Source: Pontixanthobacter rizhaonensis
GTDB lineage: Bacteria > Pseudomonadota > Alphaproteobacteria > Sphingomonadales > Sphingomonadaceae
Assembly (NCBI RefSeq): GCF_012972675.1
Contig: NZ_JABCRE010000002.1
Coordinates: forward strand, 175,001-239,000
Direction of reading: 5' to 3'
DNA length: 64,000 bases
The position numbers and the translations under genes were made by a program. Below, in pieces: positions 1 to 64,000 of this stretch. Positions within the stretch are counted from its first letter, which is position 1. Every line of letters begins with the position of its first letter. The notes under the pieces were generated by a model, which searched no databases, was not told the origin of the DNA, and saw only the letters and a program-made list of their open reading frames with translations.

Positions 1-1575
<1,575 letters not shown>

Positions 1576-1589
1576 TTGATGAATCCCAC

Positions 1590-1625
1590 CATCAACGACA
1601 GGCCTGAATTGGCTTGCTGTTGATG
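1590..1625 (+). other. Spacer hairpin between 23S and 5S
   Basis: The arms CATCAAC (1590-1596) and GTTGATG (1619-1625) are perfectly complementary. Partly complementary inner sequence (CAGGCC / GGCTTG) makes a stem-loop in the 23S-5S spacer. Such spacer stems are usual targets of rRNA processing. That role is inferred here. The rest of the spacer (to 1703) shows nothing else. Confidence 0.4.
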
Positions 1626-1703
1626 TCGGAAGACATCCAGCCAGATCGAACGCCTAATACAAACGTATCGCATCGATTAAACCCGTACATCCACTGGCTT
1701 TAT

Positions 1704-1820
1704 TGCTTGGTGGCCATAGCGTCTGTGCCCCACCCGATCCCATCTCGAACTCGGCCGTGAAACCAGACAGCGCCGATGGTACTAACGCTTAAGCGTTGGA
1801 AGAGTAGGTCGTCGCCAGGC
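1704..1820 (+). rRNA. 5S ribosomal RNA
   Basis: A 5S rRNA of about 117 nt starts at TGCTTGGTGGCCATAGCG and contains the conserved CCCACCCGATCCCATC and GAACTCGG blocks. It ends with GTCGCCAGGCA, which pairs with the 5' end. It lies about 130 nt after 23S in the same direction, as expected for an rRNA operon. The ends are uncertain by a few bases. Confidence 0.95.
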
Positions 1821-1864
1821 ATTATAGCTGGTGGATATACGCGGTAAAAACCCATTCATAAGTC

Positions 1865-1895
1865 AAAGGGCTGACCCATCAAGGGCAGCCCTTTT
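1865..1895 (+). terminator. Stem-loop between 5S and tRNA-fMet, possible terminator
   Basis: AAAGGGCTG (1865-1873) pairs perfectly with CAGCCCTTT (1886-1894) around a 12-nt loop, and only one further T follows before GG. The U tract is short, so this may be a weak intrinsic terminator, a partial attenuator before the tRNA, or a processing signal. Confidence 0.5.
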
Positions 1896-1935
1896 GGCGT
1901 CTCTGGAGTATACTCCTTTGATGCCATATCGGTGA

Positions 1936-2012
<77 letters not shown>

Positions 2013-2051
2013 CCATTATTACGGCACCTCATTGAAAACCCATGATTATTC

Positions 2052-2079
2052 AGCCTCACTGTTGCCAGTGGGGCTTTTT
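2052..2079 (+). terminator. Intrinsic terminator of the rRNA-tRNA operon
   Basis: AGCCTCACTG (2052-2061) pairs with CAGTGGGGCT (2066-2075), with one G-U wobble, around a TTGC loop. The run of T continues to 2079. This is a strong rho-independent terminator 40 nt after the tRNA. It also lies just beyond the stop of the convergent regulator gene. Confidence 0.85.
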
Positions 2080-2113
2080 GTGTTGGCTATTGGAATACTG
2101 TCGAAGGCCGAGC

Positions 2114-3502
2114 TTAGTTCCACTTTTCCATTTTTCGATACAGTGTGGAGGGGCTGAGATCGAGGGAGCGCGCAGCCTTGGTGACATTGCCGCCCATCTT
2201 GTCGATGCGCTGCGTGATTACGGCCTGTTCGATAGCCATCATGGTCATGTGACCAAACATGTCCGTGGCCGGCTCGCCGGGTGTTTGGTGCGACGCTATA
2301 TCTGCGGTGTCATCCGCGGGGCTGGCTTGCGAAGCCGTGGGCCCGGCACCAATGGTAATTTCTAATTCGGGGCCGGAACCCATGACGATTGCCCGTCTGA
2401 TGGTGTTCTGCAGCTCGCGGACATTCCCTGGCCAAGCATGGGTTGAAATGGTCCGCCTGCTTTCGTCGCTGACGCGTTCAAATTCTTTGCCTTCTTCGCC
2501 TGAGAACTTCTCGACGAAGAAATCGGCAATCTGCTGCACATCATCCCCGCGCTCACGCAATGGCGGAAGCTCTAGTGGGATCACATTCAACCGGTAGTAA
2601 AGATCTTCCCGAAACCGGCCTTCCGCGACTTCTAGTGCGGGGTTGCGGTTGGTGGCGCAAACAACGCGGACATTAACCGGCTCGGGCCGGCTAGCGCCCA
2701 CGCGCTGGATCATGCCGGTCTGAAGAAAGCGCAGGAGTTTGACCTGAAGCTTCAATTCCATTTCGCACACTTCATCGAGAAACAGTGTGCCGCCATCGGC
2801 TTCCTTCGCGGCGCCGATGCGGTTTTCTAGCGCGCCAGTAAAGGCCCCTTTGACGTGGCCGAATATCTCTGATTCCAGCAAGTTCTCCGGTATGGCGCCG
2901 CAATTGAGTGCTACAAACGGCCCTGAGGCGCGGCGCCCGCTTTTATGGATCGCATCCGCTGCCACTTCTTTGCCGGTTCCGCTTTCGCCGGTGATGAACA
3001 CGGTCGCGTTGGAATCAGCGATGTTCTCGATCGAACGATACACTGCCTGCATCAAGGTGGATTCGCCAACGAAGCCCTGAAAGCGGTCCTTCTTTCTGAT
3101 GGAACGGACTGCTTTGATTTCGCGATTGAGTAATCCCCGCTCTGCTGCATTGCGTACGGTGGTGAGCAAACGCTCTGAATTGACGGGCTTTACCAGAAAA
3201 TCATACGCACCGAGCCGCATTGCATCGATCGCCCGGGTGAGCGAGCCATCGGCAGTGATGACGATTACACTCGTCTCGCCCAGATCATCCGAATATGTTT
3301 TCAGCAGATCCAGCCCGTTTGCATCGGGAAGCTGCAGATCCAGCAAGACGACTTCAAAGGATTGGTTGCCTGTAAAAAAGCTCGCGGCTTCCGCGCCGGT
3401 GCCGCATACTTCGACGTGGTGACCGGCCTCGGTCAGCTGTGCCGCATAGCTCATCGCGAGTGACGCGCTGTCTTCTACGATCAGGATACGGCAGATGGTC
3501 AT
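2114..3502 (-). CDS. NtrC-family sigma-54-dependent response regulator
   Basis: This 462-residue protein has the three classic NtrC parts. A receiver domain spans about 5-120, with phospho-acceptor D55 in LLDLQLPD and a conserved K105. An AAA+ sigma-54 interaction domain spans about 143-370, with Walker A GESGTGKE (172-179), the sigma-54 loop GAFTGA (219-224) and Walker B LFLDE (240-244). A Fis-type helix-turn-helix occupies the last 40 residues (NVTKAARSLDLSPSTLYRK). It should activate sigma-54 promoters by ATP hydrolysis when phosphorylated. The gene follows the H-NOX gene by 2 nt, so the two are co-transcribed. It lies divergent to the EPS export genes, which carry a sigma-54-like promoter, so EPS control is the likely job (inference). 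No cognate kinase is adjacent; candidates are at 14134-19354. LuxO or PrsR are similar family members. Confidence 0.93.
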   Translation of the reverse strand: MTICRILIVEDSASLAMSYAAQLTEAGHHVEVCGTGAEAASFFTGNQSFEVVLLDLQLPDANGLDLLKTYSDDLGETSVIVITADGSLTRAIDAMRLGAYDFLVKPVNSERLLTTVRNAAERGLLNREIKAVRSIRKKDRFQGFVGESTLMQAVYRSIENIADSNATVFITGESGTGKEVAADAIHKSGRRASGPFVALNCGAIPENLLESEIFGHVKGAFTGALENRIGAAKEADGGTLFLDEVCEMELKLQVKLLRFLQTGMIQRVGASRPEPVNVRVVCATNRNPALEVAEGRFREDLYYRLNVIPLELPPLRERGDDVQQIADFFVEKFSGEEGKEFERVSDESRRTISTHAWPGNVRELQNTIRRAIVMGSGPELEITIGAGPTASQASPADDTADIASHQTPGEPATDMFGHMTMMAIEQAVITQRIDKMGGNVTKAARSLDLSPSTLYRKMEKWN

Positions 3503-3504
3503 GG

Positions 3505-4047
3505 TTAGACACGCTCTCTTTCGGTAATCACAAAGCGGGCAGATGTGGGATCAGCATCCGCTTGCCATTTTACGGTTCGATCGTCGCCGTAATGGGCCAT
3601 GCATCCCCGTACCAAGCCGAAAGCAATGTGTGCCATTGGCCGGTGTGACGAATATTCAATCACCATTTCACCGTCTGTTTGGACAGTCGACACCTTAGGA
3701 GGCTTCGCATCGGGATACAGAACCACGACCTCTTGGTGGATATGCGAACCAACATGGTCGAGCATCGATTCCGCAGTCTCGTATCGTGCGATGATGTCGG
3801 GATACAAAATGGTGAAACGGTGAAACAGCCATTCGCCATATTCTATTGAAAGATCGCTGGCAGGGATGCCGCTCTTCTCGCTGGCGATTTGGACAAGCCT
3901 CAGGGCGTGCGCTGCGGGATAGGTGCCGATTTTGGTGAAGGCACCGTGATTTGGCAATGCTGCGGCGTCCAGCACGTCTTCGGCAAATTCAGCTCCGGCC
4001 TTATGTTCTACAAAGCCTAGCAGTTCGGTAAAAATCACACCCTTCAT
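3505..4047 (-). CDS. H-NOX (haem-NO-binding) sensor protein
   Basis: This 180-residue protein matches the haem-nitric oxide/oxygen binding (HNOB) family in length and motifs. With this start, the expected proximal haem ligand falls at H102 (SHIHQEV), followed by YPDAKPP. The Y-x-S-x-R haem-propionate clamp is Y132-S134-R136, closely matching the numbering of known H-NOX proteins. Family members bind NO through ferrous haem and regulate a partner kinase or cyclase. A longer reading frame continues upstream to 4194. The ATG at 4047 is preferred because GGAG lies just ahead of it and the family begins with MKGxxF. It is the first gene of a two-gene operon with the NtrC-type regulator. Partner proteins are not adjacent; the hybrid kinases at 14134-19354 are candidates (inference). 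Confidence 0.88.
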   Translation of the reverse strand: MKGVIFTELLGFVEHKAGAEFAEDVLDAAALPNHGAFTKIGTYPAAHALRLVQIASEKSGIPASDLSIEYGEWLFHRFTILYPDIIARYETAESMLDHVGSHIHQEVVVLYPDAKPPKVSTVQTDGEMVIEYSSHRPMAHIAFGLVRGCMAHYGDDRTVKWQADADPTSARFVITERERV

Positions 4048-4060
4048 GGGATCTCCTTGC

Positions 4061-4089
4061 GTTCTTGTAATGCAAAAATATGCAAGAAC
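4061..4089. promoter_or_regulatory. Inverted repeat ahead of the H-NOX gene
   Basis: GTTCTTG (4061-4067) and CAAGAAC (4083-4089) form a perfect 7-bp inverted repeat with a 15-nt AT-rich centre. It lies 14-42 nt upstream of the H-NOX ATG, where a repressor or activator dimer could act on that operon. No known operator consensus is claimed. Confidence 0.45.
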
Positions 4090-4147
4090 TATGCCGAACA
4101 ATAGGTCGCGGAATTGCGCCGTTTTGCGTGGTTGAGGTCTAGCATTA

Positions 4148-4210
4148 TGCGAAAATAGTTGCAAATCGCGAAATATTGCTGATGCAAAATGCAAAAGTGG
4201 TTTCGCGAAT
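4148..4210. promoter_or_regulatory. Cluster of GCGAAA-core motifs, possible enhancer sites
   Basis: Three related sites lie in the 256-nt region between the H-NOX and EPS export genes: TGCGAAAA (4148-4155), CGCGAAAT (4167-4174) and, inverted, ATTCGCGAAA (4210 back to 4201). The same core recurs three to four times at 12442-12563, before the other EPS operons. They sit 40-100 bp ahead of the sigma-54-like promoter at 4249, a normal place for NtrC-type activator sites. Binding by the regulator at 2114-3502 is inference. Confidence 0.5.
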
Positions 4211-4248
4211 TGCTAGGCTTAGGTGTTATACCGAGGGTGAGGGCAAAC

Positions 4249-4264
4249 TGGCACGGTACTTGAA
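4249..4264 (+). promoter_or_regulatory. Sigma-54-like (-24/-12) promoter for EPS export genes
   Basis: TGGCACG-GTAC-TTGAA matches the sigma-54 consensus TGGCACG-N4-TTGCW at every fixed position except one (A for C in the -12 element). The predicted start lies near 4275, about 30 nt before the ATG at 4304. Confidence 0.65.
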
Positions 4265-4303
4265 AAGGTTATCCCAACTGTAGTTTCGCAGATTGGAAGA
4301 TTG

Positions 4304-5539
4304 ATGTTTAAAGCTGTCCTCAACGCCGCCGTCGCTTCGCTTGCCTTGGCAGGCTGTGTCGCTGGCCCGGCACCGCAGAACTTTCACAGCAGCGCTTGGG
4401 CGCCTGGCCAAAGCGCGCCGCAAACAGAACAGCCCGATGGCCGTTGGTACGGTGAACAGGCATCTGGTGCAGGTACCGCTACGTGCAGTGCATCACCTAT
4501 CCGGCTTCCTGCGACCTTGAGCAGAGTTGATCCGGCAGCGTTGGCTGCCACTGCGCTAGTGCTGTCACCCGGCGACCGGCTGCAAGTCGATGTTGCTGGC
4601 GATGATGATATGCTGACCGGGGTGTACGCCATTCAAAATGACGGCACGTTGGCGCTTCGCAATTTTAAGTCTGTCCACGTCGCTGGCCTGACCGAGCAAC
4701 AGCTTACAGCCACCCTGCGCCGTGAATTGGTGAGTGCCGGTTTGATCCGCCCCCTTGCTTCGTCTGTCAGTGTGCGAACCATCGAAGCCAGCGGCGTATC
4801 AGTGGCCATTTCAGGTGCTGTGTTCGCGCCTGGAAGTGTCCGGCCTGGCGAGCGGAGCCCTGAAGGTAGAATTGGCCTGAAAGAAGGCCCGGCAACGGGT
4901 GATGCCAATGCGGGACGCACTTTATCAGCCGCCATACGGGCTGCAGCGGGCGTTCGCCCTGATGCAGATATCGGGCAGGTTTATCTGATCCGGGGCAATG
5001 AATATGCCGTGTTCGATCTTAACGGTTGGGCCGAGGGCTGGCCGGCAATGGACCCTACGCTGTCCGCCGGTGATCGGATCATTGTGCCGGAAACTGATTG
5101 CTTCAATGACAAGCTCGTTCGGCCGACTGCGATTACTCAACCGGGTATCCGTGTATTTATGTCTAACTTGACTCGCGGCGCGAATAATAACGCTGGTGCC
5201 GGGGTAGGGGAAAAGACAGGGTCGCTGCCATACGGCACACGCCTGCTGCAAGGACTTGTCGCGATGAACTGCGTTGGCGGCAGCTATATGCAGTCTGATC
5301 GCCGGGCAATCCTGATTTCGCGCAACCCGCGCAATGGCCAAAGCATCGTGATCGAGCGTGATATCGAGAAATTGGTCCGTGCCATCGACCGCGATGAAGC
5401 TGATCCCTACCTTATGCCCGGCGATGCTCTGGCTTGCTATGACAGCCGCTGGACGAATTTCCGCGAGGCGCTCAGCCTGGCATCCGATGTTGCCAATTCG
5501 GCAACGCCTGCAATCATTCTTGGTAATGCGGCAAACTGA
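4304..5539 (+). CDS. Polysaccharide export outer-membrane lipoprotein (Wza/BexD family)
   Basis: This 411-residue protein starts with a lipoprotein signal peptide ending in the lipobox LAGC (cysteine near residue 18). A polysaccharide export domain follows at about 80-150 (LSPGDRLQVDVAG...DMLTGVYAIQNDGTLALRN), then soluble-ligand-binding beta-grasp segments at about 155-270 and near 375. Family members form the outer-membrane exit pore for capsule or EPS. The ATG at 4304 is chosen over the TTG at 4301 because GGAAG at 4295 leaves almost no spacing to the TTG. The stop overlaps the next start by 1 nt (TGATG), so the genes are translationally coupled. A sigma-54-like promoter lies 40 nt upstream. 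The cysteine-containing C-terminal half is less typical of the family. Confidence 0.88.
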   Translation: MFKAVLNAAVASLALAGCVAGPAPQNFHSSAWAPGQSAPQTEQPDGRWYGEQASGAGTATCSASPIRLPATLSRVDPAALAATALVLSPGDRLQVDVAGDDDMLTGVYAIQNDGTLALRNFKSVHVAGLTEQQLTATLRRELVSAGLIRPLASSVSVRTIEASGVSVAISGAVFAPGSVRPGERSPEGRIGLKEGPATGDANAGRTLSAAIRAAAGVRPDADIGQVYLIRGNEYAVFDLNGWAEGWPAMDPTLSAGDRIIVPETDCFNDKLVRPTAITQPGIRVFMSNLTRGANNNAGAGVGEKTGSLPYGTRLLQGLVAMNCVGGSYMQSDRRAILISRNPRNGQSIVIERDIEKLVRAIDRDEADPYLMPGDALACYDSRWTNFREALSLASDVANSATPAIILGNAAN

Positions 5540-6948
5540 TGGAACAGGAAAACACCCAGCCGCGCCGGATCGTAAAATTCTGGATGCTTGTGCGTGACGG
5601 TTTGCCGTCTGTTGGCCGCTACCGCCGGTACATTATCGCGGTGCTGCCTCCGCTGGCGGCAATTTGGCTGCTGACGATCGCATATGTTGCCCTGGCGCCA
5701 ACGCGGTATGAAAGCGAAATGACGCTGATTTTGCCTGGTAGCGGCGTCGGTGGATCGTTGAACCTTGAATCTATCGGACAGGCTAGCGGCACTGCGGCTT
5801 CCGCATTCTCAAGTACGACCCTTAGCCCTACCGAGAATTACAAACGGCTGCTTATGTCCGACCGTGTCGTCAGTGCGGCGGCGGAACTTGCAGGCGAGGA
5901 GGCTGGCGCGTTTCCGCAGCCGAGCATTAAACTGGTCGATCAAACCAACCTTATCGCGGTTGATGTGACCGGCAGCAGCCCCGAGCAGGCACAGCAGCGC
6001 AATGCTGCGCTGCGCGAAGTGTTTTTGGCTGCGCTAGATGATTTGCGGAACGATGAAGCGGTGCACCGCGAAGAAGCAGACCAGGCCCGCATCGCAGCAC
6101 TTGCTGAAAAGGTGGAAGAAGCGCAACGTAAAGTCCTGGAGTTTCAGGGCCGGTCCGGCCTTGTCTCGCTAGACCAGTTTAACAACCGGATTGCGGCAAT
6201 GGATGATTTGAAAGCGCGGGAAAGAGAGGCGCGAACCGCCCGTAGCCAGAACGCCGCCGTCGCCGGCAGGCTTGCGTCAACGCTCCGTGTTTCAACCGGC
6301 ACTGCCAATCGCGCGCTGCGATTGTCTTCCGACCAGGCGTTCCAACAATTGTTGGGCCGGTATTCTGAGGTTCTGACCAAAGAAACCGAGCAGGGCGGAA
6401 CACTGGGCCCGGCCCATGCCAAAATGGAAGCTTTGAGATCGGAACGTGAGGAGCTGGAAGCTGCGTTATCCAAACGGGGCGCGACTGTTACCGGCCTGCG
6501 CTCTGCTACTGTGATGAAGTTCGCCGAACTCTCTGTCTCGGACACGCGCGCATCCTTGTTTGAAGGTCTTTTGCTGAGCGATAGTTCAAGCGCAGGCTCC
6601 AATGCGGCACTTGCGGAAATTCGCCGTCAAATCGGTCAACAATCGGCCAAGACGGGTGAGTTGGTAGAGCAGGCGTCAGAGCTTGCCGGTCTAACCAGAG
6701 AATTGCGGGTTGCAGAAGCGGTGTTCAGTTCAGCACTTGCGCGTGTAGACACCAATAAGTCAGATCCTTTCGCGTCTTATCCGCTTGTTCAGACTTTAGA
6801 GGCACCATCCTTACCGCGCACAAAAGCGTCACCTAAGCCTGTTTTCGCAATCGCCGGTGCATTTGCGGCGTCCATTCTCCTTCTAATCGGGTTCATGTTG
6901 CTATGGCTGCGTCAGCCAATCATCCGCAAAATCTTGCCGAACGTCTGA
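5539..6948 (+). CDS. Wzz/GumC-type EPS chain-length determinant
   Basis: This 469-residue inner-membrane protein has one transmembrane helix near 31-51 and a second near 437-458. A long periplasmic region between them is rich in coiled coil (about 175-260 and 285-320). This is the layout of polysaccharide co-polymerases, which set chain length and connect the polymerase to the export pore. The PTRYES motif after the first helix and the proline-rich LEAPSLPRTKASPKP before the second are typical. There is no C-terminal tyrosine-kinase domain with Walker motifs, so control by autophosphorylation is not built in. The gene overlaps the export lipoprotein by 1 nt and the polymerase by 46 nt. Confidence 0.87.
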   Translation: MEQENTQPRRIVKFWMLVRDGLPSVGRYRRYIIAVLPPLAAIWLLTIAYVALAPTRYESEMTLILPGSGVGGSLNLESIGQASGTAASAFSSTTLSPTENYKRLLMSDRVVSAAAELAGEEAGAFPQPSIKLVDQTNLIAVDVTGSSPEQAQQRNAALREVFLAALDDLRNDEAVHREEADQARIAALAEKVEEAQRKVLEFQGRSGLVSLDQFNNRIAAMDDLKAREREARTARSQNAAVAGRLASTLRVSTGTANRALRLSSDQAFQQLLGRYSEVLTKETEQGGTLGPAHAKMEALRSEREELEAALSKRGATVTGLRSATVMKFAELSVSDTRASLFEGLLLSDSSSAGSNAALAEIRRQIGQQSAKTGELVEQASELAGLTRELRVAEAVFSSALARVDTNKSDPFASYPLVQTLEAPSLPRTKASPKPVFAIAGAFAASILLLIGFMLLWLRQPIIRKILPNV

Positions 6949-8210
6949 TATCTCTCACGATACAGTCAACATGGCTGCTGTGGTTGATTGGCGGGCTGTA
7001 CATTGTCGGCCCGGTGCTGGGATGGGTTTTGGCAATGCTTGCGGTGCAGGAGCTGTATGTCGCGCCGGGCAAGGCGGAAGCAGAGCGACCGCCCAAGCCG
7101 GGATGGGTAATCCGACTGTGGTTGTGGGGCATGCTGGCAATGTTGGTCGTGCTATGGATCGGCCACAGCAATTTTGAACTGGGCGCAGCCAAAACGATCA
7201 AGTCTTCGATCGGTTGGGCAAAGGGGTGGGCATTGCTCGCCCTTTTCCCGTTTGCGGCGTCTGTCCTCTCGATCAGGCCAGAGATTATCTACCGCGCGGT
7301 TTGCAAGCTGGGCATGCAGACGTTGATTGTTCTTCCTGTATTCGTGCTGGCTCCATTTATCGGGCTTCCAGACACCTTATGGGTTTCACCATTGCAAATA
7401 GTAGGGGGGTCAGGGCCGGAGTATTTTGCGGCTATCCTCTACACTATTGAGCCAGGCGCAGGGACACCGCGGTGGCAGTTCTTCGCCCCGTGGTCGCCGG
7501 CGGCCGGGATGATTGCGGTCGTGTTTGTGCTTTTATCAGCGCAGGAGAAAGAGATCGGCTGGAAAAGCGTCGGGATAATCGCAGGTTTGGCGCTGGCGAT
7601 ATTGTCGCAGTCGAGGCTCGCGCTGGTCGCTTTGATAGTGGTGTTCCCGGTTCTTTTCGCGCTGGGGCGGACGCGCAGCCCCGTGGTCTGGATGATTGCG
7701 GCACCGGTTGTTTTGCTGGCGGGCTTTTTCGGGCCAACGCTGATCGAATTTGCAGATCAGCTGATGAGCGACTTCCGCGGTGCAAGAGCGGACTCTAGCC
7801 GTGTGCGCGAAGCGTTGGGCCGTATCGCTGTCGAACGCTGGAGCAATGAAGCGCCGTGGTTTGGTCATGGGGTGGTCGAAAACGGGCCGCACATGGTCGA
7901 ATATATGCCAATCGGCAGCCATCATAGCTGGTATGGCTTGCTATTCGTGAAGGGGTTGGCCGGCGTCATGGCATTGGCCGTACCGCTTGCGGCCAGCGCT
8001 GCGATGTTGGCGATTAAAGGAACCGCCGGCCATTTGGCGCGGACCGCGTTTGGCCTGGTGTTGGTCTTAGTGCTGTATAGCTTTGGCGAGAATCTGGAGA
8101 TATTGAGCTATTTGTATTGGCCTGCCCTGATTATCATCGGGACCGCGTTGAAAAGCGGCACGCCGGGCCAGAGCATCAGCTCTGAAGAAGCGCGATCCAC
8201 TGTCCAATAA
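6903..8210 (+). CDS. O-antigen ligase/EPS polymerase-like membrane protein (Wzy)
   Basis: This 435-residue protein is highly hydrophobic, with about ten predicted transmembrane helices. A large periplasmic loop near 275-345 contains the Wzy/WaaL-type segment with paired histidines (IGSHHSWYGLLFVKG). Family members polymerise repeat units or ligate glycans in the periplasm. With the export and chain-length genes just upstream, polymerase is the likelier role. The start (ATG 6903) lies inside the previous gene, an overlap of 46 nt; a later start would cut the first membrane helix. Its 3' end overlaps the convergent glycosyltransferase gene by 35 nt. Confidence 0.82.
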   Translation: MAASANHPQNLAERLISLTIQSTWLLWLIGGLYIVGPVLGWVLAMLAVQELYVAPGKAEAERPPKPGWVIRLWLWGMLAMLVVLWIGHSNFELGAAKTIKSSIGWAKGWALLALFPFAASVLSIRPEIIYRAVCKLGMQTLIVLPVFVLAPFIGLPDTLWVSPLQIVGGSGPEYFAAILYTIEPGAGTPRWQFFAPWSPAAGMIAVVFVLLSAQEKEIGWKSVGIIAGLALAILSQSRLALVALIVVFPVLFALGRTRSPVVWMIAAPVVLLAGFFGPTLIEFADQLMSDFRGARADSSRVREALGRIAVERWSNEAPWFGHGVVENGPHMVEYMPIGSHHSWYGLLFVKGLAGVMALAVPLAASAAMLAIKGTAGHLARTAFGLVLVLVLYSFGENLEILSYLYWPALIIIGTALKSGTPGQSISSEEARSTVQ

Positions 8211-9153
8211 TCTGCCCGCGCATACCCGACACTTCTTGCCGGGCTGCATGGCTCATTTGATCAAATGGAAGCGTTTGGAAGCGCTCTATCGCACGCATAA
8301 TATCGTCTGCGCTGTCGCATTTGGCGGCAAGACCAGCATTGCCGACTTGTTCTGGCAGCCCGTCTATATCCCCCACAATTATCGGTCTGGCAGCCAGCCG
8401 CGCTTCGGTGGCGACCAAGCCGAAGGCTTCCCATTTTGAAGGAACAATGACCGCGTCTGCGGACTTTAGAAACCCGCCGATATCGCTGATCGGACCGTAA
8501 GTGGTAATGTTGCTCGCCGCCTGCGCAGCGCGGTGCAAGTCCGCCTCGTCAGGACCGCTTCCGGCCAGCTGTAATTCAACTGAAGGCCCGATCTTGGCGA
8601 CGGCATCAATCAGCGCTGCGAAGTTTTTAACCTCGGAAAATCTGCCATAAGCAGCCAAACGCAGTGGCCTGCCGCTGCGCCTTTCGGGGGCGGGGATTGC
8701 AAGCAGCTCTTGCCGCCCGCTCCACGGATGGATTGTACGGCAGCGGCCCGGTTCCAATCCGACCGCGCCGGTCAGCCACTTTCTCTGCCCGTCCGAAACG
8801 CAGACAATTTCGTCAAAGTGCCGGAGCGCGAGGCGCAGCAACATTCTGAAGCGGTTGGTGTTTGGTACGTTATGGTGTTCAAACGACCGAGTGTAACTGT
8901 GTTCGATGTGAATTAAGCGCGCCTTCGGGTTCCGTAAACGAAGCGTCCAGAAGAACCCGATGCGTGCCCAGCTCGCCGGAAAATGTGTTATGATCACATC
9001 TGCATCGAGTTTCGGTGCCACATACGCATTCCGTGCAATTGGCACCGTATCCGATGATGCGCCGCGGGCCAGCTCGGGCTCGTCAAACACGCCCAACGCA
9101 CGGACCACGCCGCCCATCCCGAAATCGTCAAGCAGATGGACTATTTTCAACAT
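8176..9153 (-). CDS. Glycosyltransferase family 4
   Basis: This 325-residue protein has the GT-B fold signature of family 4. The N-terminal half begins IVHLLDDFGMGGVVR. The C-terminal nucleotide-sugar domain begins near LRLAAYGRFSEVKN, and SKWEAFGLVATEA carries the two glutamates of the E-x7-E retaining motif. It should add one sugar to the lipid-linked EPS repeat unit at the cytoplasmic membrane face. The ATG at 9153 overlaps the TGA of the upstream GT2 gene, so it is preferred to a TTG one codon earlier. It is the last gene of a four-gene operon starting at 12391. Its final 35 nt overlap the tail of the convergent polymerase gene. Confidence 0.9.
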   Translation of the reverse strand: MLKIVHLLDDFGMGGVVRALGVFDEPELARGASSDTVPIARNAYVAPKLDADVIITHFPASWARIGFFWTLRLRNPKARLIHIEHSYTRSFEHHNVPNTNRFRMLLRLALRHFDEIVCVSDGQRKWLTGAVGLEPGRCRTIHPWSGRQELLAIPAPERRSGRPLRLAAYGRFSEVKNFAALIDAVAKIGPSVELQLAGSGPDEADLHRAAQAASNITTYGPISDIGGFLKSADAVIVPSKWEAFGLVATEARLAARPIIVGDIDGLPEQVGNAGLAAKCDSADDIMRAIERFQTLPFDQMSHAARQEVSGMRGQIIGQWIALLQS

Positions 9154-10154
9154 CAAGCAGCGCCTTTGAGATAGGGTCGCATCAGCAGTTTGAACCGCTC
9201 GGCACCGATGATGGAACCGACTGCTACTGCGCTGGCTGTCACAAATGTCTTGACCGGTTCAGCGATAGCTATGGTCGGGGAAGCGGCGAGGGCACGTTTC
9301 ATCAAGTCACGGGCAAAGCCGATTTCGCCAAGCTGCAAGGCGCGCCGGGTAAGATAGCGCAGCTGATAGCCGCGTGCCGCCCGCCCGTGCTTTGCAACCA
9401 GTTCAGGTGCGAATTCAGTGGCTTTGCGGATCATCTTTTCCCAACTGACGAACTGATTGACGATATTAGCTGACAACGCGCCACCGACAATCCGGTAATC
9501 GGTCAATTGGCCTTCGATACCTTCAAATTGTACATTGTGGGCGCCTGCCAGACGGACCCAGAATTCGATATCTTCAGACTGGCGGAACGTCTCGTCGAAC
9601 CAGCAAGTCCGGCTTGGCTCATCAGGATGTGGAAATGCAGCCCGGTCAATTGCGGATTTCCGCAGCACCGCTGCACTGCCATTGCCTACAGGGTTTCGTT
9701 TCAGAATGTCACCTGCATCAACGTTGGTCAGTTTCGGTTTCATCGCAACCGACATCTTAACACCGTGCTGGTCCATCATGTCGGATCCTGCATAACTTAC
9801 CCCGATATTCCCGCTTGCACGAAGGTGAACATAGTGAAGCATGAGCTTTTCAGGATGATACCGATCATCGGAGTCCAAAAGGGCGATGAAAGGGGCGCGT
9901 GCCTCTGCAATTCCGGTGTTGCGTGCGCCGGGTAACCCGCGATTTGGCTGGCTGACGATCCGTATCCGCGGATCTTCATAGCTACGCGCAATCTGCATCG
10001 AACGATCATTACCGCCATCATCGACGATAATCAGTTCAAAGTCGGTAAGCGATTGGGCAAGAACAGAATCGATCGCTTCCGCAATATATTGTTCTACATT
10101 GTAGACCGGCATGACGACTGAAATTTTAGGTCGAGGGGCGTTGATGTGAGACAT
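9153..10154 (-). CDS. Glycosyltransferase family 2
   Basis: This 333-residue GT-A glycosyltransferase begins ISVVMPVYNVEQYIAEAIDSV. It shows the family 2 nucleotide-binding motif IIVDDGGNDRS, the metal-binding DSDD (FIALLDSDDRY) and an acceptor-region ED (QSEDIEFWVRLA). It probably transfers one sugar of the EPS repeat. It resembles the GT2 encoded just upstream (10188-11117) in length and layout, including the C-terminal segment YQLRYLTRRALQLG versus TYFRYLSRRALRTG, so the two look like diverged duplicates. Donor and acceptor sugars cannot be told from the sequence. Confidence 0.9.
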   Translation of the reverse strand: MSHINAPRPKISVVMPVYNVEQYIAEAIDSVLAQSLTDFELIIVDDGGNDRSMQIARSYEDPRIRIVSQPNRGLPGARNTGIAEARAPFIALLDSDDRYHPEKLMLHYVHLRASGNIGVSYAGSDMMDQHGVKMSVAMKPKLTNVDAGDILKRNPVGNGSAAVLRKSAIDRAAFPHPDEPSRTCWFDETFRQSEDIEFWVRLAGAHNVQFEGIEGQLTDYRIVGGALSANIVNQFVSWEKMIRKATEFAPELVAKHGRAARGYQLRYLTRRALQLGEIGFARDLMKRALAASPTIAIAEPVKTFVTASAVAVGSIIGAERFKLLMRPYLKGAA

Positions 10155-10187
10155 GATGAAATCCTAATCTGAAGAAGTAAATTTGCG

Positions 10188-11117
10188 TTATGCGAATACG
10201 CGAGTGCGGACCCGTGCTGGCATCGCCATTCCGGCCAATGCACCGGCCAGGGTCAGGCTGCCGCGGCGCGGGTCGGACATGAAACCGCGCGGGCTAAGGG
10301 TGAAACCTTGTGCAGCGTATTGGACAGCTTTGGAGGCGGGCCCACCGGTGCGCAGGGCGCGACGTGACAGGTACCGGAAGTAGGTGGCCTCGGCTTGGCG
10401 TACATTGATGTGACAAGCATAGCGTGCGGCGAGCATGCGCCAGCCAGCCAGCATTTTCTCCAAGTCTGCCGACAGGCCGTCATCGCTCATCCGGTAATCG
10501 GTGAGTGTTTCAGCGATCCCTTCGATAACGCCGCCACTCGCAACCAATCTGGCCAGCCATTCTTGATCTTCGGCATAGTTCATGCCTTTTTCAAAGCCGC
10601 CATTGCGTAAAAACGCCTTGCGGGTGACGACCAGGTTCGATGTTGTGCAAACAGGGTTGTCGGCAATGATCTGGTCGATCTGGATCGGGCCGGCTGGAAC
10701 GGAGCTGAAGGTCTTTATTTCGCCGGTTTTCGCTGTAATCGTCTCGCGGAAAGCGATCCGGGCGAAGCTGGCATCCAAAGACGGTTTGGCCTGATGCAGC
10801 TGATGATGGATGACAAGTTTATTGACGCGCCAAGCATCGTCGGCGTCGAGGAAGGCCAGCAGCGCGCCGCGGGACATTTCGGCTCCCAGATTACGGGCCT
10901 CCGATACGCCGCGATTTTCCTGAGCGATAACGCGAATACGCTCGTCTTCGCTCGCCAGTGACAGAGCAAGCTGGAGAGAACGGTCGGTTGAACCATCATC
11001 CACCAGGATCAGCTCCCAATCTTGCAGGCTTTGATTGATGACGCTGGCAACAGCAGTCGTGAGCGTTTCATACGCATTATAAACGGGCATCATTACTGAG
11101 ATAAGTGGAGTGTTCAT
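10188..11117 (-). CDS. Glycosyltransferase family 2
   Basis: This 309-residue protein has the same GT-A layout as its downstream neighbour: start ISVMMPVYNAYETL, nucleotide-binding VDDGSTDRS, metal motif FLDADDAW, and acceptor-side AEDQEWLARL. It should add one sugar to the EPS repeat unit on the cytoplasmic side. The start overlaps the flippase stop by 4 nt (ATGA). A 33-nt gap follows before the next GT2 gene. Sugar specificity is unknown. Confidence 0.9.
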   Translation of the reverse strand: MNTPLISVMMPVYNAYETLTTAVASVINQSLQDWELILVDDGSTDRSLQLALSLASEDERIRVIAQENRGVSEARNLGAEMSRGALLAFLDADDAWRVNKLVIHHQLHQAKPSLDASFARIAFRETITAKTGEIKTFSSVPAGPIQIDQIIADNPVCTTSNLVVTRKAFLRNGGFEKGMNYAEDQEWLARLVASGGVIEGIAETLTDYRMSDDGLSADLEKMLAGWRMLAARYACHINVRQAEATYFRYLSRRALRTGGPASKAVQYAAQGFTLSPRGFMSDPRRGSLTLAGALAGMAMPARVRTRVFA

Positions 11118-12391
11118 GATGGGATCCTTTCAAGGGATGATGTGTGATTTGCCGTGGTCGCAAGGTCCGCGATGGCTTTGGGAATAAAGGTAAGTGCGAG
11201 GCCGGTGACGTATCCGGCACACGCAGCTTCAAACGAAAACTGCGCGCCGATGACGAGGCCGGTCAGCGCAGCGATAGTGGCGGCGGCGCTGATCTGTGCT
11301 TCACGGCCTGTGCTTTGAGCGGCGCGGTAGAGCGCACTGAGGCTCGCCGCTGCGAAAAGCGGGATGCCGCCCAGGGCCAGGATGGAAACATAGAATGATG
11401 AAGATGCCCATGTTTCGCCGAACAGGATCGGCACATAAATTGGAGCGAGCGCTGCTTGAGCAATGATAATCGGCGCGAAGAACAGCAGTCCGAAACCCGT
11501 CACCCGGCGTGCTTCCAGCAAACGTGCGGCTGAAGTTTTGATCCGAGCAAGATGCGGAAACAGAACGATACCAAATGCGGATACTAGCGATTGGGCAATG
11601 CCGAGGCCGGCGTTGAATGCGAAGTAGTAAATGCCCAATACTTTGGTGCCGAAAATTGCACCAATCAGAAGCTTGTCTGCTTGCGCGCGAAGGGCACTCA
11701 TGATCTCGCTGCCGAGAATGCCCGCGGCATAGAACCGGAATTCGGATAGTGGGGCAAAACCTGCGGCTGGTTTATTGGACCAGCTACGTGCGCGGCGTAC
11801 CATGACTGTCCAGACCGGCGCAGTCAGCAGTTTTGGTAGCGCGATTGCCCAAGCGCTCGGCCATACAACAACAAGGATCATGGTCAGAATGTGGTCAAGG
11901 ATGGTTTGGCTTGCGCCGATCCGGGCTGTCGTCGCCAAATTGCCATCGCGCATCAGCAGGAAGACTTGAACCAAGCCGGGCGGCATGATGAAATAGACCA
12001 CAGAGAGAACAGCCAGCATGATCGCTGCATCCGCCTGGGCAAAGCCAAGACCTAGAATGGCCGCGATCAGCATTTGAATAATTGCAACGAGCGCACAGAC
12101 GCCCCAGAACAGGCGAAGGGCGGTATTGCAAACAGCGTCCAGCTCCTCGTCGGTTGCGACGATGATGCGTTGGCCGATGCCAGCATTGGCAAGTACGCGA
12201 ACAAGTTCAAAGATGCTGAGCGAGAGAGCTGCAGTCCCTAGAATGAGCGGGCTGGTGAAGCTGGCGATAACAATGATCGCAACCAACCGGACGATCCGGG
12301 TCATGGCCTCTGCCGAAGCATATGCAAGGAAGGCCCTGATTAAAGGCTCCATCCCTGCTGGCAGTCTTTTTGCAATTGTTGTCACCGACAT
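11114..12391 (-). CDS. Wzx-type lipopolysaccharide/EPS flippase
   Basis: This 425-residue protein is hydrophobic throughout, with about 12 transmembrane helices and the arrangement of the polysaccharide transport (MATE/MVF) superfamily, including PPGLVQVFLLMRDGN and a C-terminal FGETWASSSFYVSILALGGI. Such proteins flip undecaprenyl-linked repeat units to the periplasm for the Wzy polymerase. It is the first gene of the minus-strand EPS operon (flippase, GT2, GT2, GT4). GGAGAG stands about 6 nt before the ATG. A minus-strand sigma-54-like promoter (12438-12424) lies about 35 nt upstream. Confidence 0.87.
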   Translation of the reverse strand: MSVTTIAKRLPAGMEPLIRAFLAYASAEAMTRIVRLVAIIVIASFTSPLILGTAALSLSIFELVRVLANAGIGQRIIVATDEELDAVCNTALRLFWGVCALVAIIQMLIAAILGLGFAQADAAIMLAVLSVVYFIMPPGLVQVFLLMRDGNLATTARIGASQTILDHILTMILVVVWPSAWAIALPKLLTAPVWTVMVRRARSWSNKPAAGFAPLSEFRFYAAGILGSEIMSALRAQADKLLIGAIFGTKVLGIYYFAFNAGLGIAQSLVSAFGIVLFPHLARIKTSAARLLEARRVTGFGLLFFAPIIIAQAALAPIYVPILFGETWASSSFYVSILALGGIPLFAAASLSALYRAAQSTGREAQISAAATIAALTGLVIGAQFSFEAACAGYVTGLALTFIPKAIADLATTANHTSSLERIPS

Positions 12392-12423
12392 GGTGTCTCT
12401 CCAATGAGTTCAGCCCCACCGTT

Positions 12424-12438
12424 CCAAGACTCGTGCCA
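12424..12438 (-). promoter_or_regulatory. Sigma-54-like promoter for the flippase-glycosyltransferase operon
   Basis: Read on the minus strand, TGGCACG-AGTC-TTGG matches the consensus TGGCACG-N4-TTGC with a single change in the -12 element. The predicted start is near 12412, about 20 nt before the flippase ATG at 12391. Confidence 0.62.
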
Positions 12439-12441
12439 GTT

Positions 12442-12563
12442 TGCGAAAACGTATATAATCCAATAGCTTATCGATTTTCGGATGGAGTATCCCAGATGGC
12501 AACTGTTGCAATTTGCGAAAAGTATATGGAGCTGTTGCAAAACGAGATTGCAAATTGCGAAAA
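12442..12563. promoter_or_regulatory. Repeated TGCGAAAA motifs in the divergent EPS intergenic region
   Basis: The exact 8-mer TGCGAAAA occurs at 12442-12449, 12514-12521 and 12556-12563. An inverted relative (TCGATTTTCG) lies at 12471-12480. Two copies continue similarly (ACGTATATAATCC and AGTATATGGAG). The region separates two divergent EPS units, both with sigma-54-like promoters, and the same core occurs before the third EPS unit (4148). These are good candidates for upstream activator sites shared by both promoters. Apart from these and the promoters, the 293-nt region 12392-12684 shows nothing else. Confidence 0.55.
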
Positions 12564-12634
12564 TCGCACTTCAAGTCTCGCATCCAGCGGCTTGGATTGA
12601 CCTAAGGTATTGAATTATAATAGATATGTGAAAC

Positions 12635-12650
12635 TGGCACATACAATGCA
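12635..12650 (+). promoter_or_regulatory. Sigma-54-like promoter for the GT26-phosphoglycosyltransferase gene
   Basis: TGGCACA-TACA-ATGCA matches TGGCACG-N4-TTGCW, with the invariant GG and GC at the correct spacing. The predicted start is near 12662. AGGGA at 12671 is a ribosome-binding site 9 nt before the ATG at 12685. Confidence 0.7.
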
Positions 12651-12684
12651 GATGGTATCCCAACGCAATTAGGGAACATCAATT

Positions 12685-14118
12685 ATGTCATACTCAGCAA
12701 TCAATCTTGATGCCGCCGCATATGAAAGAATCTCGATGGAAGAGGCGACAGACGGCGTGCTCTGTTGGACTGAAAAAGCGAAACTGTTTGGTCTGCCGCT
12801 GGTATCAAGCACGAAAACAGAGGTAGCCGCACAGCTTGTCGCTGCAGCGGCGCGTGGGCAGCGATTGATTGTCAACTTTGCCAATGCACATTGCATCAAT
12901 ACTCTTAAAGCAGACAAAACATACGCTTCGGCGTTGCGTGCCAGCGACCTGATCCTGCCGGATGGTAGCGGCATGCGGATCGCATCCAAGCTGGTGGATC
13001 AGCCATTCAAAGAAAATCTCAACGGGACTGATCTCTTCCCGGAAATTTGCCATGAAGCCGCACAGCACGGTCAGTCGATCTTTCTGTTGGGCGGGGCACC
13101 TGATGTTGCGGAAGACGCAGCGCGCACCATGCAAGACCGGGTCAAGGGGCTTGAGATTGCAGGCTGTGCAGACGGCTTTTTCACCGATGAGGAAGAGGAT
13201 GGGCTGATCGATCTGATCAACGGGTCCGGCGCAGCCATCCTGATGGTTGGATTTGGTGTGCCGCTGCAAGAAAAGTGGATTGTTCGCAACCGTCATCGCT
13301 TGAACGTTCCAGTCGTTATGGGTGTCGGCGGATTGTTTGATTATTATTCCGGCCGAATTCCGCGTGCGCCTCATGCTATCCGTGCCGTGGGGTGTGAGTG
13401 GGCCTGGCGACTGGCGATGGAACCTCGCCGTCTTGCTCGGCGCTATATCGCCGGTAACATCGTGTTCCTCGGCCATACATTGCACAATGCGTGGACCGAA
13501 ACAGTTGCAAAGCCGGTCTTTTCACCGGCGACTAAGCGATCTCTCGATATTTTCGGTGCCTTCATGGCGATCATGATGCTTTTACCGCTCTTCTTGTTGG
13601 TCGCGCTTGCTATCAAGCTGGAAGATCGCGGGCCTGTATTTTTCAAACAGCTGCGCATCGGTGAACATGGCCGTAGCTTCCCGATGTATAAATTCCGCTC
13701 AATGTACACTGACTCGGAGGAACGCCGGGCTGCGCTGTTGAAAGACAGCGAGCGCGACGGGATCTGCTTCAAAATGCGCAATGATCCGCGCATCACCAAG
13801 ACCGGAAAATTCATCCGCCGGTTTTCGATTGATGAACTGCCCCAGCTGCTGAACGTATTATTCGGTCATATGTCACTTGTTGGCCCACGTCCTGCACTGG
13901 GTTCTGAAGTATCAGTCTATCAAAAATCGGCCTATCGCCGTTTGGGCGGCAAGCCGGGTATCACGTGCATTTGGCAAGTGTCAGGCCGGGCAGAAATCCC
14001 ATTCCAGAAACAGCTGGCAATGGATGTCGCCTATCTGAAGAACCGCGGTATCATAACCGATCTTTGGTTGTTGATCCGGACTATTCCGGCAGTGCTGACC
14101 GGGCGTGGCGCTTATTAA
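12685..14118 (+). CDS. Fusion of WecG/TagA/CpsF (GT26) glycosyltransferase with WcaJ-like phosphoglycosyl transferase
   Basis: This 477-residue protein joins two normally separate enzymes. Residues about 33-255 are a GT26 domain (LPDGSGM at 91-97, VGFGVPLQEKWI at 188-199, GVGGLFDYYSG at 213-223). From residue 284 on it is a bacterial sugar transferase: KRSLDIFGA, one membrane helix at about 290-310, KFRSM (336-340), DELPQLLNVL and SLVGPRPA. The C-terminal part should load the first sugar-phosphate on undecaprenyl phosphate; the GT26 part probably adds a second sugar. The total length equals the sum of the two families, so it is a true fusion without a linker loss. It stands alone on the plus strand with its own sigma-54-like promoter. 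Sugar identities are unknown. Confidence 0.9.
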   Translation: MSYSAINLDAAAYERISMEEATDGVLCWTEKAKLFGLPLVSSTKTEVAAQLVAAAARGQRLIVNFANAHCINTLKADKTYASALRASDLILPDGSGMRIASKLVDQPFKENLNGTDLFPEICHEAAQHGQSIFLLGGAPDVAEDAARTMQDRVKGLEIAGCADGFFTDEEEDGLIDLINGSGAAILMVGFGVPLQEKWIVRNRHRLNVPVVMGVGGLFDYYSGRIPRAPHAIRAVGCEWAWRLAMEPRRLARRYIAGNIVFLGHTLHNAWTETVAKPVFSPATKRSLDIFGAFMAIMMLLPLFLLVALAIKLEDRGPVFFKQLRIGEHGRSFPMYKFRSMYTDSEERRAALLKDSERDGICFKMRNDPRITKTGKFIRRFSIDELPQLLNVLFGHMSLVGPRPALGSEVSVYQKSAYRRLGGKPGITCIWQVSGRAEIPFQKQLAMDVAYLKNRGIITDLWLLIRTIPAVLTGRGAY

Positions 14119-14133
14119 TCTGCCTGCCAGCCT

Positions 14134-16224
14134 TTACTGATCTTTGATCATCGCTTCAAAAAGATCGCCGCACGCTTCGAGCGTCGCGGCGATTTTTTGT
14201 TTGAGCAGAGCAAATGGTTCGCCATCCAAGGGGGCGCTGGCCTCCCTGAATGTGGCGATTGCCGCGAGCAAGCCGATTGCGCCGATATTGCCTGCTATGC
14301 CCTTCAATGCATGGGCTTGCCGGTCTGCGGCATCGGTATCTTTTTCCGCTACAGCCGCCTCTAGCTTGCTGCCATAATTCAGCAGATCTTCCCGCACAGC
14401 CGCCAGAAACTTCTCTCGAAACTGCACTGGCAAGGCCTCGAAGGCTTCGCGAAAGCGCCGCAAATCAAACAGGCTTCCGGTTTCATTACCGCCGTCTTGC
14501 GGCATCATCGCGGTTGTCAGCGCTGCTCGCAATTCGGCCAGCTGAATCGGTTTGGCCAAACATGCCGACATTCCTGAGGCGAGCAGCCGATCGCGTTCGG
14601 CCTGAAGGCTGTGCGCTGTCACGCCAATCACCGGCGTTCTCGATTGCGGCAAGTCGGATGCGCGAATGTGCCGGACGGCTTCTTCACCTGTCATCACAGG
14701 CATTTGGACATCCATCAAGATCGCGTCAAATTGCTGGGACAAAGCGGCCTCTACAGCCTCCAGTCCATTGACCGCAGTTTCAACCCGGCACCCAAGGCGT
14801 TCGCAAAAGCCGGTTATGACATACCGGTTGCTTTCGGTGTCTTCCGCAATCAGGATTGTCGGCTGGTCGCCAGCCTTATTGCGTAAAAAGCCTGTTTCTT
14901 TGGCATCGTCTGCCTCGTGCACTTGGAGCGGAAGCGAAACAACAAGGGTCGCAGCGGGCGATGCGCTGATGTCAATTACCCCTTGCATCGCGGCAATAAT
15001 GCGTCCCGCCCGGCGCAATTGCGGCTCGGTTGCGGCCAGTTCTTTCTTGCCCTGCGCGTCGATATCTGCGGCTAGTCGCCCGGCAATCATCGATATGCAG
15101 AGCCCGTCCTTCCATGTCATGTCGAGCTTCACGTCGCCCGCCGCAGAAAGGCCGTAACCGATCAGATTATCGAGCGCTTCGCGTAAACGGCTAGCATCGA
15201 CAAATGCTTTGGTGGGCAGCGCGCCGTCTATCGCTATCGTCAGGACACCGCCATCCTCGCTTTCCGATGATGCGCGATCCCAGTAATCTTGCGTTTGTTC
15301 CGCCAGTTGTTCCAAATCTGTTGGGTTTGGAAACAGGGTAACGTCGGTTGACCGGCCCTCTGCCTCATCAATGACTTCGTTTACCAGAGACCCGAGACGT
15401 TCCGCCGCACGTGTTGCGAATGCCAGTTTTTGGCCGTCCTCTGCTGACCGTTCTTCTATCGAAAGCAAGTCCATCATTCCGGTGAGCGTGTTAAGCGGCG
15501 TCCGGAATTGGTGCGCCATATAGGACAAGAAGTCCGTCCTGGCCTTCAGTGCAGTCTCCGCCTGAGCCTGCGATTTCGCAAGGGTGCGAGACAGCCGGTC
15601 TAGCTCTATAACTCTTCGTTCCGCCCGCAATTGCAACGCACGGACCGCTCTTTGGTTGGCCCGGCTTTCGGTTATGTCGCGAACAGAGCCGGAGACAGAT
15701 TGGAAAGTTCCATCGGCCCCCACCTCTTTGCGCAACTTCCAACTAAGCCACCGCAATTCCCCATCAGGCCGCACTATGCGGTGTTCAAAACTATGGTCTG
15801 TGTCCGCGCTCATCTGTTCAAAGAATTGCACCGAGCTACGGCTAATTCGCCCTCGGTCCAACGGATGTATGAGGGATATCAGATATTCCGGATCGATTGT
15901 GACATCCTCGGCAACGCCCAGAATGCGGTTCAGTTGGACGGAGCTATGATACGGCTTTCCGCGTTCTGCATAAATCGTCGCAAAGCCGCCAACCCGCTGC
16001 GCCGCGAGTAGCTTGGCACTTTCGATATCAAGCCGTTCGGCCAGTTCGCTTTCCCGCCGTTGCAGGTCGCGATTGGCCTGATCCAGCTCATGCATTCGGC
16101 CTTCAAGAGCCGTTTCGGCATCGGCCAATGCAGCTTGCGCTCTGGCCAATCGGCGTTCGAGGATCTGCGCGCGTTTTTCCAGCGGAATGTCGTCAAAAGG
16201 CGTGTCAGTCATCTGCTGAGCCAT
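14134..16224 (-). CDS. Hybrid sensor histidine kinase with degenerate ATP-binding domain, receiver and Hpt
   Basis: This 696-residue protein has no obvious membrane helix. In order it has an N-terminal coiled coil (about 15-75), a PAS domain (about 75-190), a second coiled coil, a HisKA domain with H238 (AHQFRTPL), an ATPase-like region (about 300-435), a receiver (455-575; D505, K558) and a C-terminal Hpt domain with H638 (AHALKGIAGN). The ATPase region has no recognisable G1 (DxGxG) or G2 (GTGLGL) boxes and only a poor N box, so autophosphorylation is doubtful. The receiver and Hpt look intact. The gene overlaps the kinase gene upstream by 20 nt. It may work as a phosphorelay module fed by that kinase, with the NtrC regulator at 2114 as a possible target (inference). 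Confidence 0.88.
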   Translation of the reverse strand: MAQQMTDTPFDDIPLEKRAQILERRLARAQAALADAETALEGRMHELDQANRDLQRRESELAERLDIESAKLLAAQRVGGFATIYAERGKPYHSSVQLNRILGVAEDVTIDPEYLISLIHPLDRGRISRSSVQFFEQMSADTDHSFEHRIVRPDGELRWLSWKLRKEVGADGTFQSVSGSVRDITESRANQRAVRALQLRAERRVIELDRLSRTLAKSQAQAETALKARTDFLSYMAHQFRTPLNTLTGMMDLLSIEERSAEDGQKLAFATRAAERLGSLVNEVIDEAEGRSTDVTLFPNPTDLEQLAEQTQDYWDRASSESEDGGVLTIAIDGALPTKAFVDASRLREALDNLIGYGLSAAGDVKLDMTWKDGLCISMIAGRLAADIDAQGKKELAATEPQLRRAGRIIAAMQGVIDISASPAATLVVSLPLQVHEADDAKETGFLRNKAGDQPTILIAEDTESNRYVITGFCERLGCRVETAVNGLEAVEAALSQQFDAILMDVQMPVMTGEEAVRHIRASDLPQSRTPVIGVTAHSLQAERDRLLASGMSACLAKPIQLAELRAALTTAMMPQDGGNETGSLFDLRRFREAFEALPVQFREKFLAAVREDLLNYGSKLEAAVAEKDTDAADRQAHALKGIAGNIGAIGLLAAIATFREASAPLDGEPFALLKQKIAATLEACGDLFEAMIKDQ

Positions 16225-19200
16225 TCAAGAACGCGGTCAGCAAATCAACGGATATGCCTCCAGACATTTGATCGCCGTCTTCAGCGGTGACAGAGCTTAT
16301 GGCGATTGCCTTGGCGCCTGGAAACTGCCGTTCAAGTGTTACCGGCAGAATGGCCGTGTCATCATAGAGAACCACATCAATCTGCGTGTCGACCGATTTT
16401 GCTTCCTGAATAGATTTTACGCCCTGCACGTCAAAACCTAGCTCATCCAGCACGATTTCAGTGGCGATCCGGCTGGTTGCAGCGGCTTCGATGACTATCG
16501 CCGTTTTGCCGGCACCGGGCCGGACAGAGGATGCTGCACTTTCGGCTTTTAGTGCAAGTTTTAGCCAAAAGCTGCTTCCTTCGCCGGGCGTGCTAGATGC
16601 GCCGACTTCGCCGCCCATCGCGTGGGCCAAGTCTCGGCAGATCGACAGTCCCAAGCCGGTCCCGCCATAATCAAGTTGCGTAGTTGCTTCTGCTTGTTCA
16701 AATTTCTCGAACAGCCGGTCCAGCTTCTCCGGCGCGATCCCAATGCCATCATCGGAAACGGTGAACAGCAGCTCAACCGTTTCTCCCGAAGCAGATTCCA
16801 ATGCCTCGCACTCAATTCGGACTGTGCCGTTACCCACAAACTTAACCGCATTGCTGGTGAAGTTTGCCAAAATTTGTTGAATTCGGGTGGGATCACCCAG
16901 TAGCGTTCCGCGGAAGCTTGACCGTGTTTCGATCTTGCCCTCGTTGCGCTTTGCGAGAGGGACAAAAAGCTCGGCAGTCTGGCGGATGAGTGCAGCCGGC
17001 TCGAAAGGACGGTGATCCAGAATGACCTTACCGCTCTCCAACCGTGCTTGCTGCAACACGTCGTCAAGAATTCGCATCAATGCCTGCGCCGAACTTTCAA
17101 TCAGATCGAGCGCGCGTTCTTTCTCGCGGGCCGATCCGCCGCTGCGCATCTGATCAAGCATTCCCAAAATCCCGCTCATCGGAGTGCGGATTTCATGCGA
17201 CACTGAAGCAAGCAGATTCATCCGCATTTCCGCCGCTTGCTGTGCTTGATCTCTGGCCGCTACCAGCTTCGCTTCGGCTTGCTTTTCCTCAGTAATTTCG
17301 CGGGCGATGCCGAAGTAACCAATAACCTCTTCTGTCCCCGCTGTTGTGGCGGCGGCGATGGGTTCGCCTTTGATCTGAATGAATGAGGCACCGCCGCCTG
17401 GGGCATCGAGCTGCGCGACAACATCAAATTGTGTTTTGGCCGCAACCGCCTCAAGAATTGTATCGGCAGTGCCGTTACCTTGGTCGGTTTTGAATTGGTT
17501 GAGTATCCGGTCCAGCTTCAAAGGTTTGTCGATCGGCAGGCTGAACTGGTCACCAATCCAGCGCGAGATCGTCAGAGCCTCATTGTCCAGATCATAGGTG
17601 AAATGGCCGAGCATTCCGGTATCTTCGGCCATATTCAAAAGCCGGAGATTTTCCTCCATCTTCGCAATTCTGCGGTACTCGTCGCTGCTATCGCGAACGA
17701 TGTAGGCATACCCGTCCGTTTGCCCTTCTTCGTTCTGGATGACTTGAATAATTTCGGTCGCCCAAAATGACCTGCCGTTGCCGCGGTATCGGCGTGGAGC
17801 CTGAAAGAGCCTTCCTTCTTCCTCAACCTTGGTGAGTAGCTGTTTGAGCAAAGCTATTGAGTCTTCCGCGGGGTCAAAAATTTGGCGCAGCCCTTTGTCG
17901 TTGCGCTCATCCCAGTGGAAGTGCTCCTTGGCTGCACGGTTGGCGCGCCTGATTTCTCCATTTTGATCGAGTAAAAGGATCGCGTAATCATCAATCGCAT
18001 CCACCATGGTGTCGAATGATTGAGACATACGTAACCGTTCGCGGGAGACGCGCGATTCCATCGCATCAAATGCCCGGTTAAGCCGGATAATTTCATCATC
18101 GTTTGTAGATTGCCCTTCGCTTTCGCTGGCAGAATAGGACGAGATACTATCTGCGCGCTCAGCAAGGCGTTTGAGCGGCACGGCGAGTTGCCACCGCGAG
18201 AAGATGATGAGGAACAAGGCAAACGCGGCGGTGGCAACGGCGCCCGCAAACAGCACGGATCGGGCAGCCTCAAACGCTTGCCCGCGCACTTTGTCGCCCG
18301 CAATCACTGAAACGATGAACCATTTGGGCTGATCCATCTGGACAAATGAGTAATATTGGTCGCTGGCTTCCAAATAACCCGATGTGGCCTTCCCTTGGCT
18401 TTGCTTCAGCAAGCTCCACAGGGCCGTCAGAGCCGGATCTTGGGAACTATCCAGGTCGAGAAAGTCACCGGTCTGTGCGTTGGATTGAACGGTATATTGA
18501 GGGTGCCTGATCAGTTGGCCGCTATTCGTGATCACGATTTGCGACGTTTCAAGCGTCCTGCTCTCTTCTCCGGTGTCAGGAAAAATAGTGTCGAGTAACA
18601 CACTGGAACCCCAAGCCCCCAGATGTTCACCGTCCACCCGAACGGGCATCATACATCCGGTGGTCCAAGTCTTGCGTTCTTTATCATATAAAATCGGCTG
18701 AAGACTGGTGCACCGCATCTCTCCGGCCGGATTATTTGCCGGAAGAGTGATGGTCGAAAATTCCTCGTCTTGAAACTCCAAATCGGTCGGCGCTTCTTTG
18801 CGATAGAAAAGCAGATTGTCAGGCCGCTCCGGGGCGAACATTATCAGGTCGTTGTCCGGTGAAAAGAAATAGAGGTTGTTGACCTTTTTCGGCAGTCCTT
18901 CGGCCATTGCCGTCAACGTATCAAATGCTGCCAACAACTTCGCGCGGCGATCTGCTGTAACAGCTTCGTCCGCTATGAATGCACCATATCCGCGCGGCGA
19001 AATGCCTGCGGCATCGCCTGTCCACAGACGGTCTGCGCTTCTTCTGGTTCCGTCACCAAACCTTGGGAAAGCCCGGTCAAAGCGGGCGGCTCCACTGGGC
19101 GGCGCTGCAAGAGCAGAAGTCATTAACTCCGCAGCTTTTTTCTGAGCGTCAGCAATTTCTTCAAATTGAACGGCGAGCTCTTGCTGTGAAAAATCCCGTC

Positions 19201-19354
19201 CTTCGTCGAGCAGGGCGATGGTGGAAGAGATCGCCCGCTGGCGCGCGCTTTCATATGCTATCCAAGTGAGGGCACTGAATAACAGTATTGCAGCGGGCAA
19301 AATCAAAGCGATCGCCCGGCCACTGAGAGTTCGGAGTTTTATATTGTCGAACAC
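16205..19354 (-). CDS. Membrane-bound hybrid sensor histidine kinase with pseudo-receiver
   Basis: This 1049-residue protein has one helix near 14-33, a large periplasmic sensor region of Cache type (about 34-363), a second helix near 366-386, HAMP (about 388-442), two PAS domains (about 445-560 and 570-690), then HisKA and HATPase. The catalytic core is complete: H720 in SVSHEIRTPM, N box NFTSNAVKF (831-839), G1 DDGIGI (868-873) and G2 GGTGLGL (897-903). The final receiver-like part (950-1045) lacks the usual acidic pair at its start (VIEAAAT) and shows no conserved lysine, so it is probably not a normal phospho-acceptor. The gene starts with GTG and a weak ribosome-binding site, so the start is uncertain. 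It is followed, with a 20-nt overlap, by the receiver-Hpt protein gene. Confidence 0.88.
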   Translation of the reverse strand: MFDNIKLRTLSGRAIALILPAAILLFSALTWIAYESARQRAISSTIALLDEGRDFSQQELAVQFEEIADAQKKAAELMTSALAAPPSGAARFDRAFPRFGDGTRRSADRLWTGDAAGISPRGYGAFIADEAVTADRRAKLLAAFDTLTAMAEGLPKKVNNLYFFSPDNDLIMFAPERPDNLLFYRKEAPTDLEFQDEEFSTITLPANNPAGEMRCTSLQPILYDKERKTWTTGCMMPVRVDGEHLGAWGSSVLLDTIFPDTGEESRTLETSQIVITNSGQLIRHPQYTVQSNAQTGDFLDLDSSQDPALTALWSLLKQSQGKATSGYLEASDQYYSFVQMDQPKWFIVSVIAGDKVRGQAFEAARSVLFAGAVATAAFALFLIIFSRWQLAVPLKRLAERADSISSYSASESEGQSTNDDEIIRLNRAFDAMESRVSRERLRMSQSFDTMVDAIDDYAILLLDQNGEIRRANRAAKEHFHWDERNDKGLRQIFDPAEDSIALLKQLLTKVEEEGRLFQAPRRYRGNGRSFWATEIIQVIQNEEGQTDGYAYIVRDSSDEYRRIAKMEENLRLLNMAEDTGMLGHFTYDLDNEALTISRWIGDQFSLPIDKPLKLDRILNQFKTDQGNGTADTILEAVAAKTQFDVVAQLDAPGGGASFIQIKGEPIAAATTAGTEEVIGYFGIAREITEEKQAEAKLVAARDQAQQAAEMRMNLLASVSHEIRTPMSGILGMLDQMRSGGSAREKERALDLIESSAQALMRILDDVLQQARLESGKVILDHRPFEPAALIRQTAELFVPLAKRNEGKIETRSSFRGTLLGDPTRIQQILANFTSNAVKFVGNGTVRIECEALESASGETVELLFTVSDDGIGIAPEKLDRLFEKFEQAEATTQLDYGGTGLGLSICRDLAHAMGGEVGASSTPGEGSSFWLKLALKAESAASSVRPGAGKTAIVIEAAATSRIATEIVLDELGFDVQGVKSIQEAKSVDTQIDVVLYDDTAILPVTLERQFPGAKAIAISSVTAEDGDQMSGGISVDLLTAFLNGSADD

Positions 19355-19449
19355 ATCTGCATATGTAGCTGCAACTGGTTACTATACCAATTACTCAATT
19401 GCATAGAAACAATCAGATTTTCGGTTGCGCTGCGGCGAGACGGGAAGGG

Positions 19450-20085
19450 CTAGGTCTGGAAAGCGTCCCTTTGCGCCAGCGCTGCGTGCCAGCGTCCGAT
19501 ATTGCGGTGTGTTTCTGTAGGTCGTTTGCGCACAACTTTGGCAAAGTCGATAAACACAAAAGCTGTAATATCAGCGACTGAGAGCTGCCCTGCCGCCACA
19601 AATTCCCGGTCGGCAAGATGGCGGTCAAAGCCGTCCACGAAATTGTCGATCATCTGCATGCCGCGTTCTGCCAGTGCAGGAATTTGCTCGTAATCATGCG
19701 GGCCGGGCAATGCGCGCCCCTTCATGGCTGGGTTGGCATTGCGCAGGGCACTGGCGACACCCATGCCGAGCTCCTGTTCAACCTTCCATTGCCAGGTTGC
19801 AATCTCCGACTTTTCCATTGCGGTCGAACCCATCAGCGCAGGATCGGGATATGTTGCTTCAAGCCATGCAGCGACACCGGCATTGTCGGTTAGAACCGTG
19901 CCATCTTCCAATTGGAGCGCCGGGACAGTGGCGTTTGGATTGATTGCGCGGAACGCTTCGCCCATCTGTTCTGCCTTGCGTAAATCGATTTCAACGACGC
20001 TATGCGGAACGTTTTTTTCAGCGAGAATGATCCGGGCACGGCGCGGACTGGGGGCAGTTTTGCAATCGTAAAAAATCAGCGGCAT
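19450..20085 (-). CDS. Glutathione S-transferase family protein
   Basis: This 211-residue protein has the usual two-domain length of soluble glutathione transferases. The thioredoxin-like N-terminal domain (about 1-80) carries S13-P14 near its start (TAPSPRR), the cis-proline loop NATVPAL and LTDNAGVAAWLE for binding glutathione. The all-helical C-terminal domain contains QLSVADITAFVFIDFA, the N-capping box motif. It would conjugate glutathione to electrophiles or reduce peroxides; the substrate is unknown. It is transcribed divergently from the second glutathione transferase at 20215, across a 129-nt spacer that must hold both promoters. Confidence 0.88.
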   Translation of the reverse strand: MPLIFYDCKTAPSPRRARIILAEKNVPHSVVEIDLRKAEQMGEAFRAINPNATVPALQLEDGTVLTDNAGVAAWLEATYPDPALMGSTAMEKSEIATWQWKVEQELGMGVASALRNANPAMKGRALPGPHDYEQIPALAERGMQMIDNFVDGFDRHLADREFVAAGQLSVADITAFVFIDFAKVVRKRPTETHRNIGRWHAALAQRDAFQT

Positions 20086-20214
20086 CGCGCGTACTCCGGC
20101 TGCTCGGTTTCTGGGGCTTCTTAGATTCTACTGCGTTGCCGGTACTGGCATTGTTGGTATCATATCGCACTGCTACTTTTTGAAGACAAGCATAGTAATC
20201 AGGGTATTGGCGCG

Positions 20215-20898
20215 ATGATCGATCTGTACACTTCACCGACCCCAAACGGGCACAAGGCATCGTGCACTTTGGAAGAGCTGGAATTACCCTATCAGGTTCA
20301 CCCAGTTGATCTGACCGCAGGCGACCAGAAGACAGAGGCCTTTCTGTCGATGAACCCCAATGGCCGTATCCCGGTGATTGTTGACCGCGGAAATGATGAT
20401 GTGGCGGTGTTCGAATCCGGCGCGATTATGGTGTATCTGGCGGAAAAAGCCGGGCGGTTGCTACCCACAGAGAGCAAATCGAGGGCGCGGGTGATGTCGT
20501 GGTTGATGTTCCAGATGGGCGGAATCGGCCCGATGATGGGGCAGGCCAACGTGTTTTACCGCTATTTGCCGGAGAAAATCCCGGCCGCGATTGATCGCTA
20601 TCAGAACGAATCGCGCCGCTTGTTTGAAGTGCTCGACCGGCGGCTGGGCGAAAGCGAGTGGTTAGGCGATGACTTCTCGATTGCGGATATCGCCAATTGG
20701 TGTTGGGTGCGGACGTATCGCTGGTCTGGTGTGTCCCGTGATGGATTGGATAATCTCGACCGGTGGCTGGATGCAATGAAGCAACGACCGGCCTTGCGGG
20801 CTGGTGTTCAAGTGCCGGTACAGTCGGAAAATGCGCTGAAAGACGATGCGGCGACCAAGAAATTTGCTGAACGGGCGCGGGGCAATATTCAAACATAA
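20215..20898 (+). CDS. yfcG: YfcG-like (Nu-class) glutathione transferase / disulfide-bond reductase
   Basis: This 227-residue protein begins [21 protein letters not shown], close to E. coli YfcG, and keeps the N-T-P-N glutathione-thiol region as TPNG. Further YfcG-like blocks are [35 protein letters not shown] and [12 protein letters not shown]. YfcG-type enzymes have weak transferase but strong disulfide reductase activity with glutathione, in the cytoplasm. It is divergent to another glutathione transferase gene, which suggests shared stress control (inference). The following 180 nt (20899-21078) hold no gene; weak dyads such as CTAGCC...GGCTAG are the only structure seen. Confidence 0.85.
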
Positions 20899-21078
20899 AG
20901 CCGTGAGGATGCAACTTCGGGAATGCGATCTAGCCAGCCATTGGCGTGACCCAAACGGGCGCTACTTGCTGAATGCCAGTGCGGGCTAGGCTGATGTCAC
21001 GTTAAGCAGGACAGGGAATTTGGCGTGAATCTGTAATGACGCCTAGCATTATCATGCGGGCGGGGTATTGCAGAAAGA

Positions 21079-22647
21079 ATGGTCTCAAGGCGTAATAACC
21101 AACCGCGAATTGCTACCCCCACGCACCTTTCCAAGGGGCTGACATTGCGACAAGTGCTGTGCACTGGACCGATTGTGATGCTGCTGGCGGGCTGTGTTTC
21201 GATGGCACCAGCCGAACAAACGCCAAACATTGTGTCGGACATTCCTGATACGTTCCCCAGCGAGGTTGATGGCAAGCCCTACAAACCCGCCGCATGGTGG
21301 AATGCGTTTGAAGACCCGGTTCTGGATGGGCTGGTCACTGATGCTTTGAAGAACAATCTTGATATTGCCGAGGCAGCGGCCCGGTTGGAACAAGTGACTG
21401 CACAAGCACGCATCACCAGGGCATCGCTTCTTCCGAGCGTGAGTGCCGGGATTAGTGCGAGCCAATCCAGCAGCCCGCTTGCTGGCAGTGCTTTTGGTGA
21501 TTTGGGTGCGGGCGCGATTAACCGGATCGAGAACGAAACCTATTCCCCCAGCCTCAGCGCTGCGTATGAGCTCGACCTTTTTGGCCGCGCGCGCAATGAT
21601 TATGCAGCGGCGCGGCAGGATGCTGTGGCATCAGCCTATGATCTGCAATCAGTTCAGCTTTCCGCCGCCGCTCAGGCAATATCGGCCTATTTCGACATCG
21701 TGGATACGCGCCGCCAGATCGAACTGACGGTATTGATCTCTGATGTTCTGAATGATCGGGCAGAACGCACTGACGAACAGTTCCGGCGGGGTTTGTCAGA
21801 TAGTTTTGAACTGTTCCAAATCCGGCAGGAACTCCGCTCGGCGCAGGCTTCACTGCCGCAGTTTGAAAGCGCGCTGGCGGATACAGAAAACCGTTTAGCG
21901 GTGTTGATTGGAACGTATCCGCAACCGCTCCGGCAAAGGTTATCGCAGAGCTTAACCCCCCGGCTGGTGTTTGAACCGGTGCCCGCCGGTTTGCCGATTG
22001 ATCTGTTGTCCCAGCGCCCCGATGTTGCGGCAAATTGGGCCAGGCTGGATGCCGCACGGTTGAGGATCGGCGCCAGAAAAGCGGAACGCTTCCCGCAGAT
22101 AAGTCTGTCTGGTTCGGTCGGGACGCAAGGCGATACGGTTTCCGCCGCGCTGGATTTTGCAGATAATTGGACGACATCGCTTGCCGCAAACATTGTCGCG
22201 CCGATTTTCAATGCTGGCCGGATTAGCGCCAATATCCGCAGCGCCAGAGCATTGTACGATCAACAAGCCGCTATCTATGCGCGCACCGTTCTCACGGCGT
22301 ATCAGGAAAGCAGCAGTGCGATTGAAGATTATGAAGAACAACGCCAGCGTTATTTGCTGATCACCGCGCAATTGGATGATGCGGAGCTGTCGCTCGATCT
22401 GCAAAAGCGCCGCTTTTCAGCCGGAGTGGGAAGCTATGTTTCCTATCTGGATGCGCTGACCACAGTCTACCGGGTGCAATCCGACTTATCATCTTCCGCG
22501 CGCGCAACGGCGTTGGCCAGGCTGAGCGTGCATCAGGCGCTCGCCGGCAATTGGGCACCAGATATTGAGCCAGAGAAACCGCCAATGACCACGCAGGTAG
22601 AGCAGTCCCCGCCAGCAGCATCAGACGTACAGGAAGATCAGCAATGA
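21079..22647 (+). CDS. RND efflux outer-membrane lipoprotein (NodT/OprM family)
   Basis: This 522-residue protein has an N-terminal signal with lipobox LAGC (cysteine near residue 38) after an unusually long charged leader. Two outer-membrane efflux (TolC-fold) repeats follow: PAAWWNAFEDPVLDGLV, AYELDLFGRARN and the C-terminal RFSAGVGSYVSYLDALTTVY. It should form the trimeric exit duct of the tripartite pump encoded by the two genes downstream. Its stop overlaps the next start by 4 nt (ATGA). The start could be a later codon, since 37 residues before the lipid cysteine is long. Confidence 0.9.
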   Translation: MVSRRNNQPRIATPTHLSKGLTLRQVLCTGPIVMLLAGCVSMAPAEQTPNIVSDIPDTFPSEVDGKPYKPAAWWNAFEDPVLDGLVTDALKNNLDIAEAAARLEQVTAQARITRASLLPSVSAGISASQSSSPLAGSAFGDLGAGAINRIENETYSPSLSAAYELDLFGRARNDYAAARQDAVASAYDLQSVQLSAAAQAISAYFDIVDTRRQIELTVLISDVLNDRAERTDEQFRRGLSDSFELFQIRQELRSAQASLPQFESALADTENRLAVLIGTYPQPLRQRLSQSLTPRLVFEPVPAGLPIDLLSQRPDVAANWARLDAARLRIGARKAERFPQISLSGSVGTQGDTVSAALDFADNWTTSLAANIVAPIFNAGRISANIRSARALYDQQAAIYARTVLTAYQESSSAIEDYEEQRQRYLLITAQLDDAELSLDLQKRRFSAGVGSYVSYLDALTTVYRVQSDLSSSARATALARLSVHQALAGNWAPDIEPEKPPMTTQVEQSPPAASDVQEDQQ

Positions 22648-23957
22648 GCAGCCAAATCAAATGGGCCCTGGGTATCTTGCTGGCAGCGGTTGGCATTGCT
22701 GCGCTGATGATCTGGATCAGACCGACACCCGAGCAGGAGGAGCGGATCGCTGAAATTCCGCTGGTTAAAGGGCTACCGCTAAAAGCGGCGTCTGGAACCA
22801 TTCCGGTGATCGTTTCCGGCACTGTGCAGCCACGTGACCAGGTGGTTATCGGCGCGCAAGTTTCCGGCCGGTTGACCTATGTCTCCCCCGCATTTCGTGA
22901 AGGCAGCATCGTTCCAGCTGGCGTGGTTGTGGTGCGGATCGACGCGGCTGATTATCAGAACCAAGTCCGCATGGCGCAAGCCGATGTTGCAGCGCAGGAT
23001 GTCGCGGTTCTTGAAGCCCGCGAAGAAGTGAAAATCGCGCGTGATGATCTGGAACGGTATTCCCGCCGGGAAGCCGGCCAGAACAGCTTGGCGACCACCA
23101 TCGATAAAGATGATCATGCCGCCCGGATATTGCCGCCAGCCTCGCTGGAAAAGCCAGCCAAATCCAATCGTGCTGCAACAGGCGCGTCCGGAAGCGCGTC
23201 AGGAAGTGCGTCCGTACTGGCCACGCGGGAGCCGCAATTACGCTCTGCCCAAGCGGCTAAACAGCGCGCCAGCGCGAGTTTGGCCGATGCCAGGCTCGCG
23301 CTGAGCAGAACGCGCATTACATCGCCGTTTCGCGGTCTTGTTCTGGAAGACAGCGCCGCTGTCGGCACGCTGGTGCAGGTCGGCCAATCGCTTGGTTCGA
23401 TCGCGTCGACCAGCGCCTATGAAGTTCGGTTGTCTTTGACGCAGGATGAAGCGGCGTTGATCCCCGGCCTGCTGAACGGGTCCGGCGGGAATATTCGCGC
23501 TGATGTGTTCTACGAATATGGCGGGCTAACCTATCGCTGGCCTGCCTTTGTTGATCGCGCAGACGCCAGTCTGGATGCCGCAACCCGCAATGTGGAGGTT
23601 TTCCTGCGAGTGCCATCACCGCTTCGTGGTGGCCGTTTGAGCGATGCCGAACAGGACAGCTCTGTGGCGCGCGCTCCGCCCCTGTTGCTTGGTGCATTTG
23701 TCCGCGCAGAAATCGCAGGCGCGAGTGTCGACAGCTATGCCGCAATACCAGCCGAAGCATTGCGGCCCGGCAATGAAATATGGGTCGTGCGCGATGACAA
23801 ATTGCGGATACTGCCGGTGCGTGTTCTCCAACGCAGTGACACGCTGGCCTATGTCACCATGCCGAGCATCGAACAGGGGGGCAGCATTGTCACCAGCAAC
23901 ATGACCACACCGACTGACGGTATGCCCGTGCGGATCGCTCGCAGTCCTGATCAATGA
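22644..23957 (+). CDS. RND efflux periplasmic adaptor (HlyD/MFP family)
   Basis: This 437-residue protein has an N-terminal membrane anchor (about 5-24), then a lipoyl/barrel-sandwich domain split by a helical hairpin. VSGTVQPRDQVVIGAQVSGRL opens the first half and RITSPFRGLVLEDSAAVGTLV the second. A beta-barrel and membrane-proximal domain follow. The adaptor joins the RND pump to the outer-membrane duct. The hairpin contains an Ala/Gly/Ser-rich stretch (about 172-190, ATGASGSASGSAS) that is unusual for the family and may be an expanded linker. It overlaps both neighbours by 4 nt, so the operon is tightly coupled. Confidence 0.9.
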   Translation: MSSQIKWALGILLAAVGIAALMIWIRPTPEQEERIAEIPLVKGLPLKAASGTIPVIVSGTVQPRDQVVIGAQVSGRLTYVSPAFREGSIVPAGVVVVRIDAADYQNQVRMAQADVAAQDVAVLEAREEVKIARDDLERYSRREAGQNSLATTIDKDDHAARILPPASLEKPAKSNRAATGASGSASGSASVLATREPQLRSAQAAKQRASASLADARLALSRTRITSPFRGLVLEDSAAVGTLVQVGQSLGSIASTSAYEVRLSLTQDEAALIPGLLNGSGGNIRADVFYEYGGLTYRWPAFVDRADASLDAATRNVEVFLRVPSPLRGGRLSDAEQDSSVARAPPLLLGAFVRAEIAGASVDSYAAIPAEALRPGNEIWVVRDDKLRILPVRVLQRSDTLAYVTMPSIEQGGSIVTSNMTTPTDGMPVRIARSPDQ

Positions 23958-26900
23958 GCGGATCGGGCGAACAGAATGATGTGACACCGGCGGGCGAACA
24001 GCGTCCGGTTGATCGGTTCGGTGAAGTATCCGACGAACGCGCCCGGGATCGTCCCGGGGTGATTGCGTTTATGGCGCGCAACGGCGTGGCCGCGAATATC
24101 ATTATGATCTTCATGATCATTGCCGGCCTCTATTCCTACTCCACCATCGGGCAGGAGGTATTTGCCGAACAAAGCCTCGATACCGTCAGCGTGTCGGTCG
24201 CATATCCCGGCGCGACACCAGAGGAGGTCGAGGAATCGATCATTGTGCGGGTGGAACAGGCGGTAGAAGCGATTGAAGGGGTCAAGAAGATCACTTCCAC
24301 TGCTTCTGAAGGGGCTGGCTCGGTCAATGTAGAGCTGGAAGTCGGCACTGACCTCGCGAGCGCGCTTGACGAGGTGAAATCCGAAGTCGATCAAATCAAC
24401 ACTTTCCCCTTGGAAGCCGAAGAACCCAATGTTCGCGAGCTGACAACGCGGCAGGTTCTTATGAAAATCGCGCTGTTTGGCGATGTACCAGAACGGACGC
24501 TGAAGGAATCGGCCTATGCATTGGAAGATGCAATCTCCGCATTGCCTGATGTCAGCTATGTTACCACCAGCACAGTCAGGGATTACCAGATTTTCGCGGA
24601 TATATCGCAAGACGATCTGAGGGCGCTCAACCTGTCGCTGACCGATGTGTCCAATATTGTGGCGCAGAGCAGCTTGGATAGCCCCGCGGGTTCGATTGAT
24701 ACCGCGACGGAAGAAGTGCGCATTCGCACTGTCGGCCAGAATTATACCCAACAGGATTTTGAAGACATTGTTCTGCTTACGACCGGCGGAGGTGCAATCC
24801 TGCGTTTGGGCGATGTCGCCACTATTGAGGACGGCTTTGCCGACACGGACCTTACCGCGCGCTTTGATAATAAGCCGGTCGCCTTCGTGGATGTTTACCG
24901 GACCAGTGACGAGCGCGTCCTCGATGTGTCCGCCGCCGTCAAAACGCTGCTGACGGAAGGCTATTCGCTGCCACCGGGAGTTTCTTATGCGATTTGGGAT
25001 GATGATTCCGAAATTCTCGATGACCGGCTTTCACTGCTGCTGAAAAATGCGGTGCTAGGCTTGATCTTGGTGCTCGTCGCACTGACGCTGTTTCTTGATT
25101 TACGCTTGGCGTTTTGGACTGCCATCGGGATCGGTGCGACGTTTATCGGTGCGATATTCCTGCTGGAATATGCCGGTTCCAGCATCAATATGTTCTCCCT
25201 TTTCGGCTTTATTCTGGCGCTCGGTCTAGTGGTTGATGACGCAGTGGTTGTGGGCGAGAATATCTATGCTGAGCGGGAGCGAGGGCGCAGCAGTATCGGG
25301 GCCGCGATTGCCGGGGCGCAGCGCGTCAAAGTCCCCGTGATCTTCGCGGTTCTGACGACTGTAACCGCGTTTTCGCCGCTGCTCGCAATTGGCGGGTCAA
25401 TCGGCAAGATTCTGGCGGATATTCCGCTCGTGGTGTTGGCCGTACTTATACTGTCTCTGGTCGAGGCGTTGCTGGTCCTTCCCTATCACTTGTCCCATCT
25501 GCCGGCAGCCGGAACCGTTGCCAAAAACCGGGTCACGCGCTTCTTTGAACGTGTTCAGAAGGCGGTTGACGTCCGGTTCCAGCAATTCGTTGAAGGTCCG
25601 CTGGATACCGCGCTGAACTTCACTGTTCGGGCGCCAGCAATTATTATCGCAGGCGCGGTTGCGATGCTGATCCTGTTCGTGGCGATGGTGCCCGCCGGGA
25701 TTATCAAATTTTCCTTCTTCCCCGATATCGAAGCGGATCAAGTCACGGCGTCATTGGAGATGCCGTCTGGCACAACCATTGATCGCACCACTGCGGTTGC
25801 GGAACGGATCGAACAGGCGGGTGAACGTGCGATTGAACGTTTGACCGGCGATGGCAGCGGTGAAGACGGCAATCGTGATTTGCTTGTCGAATCGACCTAT
25901 ACCACCATCGGCCTACAGCAAGTCGCAGGCGGGCCGGATGGCAATAAAGATACATTCAGCCCCAGCATCGCGAGCATCCAGATTGCGCTGTCCAAATCAG
26001 ACGATCGGACCATCTCGGCAGTAGAGTTTGAAAACGCTTGGCGCGAGGAATTGGGGGATCTGCCCGAAGCAAAGTCTTTCGCAATTTCCTCTGCATTGTT
26101 GAGCATTGGTGACCCGGTGAATGTGCAATTGTCCCATCAGGACGAAGCGACGCTGGATATTATCCGGGCCAGAGTGATGGAAGAGCTGGCATCGCTGAGC
26201 GGTGTGTTCGATGTTGAAAGCGATCAGGATGCCGGAATGCGCGAGGTTGAGCTGCGGATGAAGCCGTCAGCCCGTACGCTGGGTGTGACCTTGCAAGATG
26301 TTGCTGCGCAAGTCCGTGCTGCTTTCTTTGGGGCAGAGGCGCTGCGTGTCCAACGGGGCCGCGAAGACGTTCGCGTATATGTGCGCTTGCCCGAAGATGA
26401 GCGTAATTCCATCGCCGACATCGAAAAGCTGCGTATCCGTTTGGCCAATGGTTTCACATCGGTTGGCTCGATTGCGGAGGCTTCCTTCACGGAGGCCCCT
26501 TCGCAAATCAGGAGAGAAGGCGGCCGGCGGATCATTACCGTAACCGCAGACGTCAACGAGGATGTGGTAACGGGGCAAGAAGTGACCGATCTGCTCACCG
26601 CAGATATCTTGCCCAAAGTGATCGCCGACTATCCATCGCTTGGCTATTCGTTTGGCGGCGCGCAGGAAGAACAGCAGGAAAGCTTTGGTGATTTGGGTTC
26701 GGCATTCGGGTTGGCGCTGATCATCATTTATGCGCTGCTCGCCATTCCTTTCCGGTCTTACACCCAGCCATTGATCATTATGGCGGCAATTCCCTTTGGC
26801 CTGGTTGGCGCATTGTTCGGGCATTTGGTGCTTGGCATTCCGCTGGGTATCTTGTCGATGTTCGGGATCGTCGCGCTGTCGGGTGTGATCATTAACGGCT

Positions 26901-27232
26901 CCCTTGTTCTGATCGATTTCATGAACGAGAATTTGGAAGCCGGGATACCGCCGGACGAGGCCGTGATCGACGCTGCCAAATCGCGTTTCAGGCCGATCAT
27001 GCTTACCGCGATCACGACGTTCCTCGGCGTGGCGCCGATTACGTTTGAAACCAGCATTCAGGCGCAATTCTTGATCCCGATGTCTGCCAGTCTCGGTTTT
27101 GGGGTGCTGATCGGGACGATCCAGTTGATGCTGGTAATACCTGCCTTGGCGGTGGTGCATATGAAGGCGAAGGCCAAGGTTAAAGAGTGGGCCGCCGGGG
27201 AACCCGATGTTCCCCAGACGGTTACTTCGTAG
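23954..27232 (+). CDS. RND multidrug efflux transporter, inner-membrane subunit (AcrB/HAE family)
   Basis: This 1092-residue protein has the RND plan: a first helix near 38-58 (GVAANIIMIFMIIAGLYS), a large periplasmic loop, helices 2-6, helix 7, a second large loop and helices 8-12. The transmembrane helix 4 acidic pair needed for proton flow is present (GLVVDDAVVVGEN). Conserved segments include YPGATPEEVEE in the porter domain and PFGLVGALFGH near helix 10. It exports drugs or other amphiphiles with the two gene products encoded before it. About 35 charged residues precede the first helix, longer than usual. The substrate is unknown. Confidence 0.93.
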   Translation: MSGSGEQNDVTPAGEQRPVDRFGEVSDERARDRPGVIAFMARNGVAANIIMIFMIIAGLYSYSTIGQEVFAEQSLDTVSVSVAYPGATPEEVEESIIVRVEQAVEAIEGVKKITSTASEGAGSVNVELEVGTDLASALDEVKSEVDQINTFPLEAEEPNVRELTTRQVLMKIALFGDVPERTLKESAYALEDAISALPDVSYVTTSTVRDYQIFADISQDDLRALNLSLTDVSNIVAQSSLDSPAGSIDTATEEVRIRTVGQNYTQQDFEDIVLLTTGGGAILRLGDVATIEDGFADTDLTARFDNKPVAFVDVYRTSDERVLDVSAAVKTLLTEGYSLPPGVSYAIWDDDSEILDDRLSLLLKNAVLGLILVLVALTLFLDLRLAFWTAIGIGATFIGAIFLLEYAGSSINMFSLFGFILALGLVVDDAVVVGENIYAERERGRSSIGAAIAGAQRVKVPVIFAVLTTVTAFSPLLAIGGSIGKILADIPLVVLAVLILSLVEALLVLPYHLSHLPAAGTVAKNRVTRFFERVQKAVDVRFQQFVEGPLDTALNFTVRAPAIIIAGAVAMLILFVAMVPAGIIKFSFFPDIEADQVTASLEMPSGTTIDRTTAVAERIEQAGERAIERLTGDGSGEDGNRDLLVESTYTTIGLQQVAGGPDGNKDTFSPSIASIQIALSKSDDRTISAVEFENAWREELGDLPEAKSFAISSALLSIGDPVNVQLSHQDEATLDIIRARVMEELASLSGVFDVESDQDAGMREVELRMKPSARTLGVTLQDVAAQVRAAFFGAEALRVQRGREDVRVYVRLPEDERNSIADIEKLRIRLANGFTSVGSIAEASFTEAPSQIRREGGRRIITVTADVNEDVVTGQEVTDLLTADILPKVIADYPSLGYSFGGAQEEQQESFGDLGSAFGLALIIIYALLAIPFRSYTQPLIIMAAIPFGLVGALFGHLVLGIPLGILSMFGIVALSGVIINGSLVLIDFMNENLEAGIPPDEAVIDAAKSRFRPIMLTAITTFLGVAPITFETSIQAQFLIPMSASLGFGVLIGTIQLMLVIPALAVVHMKAKAKVKEWAAGEPDVPQTVTS

Positions 27233-27337
27233 GCAAGTAAAAATGCTTGCTGGAGTGTCCTGTTGCGCGGGCGGCAAAGTCGCCTAAAAAGGCTATACAG
27301 CGGCCACCATGATCAGCTGCCGTGAGAGGAAATATCT

Positions 27338-27823
27338 ATGCTTAGCATCAGCGTGAATGGCAAACCGGAAGAGCTGGACGTTGATCCCGCAATGCCCATC
27401 TTGTGGGCGGTACGTGAGCAGCTTGGCCTGACCGGCACCAAATTCGGATGCGGCATTGCGCAATGCGGGGCCTGCACAGTGCATTTGGACGGGCAGCCTG
27501 TCCGCAGCTGTTCCACCCCGATCTCTGCCGCTGATGGCAAAGCCATTACGACAATCGAAGGTATTGCTGAGGCGGATGGCACGCTCAGCAAAGTGCAACA
27601 GGCCTGGATAAGCGAGCAAGTGCCGCAATGCGGATATTGCCAGTCTGGCCAGATCATGTCGGCCACAGCCTTGCTGAAAGAGACACCTAACCCAACCGAC
27701 GAACAGATCGACGCTGCGATGAAAGGCAATGTCTGCCGCTGCGGGATGTATGGCCGTATTCGCAAAGCCATTAAAGTGGCAGCGGGCAGTGAACCCTCCG
27801 GTTCTCAGGAGGCATCGGCATGA
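27338..27823 (+). CDS. iorA: 2Fe-2S subunit of an IorA-type molybdenum hydroxylase
   Basis: This 161-residue protein carries two [2Fe-2S] clusters. The ferredoxin-like cluster uses C38, C43, C46 and C58; the C-terminal helical cluster uses C98, C101, C133 and C135 (CGYCQSGQ and CRCGMYGR). It matches the small subunit of isoquinoline 1-oxidoreductase and related aldehyde oxidases, which moves electrons from the molybdenum centre outward. Its stop overlaps the start of the large subunit by 4 nt. The substrate of this enzyme is not evident, so the symbol denotes family only. No FAD subunit gene is present, as usual for the Ior type. Confidence 0.9.
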
Positions 27824-30084
27824 GCGATCCAGTATCTGAAAAGCCCGAACGCAGCCGCGCCGCGAAATGGACCCGCCGCGGATTTATCGGTGCCGGTGCC
27901 ATCGCAGGCGGCGCTTTGGTTGTGGGTGTGGCTGTCCGGTCCGGCAATCCGGTGGGCAAATTAAAAGGTATCGTGGCTCAGGGTGAGGGCGAGGCTCTGG
28001 TCAATGCGTGGGTTAAAATCGGGTCGGACAATCTGGTCACCGCGATTGTTCCGCATTGTGAGATGGGACAAGGTGCCAATTCCACGATTGCCCAAATGCT
28101 GGCCGATGAAATGGATGTGAACTGGGAGAATGTCCGGGTAATGGATGCCCCGGCAGACGGCAATTATGTGTCCCAGCACGCTGTACGGACTTTTGTCGGG
28201 CCGGGAACGCTGCCTGATCGGCCCAACCAAGTGAGCTTTATGGAGCCGACCTATGACGGTCTGTTCACGCAAATTGGCAAGCTGGCCGGTGCCTATATCA
28301 CTGGCGGCAGCTCATCCGTGCGGTCAACCGGGCAAAACGGGATGCGGATCGCCGGCGCTGCGGCGCGTGAAATGCTGGTTGCGTCCGCGGCGAAGGAATG
28401 GGGTGTTCCCGCCGCAGAAATCACCACGCAAAACGCCACGGTGATCCATGCCGCTTCGGGTAGGTCGGAGCCATATTCCGCCTTCGCCGCAGCCGCCGCT
28501 GAGCAAGACTTGCCGCGTGCGCCGCGCATCAAGACGGTCGATGAATATAAATTGATGGGTACACCGGCACCGCGCAAAGATATCCCGTCCAAAGTCGATG
28601 GCACAGCCATCTTCGGGGTTGATGCAGGACCGGAAGGCGAGAATTTACGCTATGCTGCGGTGAAGGCGTCGCCTGTGGTTGGCGGGGCAATCGCATCGAT
28701 GGATGCCAGCGCAGCGAAGGAAATGCGCGGCGTGTTGCAGATCTTGAATATGGGTGATTTTGTGGCGGTGGTGGCCGATTCCTATTGGCAGGCACAGCGA
28801 GCGCTCAATACCATCAAAATAACCTATACAGAATCGGAAAACGATTCCGCCGATACTGCCACGATGTTTGCGGGTTTCACCAAAGCCTTGGACGAAGCCG
28901 GTGATAGCGGCGGCAACAGCAAGGCGGATTATGGCGATGCGGTGGGCGCTTTGGCCGATGCTGTCACAAAGGTGGAGGCAGAATATAAGGTGCCGTTTCT
29001 GGCCCATGCGACGATGGAGCCGATGAACTGCACTGCCTGGGTGCGCGATGGGAAATGCGACATCTGGACCGGCACACAGGTACCGTTGATGGCACGCGAT
29101 GGTGCGGCGGAGGGTGCAGGTGTCAGCGCTGATGATGTCACAATGCACAGCGTCCTGCTGGGCGGCGGATTTGGCCGCCGTTTGACGCCTGAATATACCA
29201 ATCAGGCTGCGCGTCTGGCCAAGGCGACTGGCTATCCGATCAAGATGATTTGGTCGCGCGAAGAAGATACTGCTCAGGATTTCTACCGCCCGGCAGATAT
29301 CAGCCGCTTTACCGGCGGACTGGATGAAAACGGCAAAGTCATTTGCTGGAACAATGTCCATTGCACAGAGGATGAACCGCCAGAGGCACCGCTGGTTGAA
29401 TTTTACGATATTGCCAATGTCTCGGTTCGCAATGCCGAAGTGGAATGGCCTGTAAGGCTGGGCGCGTGGCGTTCCGTGGCGCATAGCCAGCACGGGTTCT
29501 TTGTTGAGAGTTTCGTGGATGAACTGGCTGCGGCTGCGGGCAAGGATCCGGTCGAGTTCCGCCGCGAACTACTGAAGAATTCGCCGCGTCATTTGGCTGT
29601 CCTTAACGGTGCTGCCGAAATGGCGGGCTGGGGCAGTCCGCTGCCGGAAGGGCATGGTCGCGGGATCGCCTTGGCGCGGTCATTCAATTCGATTGTCGCG
29701 GAAGTGGCGGAGGTCGATATGACCGGCGAAACGCCCAAGGTGACGAAAGTCTATTGCTGTGTCGACGCCGGCTTTGCGATGAACCCCGATGGCCTGAAAG
29801 CCCAGATGGAAAGCGGCATCATCTACGGGCTGACAGCGGCCATGTATGATGAAATCACGATTAAAGATGGTGCTGTCGAACAGAGCAATTTTCATGACTA
29901 TAAAATGATGAGAATGGACGATGCACCGGACATTGCTGTGCAGATCATCAACGGTGCGCCAGACAATTTGGGCGGGGCGGGGGAACCCGGCCTGCCACCA
30001 GCGGCACCGGCTGTGACCAATGCCATCTTTGCAGCGACCGGCCAGCGCATTCGCGAATTGCCGATTTCCAAACACTTCGCCTGA
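27820..30084 (+). CDS. iorB: IorB-type molybdopterin-binding large subunit, Tat-exported
   Basis: This 754-residue protein has a twin-arginine signal ([14 protein letters not shown], about 24-37), so the assembled enzyme is probably moved to the periplasm. Molybdenum-cofactor domains follow: SHEMGQ-like [23 protein letters not shown] (about 448-459) and, near the C terminus, [13 protein letters not shown] with the catalytic glutamate of the xanthine-oxidase family. It should hydroxylate an aldehyde or N-heterocycle with water as oxygen source. It is coupled to the 2Fe-2S subunit by a 4-nt overlap and followed by a cytochrome c gene, the likely electron acceptor, and by two maturation genes. 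The true substrate is unknown. Confidence 0.92.
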
Positions 30085-30118
30085 TACCAAAACTTCGCCT
30101 GAGATAGGACGCTATATT

Positions 30119-30595
30119 ATGAATGCTATCAAGCTTACCCTGTTCGCCATGACGGCCACCGTCAGCCTGTCTGCCTGTGGTTCGGAATCGCCAGAACCGA
30201 CAGAGCAGATTGTCATCCGCGAACCGGGTGAAGCGGCAACGCCGGTAGAGGGTGCTGCCGCTGATGCGGACGGCGCAGACGCAGCTGATCTTGTGGCAGC
30301 GGGCAAGTCTGCCTTTGCTGCGTGCGTCGCGTGTCACTCAGTAACGCCCGATGGCGCCTCCAGCATCGGACCAAATCTATACGGGGTCGTTGGCCGCGCG
30401 GCGGGTAGCTTGGCAGGGTTTGACTATTCCGATGCAATGGCTGGTTCCGGTCTCACTTGGAATAGCGGTGAATTGGACGAATTCCTGACGAACCCGTCTG
30501 CCAAAGTGCCTGGTACCCGAATGGTGGCCGGTGCGGTGAACGATGCGGATGATCGCGCGGCGATTATTGCGTATCTCGCGACACTTTCAGAATAA
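30119..30595 (+). CDS. Lipoprotein c-type cytochrome
   Basis: This 158-residue protein has a short signal ending in a lipobox (SLSAC, lipid cysteine C20). An acidic, alanine-rich linker (about 22-60) leads to a class I cytochrome c domain with haem motif C69-V-A-C72-H73 and probable methionine ligand M135 in GTRM. Membrane-tethered in the periplasm, it is well placed to accept electrons from the IorAB enzyme and pass them to the respiratory chain (inference from context). The ATG at 30119 is chosen because AGGA stands about 12 nt ahead and the signal peptide begins there; a longer frame overlaps iorB out of register. Confidence 0.9.
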   Translation: MNAIKLTLFAMTATVSLSACGSESPEPTEQIVIREPGEAATPVEGAAADADGADAADLVAAGKSAFAACVACHSVTPDGASSIGPNLYGVVGRAAGSLAGFDYSDAMAGSGLTWNSGELDEFLTNPSAKVPGTRMVAGAVNDADDRAAIIAYLATLSE

Positions 30596-30607
30596 GGCAC
30601 TCAAGCG

Positions 30608-31558
30608 TTGGATAACCGGCGCGTATTTGCCTTTCTGGGTGATTGTTTAACCGCCGGGGCTTCTGTGGTCCTTGTCACCGTGATCGCTGTTGAGGGCTCG
30701 TCTATGCGCGGGCCGGGTACGCATATGGGTGTGTGCAGCGATGGCCGGTTTGAAGGCTCGCTGTCGGGCGGCTGTATCGAAAATGCAGTCGTGGCAGAGG
30801 CGCTTGATGCGCTTAAGACAGGGCAGGCCCGCATGGTCCGGTTCGGGGCGGGATCACCCTATATCGATATCAAGCTGCCATGCGGCGGGGGCCTCGATAT
30901 TCATTTTCAGCCGCTGCATGACCGTGCAGTGATTGATGCATCGCTGGCCGCGATTGAGGGCCGGACACCATTTTCGCTTGCGCTACCGCTTGAGGGCGGG
31001 AACGCAGATTTCATCTCTGGGCGGAGCGACACCGATACCTCCGTGCCGGATGGAACGGCGACAATCGGGCATTGGCCGGAACCCAAATTGTTGATCTTGG
31101 GACACGGGGCAGGGGTGGCATCCTTGGCCCGGCTGGCCAGGCAGATCGATCTCACAGTGGCGGTTCAGTCGCCAGACACAGCGTTGCTGGCGGGCCTGAG
31201 TGATCCGGAGATCGCCACCCATCATCTTACCGCGCCATCAGATGTGTCCGCGCTGGATTGCGACAGGTGGACGGCAATCGTGTTTCTGTTTCATGATCAT
31301 GATTGGGAAACGGAGCTGATGGCCAAGGTGCTTGGCCAACCGCATTTCTACCTTGGCGCTATGGGTGGTCGCAAGGCCCATGCGGTGCGGGTTGTGGCGC
31401 TCGGCCATGCTGGTATCAGCGACCAACAGATCGCGTCTATCCATGCGCCGATCGGGTTGTTTCATTCTTCGCGCGACCCGGACACTCTGGCTTTGTCAAC
31501 GCTGGGGCAAGTGATCCAATCTTATCACGAAGCCGGTTTCACATATGACCGAGCATAG
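30608..31558 (+). CDS. XdhC/CoxI family molybdenum-enzyme maturation protein
   Basis: This 316-residue protein shows XdhC features: GSSMRGPGTHMGV near residue 34, SLSGGCIENAV near 53, and a C-terminal Rossmann-like part with ILGHGAGVASLARLA and YLGAMGGRKAHAVR. XdhC-type proteins bind molybdenum cofactor, promote its sulfuration and insert it into xanthine-oxidase-family enzymes. Just downstream of the iorAB-cytochrome genes, it likely matures that enzyme. The start is TTG at 30608, with AAGG about 10 nt upstream; no nearer ATG would keep the conserved N-terminal motif. It overlaps the following gene by 14 nt. Confidence 0.87.
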   Translation: MDNRRVFAFLGDCLTAGASVVLVTVIAVEGSSMRGPGTHMGVCSDGRFEGSLSGGCIENAVVAEALDALKTGQARMVRFGAGSPYIDIKLPCGGGLDIHFQPLHDRAVIDASLAAIEGRTPFSLALPLEGGNADFISGRSDTDTSVPDGTATIGHWPEPKLLILGHGAGVASLARLARQIDLTVAVQSPDTALLAGLSDPEIATHHLTAPSDVSALDCDRWTAIVFLFHDHDWETELMAKVLGQPHFYLGAMGGRKAHAVRVVALGHAGISDQQIASIHAPIGLFHSSRDPDTLALSTLGQVIQSYHEAGFTYDRA

Positions 31559-32159
31559 GCCGGACCCGTCTATCTGCGCCGCCATATTGGCGGCTGGCCA
31601 ATCGCGCCGCTTTGGCCATGCGGATAAGCTTTCGCAGCAATTGGACGGGGTAATGCTGGGCCATCACGCCAGCCATACGGCCGCAAGGCTCGGCTGCGAC
31701 CATCAAGTGATCATCACGTCCGAACCCAATCATCTGTGCGCGCAAGGCTGGACCGCGCGCGGCTTTGCAGTGCATGTAAACCCGCTGGCGCAGCAGGGTA
31801 TGGGCACATCGGTTGCAATGGCTGCGCAGATAGCCGCTGATAAAGATGCAGATGCGTTGCTGATATGTTTGGCGGATATGCCATTGGTGACGCGTGAGCA
31901 CTTTCAGACATTGATCGATCGGTTCGGCCAGCATGGTGATGATCGCGTTATTGCATCGGGCAATGGCACGGCCGCATTGCCGCCCGCTATTTTTGGGAAG
32001 CGCTACTTTGCTGAATTAGCCAATCTTGATGGCCAATACGGCGCGAAAGCCCTGTTGGCCAAGGCGGTTATGGTGGCTGCACCGCCAGCGATACTTATCG
32101 ATATTGATACCCCGGATGATCTGGAAACCGCCCGGCAATTGATCAAAAATCCGGCTTAA
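31545..32159 (+). CDS. MocA/MobA-like molybdenum cofactor nucleotidyltransferase
   Basis: This 204-residue protein starts with the nucleotidyltransferase signature AAILAAGQSRRFGHADKLSQQLDG and has the metal-binding LADMPLV near residue 110. It is of the size and type of MocA, which makes the cytosine dinucleotide form of molybdenum cofactor used by xanthine-oxidase-family enzymes. Context (iorAB, XdhC) supports MocA over MobA. It overlaps XdhC by 14 nt and its tail overlaps the convergent transporter gene by 4 nt. Confidence 0.87.
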   Translation: MTEHRPDPSICAAILAAGQSRRFGHADKLSQQLDGVMLGHHASHTAARLGCDHQVIITSEPNHLCAQGWTARGFAVHVNPLAQQGMGTSVAMAAQIAADKDADALLICLADMPLVTREHFQTLIDRFGQHGDDRVIASGNGTAALPPAIFGKRYFAELANLDGQYGAKALLAKAVMVAAPPAILIDIDTPDDLETARQLIKNPA

Positions 32160-33745
32160 GGACTGTAGAAGGTCGGTGATCCCGGGCCAACCGGAATGCC
32201 AAATACGAATGTCCAGAGATAGAAGAATACCGACCAGAACAGCATGAAGAATATGGTGTAAGGCAGCATCATCGCGATCAACGTACCGACACCCAAATTC
32301 TTGTCGTACCGGGTCGCCCAAGCCAGAATTAACCCGAAATAACTCATCATCGGGGTGATGATATTGGTGGTGGAATCGCCGATCCGATAGGCGGCTTGGA
32401 TGACCTCTGGCGAATAACCGATCAGCATCAGCATCGGGACAAAGATCGGCGCGGTAACGGCCCATTGCGCTGATGCTGATCCCAGCGACAGGTTGATCAC
32501 CGCGCACATCAGAATGAACACAAAGAACACTGCCGGGCCGGTCATGCCCGTCTCTTGCAGGAAGTTTGCCCCGGTGACGGCGGTGATCGCGCCCAAATTG
32601 GTCCATCCGAAGAATGCGACGAATTGCGCGGCAAAGAATACCAGCACGATGTATAGGCCAAGCGAAGCAAGCGCGGCGGCCATTGCATCAATGACATCGC
32701 GATCAGTTTTCATGGTGCCCGCTGCCCGGCCATAAGCGTAACCCGTGGCGACAAAGAAAATCAAAATCCAGACCACGAACCCTTTGAAGAAAGGGGAGTT
32801 GATCCGGTCGCCCGTTTCCGGATTTCTGAGCACACCCCAATCGGGCAGCAATGTCAGCGCCATAAACGCCAATACGCCCAGCAAGGCGATACCGGCCCAG
32901 CGCAGCCCTTTGCGTTCCTTATCTGCCAGCGGCTCCATCATATTATCATCAAGGATGGTCGGGTCCGCGTCGCTGGAGTCATATTCGCCCAGCTTTGGTT
33001 CAACGATAAAGATGGTCACCAGCGACCCGATAATCGTGATCAGAAAGGTGGATGCGACCATGAAGTACCAATTGGCGGTCGCCACTACGATATAGTCAGG
33101 AGCAATCAGCCGGGCTGCCTCTTGTGTGATACCCGCCAGCAAGGGGTCGATCGTACCAATCAGCAGATTGGCGCTGTAGCCGCCGGATACACCGGCAAAT
33201 GCGGCGGCCATACCGGCCAGCGGATGCCGGCCAAGCGCATAGAAAATAGCGGCTGCCAGCGGGATCAGAACCACATAACCAACCTCTGACGCGGTGTTGG
33301 AAACGATGCCGGCAAAGACAATCGCCACCGTCACCAAATGGCGCGGTGCGCCCAGCACCATGTTGCGCACTGCGGCTGATAACAGCCCTGATTTTTCTGC
33401 CACACCCACGCCCAGCATGGCCACCAGCACCACGCCTAAAGGCGCAAAACCGGTGAAATTGCCGACCAGATTGGTGAATATACGGCGGACCCCGTCACCA
33501 TCCATCAGGCTGACCGCACGGATCATTCCGTCTTCCGCGACGCCTTTGCCCCCTGCTGGCCGCGGATCTTCTACTGCCACGCCAAGATAGCCCATAAGGC
33601 CGGACAGCAAAACGATCCCGATGGCCAGCAGCGCAAATAGCGTGACGGGATGCGGCAATAAGTTGCCGAGCCATTCAACCCCGTCGAGAAAGCGCGTAAA
33701 CGCATTGCGTTTGGTCGGAACGCTTGGGGATTGCTTGCTCGCCAT
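32156..33745 (-). CDS. AbgT-family transporter
   Basis: This 529-residue membrane protein has about 12 helices. It begins with a short cytoplasmic leader, then FLDGVEWLGNLLPHPVTLFALLAIG, typical of the AbgT family. Later family blocks are GVAEKSGLLSAAVRNMVLGAP, GGYSANLLIGTIDPLLAGITQEAA and YRIGDSTTNIITPMMSYFGLI. Characterised members import p-aminobenzoyl-glutamate or export sulfonamides and folate catabolites, driven by ion gradients. Which direction applies here cannot be told. It stands alone, convergent with the molybdenum-cofactor genes, with its promoter in the 246-nt spacer before roxA. Confidence 0.9.
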   Translation of the reverse strand: MASKQSPSVPTKRNAFTRFLDGVEWLGNLLPHPVTLFALLAIGIVLLSGLMGYLGVAVEDPRPAGGKGVAEDGMIRAVSLMDGDGVRRIFTNLVGNFTGFAPLGVVLVAMLGVGVAEKSGLLSAAVRNMVLGAPRHLVTVAIVFAGIVSNTASEVGYVVLIPLAAAIFYALGRHPLAGMAAAFAGVSGGYSANLLIGTIDPLLAGITQEAARLIAPDYIVVATANWYFMVASTFLITIIGSLVTIFIVEPKLGEYDSSDADPTILDDNMMEPLADKERKGLRWAGIALLGVLAFMALTLLPDWGVLRNPETGDRINSPFFKGFVVWILIFFVATGYAYGRAAGTMKTDRDVIDAMAAALASLGLYIVLVFFAAQFVAFFGWTNLGAITAVTGANFLQETGMTGPAVFFVFILMCAVINLSLGSASAQWAVTAPIFVPMLMLIGYSPEVIQAAYRIGDSTTNIITPMMSYFGLILAWATRYDKNLGVGTLIAMMLPYTIFFMLFWSVFFYLWTFVFGIPVGPGSPTFYSP

Positions 33746-33840
33746 TGATATATCTAGCCCTGATGATTTTCAATTCTGGATGCTTCGCGCAGAAGCAGTT
33801 TGCCTGATGGTATGCGGCTCTATCTGAACCAAGTCTATAC

Positions 33841-33899
33841 CCGATCAGCCGGAGCCTTTGCAGCGGTGTGCCCACACCCTTTCTGCGGTTGCTGATCGG
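33841..33899. other. 59-nt nested dyad in the AbgT-RoxA spacer
   Basis: CCGATCAGC (33841-33849) and GCTGATCGG (33891-33899) are a perfect 9-bp inverted repeat. Inside it GCAG (33860-33863) pairs with CTGC (33883-33886), and GGTGT (33865-33869) pairs with ACACC (33874-33878) around GCCC. No T run follows, so it is not a standard terminator. It may be a structured RNA leader, an operator or a dispersed palindrome. The rest of the 33746-33991 spacer holds no gene. Confidence 0.45.
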
Positions 33900-33991
33900 T
33901 GCGGTGCCAGCGGTGTTGACGGGCAGGGCGCTATTTACTGCACGCAGATAGCCTATCGCCCTGATGCGCAGACCGTTGTAGGTGGCGGGAT

Positions 33992-35143
33992 ATGCAATTG
34001 GTCAACTTCGATTCTGCGGATTTTCTGGCAAAGTATTGGCAGAAAAAACCGCGCCTGATCCGCAATGCCTGGGACGGGTGGGTCAATCCGGTCGATGAGA
34101 ATGATGTGGCAGGGCTCGCTTGCGAGGAAGAAGTGGAATCGCGGCTCATCGAACATTGCGATGACGGGCTGACGCTGACCCACGGGCCAATGATGGCGGA
34201 CCGATTGCAAACCCTTGGGCCAGCGGCTTGGACATTGCTGGTGCAAGCGGTCGACCAGTTTATTCCCGAGGTCGCTGATCTAATCGAGCCTTTCCGGTTC
34301 GTACCTGATTGGCGGATTGATGATGTTATGGTCAGCCTTGCCAATGATGGTGGCGGGGTCGGGCCGCATTTTGACCAGTATGACGTATTTCTGATTCAGG
34401 GGGCGGGCAAACGCCGATGGCAAACGGGGCAGGTGTGCGATGCATCTTCCCCGTTGTTGCCGCATGATGATTTGCGCCTACTGGCAGATTTTGAAGTGCA
34501 GGATGATTGGGTGTTGGAACCCGGTGATATGCTCTATGTCCCGCCCGGTATTGCCCATAATGGCGTGGCAGTGGGCGATGGTTGTATGACCTACTCCATC
34601 GGTTTCCGCGCCCCGGCGACGAGCGAGTTGCTGGCACATTATGCCGACCATGTGCTGCTCTCCATGACCGAAGACCCACGCTACGGTGATCCCGATCTTG
34701 TCGCCCAGAAACATCCCGGTGCCATCGCACCCGCTGTGCTGCAAAAGATGCAGCGTATGATGCTCGATAGTGTGAGCGATCCAGACCAGTTTGCGCGGTG
34801 GGCAGGGGAATATGCCACTGCCTCCAAATATCCAGATATTGATTGGCAACCGGATGAACCTTTCACCCGGTCAATGATGGAAAGCGAATTGGCACTGGGC
34901 CAAGCGGTGCGCCGCAATCCAGCCAAACGGTTCGCCTTCACAGAAATCAGCGCTGCGGCTGTGGTGCTGTTCGTGGATGGTGAAAGCTATGAATGCGATG
35001 CCGAAATGGCGCATATGGCGCAGCGCCTCTGCCGCGAAAGGATTACCGAATTATCAGCCGGTGAAATCGCCAGCGAGAGCGCGATGGAGTTGGTTGTTCT
35101 GCTATACAATAAAGGCGCGTTGGAACTGGTCGAAGCCGATTAA
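33992..35143 (+). CDS. roxA: Cupin-like ribosomal oxygenase (RoxA/YcfD type)
   Basis: This 383-residue protein resembles the JmjC 2-oxoglutarate oxygenase YcfD. Its start is LVNFDSADFLAKYWQKKPRLIR. The iron-binding H-x-D is in GPHFDQYDVFLIQGAGKRRWQ, DMLYVPPGIAHNG carries the distal histidine, and a C-terminal winged-helix-like region makes up the last 110 residues. YcfD hydroxylates an arginine of ribosomal protein L16 using 2-oxoglutarate, Fe(II) and oxygen. The residues fit this function. GGCGGG precedes the ATG. It is convergent with the pseudouridine synthase gene, another ribosome-modifying enzyme. Confidence 0.87.
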   Translation: MQLVNFDSADFLAKYWQKKPRLIRNAWDGWVNPVDENDVAGLACEEEVESRLIEHCDDGLTLTHGPMMADRLQTLGPAAWTLLVQAVDQFIPEVADLIEPFRFVPDWRIDDVMVSLANDGGGVGPHFDQYDVFLIQGAGKRRWQTGQVCDASSPLLPHDDLRLLADFEVQDDWVLEPGDMLYVPPGIAHNGVAVGDGCMTYSIGFRAPATSELLAHYADHVLLSMTEDPRYGDPDLVAQKHPGAIAPAVLQKMQRMMLDSVSDPDQFARWAGEYATASKYPDIDWQPDEPFTRSMMESELALGQAVRRNPAKRFAFTEISAAAVVLFVDGESYECDAEMAHMAQRLCRERITELSAGEIASESAMELVVLLYNKGALELVEAD

Positions 35144-35146
35144 CGC

Positions 35147-35701
35147 TTAGATATGCGCGTCCACTTCGCGCCACATCCCAAGGTCTAAATCATCAAGCGA
35201 CCACGGCCCGATAGACCACCGCACGAGCCGCAATGTCGGCAGGCCCACTGCTGCGGTCATGCGCCGGACTTGCCGGTTGCGTCCCTCTGTAATGGTCAGG
35301 CGGATCCAGCTATCGGGCACTGTCTTGCGGAAGCGGACGGGCGGATCGCGGTCCCACAGATCAGGCGGCGGGATAGGCGCCGCCTGTGCCGGACGGGTTA
35401 CGCCATCCTTCAGCGTCACGCCCTGCGCCAGCTGCGCCAGTTGGTCTTCATCAGGTTCACCTTCCACTTGCGCGAGATAGGTTTTGGGCATTGTGTATTT
35501 CGGCTCGGCAATGCGCGCTTGCAGCTTTCCGTCATCGGTGAGCAGCAGCAATCCCTCGCTATCGCGGTCGAGCCGGCCTGCCGGATATACACTGCGCACA
35601 TCGACAAAATCGGACAGCGTCTGCCGCTTGGTTTCGGTGCCCTTATCGGTGAATTGCGATAAAACTCCGTGGGGTTTGTTGAAGAGAATAAGGCGCGCCA
35701 T
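35147..35701 (-). CDS. rluE: 23S rRNA pseudouridine synthase (RluE-like)
   Basis: This 184-residue protein is a short RsuA/RluB/E/F-family pseudouridine synthase without an S4 domain, as in RluE. It begins LILFNKPHGVLSQFTDKG and has the catalytic aspartate in YPAGRLDRDSEGLLLLTDDG. The family end motif is TITEGRNRQVRRMTAAVGLPTLRLVR. RluE makes pseudouridine 2457 in 23S rRNA. Length and missing S4 domain favour RluE over RsuA and RluB. The ABC-F gene lies 6 nt upstream on the same strand, so they may share a transcript. Confidence 0.86.
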   Translation of the reverse strand: MARLILFNKPHGVLSQFTDKGTETKRQTLSDFVDVRSVYPAGRLDRDSEGLLLLTDDGKLQARIAEPKYTMPKTYLAQVEGEPDEDQLAQLAQGVTLKDGVTRPAQAAPIPPPDLWDRDPPVRFRKTVPDSWIRLTITEGRNRQVRRMTAAVGLPTLRLVRWSIGPWSLDDLDLGMWREVDAHI

Positions 35702-35707
35702 CGGGGG

Positions 35708-37573
35708 CTAACCTGCAACCTCTATTGTCTCGCTCAGCGCCAGCCACTCAGCCTCTTTTTCTTCGATCAGCGCGCTCAGCTTGCCCCGTTGATGGGACAA
35801 ATCGCCCATCGACATATCGCGCACTTCGGGGGCGGCTTTGGCGGGTTCAAACATCGCTTGATCAATGACCGAAATTTTCGCTTCAAGCTTGGCGATTTCT
35901 TTCTCGCACGCAGTGATTTTGGCCTTGGCGGCGCGTGCATCCGCGCGTTCTTTGGCAGCGGTTTTCTTGTCTTTTTTGGGCGCCTTGGGCTTGTCGCTCG
36001 ACTTGTTCTGGTTCCGGCCCAGAACGAAGTCGATATAGTCCTCCATACTGCCATCATAATCCGTCGCCCGGCCACTATCGACCAAGACCAAGCGGTCTGC
36101 TGTCAGTTCCACCATATGGCGGTCGTGGCTGATCAGGATCACAGCGCCATCATAGGCATGGAGCGCCTGTACCAGCGCCTCGCGCGCGTCGACGTCCAAG
36201 TGGTTGGTCGGTTCATCCAGGATCAGCAAATGCGGGGCATGGCGGGTGATCAGCGCCAGCGCGAGCCGGGCCCTTTCGCCGCCGGAAAGCTTGCTGACCA
36301 TCTGTGTTGCGCGTTCGCCCGAAAAGCCGAAGCGCCCCAGCTGCGACCTGATCAAGCCGGGTTTTTCATCCTTCATCACCCGCGTCATATGTTCCAGCGG
36401 TGTGGAATCGCCGGACAGTTCTTCGACCTGATATTGGGTGAAGTACCCGACCGACATTTTGCCAGACGCGTTCATTTCGCCTTCCATCGGCAGCAATTGC
36501 GCTGCGAGTAGCCGGGCGAGGGTGGTTTTGCCGTTGCCATTCCGGCCCAGCAGAGCAAGCCGTTCATCCGGATCAATCCGCAGATTCAGCCGCTGAAGGA
36601 TCGGCTTTTCCTCCTCATAGCCAACCGCTGCGAAATCCAGCGTGACCAGCGGGGGTTTGAGTTCGCTCGGCTGGGGAAAGTCGAAACTGAGCGAGGGGTC
36701 TTCCATCATTGCCGCGATCGGCTGCATTTTTGCGAGCATCTTTGCGCGCGATTGGGCCTGCTTGGCAGTCGATGCGCGGGCCGAGTTCCGGTTCACATAA
36801 TCCTGCAAGCGGGCACGCTGGGCGTCTTGCGATGCACGCGCAGCCTCGAGCTGAGCCGCGCGTTCGGCACGTTGGCGTTCAAAACTGTCATAGCCGCCGG
36901 GATACAGCGTCAATTTGCCGCCCTGCAGATGCAGAATATTATCGACCACATTGTTGAGCAGATCGCGTTCGTGACTGATCACGAGCACCGTCGCAGGGTA
37001 GGATTTCAGGAAGTTTTCAAGCCACAGCGTCGCTTCCAAATCCAAGTGGTTGGAAGGTTCATCCAGCAGCAGCACATCAGGCTGGGTGAACAACAACGCA
37101 GCCAGCGCAATGCGCATTTTCCAGCCACCAGAAAAACTGTCTACCGGCTGTTCCTGCATCGCTTCATCAAAGCCAAGCCCGATCAGGATACGGGCTGCAC
37201 GCGATGGTGCGGAATAGGCATCAATGGCCAGCAATCGTTCATGCACATCGCCCAGCCGGTCCGGGTCTTCGCAGGTTTCGCTTTCTTCCAGCAATTCCGT
37301 CCGCTCAACATCGGCGGCCAGCACTGACTCCAGCGGTGTTATAGAACCGGCGGGTGCTTCCTGCGCGATATAGCCGAGGCGGGTGTTACGCGGCATATCC
37401 ACGCTGCCCTCATCAGGATCAATGTCGCCGATGATCGCTTTCATCAAAGTTGATTTCCCCGCGCCATTGCGGCCGATCAACCCGACACGTCCGCCCGGCG
37501 GGATGGCAGCGGTGGCCTTGTCAATAATGACGCGGCCACCAAGCCGCACTGTAATTCCGTTGATTCCTAACAT
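35708..37573 (-). CDS. ABC-F family ATPase
   Basis: This 621-residue soluble protein has two ABC ATPase domains and no membrane helices. The first has Walker A GRNGAGKST (near 35), signature FSGGWKMR and Walker B VLLLDEPSNHLDL. The second has GRNGNGKTT (near 347), signature LSGGERARL and LLILDEPTNHLDV. A helical inter-domain linker (about 240-305) and a lysine-rich coiled-coil C terminus (about 535-615) are as in Uup/YheS-type ABC-F proteins. These act on ribosomes, easing stalled elongation. Proximity to rluE and roxA makes a ribosome-oriented neighbourhood. The exact subfamily is not settled. Confidence 0.92.
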   Translation of the reverse strand: MLGINGITVRLGGRVIIDKATAAIPPGGRVGLIGRNGAGKSTLMKAIIGDIDPDEGSVDMPRNTRLGYIAQEAPAGSITPLESVLAADVERTELLEESETCEDPDRLGDVHERLLAIDAYSAPSRAARILIGLGFDEAMQEQPVDSFSGGWKMRIALAALLFTQPDVLLLDEPSNHLDLEATLWLENFLKSYPATVLVISHERDLLNNVVDNILHLQGGKLTLYPGGYDSFERQRAERAAQLEAARASQDAQRARLQDYVNRNSARASTAKQAQSRAKMLAKMQPIAAMMEDPSLSFDFPQPSELKPPLVTLDFAAVGYEEEKPILQRLNLRIDPDERLALLGRNGNGKTTLARLLAAQLLPMEGEMNASGKMSVGYFTQYQVEELSGDSTPLEHMTRVMKDEKPGLIRSQLGRFGFSGERATQMVSKLSGGERARLALALITRHAPHLLILDEPTNHLDVDAREALVQALHAYDGAVILISHDRHMVELTADRLVLVDSGRATDYDGSMEDYIDFVLGRNQNKSSDKPKAPKKDKKTAAKERADARAAKAKITACEKEIAKLEAKISVIDQAMFEPAKAAPEVRDMSMGDLSHQRGKLSALIEEKEAEWLALSETIEVAG

Positions 37574-37644
37574 GGCGCGGCGCCTACCAGCGCTGGTTGT
37601 CTATGCCCAGCATTCAGTTTGGGAGCCGTGCTGGGCTGCTGGGC

Positions 37645-38850
37645 CTACTCGTGACGCAGTGCGTCAATCGGGTCGAGCTTGGATGCGCGCCGCGCAGGAT
37701 AATAACCGAAGATAATTCCCATCGCCGCAGAAAAGATAAAGCTGAGAATATTGATCATCGGATCGAACACAAAGGGCACACCGACCGCCGCCGCCAATCC
37801 GAATGACAGGCCGAATGCCAGCACAATCCCGACCAATCCGCCAAGACAGCACAGCACAACCGCTTCGGTCAGGAACTGCAATTGCACTTCCTTGGCCAAG
37901 GCCCCGATGGCCAGTCTGATGCCGATCTCTCGCGTTCGTTCAGTGACCGATACGAGCATAATATTCATGATCCCGATCCCGCCGACCAGCAGGCTGATCG
38001 CTGCAATCGCGGCGACCATTCCTGTTAATGCGCCAATCGCCGTACCAAGCGCTTGGTTGACCTGCGCAGTATCAATGATGTTGAAATCGTTTTCCTGCCC
38101 CTCTTGCAGAAGCCTGCGCTCGCGGAGCAGGTCGATCAAACCGGTTTGAATGCTCGCACTGGAATAGGCCGCGTCATATTTGACCACAAAAAACTGGATT
38201 GTGTCATCGCCGGTAAAACGGCGTTGGACGGTTTTGAGCGGCATCATCACGACATTGTCTTCATCGCGCCCGCCGCCGCCTTGGCCGCGTTCTTCAAGCA
38301 CACCGATGACAGTACAAGACACCGAATCCAACCGCATTTCCTCACCCAGCGGTGAAACGTCCGGCACAAAAATGGCTTCGCGCACTTTGGGGCCAAGGAT
38401 GCAGACATTCTGCCCGGCTGTTTCCTCCGCCGCTGTGAAGCTGCGCCCCTCGGCAAGGTCAATGGATTGCGCGCGCAGGAATTCGTTGTTCACACCATTG
38501 ACGGAAGTCGACCAGTTTTGCCCGTTATGGAAAGCGGTTGCAGCGGCTGAGGCGCTGCCGGCGGCGGCTTCGACGCCGGCGATTTGGTTGGCGACTGCGT
38601 TCACATCCGCTTCGTCAAACGGGCGCGGGCTGCCGCGTTCGGTTCGCACCGGGAAAATAATATACACATTCGCGCCGAGCGACGAGATGTCTTCTTTAAC
38701 GGATGCCGTTACGCCATTGCCCAATGTGACCATCGTGATCACGGCGGCCACACCGATAATGATCCCCAGCGTGGTCAGGAACGACCGCATCAAATGGCGG
38801 CGGATTTCGCGTAGTGACAGCAGCAATGTCGCGCCGAAAATACCAAACAT
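37645..38850 (-). CDS. MacB-like ABC transporter permease
   Basis: This 401-residue permease has a first helix near 20-42 after LLSLREIRRHLMRSFLTTLGIIIGVA, a large periplasmic region (about 50-270, MacB core type), and three C-terminal helices of FtsX fold. One carries the characteristic GGIGIMNIMLVSVTERTREIGIRLAIGA. MacB-like systems act as mechanotransmitters driving export through a TolC-like duct. Here permease and ATPase are separate genes, unlike fused E. coli MacB. The ATPase stop overlaps this start by 1 nt. It ends the four-gene operon that starts at 42315. Confidence 0.9.
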   Translation of the reverse strand: MFGIFGATLLLSLREIRRHLMRSFLTTLGIIIGVAAVITMVTLGNGVTASVKEDISSLGANVYIIFPVRTERGSPRPFDEADVNAVANQIAGVEAAAGSASAAATAFHNGQNWSTSVNGVNNEFLRAQSIDLAEGRSFTAAEETAGQNVCILGPKVREAIFVPDVSPLGEEMRLDSVSCTVIGVLEERGQGGGGRDEDNVVMMPLKTVQRRFTGDDTIQFFVVKYDAAYSSASIQTGLIDLLRERRLLQEGQENDFNIIDTAQVNQALGTAIGALTGMVAAIAAISLLVGGIGIMNIMLVSVTERTREIGIRLAIGALAKEVQLQFLTEAVVLCCLGGLVGIVLAFGLSFGLAAAVGVPFVFDPMINILSFIFSAAMGIIFGYYPARRASKLDPIDALRHE

Positions 38851-39572
38851 CAGCCGCTCGCCTCGGTTATCTGTGCCGATCTGGTGCCGCTCTCGATCCG
38901 TTCAACGACACCATCGCGGAACCGCACAATGGTTTTGGCGAAGGCCGCCATTTCTTCTTCATGCGTGACCATGAGAACGGTAATCCCGGACTGGTTCAGC
39001 TCGGTGAGCAATTCCATGATTTCAATCGAGCGTTCGCTATCGAGATTGCCGGTTGGTTCATCGGCCAGCAGCACATCGGGCTGTGTCACCAACGCGCGGG
39101 CAATGGCAACCCGCTGCTGCTGGCCGCCGGACAGTTCCGCCGGTGTATGGCCAGCCCAAGGGACTAGCCCGACCATATCCAGCGCGCGCAGACCAGCTTT
39201 GCGCCGTTCAGCCTTGCTTTCGCCGCGATACAGCAGCGGCAGCTCCACATTTTCAAGCGCGGTGGTACGGGCGAGCAAATTGAAGCCCTGAAACACAAAA
39301 CCAAGGTAACGCCGCCGCAGCAGACTTCTCTGATCGCGGGTAAGCGATTGCACTTCCGTGCCGCGAAACCGGAAAATACCCGAGGTCGGGATATCTAGGC
39401 AGCCCAAGATGTTCATCGTGGTCGATTTGCCCGAACCCGATGGCCCCATGACCGCGACGAAATCGCCGCGTTCAATCGACATGTCGACGCCTTTCAACGC
39501 CTGAAACGCCGCATCGCCGCTGCCGAAGGTCTTCGTTATGCCTTCCAGCTGGATGAGCGGATCGCTGCTCAC
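38850..39572 (-). CDS. MacB-like ABC transporter ATPase
   Basis: This 240-residue ATPase is of the LolD/MacB type: Walker A GPSGSGKST (near 42), the family-specific FQGFNLLARTTALENVELPLLYR, signature LSGGQQQRVAIARAL, and Walker B DVLLADEPTGNLD followed by an H-loop VTHEEEMA. It should power the permease encoded directly downstream (1-nt overlap). It starts inside the adaptor gene by 4 nt. All catalytic motifs are intact. Confidence 0.92.
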   Translation of the reverse strand: MSSDPLIQLEGITKTFGSGDAAFQALKGVDMSIERGDFVAVMGPSGSGKSTTMNILGCLDIPTSGIFRFRGTEVQSLTRDQRSLLRRRYLGFVFQGFNLLARTTALENVELPLLYRGESKAERRKAGLRALDMVGLVPWAGHTPAELSGGQQQRVAIARALVTQPDVLLADEPTGNLDSERSIEIMELLTELNQSGITVLMVTHEEEMAAFAKTIVRFRDGVVERIESGTRSAQITEASG

Positions 39573-40867
39573 TCGCCGGCCGCTTTCACGCCGGTAATAA
39601 CCGCCATTCCTTTTTTGAGATCAGCCGATTTTACCACCGTGAGGCGGCCATCACTTTGCCCGGTGGTCACTTGGATCGGTTCAGTCGTGCCATCGTCTTT
39701 CAGAATATAGACCGTCTGCCGGCTACCTGCGCCGATACTGGCTTGCTGCTCTCCGCGTTCCAGCCCGACTTGGACGTTGAGCGGCCCTCCGCCGCCGCCT
39801 TCATCTTCGTCATCCGGTTTAAACCGCAGTGCTCCATTGGGCACCAGCATTTGTACGCCGGTACTCTCTGTTGCGACGGTCGCCGTTGCGGTCATACCGG
39901 GGCGCAGCAGCCCGTCACCATTGGCAACCGACAATCTGGCTTCATAGCTGACAACAGAGTTGGCCACCGCTGCAGCGGAGCCGCCCTCGGCGGAGGTCGT
40001 GTTGGAAGCCAGATCGATCCGGTCAACCCGCGCCGGGAAACGTTGCCCCGGATAAGCATCAACGGTGAAGCTGGCTTTCTGGCCGGGGGCAATCTGCCCC
40101 ACATCAGCCTCGTCAATCGCAACGCGCAATTGCATGACCGAGAGATCTTCGGCGAGTATGAACAGGGTGGGTGTGTTAAATGCGGCCGCCACGGTTTGTC
40201 CCGGTTCAACCCGCCGGGCGAGCACGACACCGGATACAGGGCTGCGGATTACCGCGCGGCTGCGCTGCACATTGTTGCTCGACAATGTGGCCTCGGCTGC
40301 GCGCACATTGGCGCGTGCGGCAGCCACGGCAGCTTTATCGCGGGCGACGGAAGCCTCGGCCTGTTCCAGCTCAACGCGGGAGGGCACTTTCCCATCCGAC
40401 AGGCGGTAGACCTCGCGGAAACGGTTGAGCTGCGCTTGGTTGACGTTCAGCCCGGCCGCGGCCTGCGCCACTTGCGCCTTGGCGGCGTTCAGATTGGCGC
40501 GGGCTTGGGCAATTTGATCGTCAATAATCTCTGTATTGACCACCGCCAAAATTTGGCCGCGAGTCACGCGGTCATTCACATCGGCGCGAATATCATCGAT
40601 CCGGCCAGAGATTTCCGAACCCACCTCAACTTGGTTGGTCGGCCGCAAATTACCGGTGGCTGACACTGTGAGATCAAGCGACTTTTCAGTCACGTCTTGA
40701 GTGATATATTCCGGACCATCATCACCGCCGCTGCACCGAGAGATGGCGAGCACGAGCACGATCAGGATCAGCGCAGGCACCCAATATTTGGCCCATCGCC
40801 GCCAACGGGGGCGTTCTTTCTCACCGAGAAATTCCTCGACGCTCTGCTGCGAGGTGTCTTCGGTCAT
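39569..40867 (-). CDS. MacA-like periplasmic adaptor (HlyD/MFP family)
   Basis: This 432-residue protein has a charged N-terminal segment, a single membrane anchor (about 28-45), and a MacA-style adaptor layout. VSATGNLRPTNQVEVGSEISGRI opens the first lipoyl half, a long alpha-hairpin spans about 100-195, and AVIRSPVSGVVLARRVEPGQTV opens the second half. A glycine/acidic patch (DDEDEGGGGGP, about 352-362) interrupts the C-terminal barrel and looks like an inserted flexible loop. The protein joins the ABC unit to the NodT-type duct. It overlaps both operon neighbours by 4 nt. Confidence 0.9.
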   Translation of the reverse strand: MTEDTSQQSVEEFLGEKERPRWRRWAKYWVPALILIVLVLAISRCSGGDDGPEYITQDVTEKSLDLTVSATGNLRPTNQVEVGSEISGRIDDIRADVNDRVTRGQILAVVNTEIIDDQIAQARANLNAAKAQVAQAAAGLNVNQAQLNRFREVYRLSDGKVPSRVELEQAEASVARDKAAVAAARANVRAAEATLSSNNVQRSRAVIRSPVSGVVLARRVEPGQTVAAAFNTPTLFILAEDLSVMQLRVAIDEADVGQIAPGQKASFTVDAYPGQRFPARVDRIDLASNTTSAEGGSAAAVANSVVSYEARLSVANGDGLLRPGMTATATVATESTGVQMLVPNGALRFKPDDEDEGGGGGPLNVQVGLERGEQQASIGAGSRQTVYILKDDGTTEPIQVTTGQSDGRLTVVKSADLKKGMAVITGVKAAGE

Positions 40868-42315
40868 GGCGTATTTCCTTCAGCCGGTGGAGTTTGAGGG
40901 GTAGGGGTGCCGGTTTCTGTCCAGCCCCCGCCCAATGCCTGGGTTAAGCGGACAAATGCACTGGCGCGCTGCGCTTGGGCGGCGGCGAGTGCATTGCGCG
41001 CTGACAGCAATTGGTTCTCGCTGGTCAGCAGAAACTGGAAATCAATCAGTCCGGCCTGATATTGGCTGCGCGCGAGTATGGCGGCATTGCCCGCCGCCTC
41101 TTGTGCCTGTGCCAGAATTGCCACCCGTTCACGCGATGCGTCTAAATCGACTGCAGAGCTTTCCACGTCTTCAAGCGCGCGCAAGATAGTTTGCTGCCAC
41201 GCGGCGAGCGAGATTTGCGCGGTTGCTTCTGCACTGTCTATTTGAGAGCGCGCTTGCCCGCCATCAAAGATCAGCTGGCCCACGCTGGCAAAGAGATTTC
41301 CCGTAATGACGTCGAATAAATTGCCGATCCCGCGAGAGGAGGAACCCAGATTTCCGGTTAGCCGGACCATTGGCAGCAATTGCGCGCGTGCGATATTGAT
41401 CCGTGCGCTGTTCGCCAGCAGAGCGCTTTCCGCGCCGCGCACATCAGGGCGGCGGCGTAGGACTTCGGCAGGGGCCGAAAAACCGACTGTCATCGGCGGT
41501 GCCGGGATAGCTGCTTCTTGCCGTAACAGCGACAGTACCCGGCCAGGCGGCTCCCCGATCAATGTCGAGATAGCGTTCGCGGTCGATGCGAGGTCGCTCT
41601 CAAAAGCGGGGATACTCGCTGCCGTTTGGGCTTGCTGGACGCGTGCTTGTTCTACATCAAGGCTAGAGACAAGACCGGCTTGATTGCGCCATTCAGCGAT
41701 TTGCAAATTTTCGTTCTGATTGGCCAGAGTATCGCGGGCAATGGCTAGCTGAACCGCGGTAGACCGCGCCGCAATGGTGGACAGGGCCACATTGCCAATG
41801 ACCAATCGCTGGACATCACCCAGTGAATATCCCGCAGCGGCCAAATCAGCGCGTGACGCGGTCACAGAATTGCTGATTTGACCGAACAGATCGGCTTCCC
41901 AGCTGGCATCCAGACCGCCGGAAAACAGAACATCCGTATTGGCGAAATCACCGACATCACGCCGGGCACCGCCGGTTGCAGACAGTTGTGGCAGACGGCG
42001 CGCTTGCGCACCTTTCAATCCCGCACGGGCTTGCGCTAACCGGCCGGCAGCTTGTGCAATATCCAAATTCTGCTGAACGGCTTGATCGACAAATTCTGAC
42101 AGAAGGGGATCGCCCAGCAATTGCCAATACTGGTCAATATCGGTTTCAATCGGCACCGTTTCGGTGGCCCAAGATTGCGGGACGGCTATTCCCGAAACGG
42201 CAGGCTCTACATTGGTCAGACCAGTGGCACAGCCGCTCAGCGCCGCAGCCGAAGCGGCGCAAAAAAGGCACCGTTTGGCCAAACTTGCCCGCGCAGTAAT
42301 TGCCGTAACGCCCAT
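40864..42315 (-). CDS. NodT-family outer-membrane efflux lipoprotein
   Basis: This 483-residue protein has a lipoprotein signal (lipobox LSGC, cysteine near 29) and the two TolC-fold repeats: ASWEADLFGQISNSVTASRADLAAAG and YQAGLIDFQFLLTSENQLLSARNALA. It is the first gene of the operon with the MacA-like adaptor and ABC subunits and should be their outer-membrane exit duct. The window has a second NodT protein (21079) serving the RND pump; the two are clearly separate copies. The 111-nt spacer upstream holds no gene. Confidence 0.9.
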   Translation of the reverse strand: MGVTAITARASLAKRCLFCAASAAALSGCATGLTNVEPAVSGIAVPQSWATETVPIETDIDQYWQLLGDPLLSEFVDQAVQQNLDIAQAAGRLAQARAGLKGAQARRLPQLSATGGARRDVGDFANTDVLFSGGLDASWEADLFGQISNSVTASRADLAAAGYSLGDVQRLVIGNVALSTIAARSTAVQLAIARDTLANQNENLQIAEWRNQAGLVSSLDVEQARVQQAQTAASIPAFESDLASTANAISTLIGEPPGRVLSLLRQEAAIPAPPMTVGFSAPAEVLRRRPDVRGAESALLANSARINIARAQLLPMVRLTGNLGSSSRGIGNLFDVITGNLFASVGQLIFDGGQARSQIDSAEATAQISLAAWQQTILRALEDVESSAVDLDASRERVAILAQAQEAAGNAAILARSQYQAGLIDFQFLLTSENQLLSARNALAAAQAQRASAFVRLTQALGGGWTETGTPTPQTPPAEGNTP

Positions 42316-42426
42316 GTGTCCCCGACTCCTCTTGGCATGGCTATGCGTGAGAAGATCAGAAATTCAAAGCGATACTGCCAACCATTCGACAGACGGCAAT
42401 CGGCAGCGGACTACCGGCGTGGCAAG

Positions 42427-44193
42427 TTAACCCCGCACGCCCACCAAGAAGTCAGAAACCTGGTTGCGTAGTGTGGCGGCTTGCCCTTCCAGATCAGTCG
42501 CGGAGTTGAGCACTTGTGAAGCCGCTGCTCCGGTCGCGAGTGACGCTTCACGGACGCTGGACACGCTGGCAGACACTTCATCGCTGCTGCGTGCGGCAAG
42601 ATCAATGCTCCGCGCCAGATCTTGGCCGGCAACAGATTGCTGGTCGACTGCGGAGGCGATGGAAATAGCCGTGGATTCAAGCTGCGATACTTGTTCGCCA
42701 ATGTTGCGTAGAGCGCTAACGCTGTTGGTGGTTGAGCTTTGCATAGCGCGGATTTGTTCCGCGACTTCTTCGGTCGCGCGGCTGGTTTGTGCGGCCAGCT
42801 CTTTGACTTCCGAAGCAACCACCGCGAACCCGCGGCCTGCTTCGCCGCCCCGTGCTGCCTCGATAGAGGCATTGAGGGCAAGCAGATTGGTGCGCTTGGC
42901 GATGGAGTGGATCAGCTCGACAATATTGCCGACTTGCTCTGCGGAAACCGACAGTGCCGAGATAGTTTCATCGGCTTCGCCCGCGGACTGCGAGGCCTGT
43001 CGGGCAAGCTCTGCAGAAGAGGCCGCCTGACGGCTGATTTCGCCAATAGACATGGCAAATTCATCGCTGGCGGTTGCAGCAGCGGTAACGCCGGTGGACG
43101 CATCGCCCATGGCACGTGACACCACATCTGCTTGCCGGGATGAACCATCTGCGGCATCCGCCATTTCGCCGGCTGTCGATTTAAGCTGCGAAGAAGCTGC
43201 GGCAACGCTGCCAACGATGTCGCCGACAGTGCGCTCGAACCGATCGGCCATGGCGCGCATCGTATCCCGCTGCTTATTCTGTAGTTCCTCGCGTTCATCT
43301 GCATGGCGGATAAGGCGGGCATTGGCGGCTTTGAATACATCGAGTGCGCGAACCATGTCACCAATCTCATCGGTGCGGTGGCCTCCTTCGATTTCAAAAT
43401 CGGCCTTGCCGACGGCGAGCTTGTTCATTGCGCCGTTTATTTCGGTTATTTTGCCGATCAGGTCGCTATGCAGAAAGCGAAGGCCCAAGGCTGTGACCAC
43501 GATTGCCAGCGCAGCAATGGCAAGTACAAACGTGACCAAGTTGAGGAAATACGCCATTCCTGACTTTTCCAACTTGGTGGAACGGGCCGCCAGATCCAGC
43601 TGGAGGCTGTCGGTCTGTTTATACAGCGCGTCGCCAGTTGCTGCCAATTCGTAAGCGAGCCGCGTTGTGTCATCGCTTCGGCCAGTCGTTGCCAGGCTGT
43701 CCTTCACTCTGGCAAAAGCAGTGCGGTAACTTTCCAGTTGGCTGGTAAGGGCGCCAACAGCGGGCGCCAGTGCGGGTTGATGGACCGTCACTATCTCACG
43801 GATGTGCGTGATCTTTTTTTCCGCTTCGGCGAAGTTCTCTGTCATCCCCGCACTCGCAGATGTCTCTCCGGCGAGGGTATAGCGCAGGGCTTGATAGCGC
43901 ATCTCGCCAGCGGTGTTGCGCAGGTCTGCGGCGTCGGTCACAGTGTGGGTCAAAGCGCTGTTGGTTTGATACTTGTTATAGACGTTGAGCATGCCGACCC
44001 CGGCGACCAGCGCAAGGATGATCCCAACGGCAAAGAATGAACCAAAAACCGCTATGAGTTTGGATTTGACCGGCAGGTTTTGGAACCAATGCACCAGTGC
44101 AAATCTTCCTTTTGCCTGCGTGTGACCCTGCCGTTTCTCGCTTTCGGCAAGTTCGGTTTCGATCTCTGCGACGATTGTGTCCATCACGCTCAT
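42427..44193 (-). CDS. Methyl-accepting chemotaxis protein
   Basis: This 588-residue receptor has a cytoplasmic leader of about 45 residues, a first membrane helix (about 47-70), a helical periplasmic sensor (about 72-205, four-helix type), a second helix (about 210-232) and HAMP (about 233-288). The signalling domain has the hairpin tip [42 protein letters not shown]. It would control the CheA kinase of the same operon. It has no C-terminal NWETF-type pentapeptide, so CheR must bind it without a tether. It is the last gene of the operon and overlaps the GGDEF-EAL gene by 4 nt. Confidence 0.92.
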
Positions 44194-45722
44194 GATGCGG
44201 CCTTTTTGGGTAGTGAAACTGTCGGAGAATTGACGCTTGCGGGTGTCAGATGTTGCGAAATCTGATCTGCCGGCATGGCTTTAAAATACAGCCAGCCTTG
44301 GATCTGATCACAGCCTGCGGCCCTGACCAAATCGGCTTGGGCTTCGGTTTCTACACCCTCGGCAGTCACGTCCATTTTCAGTGCTTGGGCCATTGAAATG
44401 CTGGACAGCATCATGGCGCGCGACCCCTCATCATCAGCGGACCCAACAATTAGCGACCGGTCCAGTTTGAGCTTCTCAAAGCGGAACTGACGCAGGAAGC
44501 CGATTGATGCATAGCCGGTGCCGAAATCATCCAGCACCACATTGACGCCGAAGCCGCGGATCACATCAAGGCTCCGCTCTGCAACTATTGGATCAAGGAC
44601 CAGGCAGGTCTCGGTAATTTCCAGCTCAAGAAGTTCTGGCGCGAAGCCCGTATCTTCCAGAATTTGGCCCAGTTGGATCGGAAATTCAGGATCACGGAGC
44701 TGGGCAGCTGAGATATTGACCGACAATTTGATGCCGTTCCAATCCAGTGCATCTTGGCAAGACTGGCGCAGAACGAACAAACCAATCGCGTGGATCAATC
44801 CCGATTCCTCGGCCACCGGAATAAAGATGCTTGGCCCGACCATTTTTCCATCAGGCCGCGCCCACCGGATTAACGATTCCACTGCGACAACTTTGCGCGT
44901 TTGGGCATCTACCAAGGGTTGGTAGTTGACCCGAAATTCATTGTTACGAAGCGCAGAACGGAGCTCTTCATCCAGTTTCCGGATAGCTTCAAGGTTGCGA
45001 TCAAATTCGGCCATGAACCACGTGCAACGCATTTTGCCCCCACCCTTGGAGGCATACATGGCGACATCGGCCCGGCGGAGCAATTCGGAACTGCTGAGGT
45101 CTTGCTGCCCACTGCTGTGGGCGAGGCCAACGCTGGCCCCGATCGCAATACGGCGATCGTCAATTTCAATGGGATGACGCAACCGTTCGAGCAAACGGCG
45201 GCAAACCCCCTCCAACAGGGTGTTGGATAACGGCCCTGCCATGAAGATAGCGAACTCATCGCCGCCAAGCCGGAAATACTGGGCTTCATCACCGCAAATT
45301 TCGCGCAAAAGGCGGGACACTTGTTTGATAAGCTCGTCGCCGATGGCGTGGCCGTACAGATCATTGACCATCTTGAAGCCATCAAGATCGATGAGTGCGA
45401 CTGCGATTTCACCGTGCTTAGCGGTGATTTTGTGGATATTCTTGTGCATTGCACGGCGGTTAGGCAACTGGCTGAGGCTGTCGGTCAGACCCAGATTTTC
45501 CAGTCTGGCAACGCTTGAAAGCCCGACTTTACACAGCAAGGCCACGGCGGCGGCATAGATCGAGATGCAACCGATCAAAAGGGATGCTGCCGGCGCCGAT
45601 GTCAGGTTGCCGTTCCACACAATTGTGCCAATGACACCGGCGAAGATCAGTGTCAGCACGATCAGCGGCGCGATAACCAGCATTGCGGGGGCCATGATGA
45701 GCTTGCGCCACGAATTTTGCAT
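44190..45722 (-). CDS. GGDEF-EAL domain protein, cyclic-di-GMP synthesis/breakdown
   Basis: This 510-residue protein has two N-terminal membrane helices (about 12-34 and 40-62), a GGDEF domain (about 75-235) with an intact active site ([11 protein letters not shown]), and an EAL domain (about 250-500). The EAL signature reads ESL (VAVESLIRW), keeping the catalytic glutamate. The other motifs are intact: [30 protein letters not shown] and [10 protein letters not shown]. Both cyclase and phosphodiesterase activity are therefore possible. Its place between cheR and the receptor gene suggests a link of chemosensory signalling to cyclic-di-GMP (inference). The 81-nt gap before it (45723-45803) holds no gene. 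Confidence 0.92.
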
Positions 45723-45803
45723 TGAAAAGCCCCCCTTCTGTTTGCGGTTTACCTAGGCAATCAGCGGTAACTGTGGGGGACTAAGGAAGGGTTAATTTCG
45801 GGT

Positions 45804-46679
45804 TTACCCGCGTCGCCGTACGAAGGGCGTTGAAGGGTCTGCAATATGCATGGTGTCCGCCGCTGAGGAACGGATGAAAAGCCCTTGATTGCCGGCAGTG
45901 GGCCGGAAAATATCGGTCCGCCCGACGGTTGTTTCACCTGCGCCAAGCATCAGCCAGCCATCGTCGCACATTTGTTCTGCGAGCCGGTCGAAAGCCTGCA
46001 TCCGCGCCCTTGGGCCAAAATACAAAAGGACGTTGCGGCACAGTACCAGATCAAACCGTTGGATAGAGGTTGACGGCTCCAATATGCTCTTTTGTTTGAA
46101 CCGGATCATCCGCTTTAGCTTATCAGATGCCTGCCAGCCGCGATCTGTTTCTTTAAAATGGCTGATCATCTGGCCGACGCCAAGACCGCGTTGGATTTCA
46201 AACTGCGTATACACGCCCTGCTGCGCAGCTTTTACCGCCTGTTCGGAAATATCAGTTCCAACGATGTCGATATTCCAGCCATCCCATTTGTTGGGCTGGC
46301 CGGCAAATATCATTGCAAGCGAAAGGGCTTCCTGACCGGTTGAACACCCGGCTGACCAAATGGATAAACGCTTCGACCGGGCCCTTTTCTCAGCCAATGC
46401 GGGAAGTATGCGGCGGTCGAGCAGTTCAAACACAGAACGGTCGCGGTAGAAGTACGTCTCGTTATTGAGTAGCGCCTCGACTACTTGCTGCGCCAGCGAG
46501 CCAGATGCCGGATCTGCGAGCAAGCAGACCAGTTGATCAACATTGGAAATTCCATGTTCGCGAAAGACGCCAGCCAGCGCCGTTCCGATCCGCCATTGGC
46601 GATTGCGGGTCAGTTGCTGGCCAGTCCGCGCTTCGAGCAGATCGGCGATGATGCGGAAGGAGACTTCGCTTACTTCCAT
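45804..46679 (-). CDS. cheR: Chemotaxis protein methyltransferase CheR
   Basis: This 291-residue protein has the CheR N-terminal helical domain (about 1-75) and an AdoMet-binding domain with NNETYFYRD, IWSAGCSTGQEALSLAM (motif I), VGTDISEQAVKAAQQGVYTQFE and LVLCRNVLLYFGP. It methylates glutamates of the chemoreceptor. Its start overlaps the cheB gene by 10 nt. No CheR-specific tetratricopeptide repeats are present. Confidence 0.94.
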   Translation of the reverse strand: MEVSEVSFRIIADLLEARTGQQLTRNRQWRIGTALAGVFREHGISNVDQLVCLLADPASGSLAQQVVEALLNNETYFYRDRSVFELLDRRILPALAEKRARSKRLSIWSAGCSTGQEALSLAMIFAGQPNKWDGWNIDIVGTDISEQAVKAAQQGVYTQFEIQRGLGVGQMISHFKETDRGWQASDKLKRMIRFKQKSILEPSTSIQRFDLVLCRNVLLYFGPRARMQAFDRLAEQMCDDGWLMLGAGETTVGRTDIFRPTAGNQGLFIRSSAADTMHIADPSTPFVRRRG

Positions 46680-47794
46680 GCCGCCGCTCCCGCAGTGGAC
46701 ATAATCGCCAGCGCCAGGTCGGCTGGCGGTAATATGGCAGAGGCAAGGCCCTGCTCAGCCACCGCGCGGGGCATACCCCACACAGCAGAACTGTCTTGGT
46801 CTTGCGCCAAAATCGTGCCGCCTGTCCGGCCAAGCTTTTCTGCGCCAATTGCACCGTCGCGGCCCATGCCGGACAAGATGACCGCGATGGCTTTACCAGC
46901 GGTTGCTGCGGCGAGCGATTCCAGCATAGGATCGACCGAGGGCATACATCCGCTAGGCGCTTTCCCGTCAATGATTTTGACAACCAGATTGGATCCGCGT
47001 TTTTCGACCGTCAAATGGCCGCCGCCTGGCGCAATATAGACTGTCCTGGGCTGTATGATCATGCCATTTTCGGCGACAACCGCTGTGCGGCTTGCGGCGA
47101 GTTCCAATTGCTTGGCGAAAACCTGCATGAAAGAGCCGGGCAAATGCTGTGTCACAAGAATGGGCAAATCAAACTGCCGGGGCAATTTGGCCAACATCGC
47201 GCACATCGCATGGATGCCGCCCGTAGAAGCACCGATCGCCAAGACTTCTGGTTTTTCCTTCGCCAGATTCTCGCGCCGTGGTTTGATGTTCGGCGTGCCA
47301 GCCGACTCTGAGCGATCATTGCCGCGCGACTGCGAATGGCCAAGCGCACGGATTTTTTCGACCAATCGGTTGTTGTAATCAGCACCGAATTCACCTGCGC
47401 GCGGTTTCGCCAGCGTGTCTGCAGCACCCATAGAGAGCGCTTGCAGCGTATGTTCTGCGCCATCTTCCGTCAGGCTGGATACCACCAGAACTTGCGCCTT
47501 GGGCGCGCTGGTCAGTATTTTTGGCAGCGCATCTAGCCCGCCCATTCCGGGCATTTCCAAGTCAAGCAGGATTACATCGACTTCGATCTTAGCCAGTTCT
47601 TTCAGGGCGAGTTCCGCGCTGCTAGATTTGCTGACGACTTCTAGATCAGGTTGTTGACCGATTATCCGCGCCAATACTGTGCGGATAATAAGGGAGTCGT
47701 CCACCACCATCACACGGGTTTGCCGGGCATGCGCGCTGATACTGGATGCGCTGCCTTTGGATTTGGCTAGTGGGAGGATGGAGGAGCTGCCCAT
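46670..47794 (-). CDS. cheB: Chemotaxis methylesterase/glutamine deamidase CheB
   Basis: This 374-residue protein has a receiver domain (about 27-145, phospho-aspartate in VILLDLEMPGMGG) and a C-terminal methylesterase domain (about 190-370) with the catalytic serine in GASTGG, histidine in THLPGSF and aspartate in SGMGRDGA. It removes receptor methyl groups when phosphorylated by CheA. A serine-rich leader of about 25 residues precedes the receiver. The gene lies 10 nt after cheY and overlaps cheR by 10 nt. Confidence 0.94.
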   Translation of the reverse strand: MGSSSILPLAKSKGSASSISAHARQTRVMVVDDSLIIRTVLARIIGQQPDLEVVSKSSSAELALKELAKIEVDVILLDLEMPGMGGLDALPKILTSAPKAQVLVVSSLTEDGAEHTLQALSMGAADTLAKPRAGEFGADYNNRLVEKIRALGHSQSRGNDRSESAGTPNIKPRRENLAKEKPEVLAIGASTGGIHAMCAMLAKLPRQFDLPILVTQHLPGSFMQVFAKQLELAASRTAVVAENGMIIQPRTVYIAPGGGHLTVEKRGSNLVVKIIDGKAPSGCMPSVDPMLESLAAATAGKAIAVILSGMGRDGAIGAEKLGRTGGTILAQDQDSSAVWGMPRAVAEQGLASAILPPADLALAIMSTAGAAAWK

Positions 47795-47804
47795 CGTGCA
47801 GCAA

Positions 47805-48170
47805 TCACACCATTCCGACCAGTTGCAGCTTTATCTGGAGGGTCTCGTGGTCAAACGGTTTCATCACATACTCATCGGCACCGGCGCTAATGGCTTCGCG
47901 GATATGGGCCATATCGTTTTCAGTGGTACAAAAGATAACTTTCGGAACATTACCGCCCGGCAAAGTTCGTAATTTGGCGACAAATTCAATGCCGGTCATA
48001 ACCGGCATGTTCCAATCGAGCAGGACAACGTCTGGCATTGCTGCTTTGCAGTGATCAATGCCTAGCTGGCCGTCTTCCGCTTCTTCGACAGCGAAATCCA
48101 GCGATTCCAGAATATGACGTGATACGCGGCGAATTACCCGTGAATCGTCAACGATTAGGCAGCTTTTCAT
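47805..48170 (-). CDS. cheY: CheY-like single-domain response regulator
   Basis: This 121-residue protein is a stand-alone receiver: acidic pocket DD (residues 8-9), phospho-acceptor D52 (LLDWNMP), T/S switch position in CTTEND, and lysine in YVMKPFD. The ATG at 48170 is chosen over an upstream codon at 48221, because the family starts MKxxLIVDDS. In this operon it should be the CheA-phosphorylated output, though no flagellar motor genes are in view, so the target is unknown. Confidence 0.93.
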   Translation of the reverse strand: MKSCLIVDDSRVIRRVSRHILESLDFAVEEAEDGQLGIDHCKAAMPDVVLLDWNMPVMTGIEFVAKLRTLPGGNVPKVIFCTTENDMAHIREAISAGADEYVMKPFDHETLQIKLQLVGMV

Positions 48171-48225
48171 TTCCGGCGATCCCCTCTTATCTTGGTTTCG
48201 ATAAAGTAAAGCAGTAACCAAGTGA

Positions 48226-48657
48226 TTAAGCCGCCTTCAGCGACCGCTTGAGGACGAGCTCTGCTGGATCAATCAGCAAAACCGGCCCGGTGTCAGTTTC
48301 AACCATGCCTTTTGCGACGCCTGCCCATGCAGCACCGTAGCCGCCGGCGATTGGGGTACATTCAGATGATGTCTCCACGACATCTTCGACATTGTCGACC
48401 AGCAGCGCGTAGAGATGGCCGTCGATATTGATAACCGGGCAACGTTCAGCGTTTTGGGATGCGGATGGTAGCCCCAGCGCAACGCTGGAATCTATCACCG
48501 TCATGGTCTGGCTGCGCATGGCGGTGAGGCCTGCAACATAGGCTGGCGCGCCAGGCACAGGATAAATGGCTTCCAGCTCAATCACCGATTCTACATCCGG
48601 CGCGGCGATTGCTGCGCGCTTTCCATCAATCGTAACAAGGACGACCAGCCCGCTCAT
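48226..48657 (-). CDS. cheW: CheW-like coupling protein
   Basis: This 143-residue protein is a single CheW domain (about 3-135): VLVTIDGKRAAIAAPDVESVIEL, YVAGLTAMRSQTMTVIDSSVALGL, and YALLVDNVEDVVE. It joins receptor and CheA in the signalling array. The start overlaps the cheA stop by 4 nt (ATGA). The order after cheA is as in other compact chemosensory operons. Confidence 0.91.
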   Translation of the reverse strand: MSGLVVLVTIDGKRAAIAAPDVESVIELEAIYPVPGAPAYVAGLTAMRSQTMTVIDSSVALGLPSASQNAERCPVINIDGHLYALLVDNVEDVVETSSECTPIAGGYGAAWAGVAKGMVETDTGPVLLIDPAELVLKRSLKAA

Positions 48658-51047
48658 GATGCAATCTCCAATTGGGCTTGGTGCAGTGCCTGAAGCAATG
48701 CTGCACGATCATAGCGGTAGATGCCGTTACCGGGGTCGCCCGCTTTATCGATGTCCGAGTGGACGTGAAGAACCTTGCCGGATGGATTGGGCGCGGCGTC
48801 CGGCGCGCCATCTGTGACAATGGATATGTCCGCATTATGCGCATCGTGCGTGCTGACCGTGTATCCTGCCGCAGTAATCAACGGGGCCAGTATACGCTGT
48901 GCCCAATCGTCATTTTCGGGCAAAGCGCAGGTCAATTTCCGCATATGCGGACTATCGGTTCCAAATCTGGCAAAAAGAGAAAAGCCATCGACCACTGGGA
49001 CAGCTTTGCCATCTAGCAAAGCGATCCCTTCAATAGATGCGTCTGTATCATGCGGCGCAAGATCTTCGGTTGTGTCAATACTCTGACCAAGCTGTTTGAC
49101 TGGATAGCCAATCTCGTTCTCTCCATCTGACAGGCGGAGCAGCTTGACTCGTCCATCGGGGACAGTCGCGCCATCGATACCGGCAAGGGGGATGATCGCG
49201 TCATTGATGACAGCCTGGCTGCGGTCCCCTTCTGTCGAAATCGTCTCGCTGGCGATTTCTTCGATGCGCGTCACCAAATTCATGGCGATGGCACGTTGGC
49301 GGTCATGCAGATCGACAAATGTCATGAATGTCCGCTTGGCGATATCCGCTTGGGCGGTTTCGTCAGGCTCGTTTTGCACCGCGCGAATTTGGTTCACGGA
49401 CAGCAGATCGTGCATTGTGGCAATCGCCGGAATATCCAACATCAATATTGGCTGACCATCATCGCGCAGGGTGCTGCCGCCATAAAGCTTCGCTTCCATC
49501 ACCGCCGGGGCCAAAGGCTTGATAACGAGATCTTCCTGATCGTGAATTTGATCGACCGCCAGAGTGAAAGTCTCACCGCCGCTAAGCTTGATCATGATCA
49601 GGCGTTGATCGGTACCGGCGCGGCGGTTTGTCAGGCCAAGCACATTGCCCAACGTCAAACAGGGGATGCGGCTGCCACGAAATGTGACCAGATCTGCTTC
49701 ACCTACTTGAGACAGGAAAATAGCGGCCGATTTCCCATGCGCAATCTCTGCCACATAGGAATGCGGTATCGCAAAAGATTGCTCCCCCACACTAACAGTC
49801 AGCGCGGATATGATGCTGAGAGTGAGCGGCAAATTCATGATGAATGTCGTGCCTTGACCCGCTGCGGAGCGTACTTCGATAGTGCCGCCTATCTTCTCGA
49901 TATTGGACCGGACGACATCCATGCCCACGCCGCGGCCCGATATGCCGCTGACGGTGTCGGCGGTGGAGAGGCCGGCTTCAAAGATAAGGTTGATAACGGC
50001 GTGTTCGGACATGGCGTCAAGCTCTGCCGCGCTCAACAAGCCGGAGCTAAGCGCCTTCTGTTTGATTTTGGCGATGTCCAAGCCGCCGCCATCATCGGAA
50101 AGCGCGATAGCGATTTTGTTGCCCGACTGGCGCGAGGCCACCGTAATCCGGCCCGTTGCAGACTTACCCGCAGCAAGGCGGGCCTGGGATGGTTCTATCC
50201 CGTGGTCGACTGCATTGCGGATCAAGTGGGTGATCGGATCGCGGATCATCTCGATCATCTCGCGGTCGAGTTCAACCGTACCGCCTTCGACCTCGATGGT
50301 GACATTTTTGTTGAGCTCTGCCGATAGATCGCGGACCAAGCGCGGAAGGCCGTGATACAAATGCTCGATACGCTGCATCCGCATACGGGTAATCGCCTCG
50401 CGGACGTCGGTCAGAATGCCCGATAACCGGTCAAACGGGCCCTCTAGAGCTGGCTCGCTGCCCGTTTCGCGCAAACGGCGGGCAAGATCATTTCGGGCCA
50501 GAACCATGTCGGAAACACCGCTCATAACCCGGTCCAGCAGTTCCACTGGCAGCCGAATGGTCCGCGGTGCAGCGGGGGCGTTTGGCTGTGATTGGACAGG
50601 GGAAGGGGACTGGACAGGGGAAGGGGATTGAACGGGAGTAGGGGTTTCAACGAACGTGTCGTTCAGATCCAAGCCCGCACCATCGCCGCCAATGGCAGCA
50701 ATCAGCGCGTCATCATTGCCTTCTGGATCGGGTGTTCCGGCCTCGATTGCGTCATTTATTATAGCGATCCGGTCGATGATCGCGAGTACCGCAGAAACCA
50801 GCGGTTTGTCTGCCTCACGCCATCCCGCCCGCACATCTGCCAGGGCGCTTTCGGCTGCATGGCTTAAAGCTTCAAGCCGTGGAAAATCGAAGAAGCCGCA
50901 ATTGCCTTTGACGGTGTGCACAAAACGGAAAATGGAATCGAGGCGTGCGCGATCAGCGGGGTCTTGCTCCCAGCTTATCAGCTCGCTCGTAATGGCTTCG
51001 AGCATTTCCCGCGTTTCCGCGATGAAATCCGTAAGCAGATCATCCAT
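48654..51047 (-). CDS. cheA: Chemotaxis histidine kinase CheA with extended C terminus
   Basis: This 797-residue protein has an Hpt domain with H44 (VHTVKGNCGF), a Pro/Ser-rich linker with three SPVQ units (near 135-150), a dimerisation domain (about 165-225), and the HATPase with N box HLIRNAVDHGIE, SDDGGGLDIAKI and SGRGVGMDVVRSNI. A CheW-like domain spans about 415-545. Two regions follow that standard CheA lacks: a second CheW-like region (about 570-690, with LLDGKAVPVVDGFSLF) and a final part of about 95 residues that looks like a degenerate receiver. No CheY-binding P2 domain is evident. It heads the chemosensory operon ending at 42427. Confidence 0.93.
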   Translation of the reverse strand: MDDLLTDFIAETREMLEAITSELISWEQDPADRARLDSIFRFVHTVKGNCGFFDFPRLEALSHAAESALADVRAGWREADKPLVSAVLAIIDRIAIINDAIEAGTPDPEGNDDALIAAIGGDGAGLDLNDTFVETPTPVQSPSPVQSPSPVQSQPNAPAAPRTIRLPVELLDRVMSGVSDMVLARNDLARRLRETGSEPALEGPFDRLSGILTDVREAITRMRMQRIEHLYHGLPRLVRDLSAELNKNVTIEVEGGTVELDREMIEMIRDPITHLIRNAVDHGIEPSQARLAAGKSATGRITVASRQSGNKIAIALSDDGGGLDIAKIKQKALSSGLLSAAELDAMSEHAVINLIFEAGLSTADTVSGISGRGVGMDVVRSNIEKIGGTIEVRSAAGQGTTFIMNLPLTLSIISALTVSVGEQSFAIPHSYVAEIAHGKSAAIFLSQVGEADLVTFRGSRIPCLTLGNVLGLTNRRAGTDQRLIMIKLSGGETFTLAVDQIHDQEDLVIKPLAPAVMEAKLYGGSTLRDDGQPILMLDIPAIATMHDLLSVNQIRAVQNEPDETAQADIAKRTFMTFVDLHDRQRAIAMNLVTRIEEIASETISTEGDRSQAVINDAIIPLAGIDGATVPDGRVKLLRLSDGENEIGYPVKQLGQSIDTTEDLAPHDTDASIEGIALLDGKAVPVVDGFSLFARFGTDSPHMRKLTCALPENDDWAQRILAPLITAAGYTVSTHDAHNADISIVTDGAPDAAPNPSGKVLHVHSDIDKAGDPGNGIYRYDRAALLQALHQAQLEIAS
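50595..50642. repeat. 18-nt tandem repeat within cheA linker
   Basis: About two and a half copies of an 18-nt unit of the type GGACAGGGGAAGGGGACT encode the repeated Ser-Pro-Val-Gln residues of the CheA linker. Copies are nearly identical in DNA, so the tract is recent and could vary in number between strains. Confidence 0.7.
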
Positions 51048-51105
51048 CCGTACAATCCCCGGCAGTGTTAGCCGCCGGTTATGAAGGATGATGGTTAACG
51101 AAGTG

Positions 51106-52443
51106 TCACTGCCTGCGTTTCAAAACGCGCCAGACAACAAGCAGGGCAACCGTGCCGCCAATCACGTTCGCGGCCAGTTCGGCGGTGTAGATCGCGCTTG
51201 CTCCCCAACCGGGAAGGAGTAGCCACGCAACTGGCATCATGATCAGAAACACTCTGGCACAGCTTTGGACCAGAGCGGAGCGGGCTTTGTCGACCGCGTT
51301 GAGCGCACCATTGCTGACGATGAGTACGCCATATCCTGCATAGCCCCACGCCGCGATGGACAGATAGGCGGCGAATTCACGGATGACAGCGGGGTCTTCG
51401 GTGAAGAAATCGGCGAACCATTCACCTGCGGCAAATAGAATAATCGCCAGCACCAAACCGTAAGCGAACGAGAAACCGCCAGCCCATAGCATGGCTTCTC
51501 GGGAACGTTCGGGTTTATCCGCTCCCCAGTTTTGGCCAACAATCGCGCCGATTGCCCCCGATAATGCGAGTAACGGAACGACGGCGAAACTCTGTAACCG
51601 TCCGGCAGCACCAAATCCGGCGACGACGGCCTGACTTTGGGATGCGGCCAGCGCGGTCAGAACAGACAGACCGATCGGGTTGATTGCGTTGGAAAATGCG
51701 GCTGGCCCGGCAACGCTGGCGACAGCTTTAAGCGACGGGCCCACTTCGCATTCGCGCACTTTGGCGAGGCTGAAGGGAAGTGCCGTCGTACTGAGCATCC
51801 AGAAGCCGAAAACAACGGCAATGATCCACCCGATAATTGTTGCATAGGCTGCGCCAGCCACACCGTAGCCTTCAAAGCCGAATGCGCCGGTAATCAGGAT
51901 CGGATCCAGCACCCAGTTGGCAGCTGCATAGGTAATCGAGACATACGATGTCTTTTTCGCCTCCCCCTGACCGCGCAAGACCCCGTTGAGGCCCATGATC
52001 AGCATCAATAGCGGGAAGCCCAAGGCATAGGGTGTCATATAAGCTTTGATTAGTGGCAGCTGGGTTTCATCCGCTTGCATCAGCCCGAACAGCGGATCGA
52101 GCAGCAGATATAGAGCGGCGGCCATGATCAGGCCCAAGCTGGCGGCAAGCGCAATTCCGAAATTGCCCCGGCGTCCTGCGCGGTCCCGGTCGCCTTCACC
52201 CAATGCGCGCGCAACCACTGAATTAATGCCGACAGAAATGCCAACACCCAGACTGGAAAGCGCCACGCTGATCGGGAAGATAAAGGCTATTGCGGCCAGT
52301 TCTGCGCTGCCCAATTGACCGATGAAGTAGGAATCGACCAGCCCGATGGACATAATCGCCGCCACGCCAATCATCATCGGAATTGCTTGTGTAACCAAGT
52401 GCCCGCGAACGCTTCCGCGGGTTAATTTCGCATCTTGGCTCAT
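51106..52443 (-). CDS. MATE-family multidrug/organic cation exporter
   Basis: This 445-residue protein has 12 predicted helices in two related halves, each beginning in the MATE style: GVAAIMSIGLVDSYFIGQLGSAELAAIAF and VAGPAAFSNAINPIGLSVLTALAASQSQ. The family block INSVVARALGEGDRD follows helix 2. MATE pumps export cationic compounds in exchange for Na+ or H+. The ATG at 52443 is preferred over the GTG one codon earlier; no strong ribosome-binding site is seen at either. It lies 58 nt upstream of cheA on the same strand, but a functional link is not indicated. Confidence 0.9.
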   Translation of the reverse strand: MSQDAKLTRGSVRGHLVTQAIPMMIGVAAIMSIGLVDSYFIGQLGSAELAAIAFIFPISVALSSLGVGISVGINSVVARALGEGDRDRAGRRGNFGIALAASLGLIMAAALYLLLDPLFGLMQADETQLPLIKAYMTPYALGFPLLMLIMGLNGVLRGQGEAKKTSYVSITYAAANWVLDPILITGAFGFEGYGVAGAAYATIIGWIIAVVFGFWMLSTTALPFSLAKVRECEVGPSLKAVASVAGPAAFSNAINPIGLSVLTALAASQSQAVVAGFGAAGRLQSFAVVPLLALSGAIGAIVGQNWGADKPERSREAMLWAGGFSFAYGLVLAIILFAAGEWFADFFTEDPAVIREFAAYLSIAAWGYAGYGVLIVSNGALNAVDKARSALVQSCARVFLIMMPVAWLLLPGWGASAIYTAELAANVIGGTVALLVVWRVLKRRQ

Positions 52444-52579
52444 CACCGGGGCGATAGCGGGGTGGCATGGATCGGGGAAGCCACTTTTTGATGCCGAACA
52501 CTGGCATCATGTACGCTTGTGCAGTTCGGCTCATTTGTGCGATGTAGCACTATAGAGATGAGATGACGGGGAGCGCTTT

Positions 52580-53341
52580 ATGGCGACGCAGTTGAAACCG
52601 AAATTGGAATGCAGCGAAGCTGAATGGGCTGCGCGCCAGCAATTGGCGGCTTGCTATCGGATTTTTGACCACTTTGGCTGGTCGGAATCGATCTATAATC
52701 ACATCAGCCTGAAAGTACCCGGCGAACCGCACGCATTTCTGATCAACCCGTTTGGCCTTCTGTATAGTGAAGTGACCGCATCCAATCTGGTCAAGATTGA
52801 TATTGACGGCAACACATTGGATGGCAGCCCCTATCCAGTGAACAAAGCAGGCTTTACGCAGCACGGCTATTTCCACCGGCATCTCGATTGGGCCCATGCC
52901 ATTTGCCATACGCACACCACCGCGACGATGGCCGTCTGCAGTAGCGAGAATGGCTTGGAAGCAAGCAATTTCTACGCGTGTAATTTTATCGGCAAAGTCG
53001 GATATCACGATTTTGAAGGGGTTACCGTTCGCGAGGAAGAGGGCGAACGTCTGGTCCAGAATTTGGGCGACAACCGCATTTTGCTGTTGCGCAATCATGG
53101 CCCGGTTGTGCTGGGTAAGACTATTCCGGAAATCTTCCTGCAATTCTGGGCATTGCAACGTGCCTGTGAAATTCAACTGGCTACCCATTCAATGGGTAAG
53201 CCGATTATCATTCCGGATGAAGTTGTTGCGGTACATCAGCGCGATCTGGGCCAAGTGGCCCCGCCGGGTGGTCCCGGATTTGCAGATTTTGAGGCGTGGA
53301 AGCGCAAGATCGATTTGATTGACCCGAGCTGGCGTGATTGA
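52580..53341 (+). CDS. Class II aldolase/adducin family protein
   Basis: This 253-residue protein has the class II aldolase fold. Zinc-ligand histidines are in CHTHTTATMAV (about 112-122) and in LLRNHGPVVLGKTIPE (about 173-188), and the N-terminal block IFDHFGWSESIYNHISLKVPGE is typical. Proteins of this group without the fuculose-aldolase active-site set are common in proteobacteria, and their reactions are poorly known, so no enzyme name is given. GGGGAG is placed 5 nt before the ATG. An orphan 2Fe-2S protein gene follows by 43 nt. Confidence 0.86.
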   Translation: MATQLKPKLECSEAEWAARQQLAACYRIFDHFGWSESIYNHISLKVPGEPHAFLINPFGLLYSEVTASNLVKIDIDGNTLDGSPYPVNKAGFTQHGYFHRHLDWAHAICHTHTTATMAVCSSENGLEASNFYACNFIGKVGYHDFEGVTVREEEGERLVQNLGDNRILLLRNHGPVVLGKTIPEIFLQFWALQRACEIQLATHSMGKPIIIPDEVVAVHQRDLGQVAPPGGPGFADFEAWKRKIDLIDPSWRD

Positions 53342-53384
53342 TTGATGATCGCGTGATAGTTTTGACAGCCAAGGATCGCCAGCA

Positions 53385-53933
53385 ATGCCGCGGATGACGT
53401 TGAACGATCAGCCGATCGAATTTGATATGGCCCCGGACACGCCGTTACTGTGGGCAATCCGCGATGCTGCCAATCTGACAGGCACCAAATATGGCTGCGG
53501 TGTGGGTGACTGTGCTTCCTGCATGGTGATGGTTGATGGGGAAGCGCTGCGGAGCTGTTTGATCACTATCGCTGAAGCCGAGGGGCGCTTTATTACCACG
53601 ATAGAGGGGCTTTCTCGCGACCGGTCGCATCCCGTGCAACAGGCCTTGGTGGCAGAACAAGCGATCCAATGCGGGTTTTGCACCCCGGGTATCGCCATTG
53701 CAGCAGCGGCGTTAATTGCTCGCAATGCTGATCCATCGAAAGAAGAGATAGAAGAAGCGATCCCCAACCTATGTCGCTGCGGCGTGTATCCACGTTTGGT
53801 GAAAGCGGTCCAGCGTGCGGGCCGTGTTGCACGCCGTCAGGAAACCATCAGTGCTGCGCCCGCACCCGGTATCAGCGCAGAAGATGCCGCTGGGGAAGTA
53901 CCGGCGATAACGCCGCCGGACCCGCAAACGTAA
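53385..53933 (+). CDS. Orphan IorA-like 2Fe-2S protein
   Basis: This 182-residue protein resembles the small subunit of molybdenum hydroxylases. It keeps all eight cluster cysteines: C38, C43, C46, C58 and C96, C99, C130, C132 (CGFCTPGI and CRCGVYPR). Unlike the IorA at 27338 it has no large subunit gene beside it; the neighbours are a class II aldolase and a TonB receptor. It carries an extra Pro/Ala-rich tail (about 150-182). It may pair with a large subunit elsewhere, for instance IorB at 27820, or serve another redox partner; this is unresolved. Confidence 0.85.
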   Translation: MPRMTLNDQPIEFDMAPDTPLLWAIRDAANLTGTKYGCGVGDCASCMVMVDGEALRSCLITIAEAEGRFITTIEGLSRDRSHPVQQALVAEQAIQCGFCTPGIAIAAAALIARNADPSKEEIEEAIPNLCRCGVYPRLVKAVQRAGRVARRQETISAAPAPGISAEDAAGEVPAITPPDPQT

Positions 53934-53940
53934 GCTATCC

Positions 53941-53978
53941 AAAAACCGGGCCGCAAGCACGTAGCTGGCGGCCCGGTT
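53941..53978 (-). terminator. Intrinsic terminator after the TonB receptor gene
   Basis: AACCGGGCCGC (53944-53954) and GCGGCCCGGTT (53968-53978) form a perfect 11-bp stem. On the minus strand the stem is followed by a run of T (AAAAA at 53941-53945 on the plus strand). It ends transcription of the receptor and may also stop the convergent 2Fe-2S gene. Confidence 0.85.
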
Positions 53979-53986
53979 ATGTGTGA

Positions 53987-56131
53987 TTAGAACTTCGCGC
54001 TCACCGCAAAGCGGGCATTCAAAGGCGCGCCCACTGTTGCCTGATGGGTCGAGTGGGAGTTCGGGAAATATAGCTCGTCGGTCAGGTTTTCGATGTTCAC
54101 CTGAACCCGCAGGTTCTCCGAAACATCGTAATAGGCAGACGCATCAAACCGGGTGTAGCTTGGCAAAGTGGCGCTGTTACCATTGTTGATGAAGCTTTCA
54201 TCTTGATAGGTCACGCCCAAACCAAGACCGAATTTGCTGGTGACGGTGAAGGCATTCCACAATGAGAAAGTGTTTTCCGGCAATTCGCGCGGGCGCAGCC
54301 CGGTTGGCCCGGCTTGCTCCACCTGTTCTCCATCCAGATAGCTGTAGCCTGCAGATACGGACCAGAAATCCGTCACCCGGCCTTGCAATTGAATTTCAAA
54401 CCCTTGGATTTCGGAATCAACGACAACGAAGTTCTGCACGTTGTTATCGTCCACTTCCGGTTGGCTTTGCTGGATCTCAAAGACCGCAGCGGTCAAGCTG
54501 AGGCCGGAATTGAAATCCCATTTGATGCCAGCTTCCAGATTGGTGAACGTGTTGGGATCAAGCACGTTATTGCTGCCATCAATATTGGCGAATTGCTCGC
54601 CCGAACGGGGCAGGAAGCTTTCTGAATAGCTGGTATAGAGAGAGATGTTCTCTTGCGGCTTAATGACCAGGCCCAAGCGCGGTGAAATCTCTTCATCCTT
54701 GCGGGTCCGCACTTCGGCGCCAACGACATTGTTCACTTCGATATCAAAACTGTCGAACCGGGCGCCGACAATAACGTCCAGCCAATCGGTCACTTCAACT
54801 TCGTCTTGGATATAGGCAGAGAAGACATCGATAGAGACGCGTGTGTCGTCATTGATATCGACGCCGAAATCGTTCGTCGTTGTCCGGCCATCGGCCACTA
54901 CGCCAACACTGTTGCGCAGGTTGATTGGGCGAACGGCCAAGAAATCCGCCCGGTCTGTGCGGGCACCGGGCACGTTATTGGCAACATCGTCAACCGATGT
55001 GCTGAAGCGCGTGTTGAAACGCTTTTGATCGGACGATGTGCTGATATATTCAAACCCGCCAACCACTGTGTGGCCAATGCTGCCGGTTTCAAAATCACCC
55101 ACCAGATTGCCGGACAGGCTGAAATTGTCGCGCTTGGTTGTATCTACATAACCGTCCAGTTCTGCGATATTGGTGACCGGGTCATAGCTGTTGGTGAAGA
55201 AGTTGGAATACACCTTGTCATAGCTGCCATAGAACGCGCTGAAATTGCCCTTCAGATTCTCTGAAAACTGATGCTGCACATTGGCGCGGAGCAAATGGGC
55301 TGCCAGATCGAGAAAGTTCTGATCCGGGTCACCAAACACCACATCTTGCAGTGCCTCTACCGGGCGGCCATCGGCGCCGGTTGGGATGCCGCGATCAATG
55401 AAACGATCATGATTGGCATATTCATAAGATAGATCGAGCGTGGTGTCTGGCGAGATCGCAAAACGGACGGTCGGGTTAATGCCGATCCGATCACCATCAT
55501 AGAAATCACGGTGATTATTGAGGTTTTCGTACGAGGCGTTCAGCCGGACGGCGACTGTTTCGCTCGCGGCCAGATTGATGTCGCCTTGGATGCTGAATTC
55601 ACCAAACGTGTCGAGGGCCAACTGGCCGCCGCCGAATGTCTCGCCAATGGTGGCCTTTTTGGTCACCCGGTTGATGATCCCGCCTGACCCGCCGCGGCCG
55701 AATAACAGCGCATTTGGACCCCGCAGAACCTCTACTTGCTCTAGATTGTACAGGCCGCGATAATATTGAACATCATCGCGCACGCCGTCGATGAAGAAAT
55801 CCGCTGTTGAACGTGTTCCGCGAAAGACGATCGCGTCCCGGTGGCCTTCACCTTGCGATGTGTTGATGCCGGGTGTGTAATCGACAATCTGACCGATGCT
55901 GGTGAAACCGCGCTCTGCAATTTCTTCGCTAGTCACGATGGACAGGCTTTGCGGTACATCGATGATCGGTGTGGGAGAGCGCAGTGCGTTGACTTGGTCA
56001 GTATAGAGAACCTTGCCGGTTACGACGATGTCTTCGCTGTCCGCGCTATCGGCATTAGCCTGCGCCATTGCAGGGGCAGCCAAGGTAGCGGCACTAACCA
56101 GCAAGGCACTGCGCAACGAGCGGTAACACAT
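53987..56131 (-). CDS. TonB-dependent siderophore receptor
   Basis: This 714-residue outer-membrane protein has a signal peptide (about 1-26, ending AMAQA) and a TonB box-like IVVTGK. The plug domain (about 48-165: VPQSLSIVTSEEI, VDYTPGI, FIDGVRDD, VEVLRGPNALLFGRGGSGGIINRVTK) precedes a 22-strand barrel ending in a C-terminal aromatic (SAKF). The plug resembles catecholate/hydroxamate receptors of the FhuA/FecA group; the ligand is not known. The ATG at 56131 has GGAGAA 8 nt ahead. Fur-like boxes lie at 56142-56198, so iron repression is likely. A strong terminator follows the gene. Confidence 0.93.
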   Translation of the reverse strand: MCYRSLRSALLVSAATLAAPAMAQANADSADSEDIVVTGKVLYTDQVNALRSPTPIIDVPQSLSIVTSEEIAERGFTSIGQIVDYTPGINTSQGEGHRDAIVFRGTRSTADFFIDGVRDDVQYYRGLYNLEQVEVLRGPNALLFGRGGSGGIINRVTKKATIGETFGGGQLALDTFGEFSIQGDINLAASETVAVRLNASYENLNNHRDFYDGDRIGINPTVRFAISPDTTLDLSYEYANHDRFIDRGIPTGADGRPVEALQDVVFGDPDQNFLDLAAHLLRANVQHQFSENLKGNFSAFYGSYDKVYSNFFTNSYDPVTNIAELDGYVDTTKRDNFSLSGNLVGDFETGSIGHTVVGGFEYISTSSDQKRFNTRFSTSVDDVANNVPGARTDRADFLAVRPINLRNSVGVVADGRTTTNDFGVDINDDTRVSIDVFSAYIQDEVEVTDWLDVIVGARFDSFDIEVNNVVGAEVRTRKDEEISPRLGLVIKPQENISLYTSYSESFLPRSGEQFANIDGSNNVLDPNTFTNLEAGIKWDFNSGLSLTAAVFEIQQSQPEVDDNNVQNFVVVDSEIQGFEIQLQGRVTDFWSVSAGYSYLDGEQVEQAGPTGLRPRELPENTFSLWNAFTVTSKFGLGLGVTYQDESFINNGNSATLPSYTRFDASAYYDVSENLRVQVNIENLTDELYFPNSHSTHQATVGAPLNARFAVSAKF

Positions 56132-56141
56132 CAACAATTCT

Positions 56142-56198
56142 CCAAATGCGAATGATTCGCGATTGGAGCTAGCTATTGAGAGTTATTCGCATTTGCAA
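56142..56198. promoter_or_regulatory. Two Fur-like boxes before the TonB receptor gene
   Basis: A palindrome centred on GCGAATGATTCGC (56148-56160; arms GCGAA/TTCGC, extended by AAT/ATT) lies 10 nt upstream of the receptor start. A second related element, TTATTCGCATTTGCAA (56183-56198), lies 22 nt further on. Both fit the pattern of alphaproteobacterial Fur sites before siderophore receptors. Fur binding is inferred. Confidence 0.65.
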
Positions 56199-56268
56199 GG
56201 ATCGTTTTGGGCTTGGCGTGTCTTTTCCATAGCTGTAGCGTTTGTATCACATACGAAGGAGTACAACG

Positions 56269-56613
56269 GTGAAAGCAACAATCTGGCACAATCCCAAATG
56301 CGGCACATCGCGCAAGACACTGGCCATCTTGCAGGAGCAAGCCGGCATTGAGCTGACGGTTGTCGAATATCTTAAAGAGCCACCGGCGCGCGCCAAGCTG
56401 GCGCAGCTTTTCAAAGATGCTGGTATGACACCTGCAGAAGCATTGCGCTTGCGCGGGACCGATGCCGAAGAACGCGGATTGCCCGATGCTGACGCCGACA
56501 CAATTCTGGACGCAATGGCCGCGGAATCGAAATTTATGAATCGCCCCTTTGTTGAAACGGGCAAAGGCGTGCGCCTATGCCGTCCGCAGGATGTGGTTCA
56601 CGAAATTCTTTAA
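56269..56613 (+). CDS. arsC: Arsenate reductase, glutaredoxin-dependent (ArsC)
   Basis: This 114-residue protein is close in layout to E. coli ArsC. The catalytic cysteine is C11 in HNPKCGTSRKTL, and the arsenate-binding arginines are in LRLRGT, MNRPF and RLCRP. It reduces arsenate to arsenite with glutathione and glutaredoxin in the cytoplasm. Start GTG 56269 is chosen because AAGGAG stands 7-8 nt before it; an upstream ATG would add nine unlike residues. No ArsR or arsenite pump gene is beside it. Its end overlaps the convergent MFS gene by 4 nt. Confidence 0.9.
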   Translation: MKATIWHNPKCGTSRKTLAILQEQAGIELTVVEYLKEPPARAKLAQLFKDAGMTPAEALRLRGTDAEERGLPDADADTILDAMAAESKFMNRPFVETGKGVRLCRPQDVVHEIL

Positions 56614-57968
56614 GCGGCCTTATCCGGTTGTTCGGAGGTTTCGTCGCTCACCAGCGATCGCCAGCCGATCACTGCGACCGCAAGGCACAGTGCCACAACC
56701 ACCGCAAAGGCTATGCTATCGGAATGGCCATATAACCATACGCCAAGGGCCGGGGCGAATACAAAAGCCGCTCCGGTAACCGACGCAACCACGCCCGATG
56801 CCTCGCCCTGTTCCGCGCGGCTGACAGCCAAAGATGCACCGGCGTTAAAACCGGGGCGGAACAGGCCAAAGCCCAGAGATGCAATGGAATATCCCAGCGC
56901 AATGCCGTGCAGGTTCTGAGCCACGCCAAACAGGATGGTTCCCAGCGCGGCCAGCGCCACACCCCACAAGATGGCGGCACGCGGCCCCATATTAAGACGC
57001 GGGATAACACCCCATTGTGCGAGTAACGTCGCAATGGCACCGCACATCAAAACGATGCCCACAGGACCTGCCCCCTCGGCCGGGCTGTCGCGCAGTCCCA
57101 ATCGGTCCAGGACCAGGAAACCGGCAATGCCCAGGATCATCGCATGGGCGTGCCCGCCCAACAATCCGGCTATCACCCAAGGCCGGATCCGCGCCTCGAA
57201 CCATCCCATTTTGGCGACGGGTTCTGGGGCGGCATCGTGTTCCGGAGCAATCTCTTGATCTTCATCGCCAGACCGGCTGTTGGAACTGGCCCCGAATGGC
57301 GCATCATAGGTGACACCGCGTGCGGCAAATTGTGGTTCGTCATTGGGCAGCAAAATGCGCAAAGCGACCAGAGTTACTGCGCCAAGAATGGCAAACGCCA
57401 GAAACGGCCCGATCAATCCAACGCCGGGCAGGATCATCAACGGCGCCAGTGCAGGGCCGAGCACTGTCCCAAGGCCGAAGCTGGACGCGATCAGCGATAG
57501 GGCTTGCGTTCGCTCAGACCGTGCGGTCCGCGATGCGACATAGGCTTGCACCGCTGGCGGGGCTGCCGATCCAAAACCGCCGTAAAAACTGCGCGCTAAC
57601 GCAAACAGCAACAATGTCCAAAATGCTGGCAACAGCCCAGCCAGCCCGAACCACAGCACCAAAGCGCATAGGCCCATCGAAACGATAAAGCCGATCAATC
57701 CCAAAGCCATCATTGCTTTGCGGCCGCGCTTATCAGATCGCCGCGCCCAGATTGGCGCACATACGACCCACAGCAGGGCGGACCATGTATAGGCCAAGCT
57801 GATCCACACATCGTCCACCTGTAGCGCCGTACCAATGGACGGCATGACCGATTGCATGGCGGTGTTCCCCGCCGCAGTGGTCAGCATGACGGCGAACAGC
57901 AATGCCATCCGGTCACGAGAGATCGGTTTGCGCGTATTTTCAACCGGTGAATGATCGTTGCTACTCAT
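56610..57968 (-). CDS. Major facilitator superfamily transporter
   Basis: This protein of about 452 residues has 12 predicted helices with a cytoplasmic central loop (about 205-245, rich in charge). It has the MFS signature between helices 2 and 3 (PIWARRSDKRGRKAMMALGLIGF). The pattern resembles drug:H+ antiporters. The ATG at 57968 is taken as the start; a TTG 12 codons upstream is the alternative, and neither has a strong ribosome-binding site. Its position between a siderophore receptor, arsC and a lipid methyltransferase does not reveal the substrate. Confidence 0.87.
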   Translation of the reverse strand: MSSNDHSPVENTRKPISRDRMALLFAVMLTTAAGNTAMQSVMPSIGTALQVDDVWISLAYTWSALLWVVCAPIWARRSDKRGRKAMMALGLIGFIVSMGLCALVLWFGLAGLLPAFWTLLLFALARSFYGGFGSAAPPAVQAYVASRTARSERTQALSLIASSFGLGTVLGPALAPLMILPGVGLIGPFLAFAILGAVTLVALRILLPNDEPQFAARGVTYDAPFGASSNSRSGDEDQEIAPEHDAAPEPVAKMGWFEARIRPWVIAGLLGGHAHAMILGIAGFLVLDRLGLRDSPAEGAGPVGIVLMCGAIATLLAQWGVIPRLNMGPRAAILWGVALAALGTILFGVAQNLHGIALGYSIASLGFGLFRPGFNAGASLAVSRAEQGEASGVVASVTGAAFVFAPALGVWLYGHSDSIAFAVVVALCLAVAVIGWRSLVSDETSEQPDKAA

Positions 57969-58092
57969 CCACAGAGCGCTACGCTCCTCTTGCAGCGCTT
58001 GCAATCCGCTGCACCAATAGTCCGGTAGCCGGGTGCGTTTTCTGCGACTATAGTAAGTCTATGAAGGACAACCAAAATACAAAGGTGATCAT

Positions 58093-58737
58093 GTGACTGA
58101 CGGTTCCATCCTGCCACAGCGGCTGACACGGAAAATAAAATTGAAAATGGCCCGTTTGTTTGGACAATGGGGCGTGTTCTTCCGCGGTTTTGTGGAGCAC
58201 CCGCGCATGGTCGGATCGATTATTCCGTCGTCACGCTATACCATCCGCAAGATGCTTGCGCCGGTTGATTGGAACGAGTGCCGGTTGTTCGTGGAATATG
58301 GCCCCGGTGTCGGGACTTTTTGCGGCCCGGTTCTGGATCGGCTGCGCCGCGATGGTGCATTGGTGGTGATTGATACCAACCCGCTATTTATCGAATATTT
58401 GCAGAAAACCATCACTGACAGCCGCTTTACCGCAGTTCATGGGTCGGCAGCTGATGTCCAGCAGATCATCCGCGATCTGGGCCATCAGGAAGCCGACTAT
58501 GTCTTGTCCGGTCTACCGTTTTCGACATTGCCCGAAGGCGTCGGCCCGGCCATCGCCCAGGCTACCCATACCGTGTTGCGGCCTGGCGGGGCGTTTCTGG
58601 TGTACCAGTTCAGCGCCAAAGCGCGCGATTATATGGCGAAGCACTTTAGCCGGATCGATAATGGCTTTGAGTTTTGGAATATCCTTCCGTGCCAGTTGTT
58701 CTGGGGTTGGAAAGATCGCCCGTCAGAAACCGTTTAA
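58093..58737 (+). CDS. PmtA-like phospholipid N-methyltransferase
   Basis: This 214-residue protein resembles the Rhodobacter/Agrobacterium PmtA group. FFRGFVEHPRMVGSIIPSSRYTIRKM precedes the AdoMet motif I VEYGPGVGTF (about 68-77), then VVIDTNPLF and VLSGLPFSTLP. PmtA enzymes methylate phosphatidylethanolamine towards phosphatidylcholine at the membrane. Related proteins are RNA or ubiquinone methyltransferases, but the N-terminal motif favours PmtA. Start GTG 58093 has AAGGTGA 5 nt upstream. The gene ends 3 nt before the convergent membrane protein gene. Confidence 0.82.
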   Translation: MTDGSILPQRLTRKIKLKMARLFGQWGVFFRGFVEHPRMVGSIIPSSRYTIRKMLAPVDWNECRLFVEYGPGVGTFCGPVLDRLRRDGALVVIDTNPLFIEYLQKTITDSRFTAVHGSAADVQQIIRDLGHQEADYVLSGLPFSTLPEGVGPAIAQATHTVLRPGGAFLVYQFSAKARDYMAKHFSRIDNGFEFWNILPCQLFWGWKDRPSETV

Positions 58738-58740
58738 CGC

Positions 58741-59556
58741 CTATTCGAAAATCTCAATATCTGTAGTCGGCAAGCCGTGTGTCAATTGGCGGTGGATGGC
58801 GGTGTAAACCGACAGCAAGAGTACCGATGATACCGCGCTAATGATTGCTGCTGGTACGGCTTCGATCCACACCCCAATGTCGCCTCCGACAAGGGCTGCC
58901 ACCAATCCGAACACCATGCCGATCACGGCTGACACAACAATAATGGCAATGATCAGCAAGAATATAAAGCCGAATACCCGGCGCGTATTCCCCTTCACCA
59001 AAGCCCAGGAACGGCGCAAAGCGGCAACCGGATTATTCACATCCTCAACCGCGATCACCGGCCCGACGATAATGAAACGGATCATGGCGATGAACAGCGC
59101 GATGCCCAAGGCAATACCCAAGACGGAACCAATAACGGCTGAACCGGTAGCGGCGCTGATGGCGCCGATCACCCCGAACGCCAAAACCGTTGCTAAACCG
59201 ATGAGCAGCGTCGCCCCCAAATAGGGTAGAGTAGCGCCCAATCCGGCCTTAATCGCTTCCCCGACGGTTACACTTTGCCGCTTACCCAAAAGGGCGAACA
59301 CGGTCATCGTACCAACGGTTGTTGCGACGACATAGATCAGAAATAACGGCCAATTGCTGGTCAGATAAGCGATCATGGCTGCCTGAAACTGGTCCGGGTT
59401 TGCGGCGGCTGCTTCCAGCTCTGTGCCAGGGGCAAGAACACTAAGCGCAAGGGTCGGTAAAAAGAAAAATACGGCCGCGATAATGCCCAACACATCTTTA
59501 TTGGCCAGCGCAATCGCCGTTGCATCATTCCATGCTTGGCTCATATCGAGTTTCAT
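58741..59556 (-). CDS. Polytopic membrane protein of unknown function
   Basis: This 271-residue protein has about six transmembrane helices, with small-residue-rich segments ([26 protein letters not shown]). It resembles the membrane domain found in YciC and in glycerophosphodiester phosphodiesterases, including [28 protein letters not shown]. That block is shared by the family, but function is unknown. The ATG at 59556 with GGGGAACGG upstream is chosen over a codon 19 positions earlier. It is divergent to lipB, with 56 nt between the two starts. Confidence 0.75.
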
Positions 59557-59612
59557 TTCCGTTCCCCAATTCCTGTTTTGCCCTTGATAACCGCAGAGAG
59601 GCACGCCACGCA

Positions 59613-60320
59613 ATGTCTATGAACCAAACCATGCCTGAAAACTTGCCGGTTCGCGCGCAGCACAGCCGGGGTGCGAGCATCGCGATCCGGCGTGCGGAGG
59701 GCCAAGTCCCCTATCGTGACGCTTTGGCCGAAATGGATGTCCGCAACCGCGCGATCGCTGCCGGGGAAGCCAGCGAATTGCTGTGGCTGCTGGAACATCC
59801 TCCGGTTTACACAGCAGGAACCAGCGCGGGTGAGGGTGAGCTGCTGGATCCACGGTTTGAAGTGGTCGAAGCCGGGCGGGGCGGGCGTTACACCTATCAC
59901 GGGCCGGGCCAGCGGCTTGGCTATGCGATGCTGGATCTGACCAAGCGCGGCCGCGATGTGCGCTGTTTTGTCCATGCGTTGGAAGGCTGGGTTATTGATA
60001 CGCTGGGTGATCTGGGCGTTGAAAGTTGGCGGTCCGAAGGCCGGATCGGCATATGGACGCGGGATATTGACGGCAGTGAAGCCAAAATCGGCGCCATTGG
60101 TGTGCGGGTCAGACGGTGGGTGACCATGCACGGCTTTTCCGTGAACATTGATCCGGACCTGTCGCATTTTGCAGGTATCGTGCCATGCGGCATTGCCGAA
60201 TTCGGCGTGACCAGCCTGGCCCGTTTGGGTGTCACCATTACAGCGGCGGAATGGGACCGCGCCTTACTTGCGCGGGGCGAGGCTTTCCTCAATATGCTGC
60301 CTGAAAATCCGGACCGTTAG
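59613..60320 (+). CDS. lipB: Octanoyltransferase LipB
   Basis: This 235-residue protein has all LipB marks: [14 protein letters not shown], the [18 protein letters not shown] block, the catalytic K158 in AKIGAIG and C192 in VPCGI. LipB moves octanoyl groups from acyl carrier protein to the lipoyl domains of 2-oxoacid dehydrogenases and GcvH, the first step of lipoate making. The ATG at 59613 is used; a codon at 59520 would overlap the divergent membrane protein gene. A second ATG at 59619 is also possible. The small lipoprotein gene follows by 8 nt. Confidence 0.94.
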
Positions 60321-60328
60321 GATAGACT

Positions 60329-60565
60329 ATGATCAAAAATGCCGTTTCACTTGCTGCCGCCCTGTTATTGATCGCCGGATGCTCCGATGATCCAGAACCA
60401 GCACCGGTAACCGATGATGCCAGCGCCAGCGGAAATGTGCTGGAGCGGTCGATTACCGATGAAATGCTCCCGCTTGATACTGTTCAATCGCAATCCCCCT
60501 CAGCCGCCAGCGATGACGCCAGCGGTGAAGGAGAGGAAGATAGCGAGGCCGAAGCGGCCGAGTAA
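60329..60565 (+). CDS. Small acidic lipoprotein, function unknown
   Basis: This 78-residue protein has a lipoprotein signal (LLLIAGCSDD, lipid cysteine C18) followed by a short low-complexity tail rich in aspartate, glutamate, serine and alanine. The Asp after the lipid cysteine region does not settle its final membrane. It follows lipB by 8 nt and may share its transcript. No family is recognised. It is probably real because the lipobox is good and the reading frame is closed by the convergent gene region. Confidence 0.6.
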   Translation: MIKNAVSLAAALLLIAGCSDDPEPAPVTDDASASGNVLERSITDEMLPLDTVQSQSPSAASDDASGEGEEDSEAEAAE

Positions 60566-60583
60566 ACCGCCGCTAACCGCCGA

Positions 60584-61690
60584 TCATTGTTGGTCCGGTT
60601 GTTCGGCCAGTGTAGGATAGTCGATATATCCGGCTGCTCCGGGCAAATACCAGCTCTGCGGGACATTGGTGTTGGGTGCCCAGTCTGCGCCTTTGGCAAT
60701 CCGGTCCGGTAGATCGGGGTTGGAGATAAACGGGCGGCCAAAACTGATCGCATCGGCTCTGCCGGATTCAATATCCGCCACGCCTTCTTCAGCGGAATAA
60801 TCGCTGTTGAGTACCAATGGGCCGGTATAGATCTTGCGGATCACAGGATCCTGTTTGGGCACATCTGTTCGGCCAAATGTGCCGTCAGGTCCCGGCTGGC
60901 GCAGCTCCAAAAAGCCCAAGCCAAGATCTTCGATCACTTGTGCAGCCGCCCCGAACAGGGCTTCCGGATTACTGTCATCAGCCCCTTGGGTTGCGCCGTT
61001 GGGGGATAAGCGAACGCTGACCCGGTCTGCACCCCAGACATCAATCAGGGCCTCCAGTACTTCGCGCAAGAAACGCGTGCGATTTTCCGGCGATCCGCCA
61101 TATTCATCGGTCCGTAGATTGGTTGTCTCACGCAGGAACTGGTCCACCAGATACCCGTTGGCCCCGTGCAATTGTACCCCGTCAAAACCCGCTTTCTTGG
61201 CGTTTGCAGCAGCGTGGCGGTAATCTTCAATTACGCGCGGGATTTCATCAAGCTCCAAAGCGCGGGCTTGCTGGTGCGGTTGGCGGCCAGTGGGGGTGTG
61301 GGCGTGATCGGGCGCGGTGGTGGCACTGGCTGATACGCCCGGTTCGCCGCCCAAGAAATCAGGGTGGACGATCCGGCCCATATGCCACAGCTGCAAGATG
61401 ATCTGGCCGCCTTCTTCATGGACAGCATCGGTCACGGCTTTCCAGCCTTCGACTTGTTCGTCGCTCCAAATGCCCGGGGCATTCGGCCAGCCCAACCCTT
61501 CCACGCTGATGCCGGTGGCTTCGCTGATAATCAGGCCAGCACTCGCCCGTTGGCGGTAATAGGTGACCATCATATCGTTCGGCACAAAGCCGGGGCTGGT
61601 CGCGCGCCCGCGGGTGAGCGGAGCCATCAGGATACGGTTCTTTGCCGTGATCGCGCCCAGTGTGATCGGCTGGAAAAGTGCATCGTTCAT
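60584..61690 (-). CDS. Old-yellow-enzyme family NADH:flavin oxidoreductase (NemA-like)
   Basis: This 368-residue protein is a full-length FMN-containing ene-reductase: LFQPITLGAITAKNRILMAPLTRGRA at the start, LQLWHMGRIVHP with the active-site region, GFDGVQLHGANGYLVDQFL (catalytic H and N) and ADAISFGRPFISNPDLPDRI binding the FMN phosphate. It reduces activated double bonds or nitro compounds using NAD(P)H. The ATG at 61690 is preferred over TTG four codons upstream, with GGGG nearby. Natural substrate is not known. Confidence 0.92.
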   Translation of the reverse strand: MNDALFQPITLGAITAKNRILMAPLTRGRATSPGFVPNDMMVTYYRQRASAGLIISEATGISVEGLGWPNAPGIWSDEQVEGWKAVTDAVHEEGGQIILQLWHMGRIVHPDFLGGEPGVSASATTAPDHAHTPTGRQPHQQARALELDEIPRVIEDYRHAAANAKKAGFDGVQLHGANGYLVDQFLRETTNLRTDEYGGSPENRTRFLREVLEALIDVWGADRVSVRLSPNGATQGADDSNPEALFGAAAQVIEDLGLGFLELRQPGPDGTFGRTDVPKQDPVIRKIYTGPLVLNSDYSAEEGVADIESGRADAISFGRPFISNPDLPDRIAKGADWAPNTNVPQSWYLPGAAGYIDYPTLAEQPDQQ

Positions 61691-61747
61691 AGTGTGCCCC
61701 AATAAATTAGGTGTTTGCTTTCTGTTTTTGGGAGCTAAGGGCCGCGG

Positions 61748-62659
61748 ATGGTCAATACAACCACAACAACGCCGATCAGGCTTGATAGCAATGCTTGGCC
61801 GCGCTGGATTCTGGTGTTGGCGCTGCTGGCAGGCAATGTTGCGCTGGCCACAGGGCCGTGGTTTGTGCGCCTTGCCGATACCGGGCCGGTTTCATCAGCA
61901 TTTTGGCGATTGTTCCTTGCTCTGCCGTTTCTGGTACTGCTGGCCCGCGGCACCGGGCAAGCGCTAACGGGTATTCCCAAAAAGACACTGCTGTTGGTCG
62001 CATTGGGTTCGGTCGCTTTCGCGCTGGATCTGTCGAGCTGGCATATCGGGATCGAGAAAACCCGCCTTGGCAATGCGACCTTGTTTGGCAATGCGGGCAG
62101 CATCGTATTGCTGTTCTGGACCTTCATCATCACCCGCACATTGCCGCGCGGGCTGGAGTGGGTCGCGATTGTCTTTGCACTGGGCGGGGCAAGCATATTG
62201 ATGGGCCGCAGTCTGGAAATTAGCACCGCCACGCTGATCGGCGATTTGTTCTGTCTCGCCGCTGGGCTGTTTTACGCGGTCTATCTGCTGACCCTGCAAA
62301 ATGCCCGCCAAGGGATCGGCCACAATATCGGGGCATGGAGCTTGCTGGTATGGGTCAGCATCTTTGCCTGCCCGGTTATATTGGCGTTGGCGCTGGCTTC
62401 GGGTGAACCGATCTGGCCAACCGATTGGACGCCGGTGGTGATCCTGTTCGTAACCAGCCAATTGATCGGGCAGGGCTTGCTGGTGTTCAGCCTGCGCCAT
62501 TTCCCGTCCTTGATTATAGGCTTGGCGTTGTTAACCCAGCCAGCCGTGGCTGCGATAATCGGCTATAGCGTTTTTGGCGAAGTGCTGATGCCGGTGGATA
62601 TTATAGGGATGGTTCTGGTCGGCGCAGCATTATTGGTGGCGAGATCGCGGCGAGGGTAG
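61748..62659 (+). CDS. EamA/DMT-superfamily transporter
   Basis: This 303-residue protein has ten predicted helices in two EamA repeats (about 18-145 and 160-298), with ARWILVLALLAGNVALATGPWFVRLADTGPVSSAFWR-like opening and LLTQPAVAAIIGYSVFGEVLMPVDIIGMVLVG at the end. Such proteins export amino acids, nucleosides or metabolites; the substrate is unknown. It is convergent with the Mrr-like gene, whose stop lies 4 nt beyond its own. Confidence 0.88.
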   Translation: MVNTTTTTPIRLDSNAWPRWILVLALLAGNVALATGPWFVRLADTGPVSSAFWRLFLALPFLVLLARGTGQALTGIPKKTLLLVALGSVAFALDLSSWHIGIEKTRLGNATLFGNAGSIVLLFWTFIITRTLPRGLEWVAIVFALGGASILMGRSLEISTATLIGDLFCLAAGLFYAVYLLTLQNARQGIGHNIGAWSLLVWVSIFACPVILALALASGEPIWPTDWTPVVILFVTSQLIGQGLLVFSLRHFPSLIIGLALLTQPAVAAIIGYSVFGEVLMPVDIIGMVLVGAALLVARSRRG

Positions 62660-62663
62660 GCTG

Positions 62664-63575
62664 TCATTCGAAGAAGTCTTCATCCACTTTTTTGATATGA
62701 AGAACCTCTTGGCTTCGGCAACCAACATTGTATTTTAGGAGTAACTCGCCCAGGCGTTTGGCATCAATGAGAACAATTCTGCCACCAATTTGGTTTGCTG
62801 TATCAATGGCTGATTTTGTAAAACTTGAAGTGGTTATGAATATCCCTTTTTGCGCCTTTTTTAAGCTGAGCGCACCGAAGAAATCTCTTATCGCCGCTGG
62901 ACCGACAGTGTTGTCGGAAGCGTAGCGTTTTGCTTGGATGTATATTTGATCGACGCCCAATGCATCTTGATCGATTACACCATCAACGCCGTCGTCACCG
63001 GATTGGCCAATCGCCCTGCCAGCATCTTCTCCGTTTCCACCATAACCCATTTCTAGCAAAAGACTGACCATAGCTCGCTCAAAGAACGCGGGTGTTCCCT
63101 GCCGAAGTCGATCTATAAGTTCGGCCGATACGGTCTTATTAATCTGTGAGTGAGAAGACCGAAGCACCTCCTCTGGAGTTGCTGTTGTATTTGCTTCGTC
63201 TAGAGTTCCGCTCAGATTGGAGGCGGTATCCTCACGGGAACGGTTTTGGAATTCAACAAAGTCAGGGAATTGTCTCAGAAATTTGACATTAATTTCAGGA
63301 ATATTCCGGTTGAGAGCATCTTGCCCGCGCGCCGTGATCACGAAATGCCCTCGCTTTGTAGATGTGACCAAACCTGCTTGTTTCAAATATGATTTTGCCC
63401 AGTGAACGCGGTTGCCGATTATTGTCTGTTTTCCGCTTGGAAGTAACTCTGCACGTTCGTCTGGACTTAACTTCAATTCACTAGCGATTGTCTCAACAAC
63501 GTTTGCGATTCTTTGCTCGCCCTTGGACGCTTCTTTTAAAACGGGAAGCATAAGAGACTGATAGTCTGGTATCAT
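62664..63575 (-). CDS. mrr: Mrr-like restriction endonuclease
   Basis: This 303-residue protein has an Mrr N-terminal winged-helix domain (about 1-90: VETIASELKLSPDERAELL, RVHWAKSYLKQAGLV, GHFVITARGQD) and a C-terminal PD-(D/E)xK nuclease domain (about 165-285) with GDDGVDGVID...IYIQAKRY giving the D-x-n-QxK active site. Mrr cuts methylated foreign DNA. Base composition looks visibly more AT-rich than in the neighbours, a sign of transfer. Its ATG begins 2 nt after the nadA stop on the same strand, so it is read from the nadA transcript or a promoter within nadA. No modification methylase is beside it, as usual for Mrr. Confidence 0.88.
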   Translation of the reverse strand: MIPDYQSLMLPVLKEASKGEQRIANVVETIASELKLSPDERAELLPSGKQTIIGNRVHWAKSYLKQAGLVTSTKRGHFVITARGQDALNRNIPEINVKFLRQFPDFVEFQNRSREDTASNLSGTLDEANTTATPEEVLRSSHSQINKTVSAELIDRLRQGTPAFFERAMVSLLLEMGYGGNGEDAGRAIGQSGDDGVDGVIDQDALGVDQIYIQAKRYASDNTVGPAAIRDFFGALSLKKAQKGIFITTSSFTKSAIDTANQIGGRIVLIDAKRLGELLLKYNVGCRSQEVLHIKKVDEDFFE

Positions 63576-63577
63576 CT

Positions 63578-64000
63578 CTAACGCGCCCCCAGATCACCCT
63601 TACCGACAGTGCCGCTGGCCATATCGAGCATCGCGTCGAGGCTTTTCTTGGCTTTCAGGCGCAGTTCTTCTTCGATCTCGATTCGCGGTTCCAGATCGCG
63701 CAGGGCGATGTAGAGTTTTTCCAGCGTGTTGAGCGCCATATAGGGGCAGATGTTGCAGTTGCAGTTGCCGTCTGCGCCGGGTGCGCCGATGAAGGTTTTC
63801 TCCGGCAGGGCCTTTTCCATCTGGTGGATAATATGCGGCTCGGTCGCGACAATCAGAGTGTCACCGGGGAATTCTTTGGCGAATTTCAGAATCCCGCTGG
63901 TCGATCCGACATAGTCCGCGTGATCGACAATCGTCGGCGGGCATTCGGGGTGCGCGGCAATCGGCGCATCGGGATGTTCTTCTTTCAGTTTCAGCAATTC
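63578..64000 (-). CDS. nadA: Quinolinate synthase NadA, C-terminal part (runs off the window)
   Basis: The last 140 or so residues of quinolinate synthase are present; the N-terminal part lies beyond the window. AHPECPP supplies one iron-sulfur ligand and CNCNICPYM near the end another. YVGSTSGI and FIGAPGADGNC are typical blocks. NadA uses a [4Fe-4S] cluster to join iminoaspartate with dihydroxyacetone phosphate in NAD synthesis. The Mrr-like gene follows at once. Confidence 0.93.
   Translation of the reverse strand, partial: ELLKLKEEHPDAPIAAHPECPPTIVDHADYVGSTSGILKFAKEFPGDTLIVATEPHIIHQMEKALPEKTFIGAPGADGNCNCNICPYMALNTLEKLYIALRDLEPRIEIEEELRLKAKKSLDAMLDMASGTVGKGDLGAR

Follow-up and report, generated by a model that had tools for sequence, protein, structure and literature searches.

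How can two overlapping hybrid kinases, each with domain defects that would leave it incomplete on its own, form a working signalling pathway, and what would that pathway control? HK1 and HK2, encoded in the 64,000-nucleotide stretch of Pontixanthobacter rizhaonensis DNA analysed here (the window), raise this question. We favor the possibility, to which we assign a probability of roughly 0.6, that HK2 is a kinase-dead phosphorelay hub that is fed by HK1, gated by H-NOX and drives a LuxO-like regulator and exopolysaccharide (EPS) operons.

Domain architecture of HK1 and HK2

Two overlapping open reading frames had been annotated initially, and both are present; they share 20 bp, which falls to 8 bp should HK2 begin at Met5 (16212), the likely start suggested by homologues. 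A sequencing artefact was ruled out, as both frames are open and homologues show the same state.

16205..19354 (-): HK1, hybrid kinase, 1049 aa
17030..17224 (-): HK1 HisKA, residues 711-775 (Pfam)
17195-17197 (-): HK1 phospho-His H720 (box reading)
16550..16897 (-): HK1 HATPase_c, residues 820-935, N, G1 and G2 boxes intact (Pfam and box reading)
16220..16507 (-): HK1 pseudo-receiver, residues 950-1045, acid pair and Lys lost (alignment, fold, hhalign)
16361-16363 (-): Asp998, kept in the HK1 pseudo-receiver
14134..16224 (-): HK2, 696 aa, with coiled coil, PAS, HisKA, dead ATPase (CA) domain, receiver and Hpt
16000..16179 (-): HK2 N-terminal long helix, residues 16-75, strongly conserved
15655..15999 (-): HK2 PAS region, residues 76-190 (Pfam and predicted secondary structure)
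15361..15543 (-): HK2 HisKA/DHp, residues 228-288 (Pfam)
15511-15513 (-): HK2 H238, acidic neighbour replaced by Gln, T242 kept
14905..15339 (-): HK2 degenerate CA domain, residues 296-440, without N, G1 or G2 boxes
14518..14856 (-): HK2 receiver, residues 457-569 (Pfam)
14710-14712 (-): HK2 D505, with K558 in the same receiver
14182..14409 (-): HK2 Hpt, residues 606-681 (Pfam)
14311-14313 (-): HK2 H638, in the Hpt

The kinase core of HK1 is complete, as had been read from its N, G1 and G2 boxes: Pfam detects HisKA (E 6e-14) and HATPase_c (E 1e-28), and the boxes read HEIRTP at 720, NFTSNAVKF at 831, DDGIGI at 868 and GGTGLGL at 897. Its N-terminal half is Cache-like and HAMP-like, both under the Pfam cut-off, and there is one PAS domain that Pfam recognizes, plus another stretch that looks PAS-like on visual inspection. 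The profile search proposed for the C-terminal tail gave no Pfam receiver match at E values up to 1, and hhalign related the tail to the HK2 receivers at 95.6% (E 1e-8; crossed controls 0.1-0.2%). The initial annotation was right that the acid pair (now E-A) and the lysine are gone; D998, which aligns with the acceptor Asp and remains, went unmentioned. Fold analysis indicates that the alpha4-beta5 part appears lost. With receiver homology and missing catalytic residues, the tail is, on these comparisons, a decayed receiver remnant.

In HK2, Pfam matches the PAS, HisKA, receiver and Hpt domains, and there is no HATPase match at E values up to 1. The claim that G1 and G2 boxes are not visible therefore holds, and the N box is lost as well. 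Residues 292-440 match HK1 CA domains by hhalign at 98.2% (E 5e-14) and are predicted to alternate alpha and beta elements as ATPase domains do; from these profiles the region is a real ATPase-domain remnant. A sequence search of this dead region against the PDB returned nothing meaningful. The receiver is intact (Response_reg E 1e-22), with D505, K558 and the Hpt residue H638 as annotated, plus the acid pair E461-D462. The Hpt is one of two in the genome over the Pfam cut-off, the other belonging to a CheA-type ORF. A scan of named genomes with the single HK2 protein gave only distant hybrid kinases among the best 80 of 578 matches; the structure-prediction rows drawn from such kinases comprised 35 and 31 segments out of 78 usable. 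Full-length Foldseek matches were generic histidine kinases (ShkA first, RetS among the 50 listed) and were set aside as evidence of kinship. A plasmid search found no match spanning 80% of HK2.

Loss of the HK2 ATPase domain and pairing with HK1

The domain defects of HK1 and HK2 go beyond chance since they recur across orthologues. Among 23 CA-less HK2 orthologues the CA domain is degenerate in 9 and deleted outright in 14, with at least two separate deletion events on a tree built without the CA and H-box columns. The CA/receiver identity ratio is 0.52 in the nine dead-CA rows versus 0.83 in 10 CA-intact rows. The residue after H238 is never acidic in the 23 (Q, N, H, Y, K, A or R) and is Asp in all 12 CA-intact relatives. 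D505 and K558 are conserved in 35/35 HK2 rows, and the receiver and Hpt, including H638, in 23/23 CA-less ones. HK2 thus lacks both the CA boxes and the His-adjacent acid of an autophosphorylating HisKA-ATPase kinase, which supports the view that it could not be a self-sufficient kinase. Without ATPase function or an acid after H238, and with receiver and Hpt kept, its phosphate would have to come from another protein. ChpT/Spo0B-like proteins keep an acidic residue after their His, and we rejected a similar use of H238 as no such residue follows it.

An obvious donor lies next door. An HK1-type gene is directly upstream of HK2 in 21/22 evaluable CA-less cases and 0/12 CA-intact ones, the upstream sequence examined being under 3 kb in four of the 12; these counts, like the H-NOX linkage below, come from relatives that are not phylogenetically independent. 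Order and strand are the same in those 21 of 22 genomes, and 16 of the 21 pairs abut or overlap (first-start ORFs), a conserved gene order by which we ruled out chance adjacency. Given an HK2 that is not self-sufficient but has a conserved receiver and Hpt, and an HK1-type gene upstream of it, the original suggestion that phosphate passes between the two proteins is the simplest reading of the sequence data, most simply along a route from HK1 H720 to HK2 D505 and on to H638.

The accompanying idea of complementary defects describes the pair in the window but is not general. All of the N, G1 and G2 boxes are present in 18/21 upstream HK1 genes. Kinase boxes are lost in the other three, from one genus (G055, G137 and G196, with ATPase domains at 28, 37 and 24 bits against a Pfam cut-off of 26.4; the His is kept in G137), and there HK2 may need a different phosphate donor. 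Seven of the 21 match receiver and Hpt models and, judged by these domains, could bypass HK2. HK1 is of a different, MASE1/CHASE type in G183 (by Pfam) and in G373 and G301 (by alignment). In G151, a case that speaks for the model below, HK2 and HK1 are broken, H-NOX is truncated and the regulator (no match at E 1e-90) is only a short remnant.

H-NOX, a LuxO-like regulator and exopolysaccharide genes

The likely role of the HK1/HK2 pair is suggested by an H-NOX gene, a LuxO-like regulator and an EPS locus in the window, all three overlooked in the initial annotation.

2114..3502 (-): LuxO-like response regulator with receiver, sigma-54 AAA+ and Fis HTH domains
3505..4194 (-): H-NOX (HNOB) ORF; homologues begin at its residue 50 (4047)
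4140-4194: one-mismatch LuxO-type sites, weak, upstream of the EPS export gene (region 4140..4264, +)
4249-4264: sigma-54-like site in the same upstream region
4301..8210 (+): EPS genes for a Poly_export protein, a weakly EpsF-like ORF (no Pfam family) and a Wzy_C protein
8176..12391 (-): three glycosyltransferases (one GT1/4-type, two GT2-type) and a Polysacc_synt_3 flippase-like protein
12392..12684 (.): divergent regulatory region
12423-12438 (-) and 12635-12650 (+): sigma-54-like sites in the divergent region, one mismatch each
12506-12518 and 12548-12560: exact LuxO-type sites in the divergent region
12685..14118 (+): WecG/TagA and sugar transferase fusion (EPS)

H-NOX occurs in 32/32 HK2-positive genomes versus 26/365 others (58/397 overall; Fisher 1e-31), and in 28 of the 32 it is no more than 12 kb from HK2. 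It directly adjoins HK2 in G010, G021, G167 and G255 and is some 4-5 kb away in G180; in the window the distance is 9.9 kb, with EPS genes between. The two genes are on different contigs in G104, G119 and G355, and in G360 H-NOX and the regulator sit about 150 kb from HK2, a point against the model below. HK2 thereby has the H-NOX gene linkage of an HqsK/HahK-type kinase. A profile of the HK2 N-terminus (29/32 rows), run against 4,292 ORFs, gave only 5.5-8.5 bits with H-NOX-adjacent cyclases, which is not significant; from its conservation we propose that the N-terminal helix could be the H-NOX docking part.

The regulator is found in 31/32 HK2-positive genomes. LuxO is the best NCBIfam family match for the one in the window, at 532 bits, and we call it LuxO-like rather than LuxO because the equivalog cut-off is 800 bits. 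Putative targets follow from the promoter sites, for which the TTGCAWWWTGCAA-type motif was taken from PMC10162802. Predicted sites of this type and a sigma-54 promoter, as expected at the target of a LuxO/SypG-type regulator, are both present. In the whole 2.79 Mb genome the exact LuxO-type pattern has two matches, each of them in the divergent region. Across 29 wzx-wecG regions, divergent sigma-54-like sites occur in 26 and LuxO-type sites in 25; the totals are 59 and 85 sites, respectively, versus 6.1 (maximum 14) and 3.8 (maximum 16) in 100 runs of dinucleotide shuffles of the same regions. One-mismatch LuxO-type sites in the window (24 versus 16.6 expected, reached by 7/100 shuffles) are not clearly above chance.

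A working model and its alternatives

From the domain states, the orthologue pattern, the linkage and the promoter sites, which the sequence gives directly, we infer each phosphotransfer step, the docking of H-NOX and the sign of the NO effect as follows. The ancestor of HK2 would have been an H-NOX-associated hybrid kinase, whose ATP-using domain has since been lost. HK1 would sense through its membrane/Cache-like half, autophosphorylate at H720 and pass the phosphate to HK2 D505, from which it would reach HK2's own H638 and then the receiver of the LuxO-like sigma-54 regulator, which would activate the EPS operons from the LuxO-type sites. NO-bound H-NOX (3505-4047) would dock on HK2 and gate this flow. 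The likeliest means would be a switch of the HK2 DHp/receiver part to phosphatase activity, with NO thereby reducing polysaccharide output. A NO sensor and a membrane sensor thus probably control a slime-polysaccharide gene cluster jointly. One observation counts against a hub of this kind: retention of H238 in 22/23 CA-less HK2 proteins exceeds expectation for a functionless residue.

The best surviving alternative, which we nonetheless consider unlikely, is that the chief role of HK2 is to drain the regulator, as a phosphatase or phosphate sink under H-NOX control, with HK1 signalling elsewhere or straight to the regulator. T242, presumably the usual HisKA phosphatase position, is kept in all 35 HK2 rows, and the seven HK1 relatives with receiver and Hpt matches would suit such a scheme. 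Phosphatase activity of Vibrio parahaemolyticus HqsK is, in the available description, dependent on the receiver Asp and not on the His (PMC6759604). However, HK1 in the window is without a working receiver or Hpt and, apart from the CheA-type protein, the HK2 Hpt is the only one in the genome to exceed the Pfam cut-off, so that no obvious forward route bypasses HK2.

A still less probable scenario, raised in the initial annotation, has HK1-HK2 heterodimers in which the HK1 ATPase phosphorylates HK2 H238 in trans, the phosphate then moving to D505. Both proteins have a HisKA domain, and besides H238 itself the residues R241, T242 and P243 are kept in 23/23 CA-less HK2 proteins. Entry at H238 is nevertheless disfavoured by the uniform loss of the adjacent acid from CA-less proteins and by G321, where H238 is itself replaced by Asp. 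That HK1 and HK2 are mere neighbours in separate pathways, an unrelated kinase feeding HK2, would fit the box losses in three HK1 genes and the MASE1/CHASE-type exceptions, but is very improbable given the shared order, strand and close spacing and the absence of a second kinase core from the sequence immediately upstream of the 12 CA-intact HK2 genes (four of them with the short upstream sequence mentioned above).

Returning to the kinase-dead hub, we would tentatively go one step further, at odds a little short of even: H-NOX in this bacterial family may control a protein unable to autophosphorylate, NO acting as a valve (on access or on phosphatase activity) on a receiver-Hpt hub that lost its ATPase domain on two or more occasions and is supplied by a separately sensing membrane kinase. 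As an H-NOX partner without an ATPase domain isolates the effect of H-NOX on DHp, receiver and Hpt, the question is directly testable. Moreover, the orthologues, which range from CA-intact to CA-dead and CA-deleted forms (an added kinase accompanying the two latter), present the passage from hybrid kinase to relay hub within one family.

Comparison with known systems

Among the literature matches listed, there was no CA-less H-NOX partner (the searches were aimed more broadly than at exactly this, and most subscription journals lay outside their scope), no such module for alphaproteobacterial LuxO, EPS or H-NOX, and nothing related for sphingomonads.

There is partial precedent for each half of the pair. 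The HK1 tail, with its receiver homology but neither the acid pair nor Lys, resembles the ShkA pseudo-receiver as outlined in PMC12632262; in ShkA a genuine receiver is present as well, whereas HK1 in the window has none. The RcsC-RcsD-RcsB system likewise joins an active hybrid kinase to an Hpt-bearing partner with an inactive, less conserved HATPase (RcsD, as far as described in PMC7418988). In that system the RcsC receiver hands phosphate to the RcsD Hpt, whereas here the receiver is on the dead partner HK2 and that of the active kinase HK1 has decayed. HK2, with its intact receiver, differs in this from the RcsD type, which combines an inactive HATPase with an Hpt. RcsD is not known to carry a receiver. 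In RscS-SypF-SypG of Vibrio fischeri, as presented in the accessible parts of PMC12369376 and PMC10162802, several kinases converge on one Hpt-bearing hub whose Hpt alone can complement, and a sigma-54 regulator, a polysaccharide locus and LuxO/SypG-type sites are likewise found; SypF is described there as a sensor kinase/phosphatase, with no mention in those parts of ATPase loss, whereas the HK2 CA domain is dead.

The closest likeness is to HqsK and HahK of Vibrio, beside whose descriptions (PMC6759604, PMC12369376 and PMC3759921) we set HK2. They share H-NOX linkage and the HisKA-receiver layout, with His and Asp described at H214/D499 in HqsK and H222/D506 in HahK versus H238/D505 in HK2, and a LuxO/SypG-type sigma-54 regulator downstream, together with polysaccharide genes for HahK (proposed for HK2). 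According to the excerpted accounts, HqsK signals through LuxU to LuxO, NO-bound H-NOX inhibiting autophosphorylation of its partner kinase (PMC6759604), and HahK through the SypF Hpt to SypG and the syp polysaccharide, the mechanism of H-NOX in V. fischeri being stated there as unknown (PMC12369376). In these accounts both depend on an Hpt that is separate from the kinase (LuxU or SypF) and HqsK is a demonstrated active kinase, whereas HK2 carries its own Hpt and is without a working ATPase domain. We therefore regard the HK1/HK2 module as a variant akin to the HqsK/HahK-LuxO/SypG systems, the kinase-dead hub being what differs.

Results

HK1 and HK2, the two hybrid kinases, follow one another in that gene order with an overlap of 20 bp, or of 8 bp when HK2 is started at Met5:

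16205-19354 (-), HK1, 1049-residue hybrid kinase
14134-16224 (-), HK2, 696-residue partner

HK1 has a PAS match, a HisKA domain (H720) and a full HATPase domain in Pfam, with dCache and HAMP matches under the cut-off, and HK2 has PAS_3, HisKA (H238), receiver (D505, K558) and Hpt (H638) domains. The initial annotation had described HK2 as having an intact receiver and Hpt and no visible G1 or G2 box, and this is borne out: Pfam found no HATPase match in HK2 at E values up to 1. Comparison of HK2 residues 292-440 with HK1 ATPase (CA) domain profiles gave 98.2% (E 5e-14; crossed controls 0.1-0.2%), and the predicted model (mean pLDDT 83) has alternating alpha/beta structure here; judged by both, the region is a genuine ATPase-domain remnant. 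The HK1 tail, by its profile comparison with receivers (95.6%, E 1e-8), is likewise a receiver remnant, modelled with four strands and an alpha4-beta5 part that is not ordered (pLDDT about 38 there). As had been claimed, its acid pair and Lys are lost, though Asp998 is kept.

Among 397 genomes of the family, to which every relative compared belongs, 32 have an HK2 match (E 1e-40 or better). We aligned these with four CA-intact relatives under the threshold in the same gene setting and left a broken copy (G151) out of the counts; the CA-intact relatives, at about 27-34% identity, are called orthologues as much from their gene setting as from their sequence. Of the 35 aligned HK2s, 23 are without a working CA domain (9 degenerate and 14 deleted, with HisKA passing directly into the receiver in the latter) versus 12 intact. 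The residue following the phospho-His is Asp in 12/12 CA-intact HK2s and acidic in 0/23 CA-less HK2s. H238 is present in 22 of the 23 (Asp replaces it in G321), while R241, T242, P243, D505 and K558 are conserved in 35/35 and H638 in 23/23 CA-less and 10/12 CA-intact HK2s, the two exceptions (G021 and G043) missing the Hpt. On a tree of 30 sequences (G151 and G021 dropped, CA and H-box columns excluded) CA deletion amounts to two changes, both forced by well-supported branches; the association statistics ignore shared ancestry, and the tree backs few independent events only. The ratio of CA to receiver identity was 0.52 in nine dead-CA rows versus 0.83 in ten CA-intact rows.

An HK1-type gene lies immediately upstream on the same strand in 21 of 22 evaluable CA-less loci (HK2 of G104 is at a contig end); the remaining locus, G152, has opposite-strand ORFs upstream of HK2 and, beyond them at about 4.1 kb, a MASE1/CHASE-type kinase. 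With first-start ORFs, which make overlap lengths upper bounds, 16/21 pairs abut or overlap and 5/21 are gapped by 132-350 bp. No second kinase core besides HK2 was found in the 12 CA-intact loci, four of which have <3 kb upstream, save in G021, where a further hybrid kinase lies on the far side of the regulator gene. HATPase_c was matched in 21/21 HK1s (Pfam, E 0.01), and 18/21 keep the N, G1 and G2 boxes. The exceptions (G055, G137 and G196) are short proteins from one genus; they may have lost kinase function by our reading of the boxes, HATPase_c exceeds the Pfam cut-off in two of the three, and the phospho-His is kept in G137 and lost in the other two. At these loci (L129, L131 and L132) no obvious phosphate donor is left for the HK2 receiver, and their HK2 may need another donor. 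Pfam receiver and Hpt models were each matched by 7/21 HK1s, the G183 Hpt falling slightly below the cut-off. The receiver is decayed in 12/21 and absent in 2/21; all 12 decayed receivers have Asp at the acceptor place and three keep the Lys. In G183, G373, G152 and G301 (L138, L139, L141 and L143) the place of HK1 is taken by a receiver- and Hpt-bearing hybrid kinase of MASE1/CHASE/PAS type, as called by Pfam for L138 and L141 and by alignment for the other two.

The remaining module components are as follows:

2114-14118, H-NOX, LuxO-like regulator and an exopolysaccharide locus in which divergent pairs of sigma-54-like promoters and LuxO-type sites are conserved family-wide
2114-3502, LuxO-like sigma-54 response regulator (LuxO is the top-scoring NCBIfam model at 532 bits, short of its 800-bit cut-off)
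3505-4194, H-NOX gene (HNOB match of 106 bits, cut-off 25.5)

The H-NOX gene adjoins the regulator, and the exopolysaccharide locus stands between both and HK2. H-NOX is present in 58/397 genomes overall and 32/32 HK2-positive genomes, by coordinates within 12 kb of HK2 in 28/32; it is on another contig in G104, G119 and G355 and about 150 kb off in G360. The regulator (E 1e-90 or better) was found in 31/32 HK2-positive genomes and in 5/26 H-NOX genomes without HK2 at threshold. In four of those five (G043, G046, G090 and G313) the module is complete and its HK2 is CA-intact; in G231 only fragments of it are present, with H-NOX and regulator split and an export gene truncated. In G151 HK2 and HK1 are broken, H-NOX is shortened and only a short regulator remnant is left. 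G151 (L147) and G231 (L166) suggest that the components of the module degenerate jointly. In two H-NOX genomes without the module (L158, L161) the gene following H-NOX encodes, by eye, a GGDEF-EAL-like protein, whose short N-terminal helix resembles that of HK2 with no significant profile match. In G174 a PilZ-domain protein (L153:10904-11572) lies upstream of a CA-intact HK2. Two Hpt domains in the genome exceed the Pfam cut-off, that of HK2 and one in a CheA-type ORF. Other genes in the window include:

27820-30084 (+), molybdopterin-dependent xanthine/aldehyde dehydrogenase-like protein, Tat signal
48654-51047 (-), CheA-type protein (Hpt, H-kinase_dim, HATPase_c, CheW) with the genome's strongest Hpt match
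53987-56137 (-), TonB-dependent siderophore receptor

The flippase and WecG genes are divergent, and with starts set by homology their intergenic region was definable in 29 of 33 loci tried. Sigma-54-like sites (<=2 mismatches) occur on both strands in 26/29 regions and a LuxO-type site (<=1 mismatch, with palindromes scored on each strand) in 25/29. There were 59 sigma-54-like and 85 LuxO-type sites per 8,449 region bases versus 391 and 124 per 591,038 elsewhere in the same loci; because that remainder is mostly coding, we also shuffled the regions (100 runs), obtaining means of 6.1 and 3.8 and maxima of 14 and 16, respectively. The Vibrio LuxO site is quoted in PMC10162802 as TTGCAWWWTGCAA. 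The exact pattern TTGCAWWWTGCGA occurs twice in the 2.79-Mb genome, both times in the flippase-WecG region, and its reversed control has zero occurrences genome-wide. One-mismatch sites in the window alone are weak evidence (9 sigma-54 sites versus 3.7 expected from shuffles, reached by 4/100; 24 LuxO-type sites versus 16.6, reached by 7/100); what gives the sites weight is their position and conservation.

Discussion

What stays constant is a kinase-dead, relay-competent HK2; the state of the HK1 receiver varies, the defect seen in the window being one of several outcomes. The initial annotation had proposed complementary defects in the two proteins; the HK2 side of this holds across the 23 CA-less proteins, but the HK1 side varies, with 7/21 matching the receiver model. 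Its suggestion that phosphate might enter through H238 does not fit as well: HK2 has lost its ATPase domain and also the acidic residue next to the His, which argues that H238 is no longer part of a kinase reaction. A phosphatase or structural role could account for the retention of H238 together with T242.

We favor a scheme in which HK1 would be the phosphate source and HK2 the hub, phosphate passing to D505 and then H638; the output would be the LuxO-like regulator, with exopolysaccharide operons as target, and H-NOX and NO would gate HK2. Each transfer step of this relay is a proposal. The observation is real and informative, and points to a probable H-NOX to LuxO-type relay whose H-NOX-linked kinase has turned kinase-dead.

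The proposed feeding of the HK2 receiver by HK1 has a precedent in CheA3, described in PMC3868531 as phosphorylating a receiver of CheS3, one hybrid kinase feeding another. RcsD, according to PMC7418988, has an inactive HATPase conserved less than the RcsC domains, similar to the low CA identity in dead-CA HK2s. The route given in PMC12369376, from HahK to SypF or LuxU, then SypG and polysaccharide, resembles the HK2 module in its H-NOX-linked kinase, SypG-type regulator and proposed polysaccharide output; with its kinase-dead H-NOX-linked partner, the HK2 module would be such an H-NOX to LuxO-type relay in unfamiliar form.
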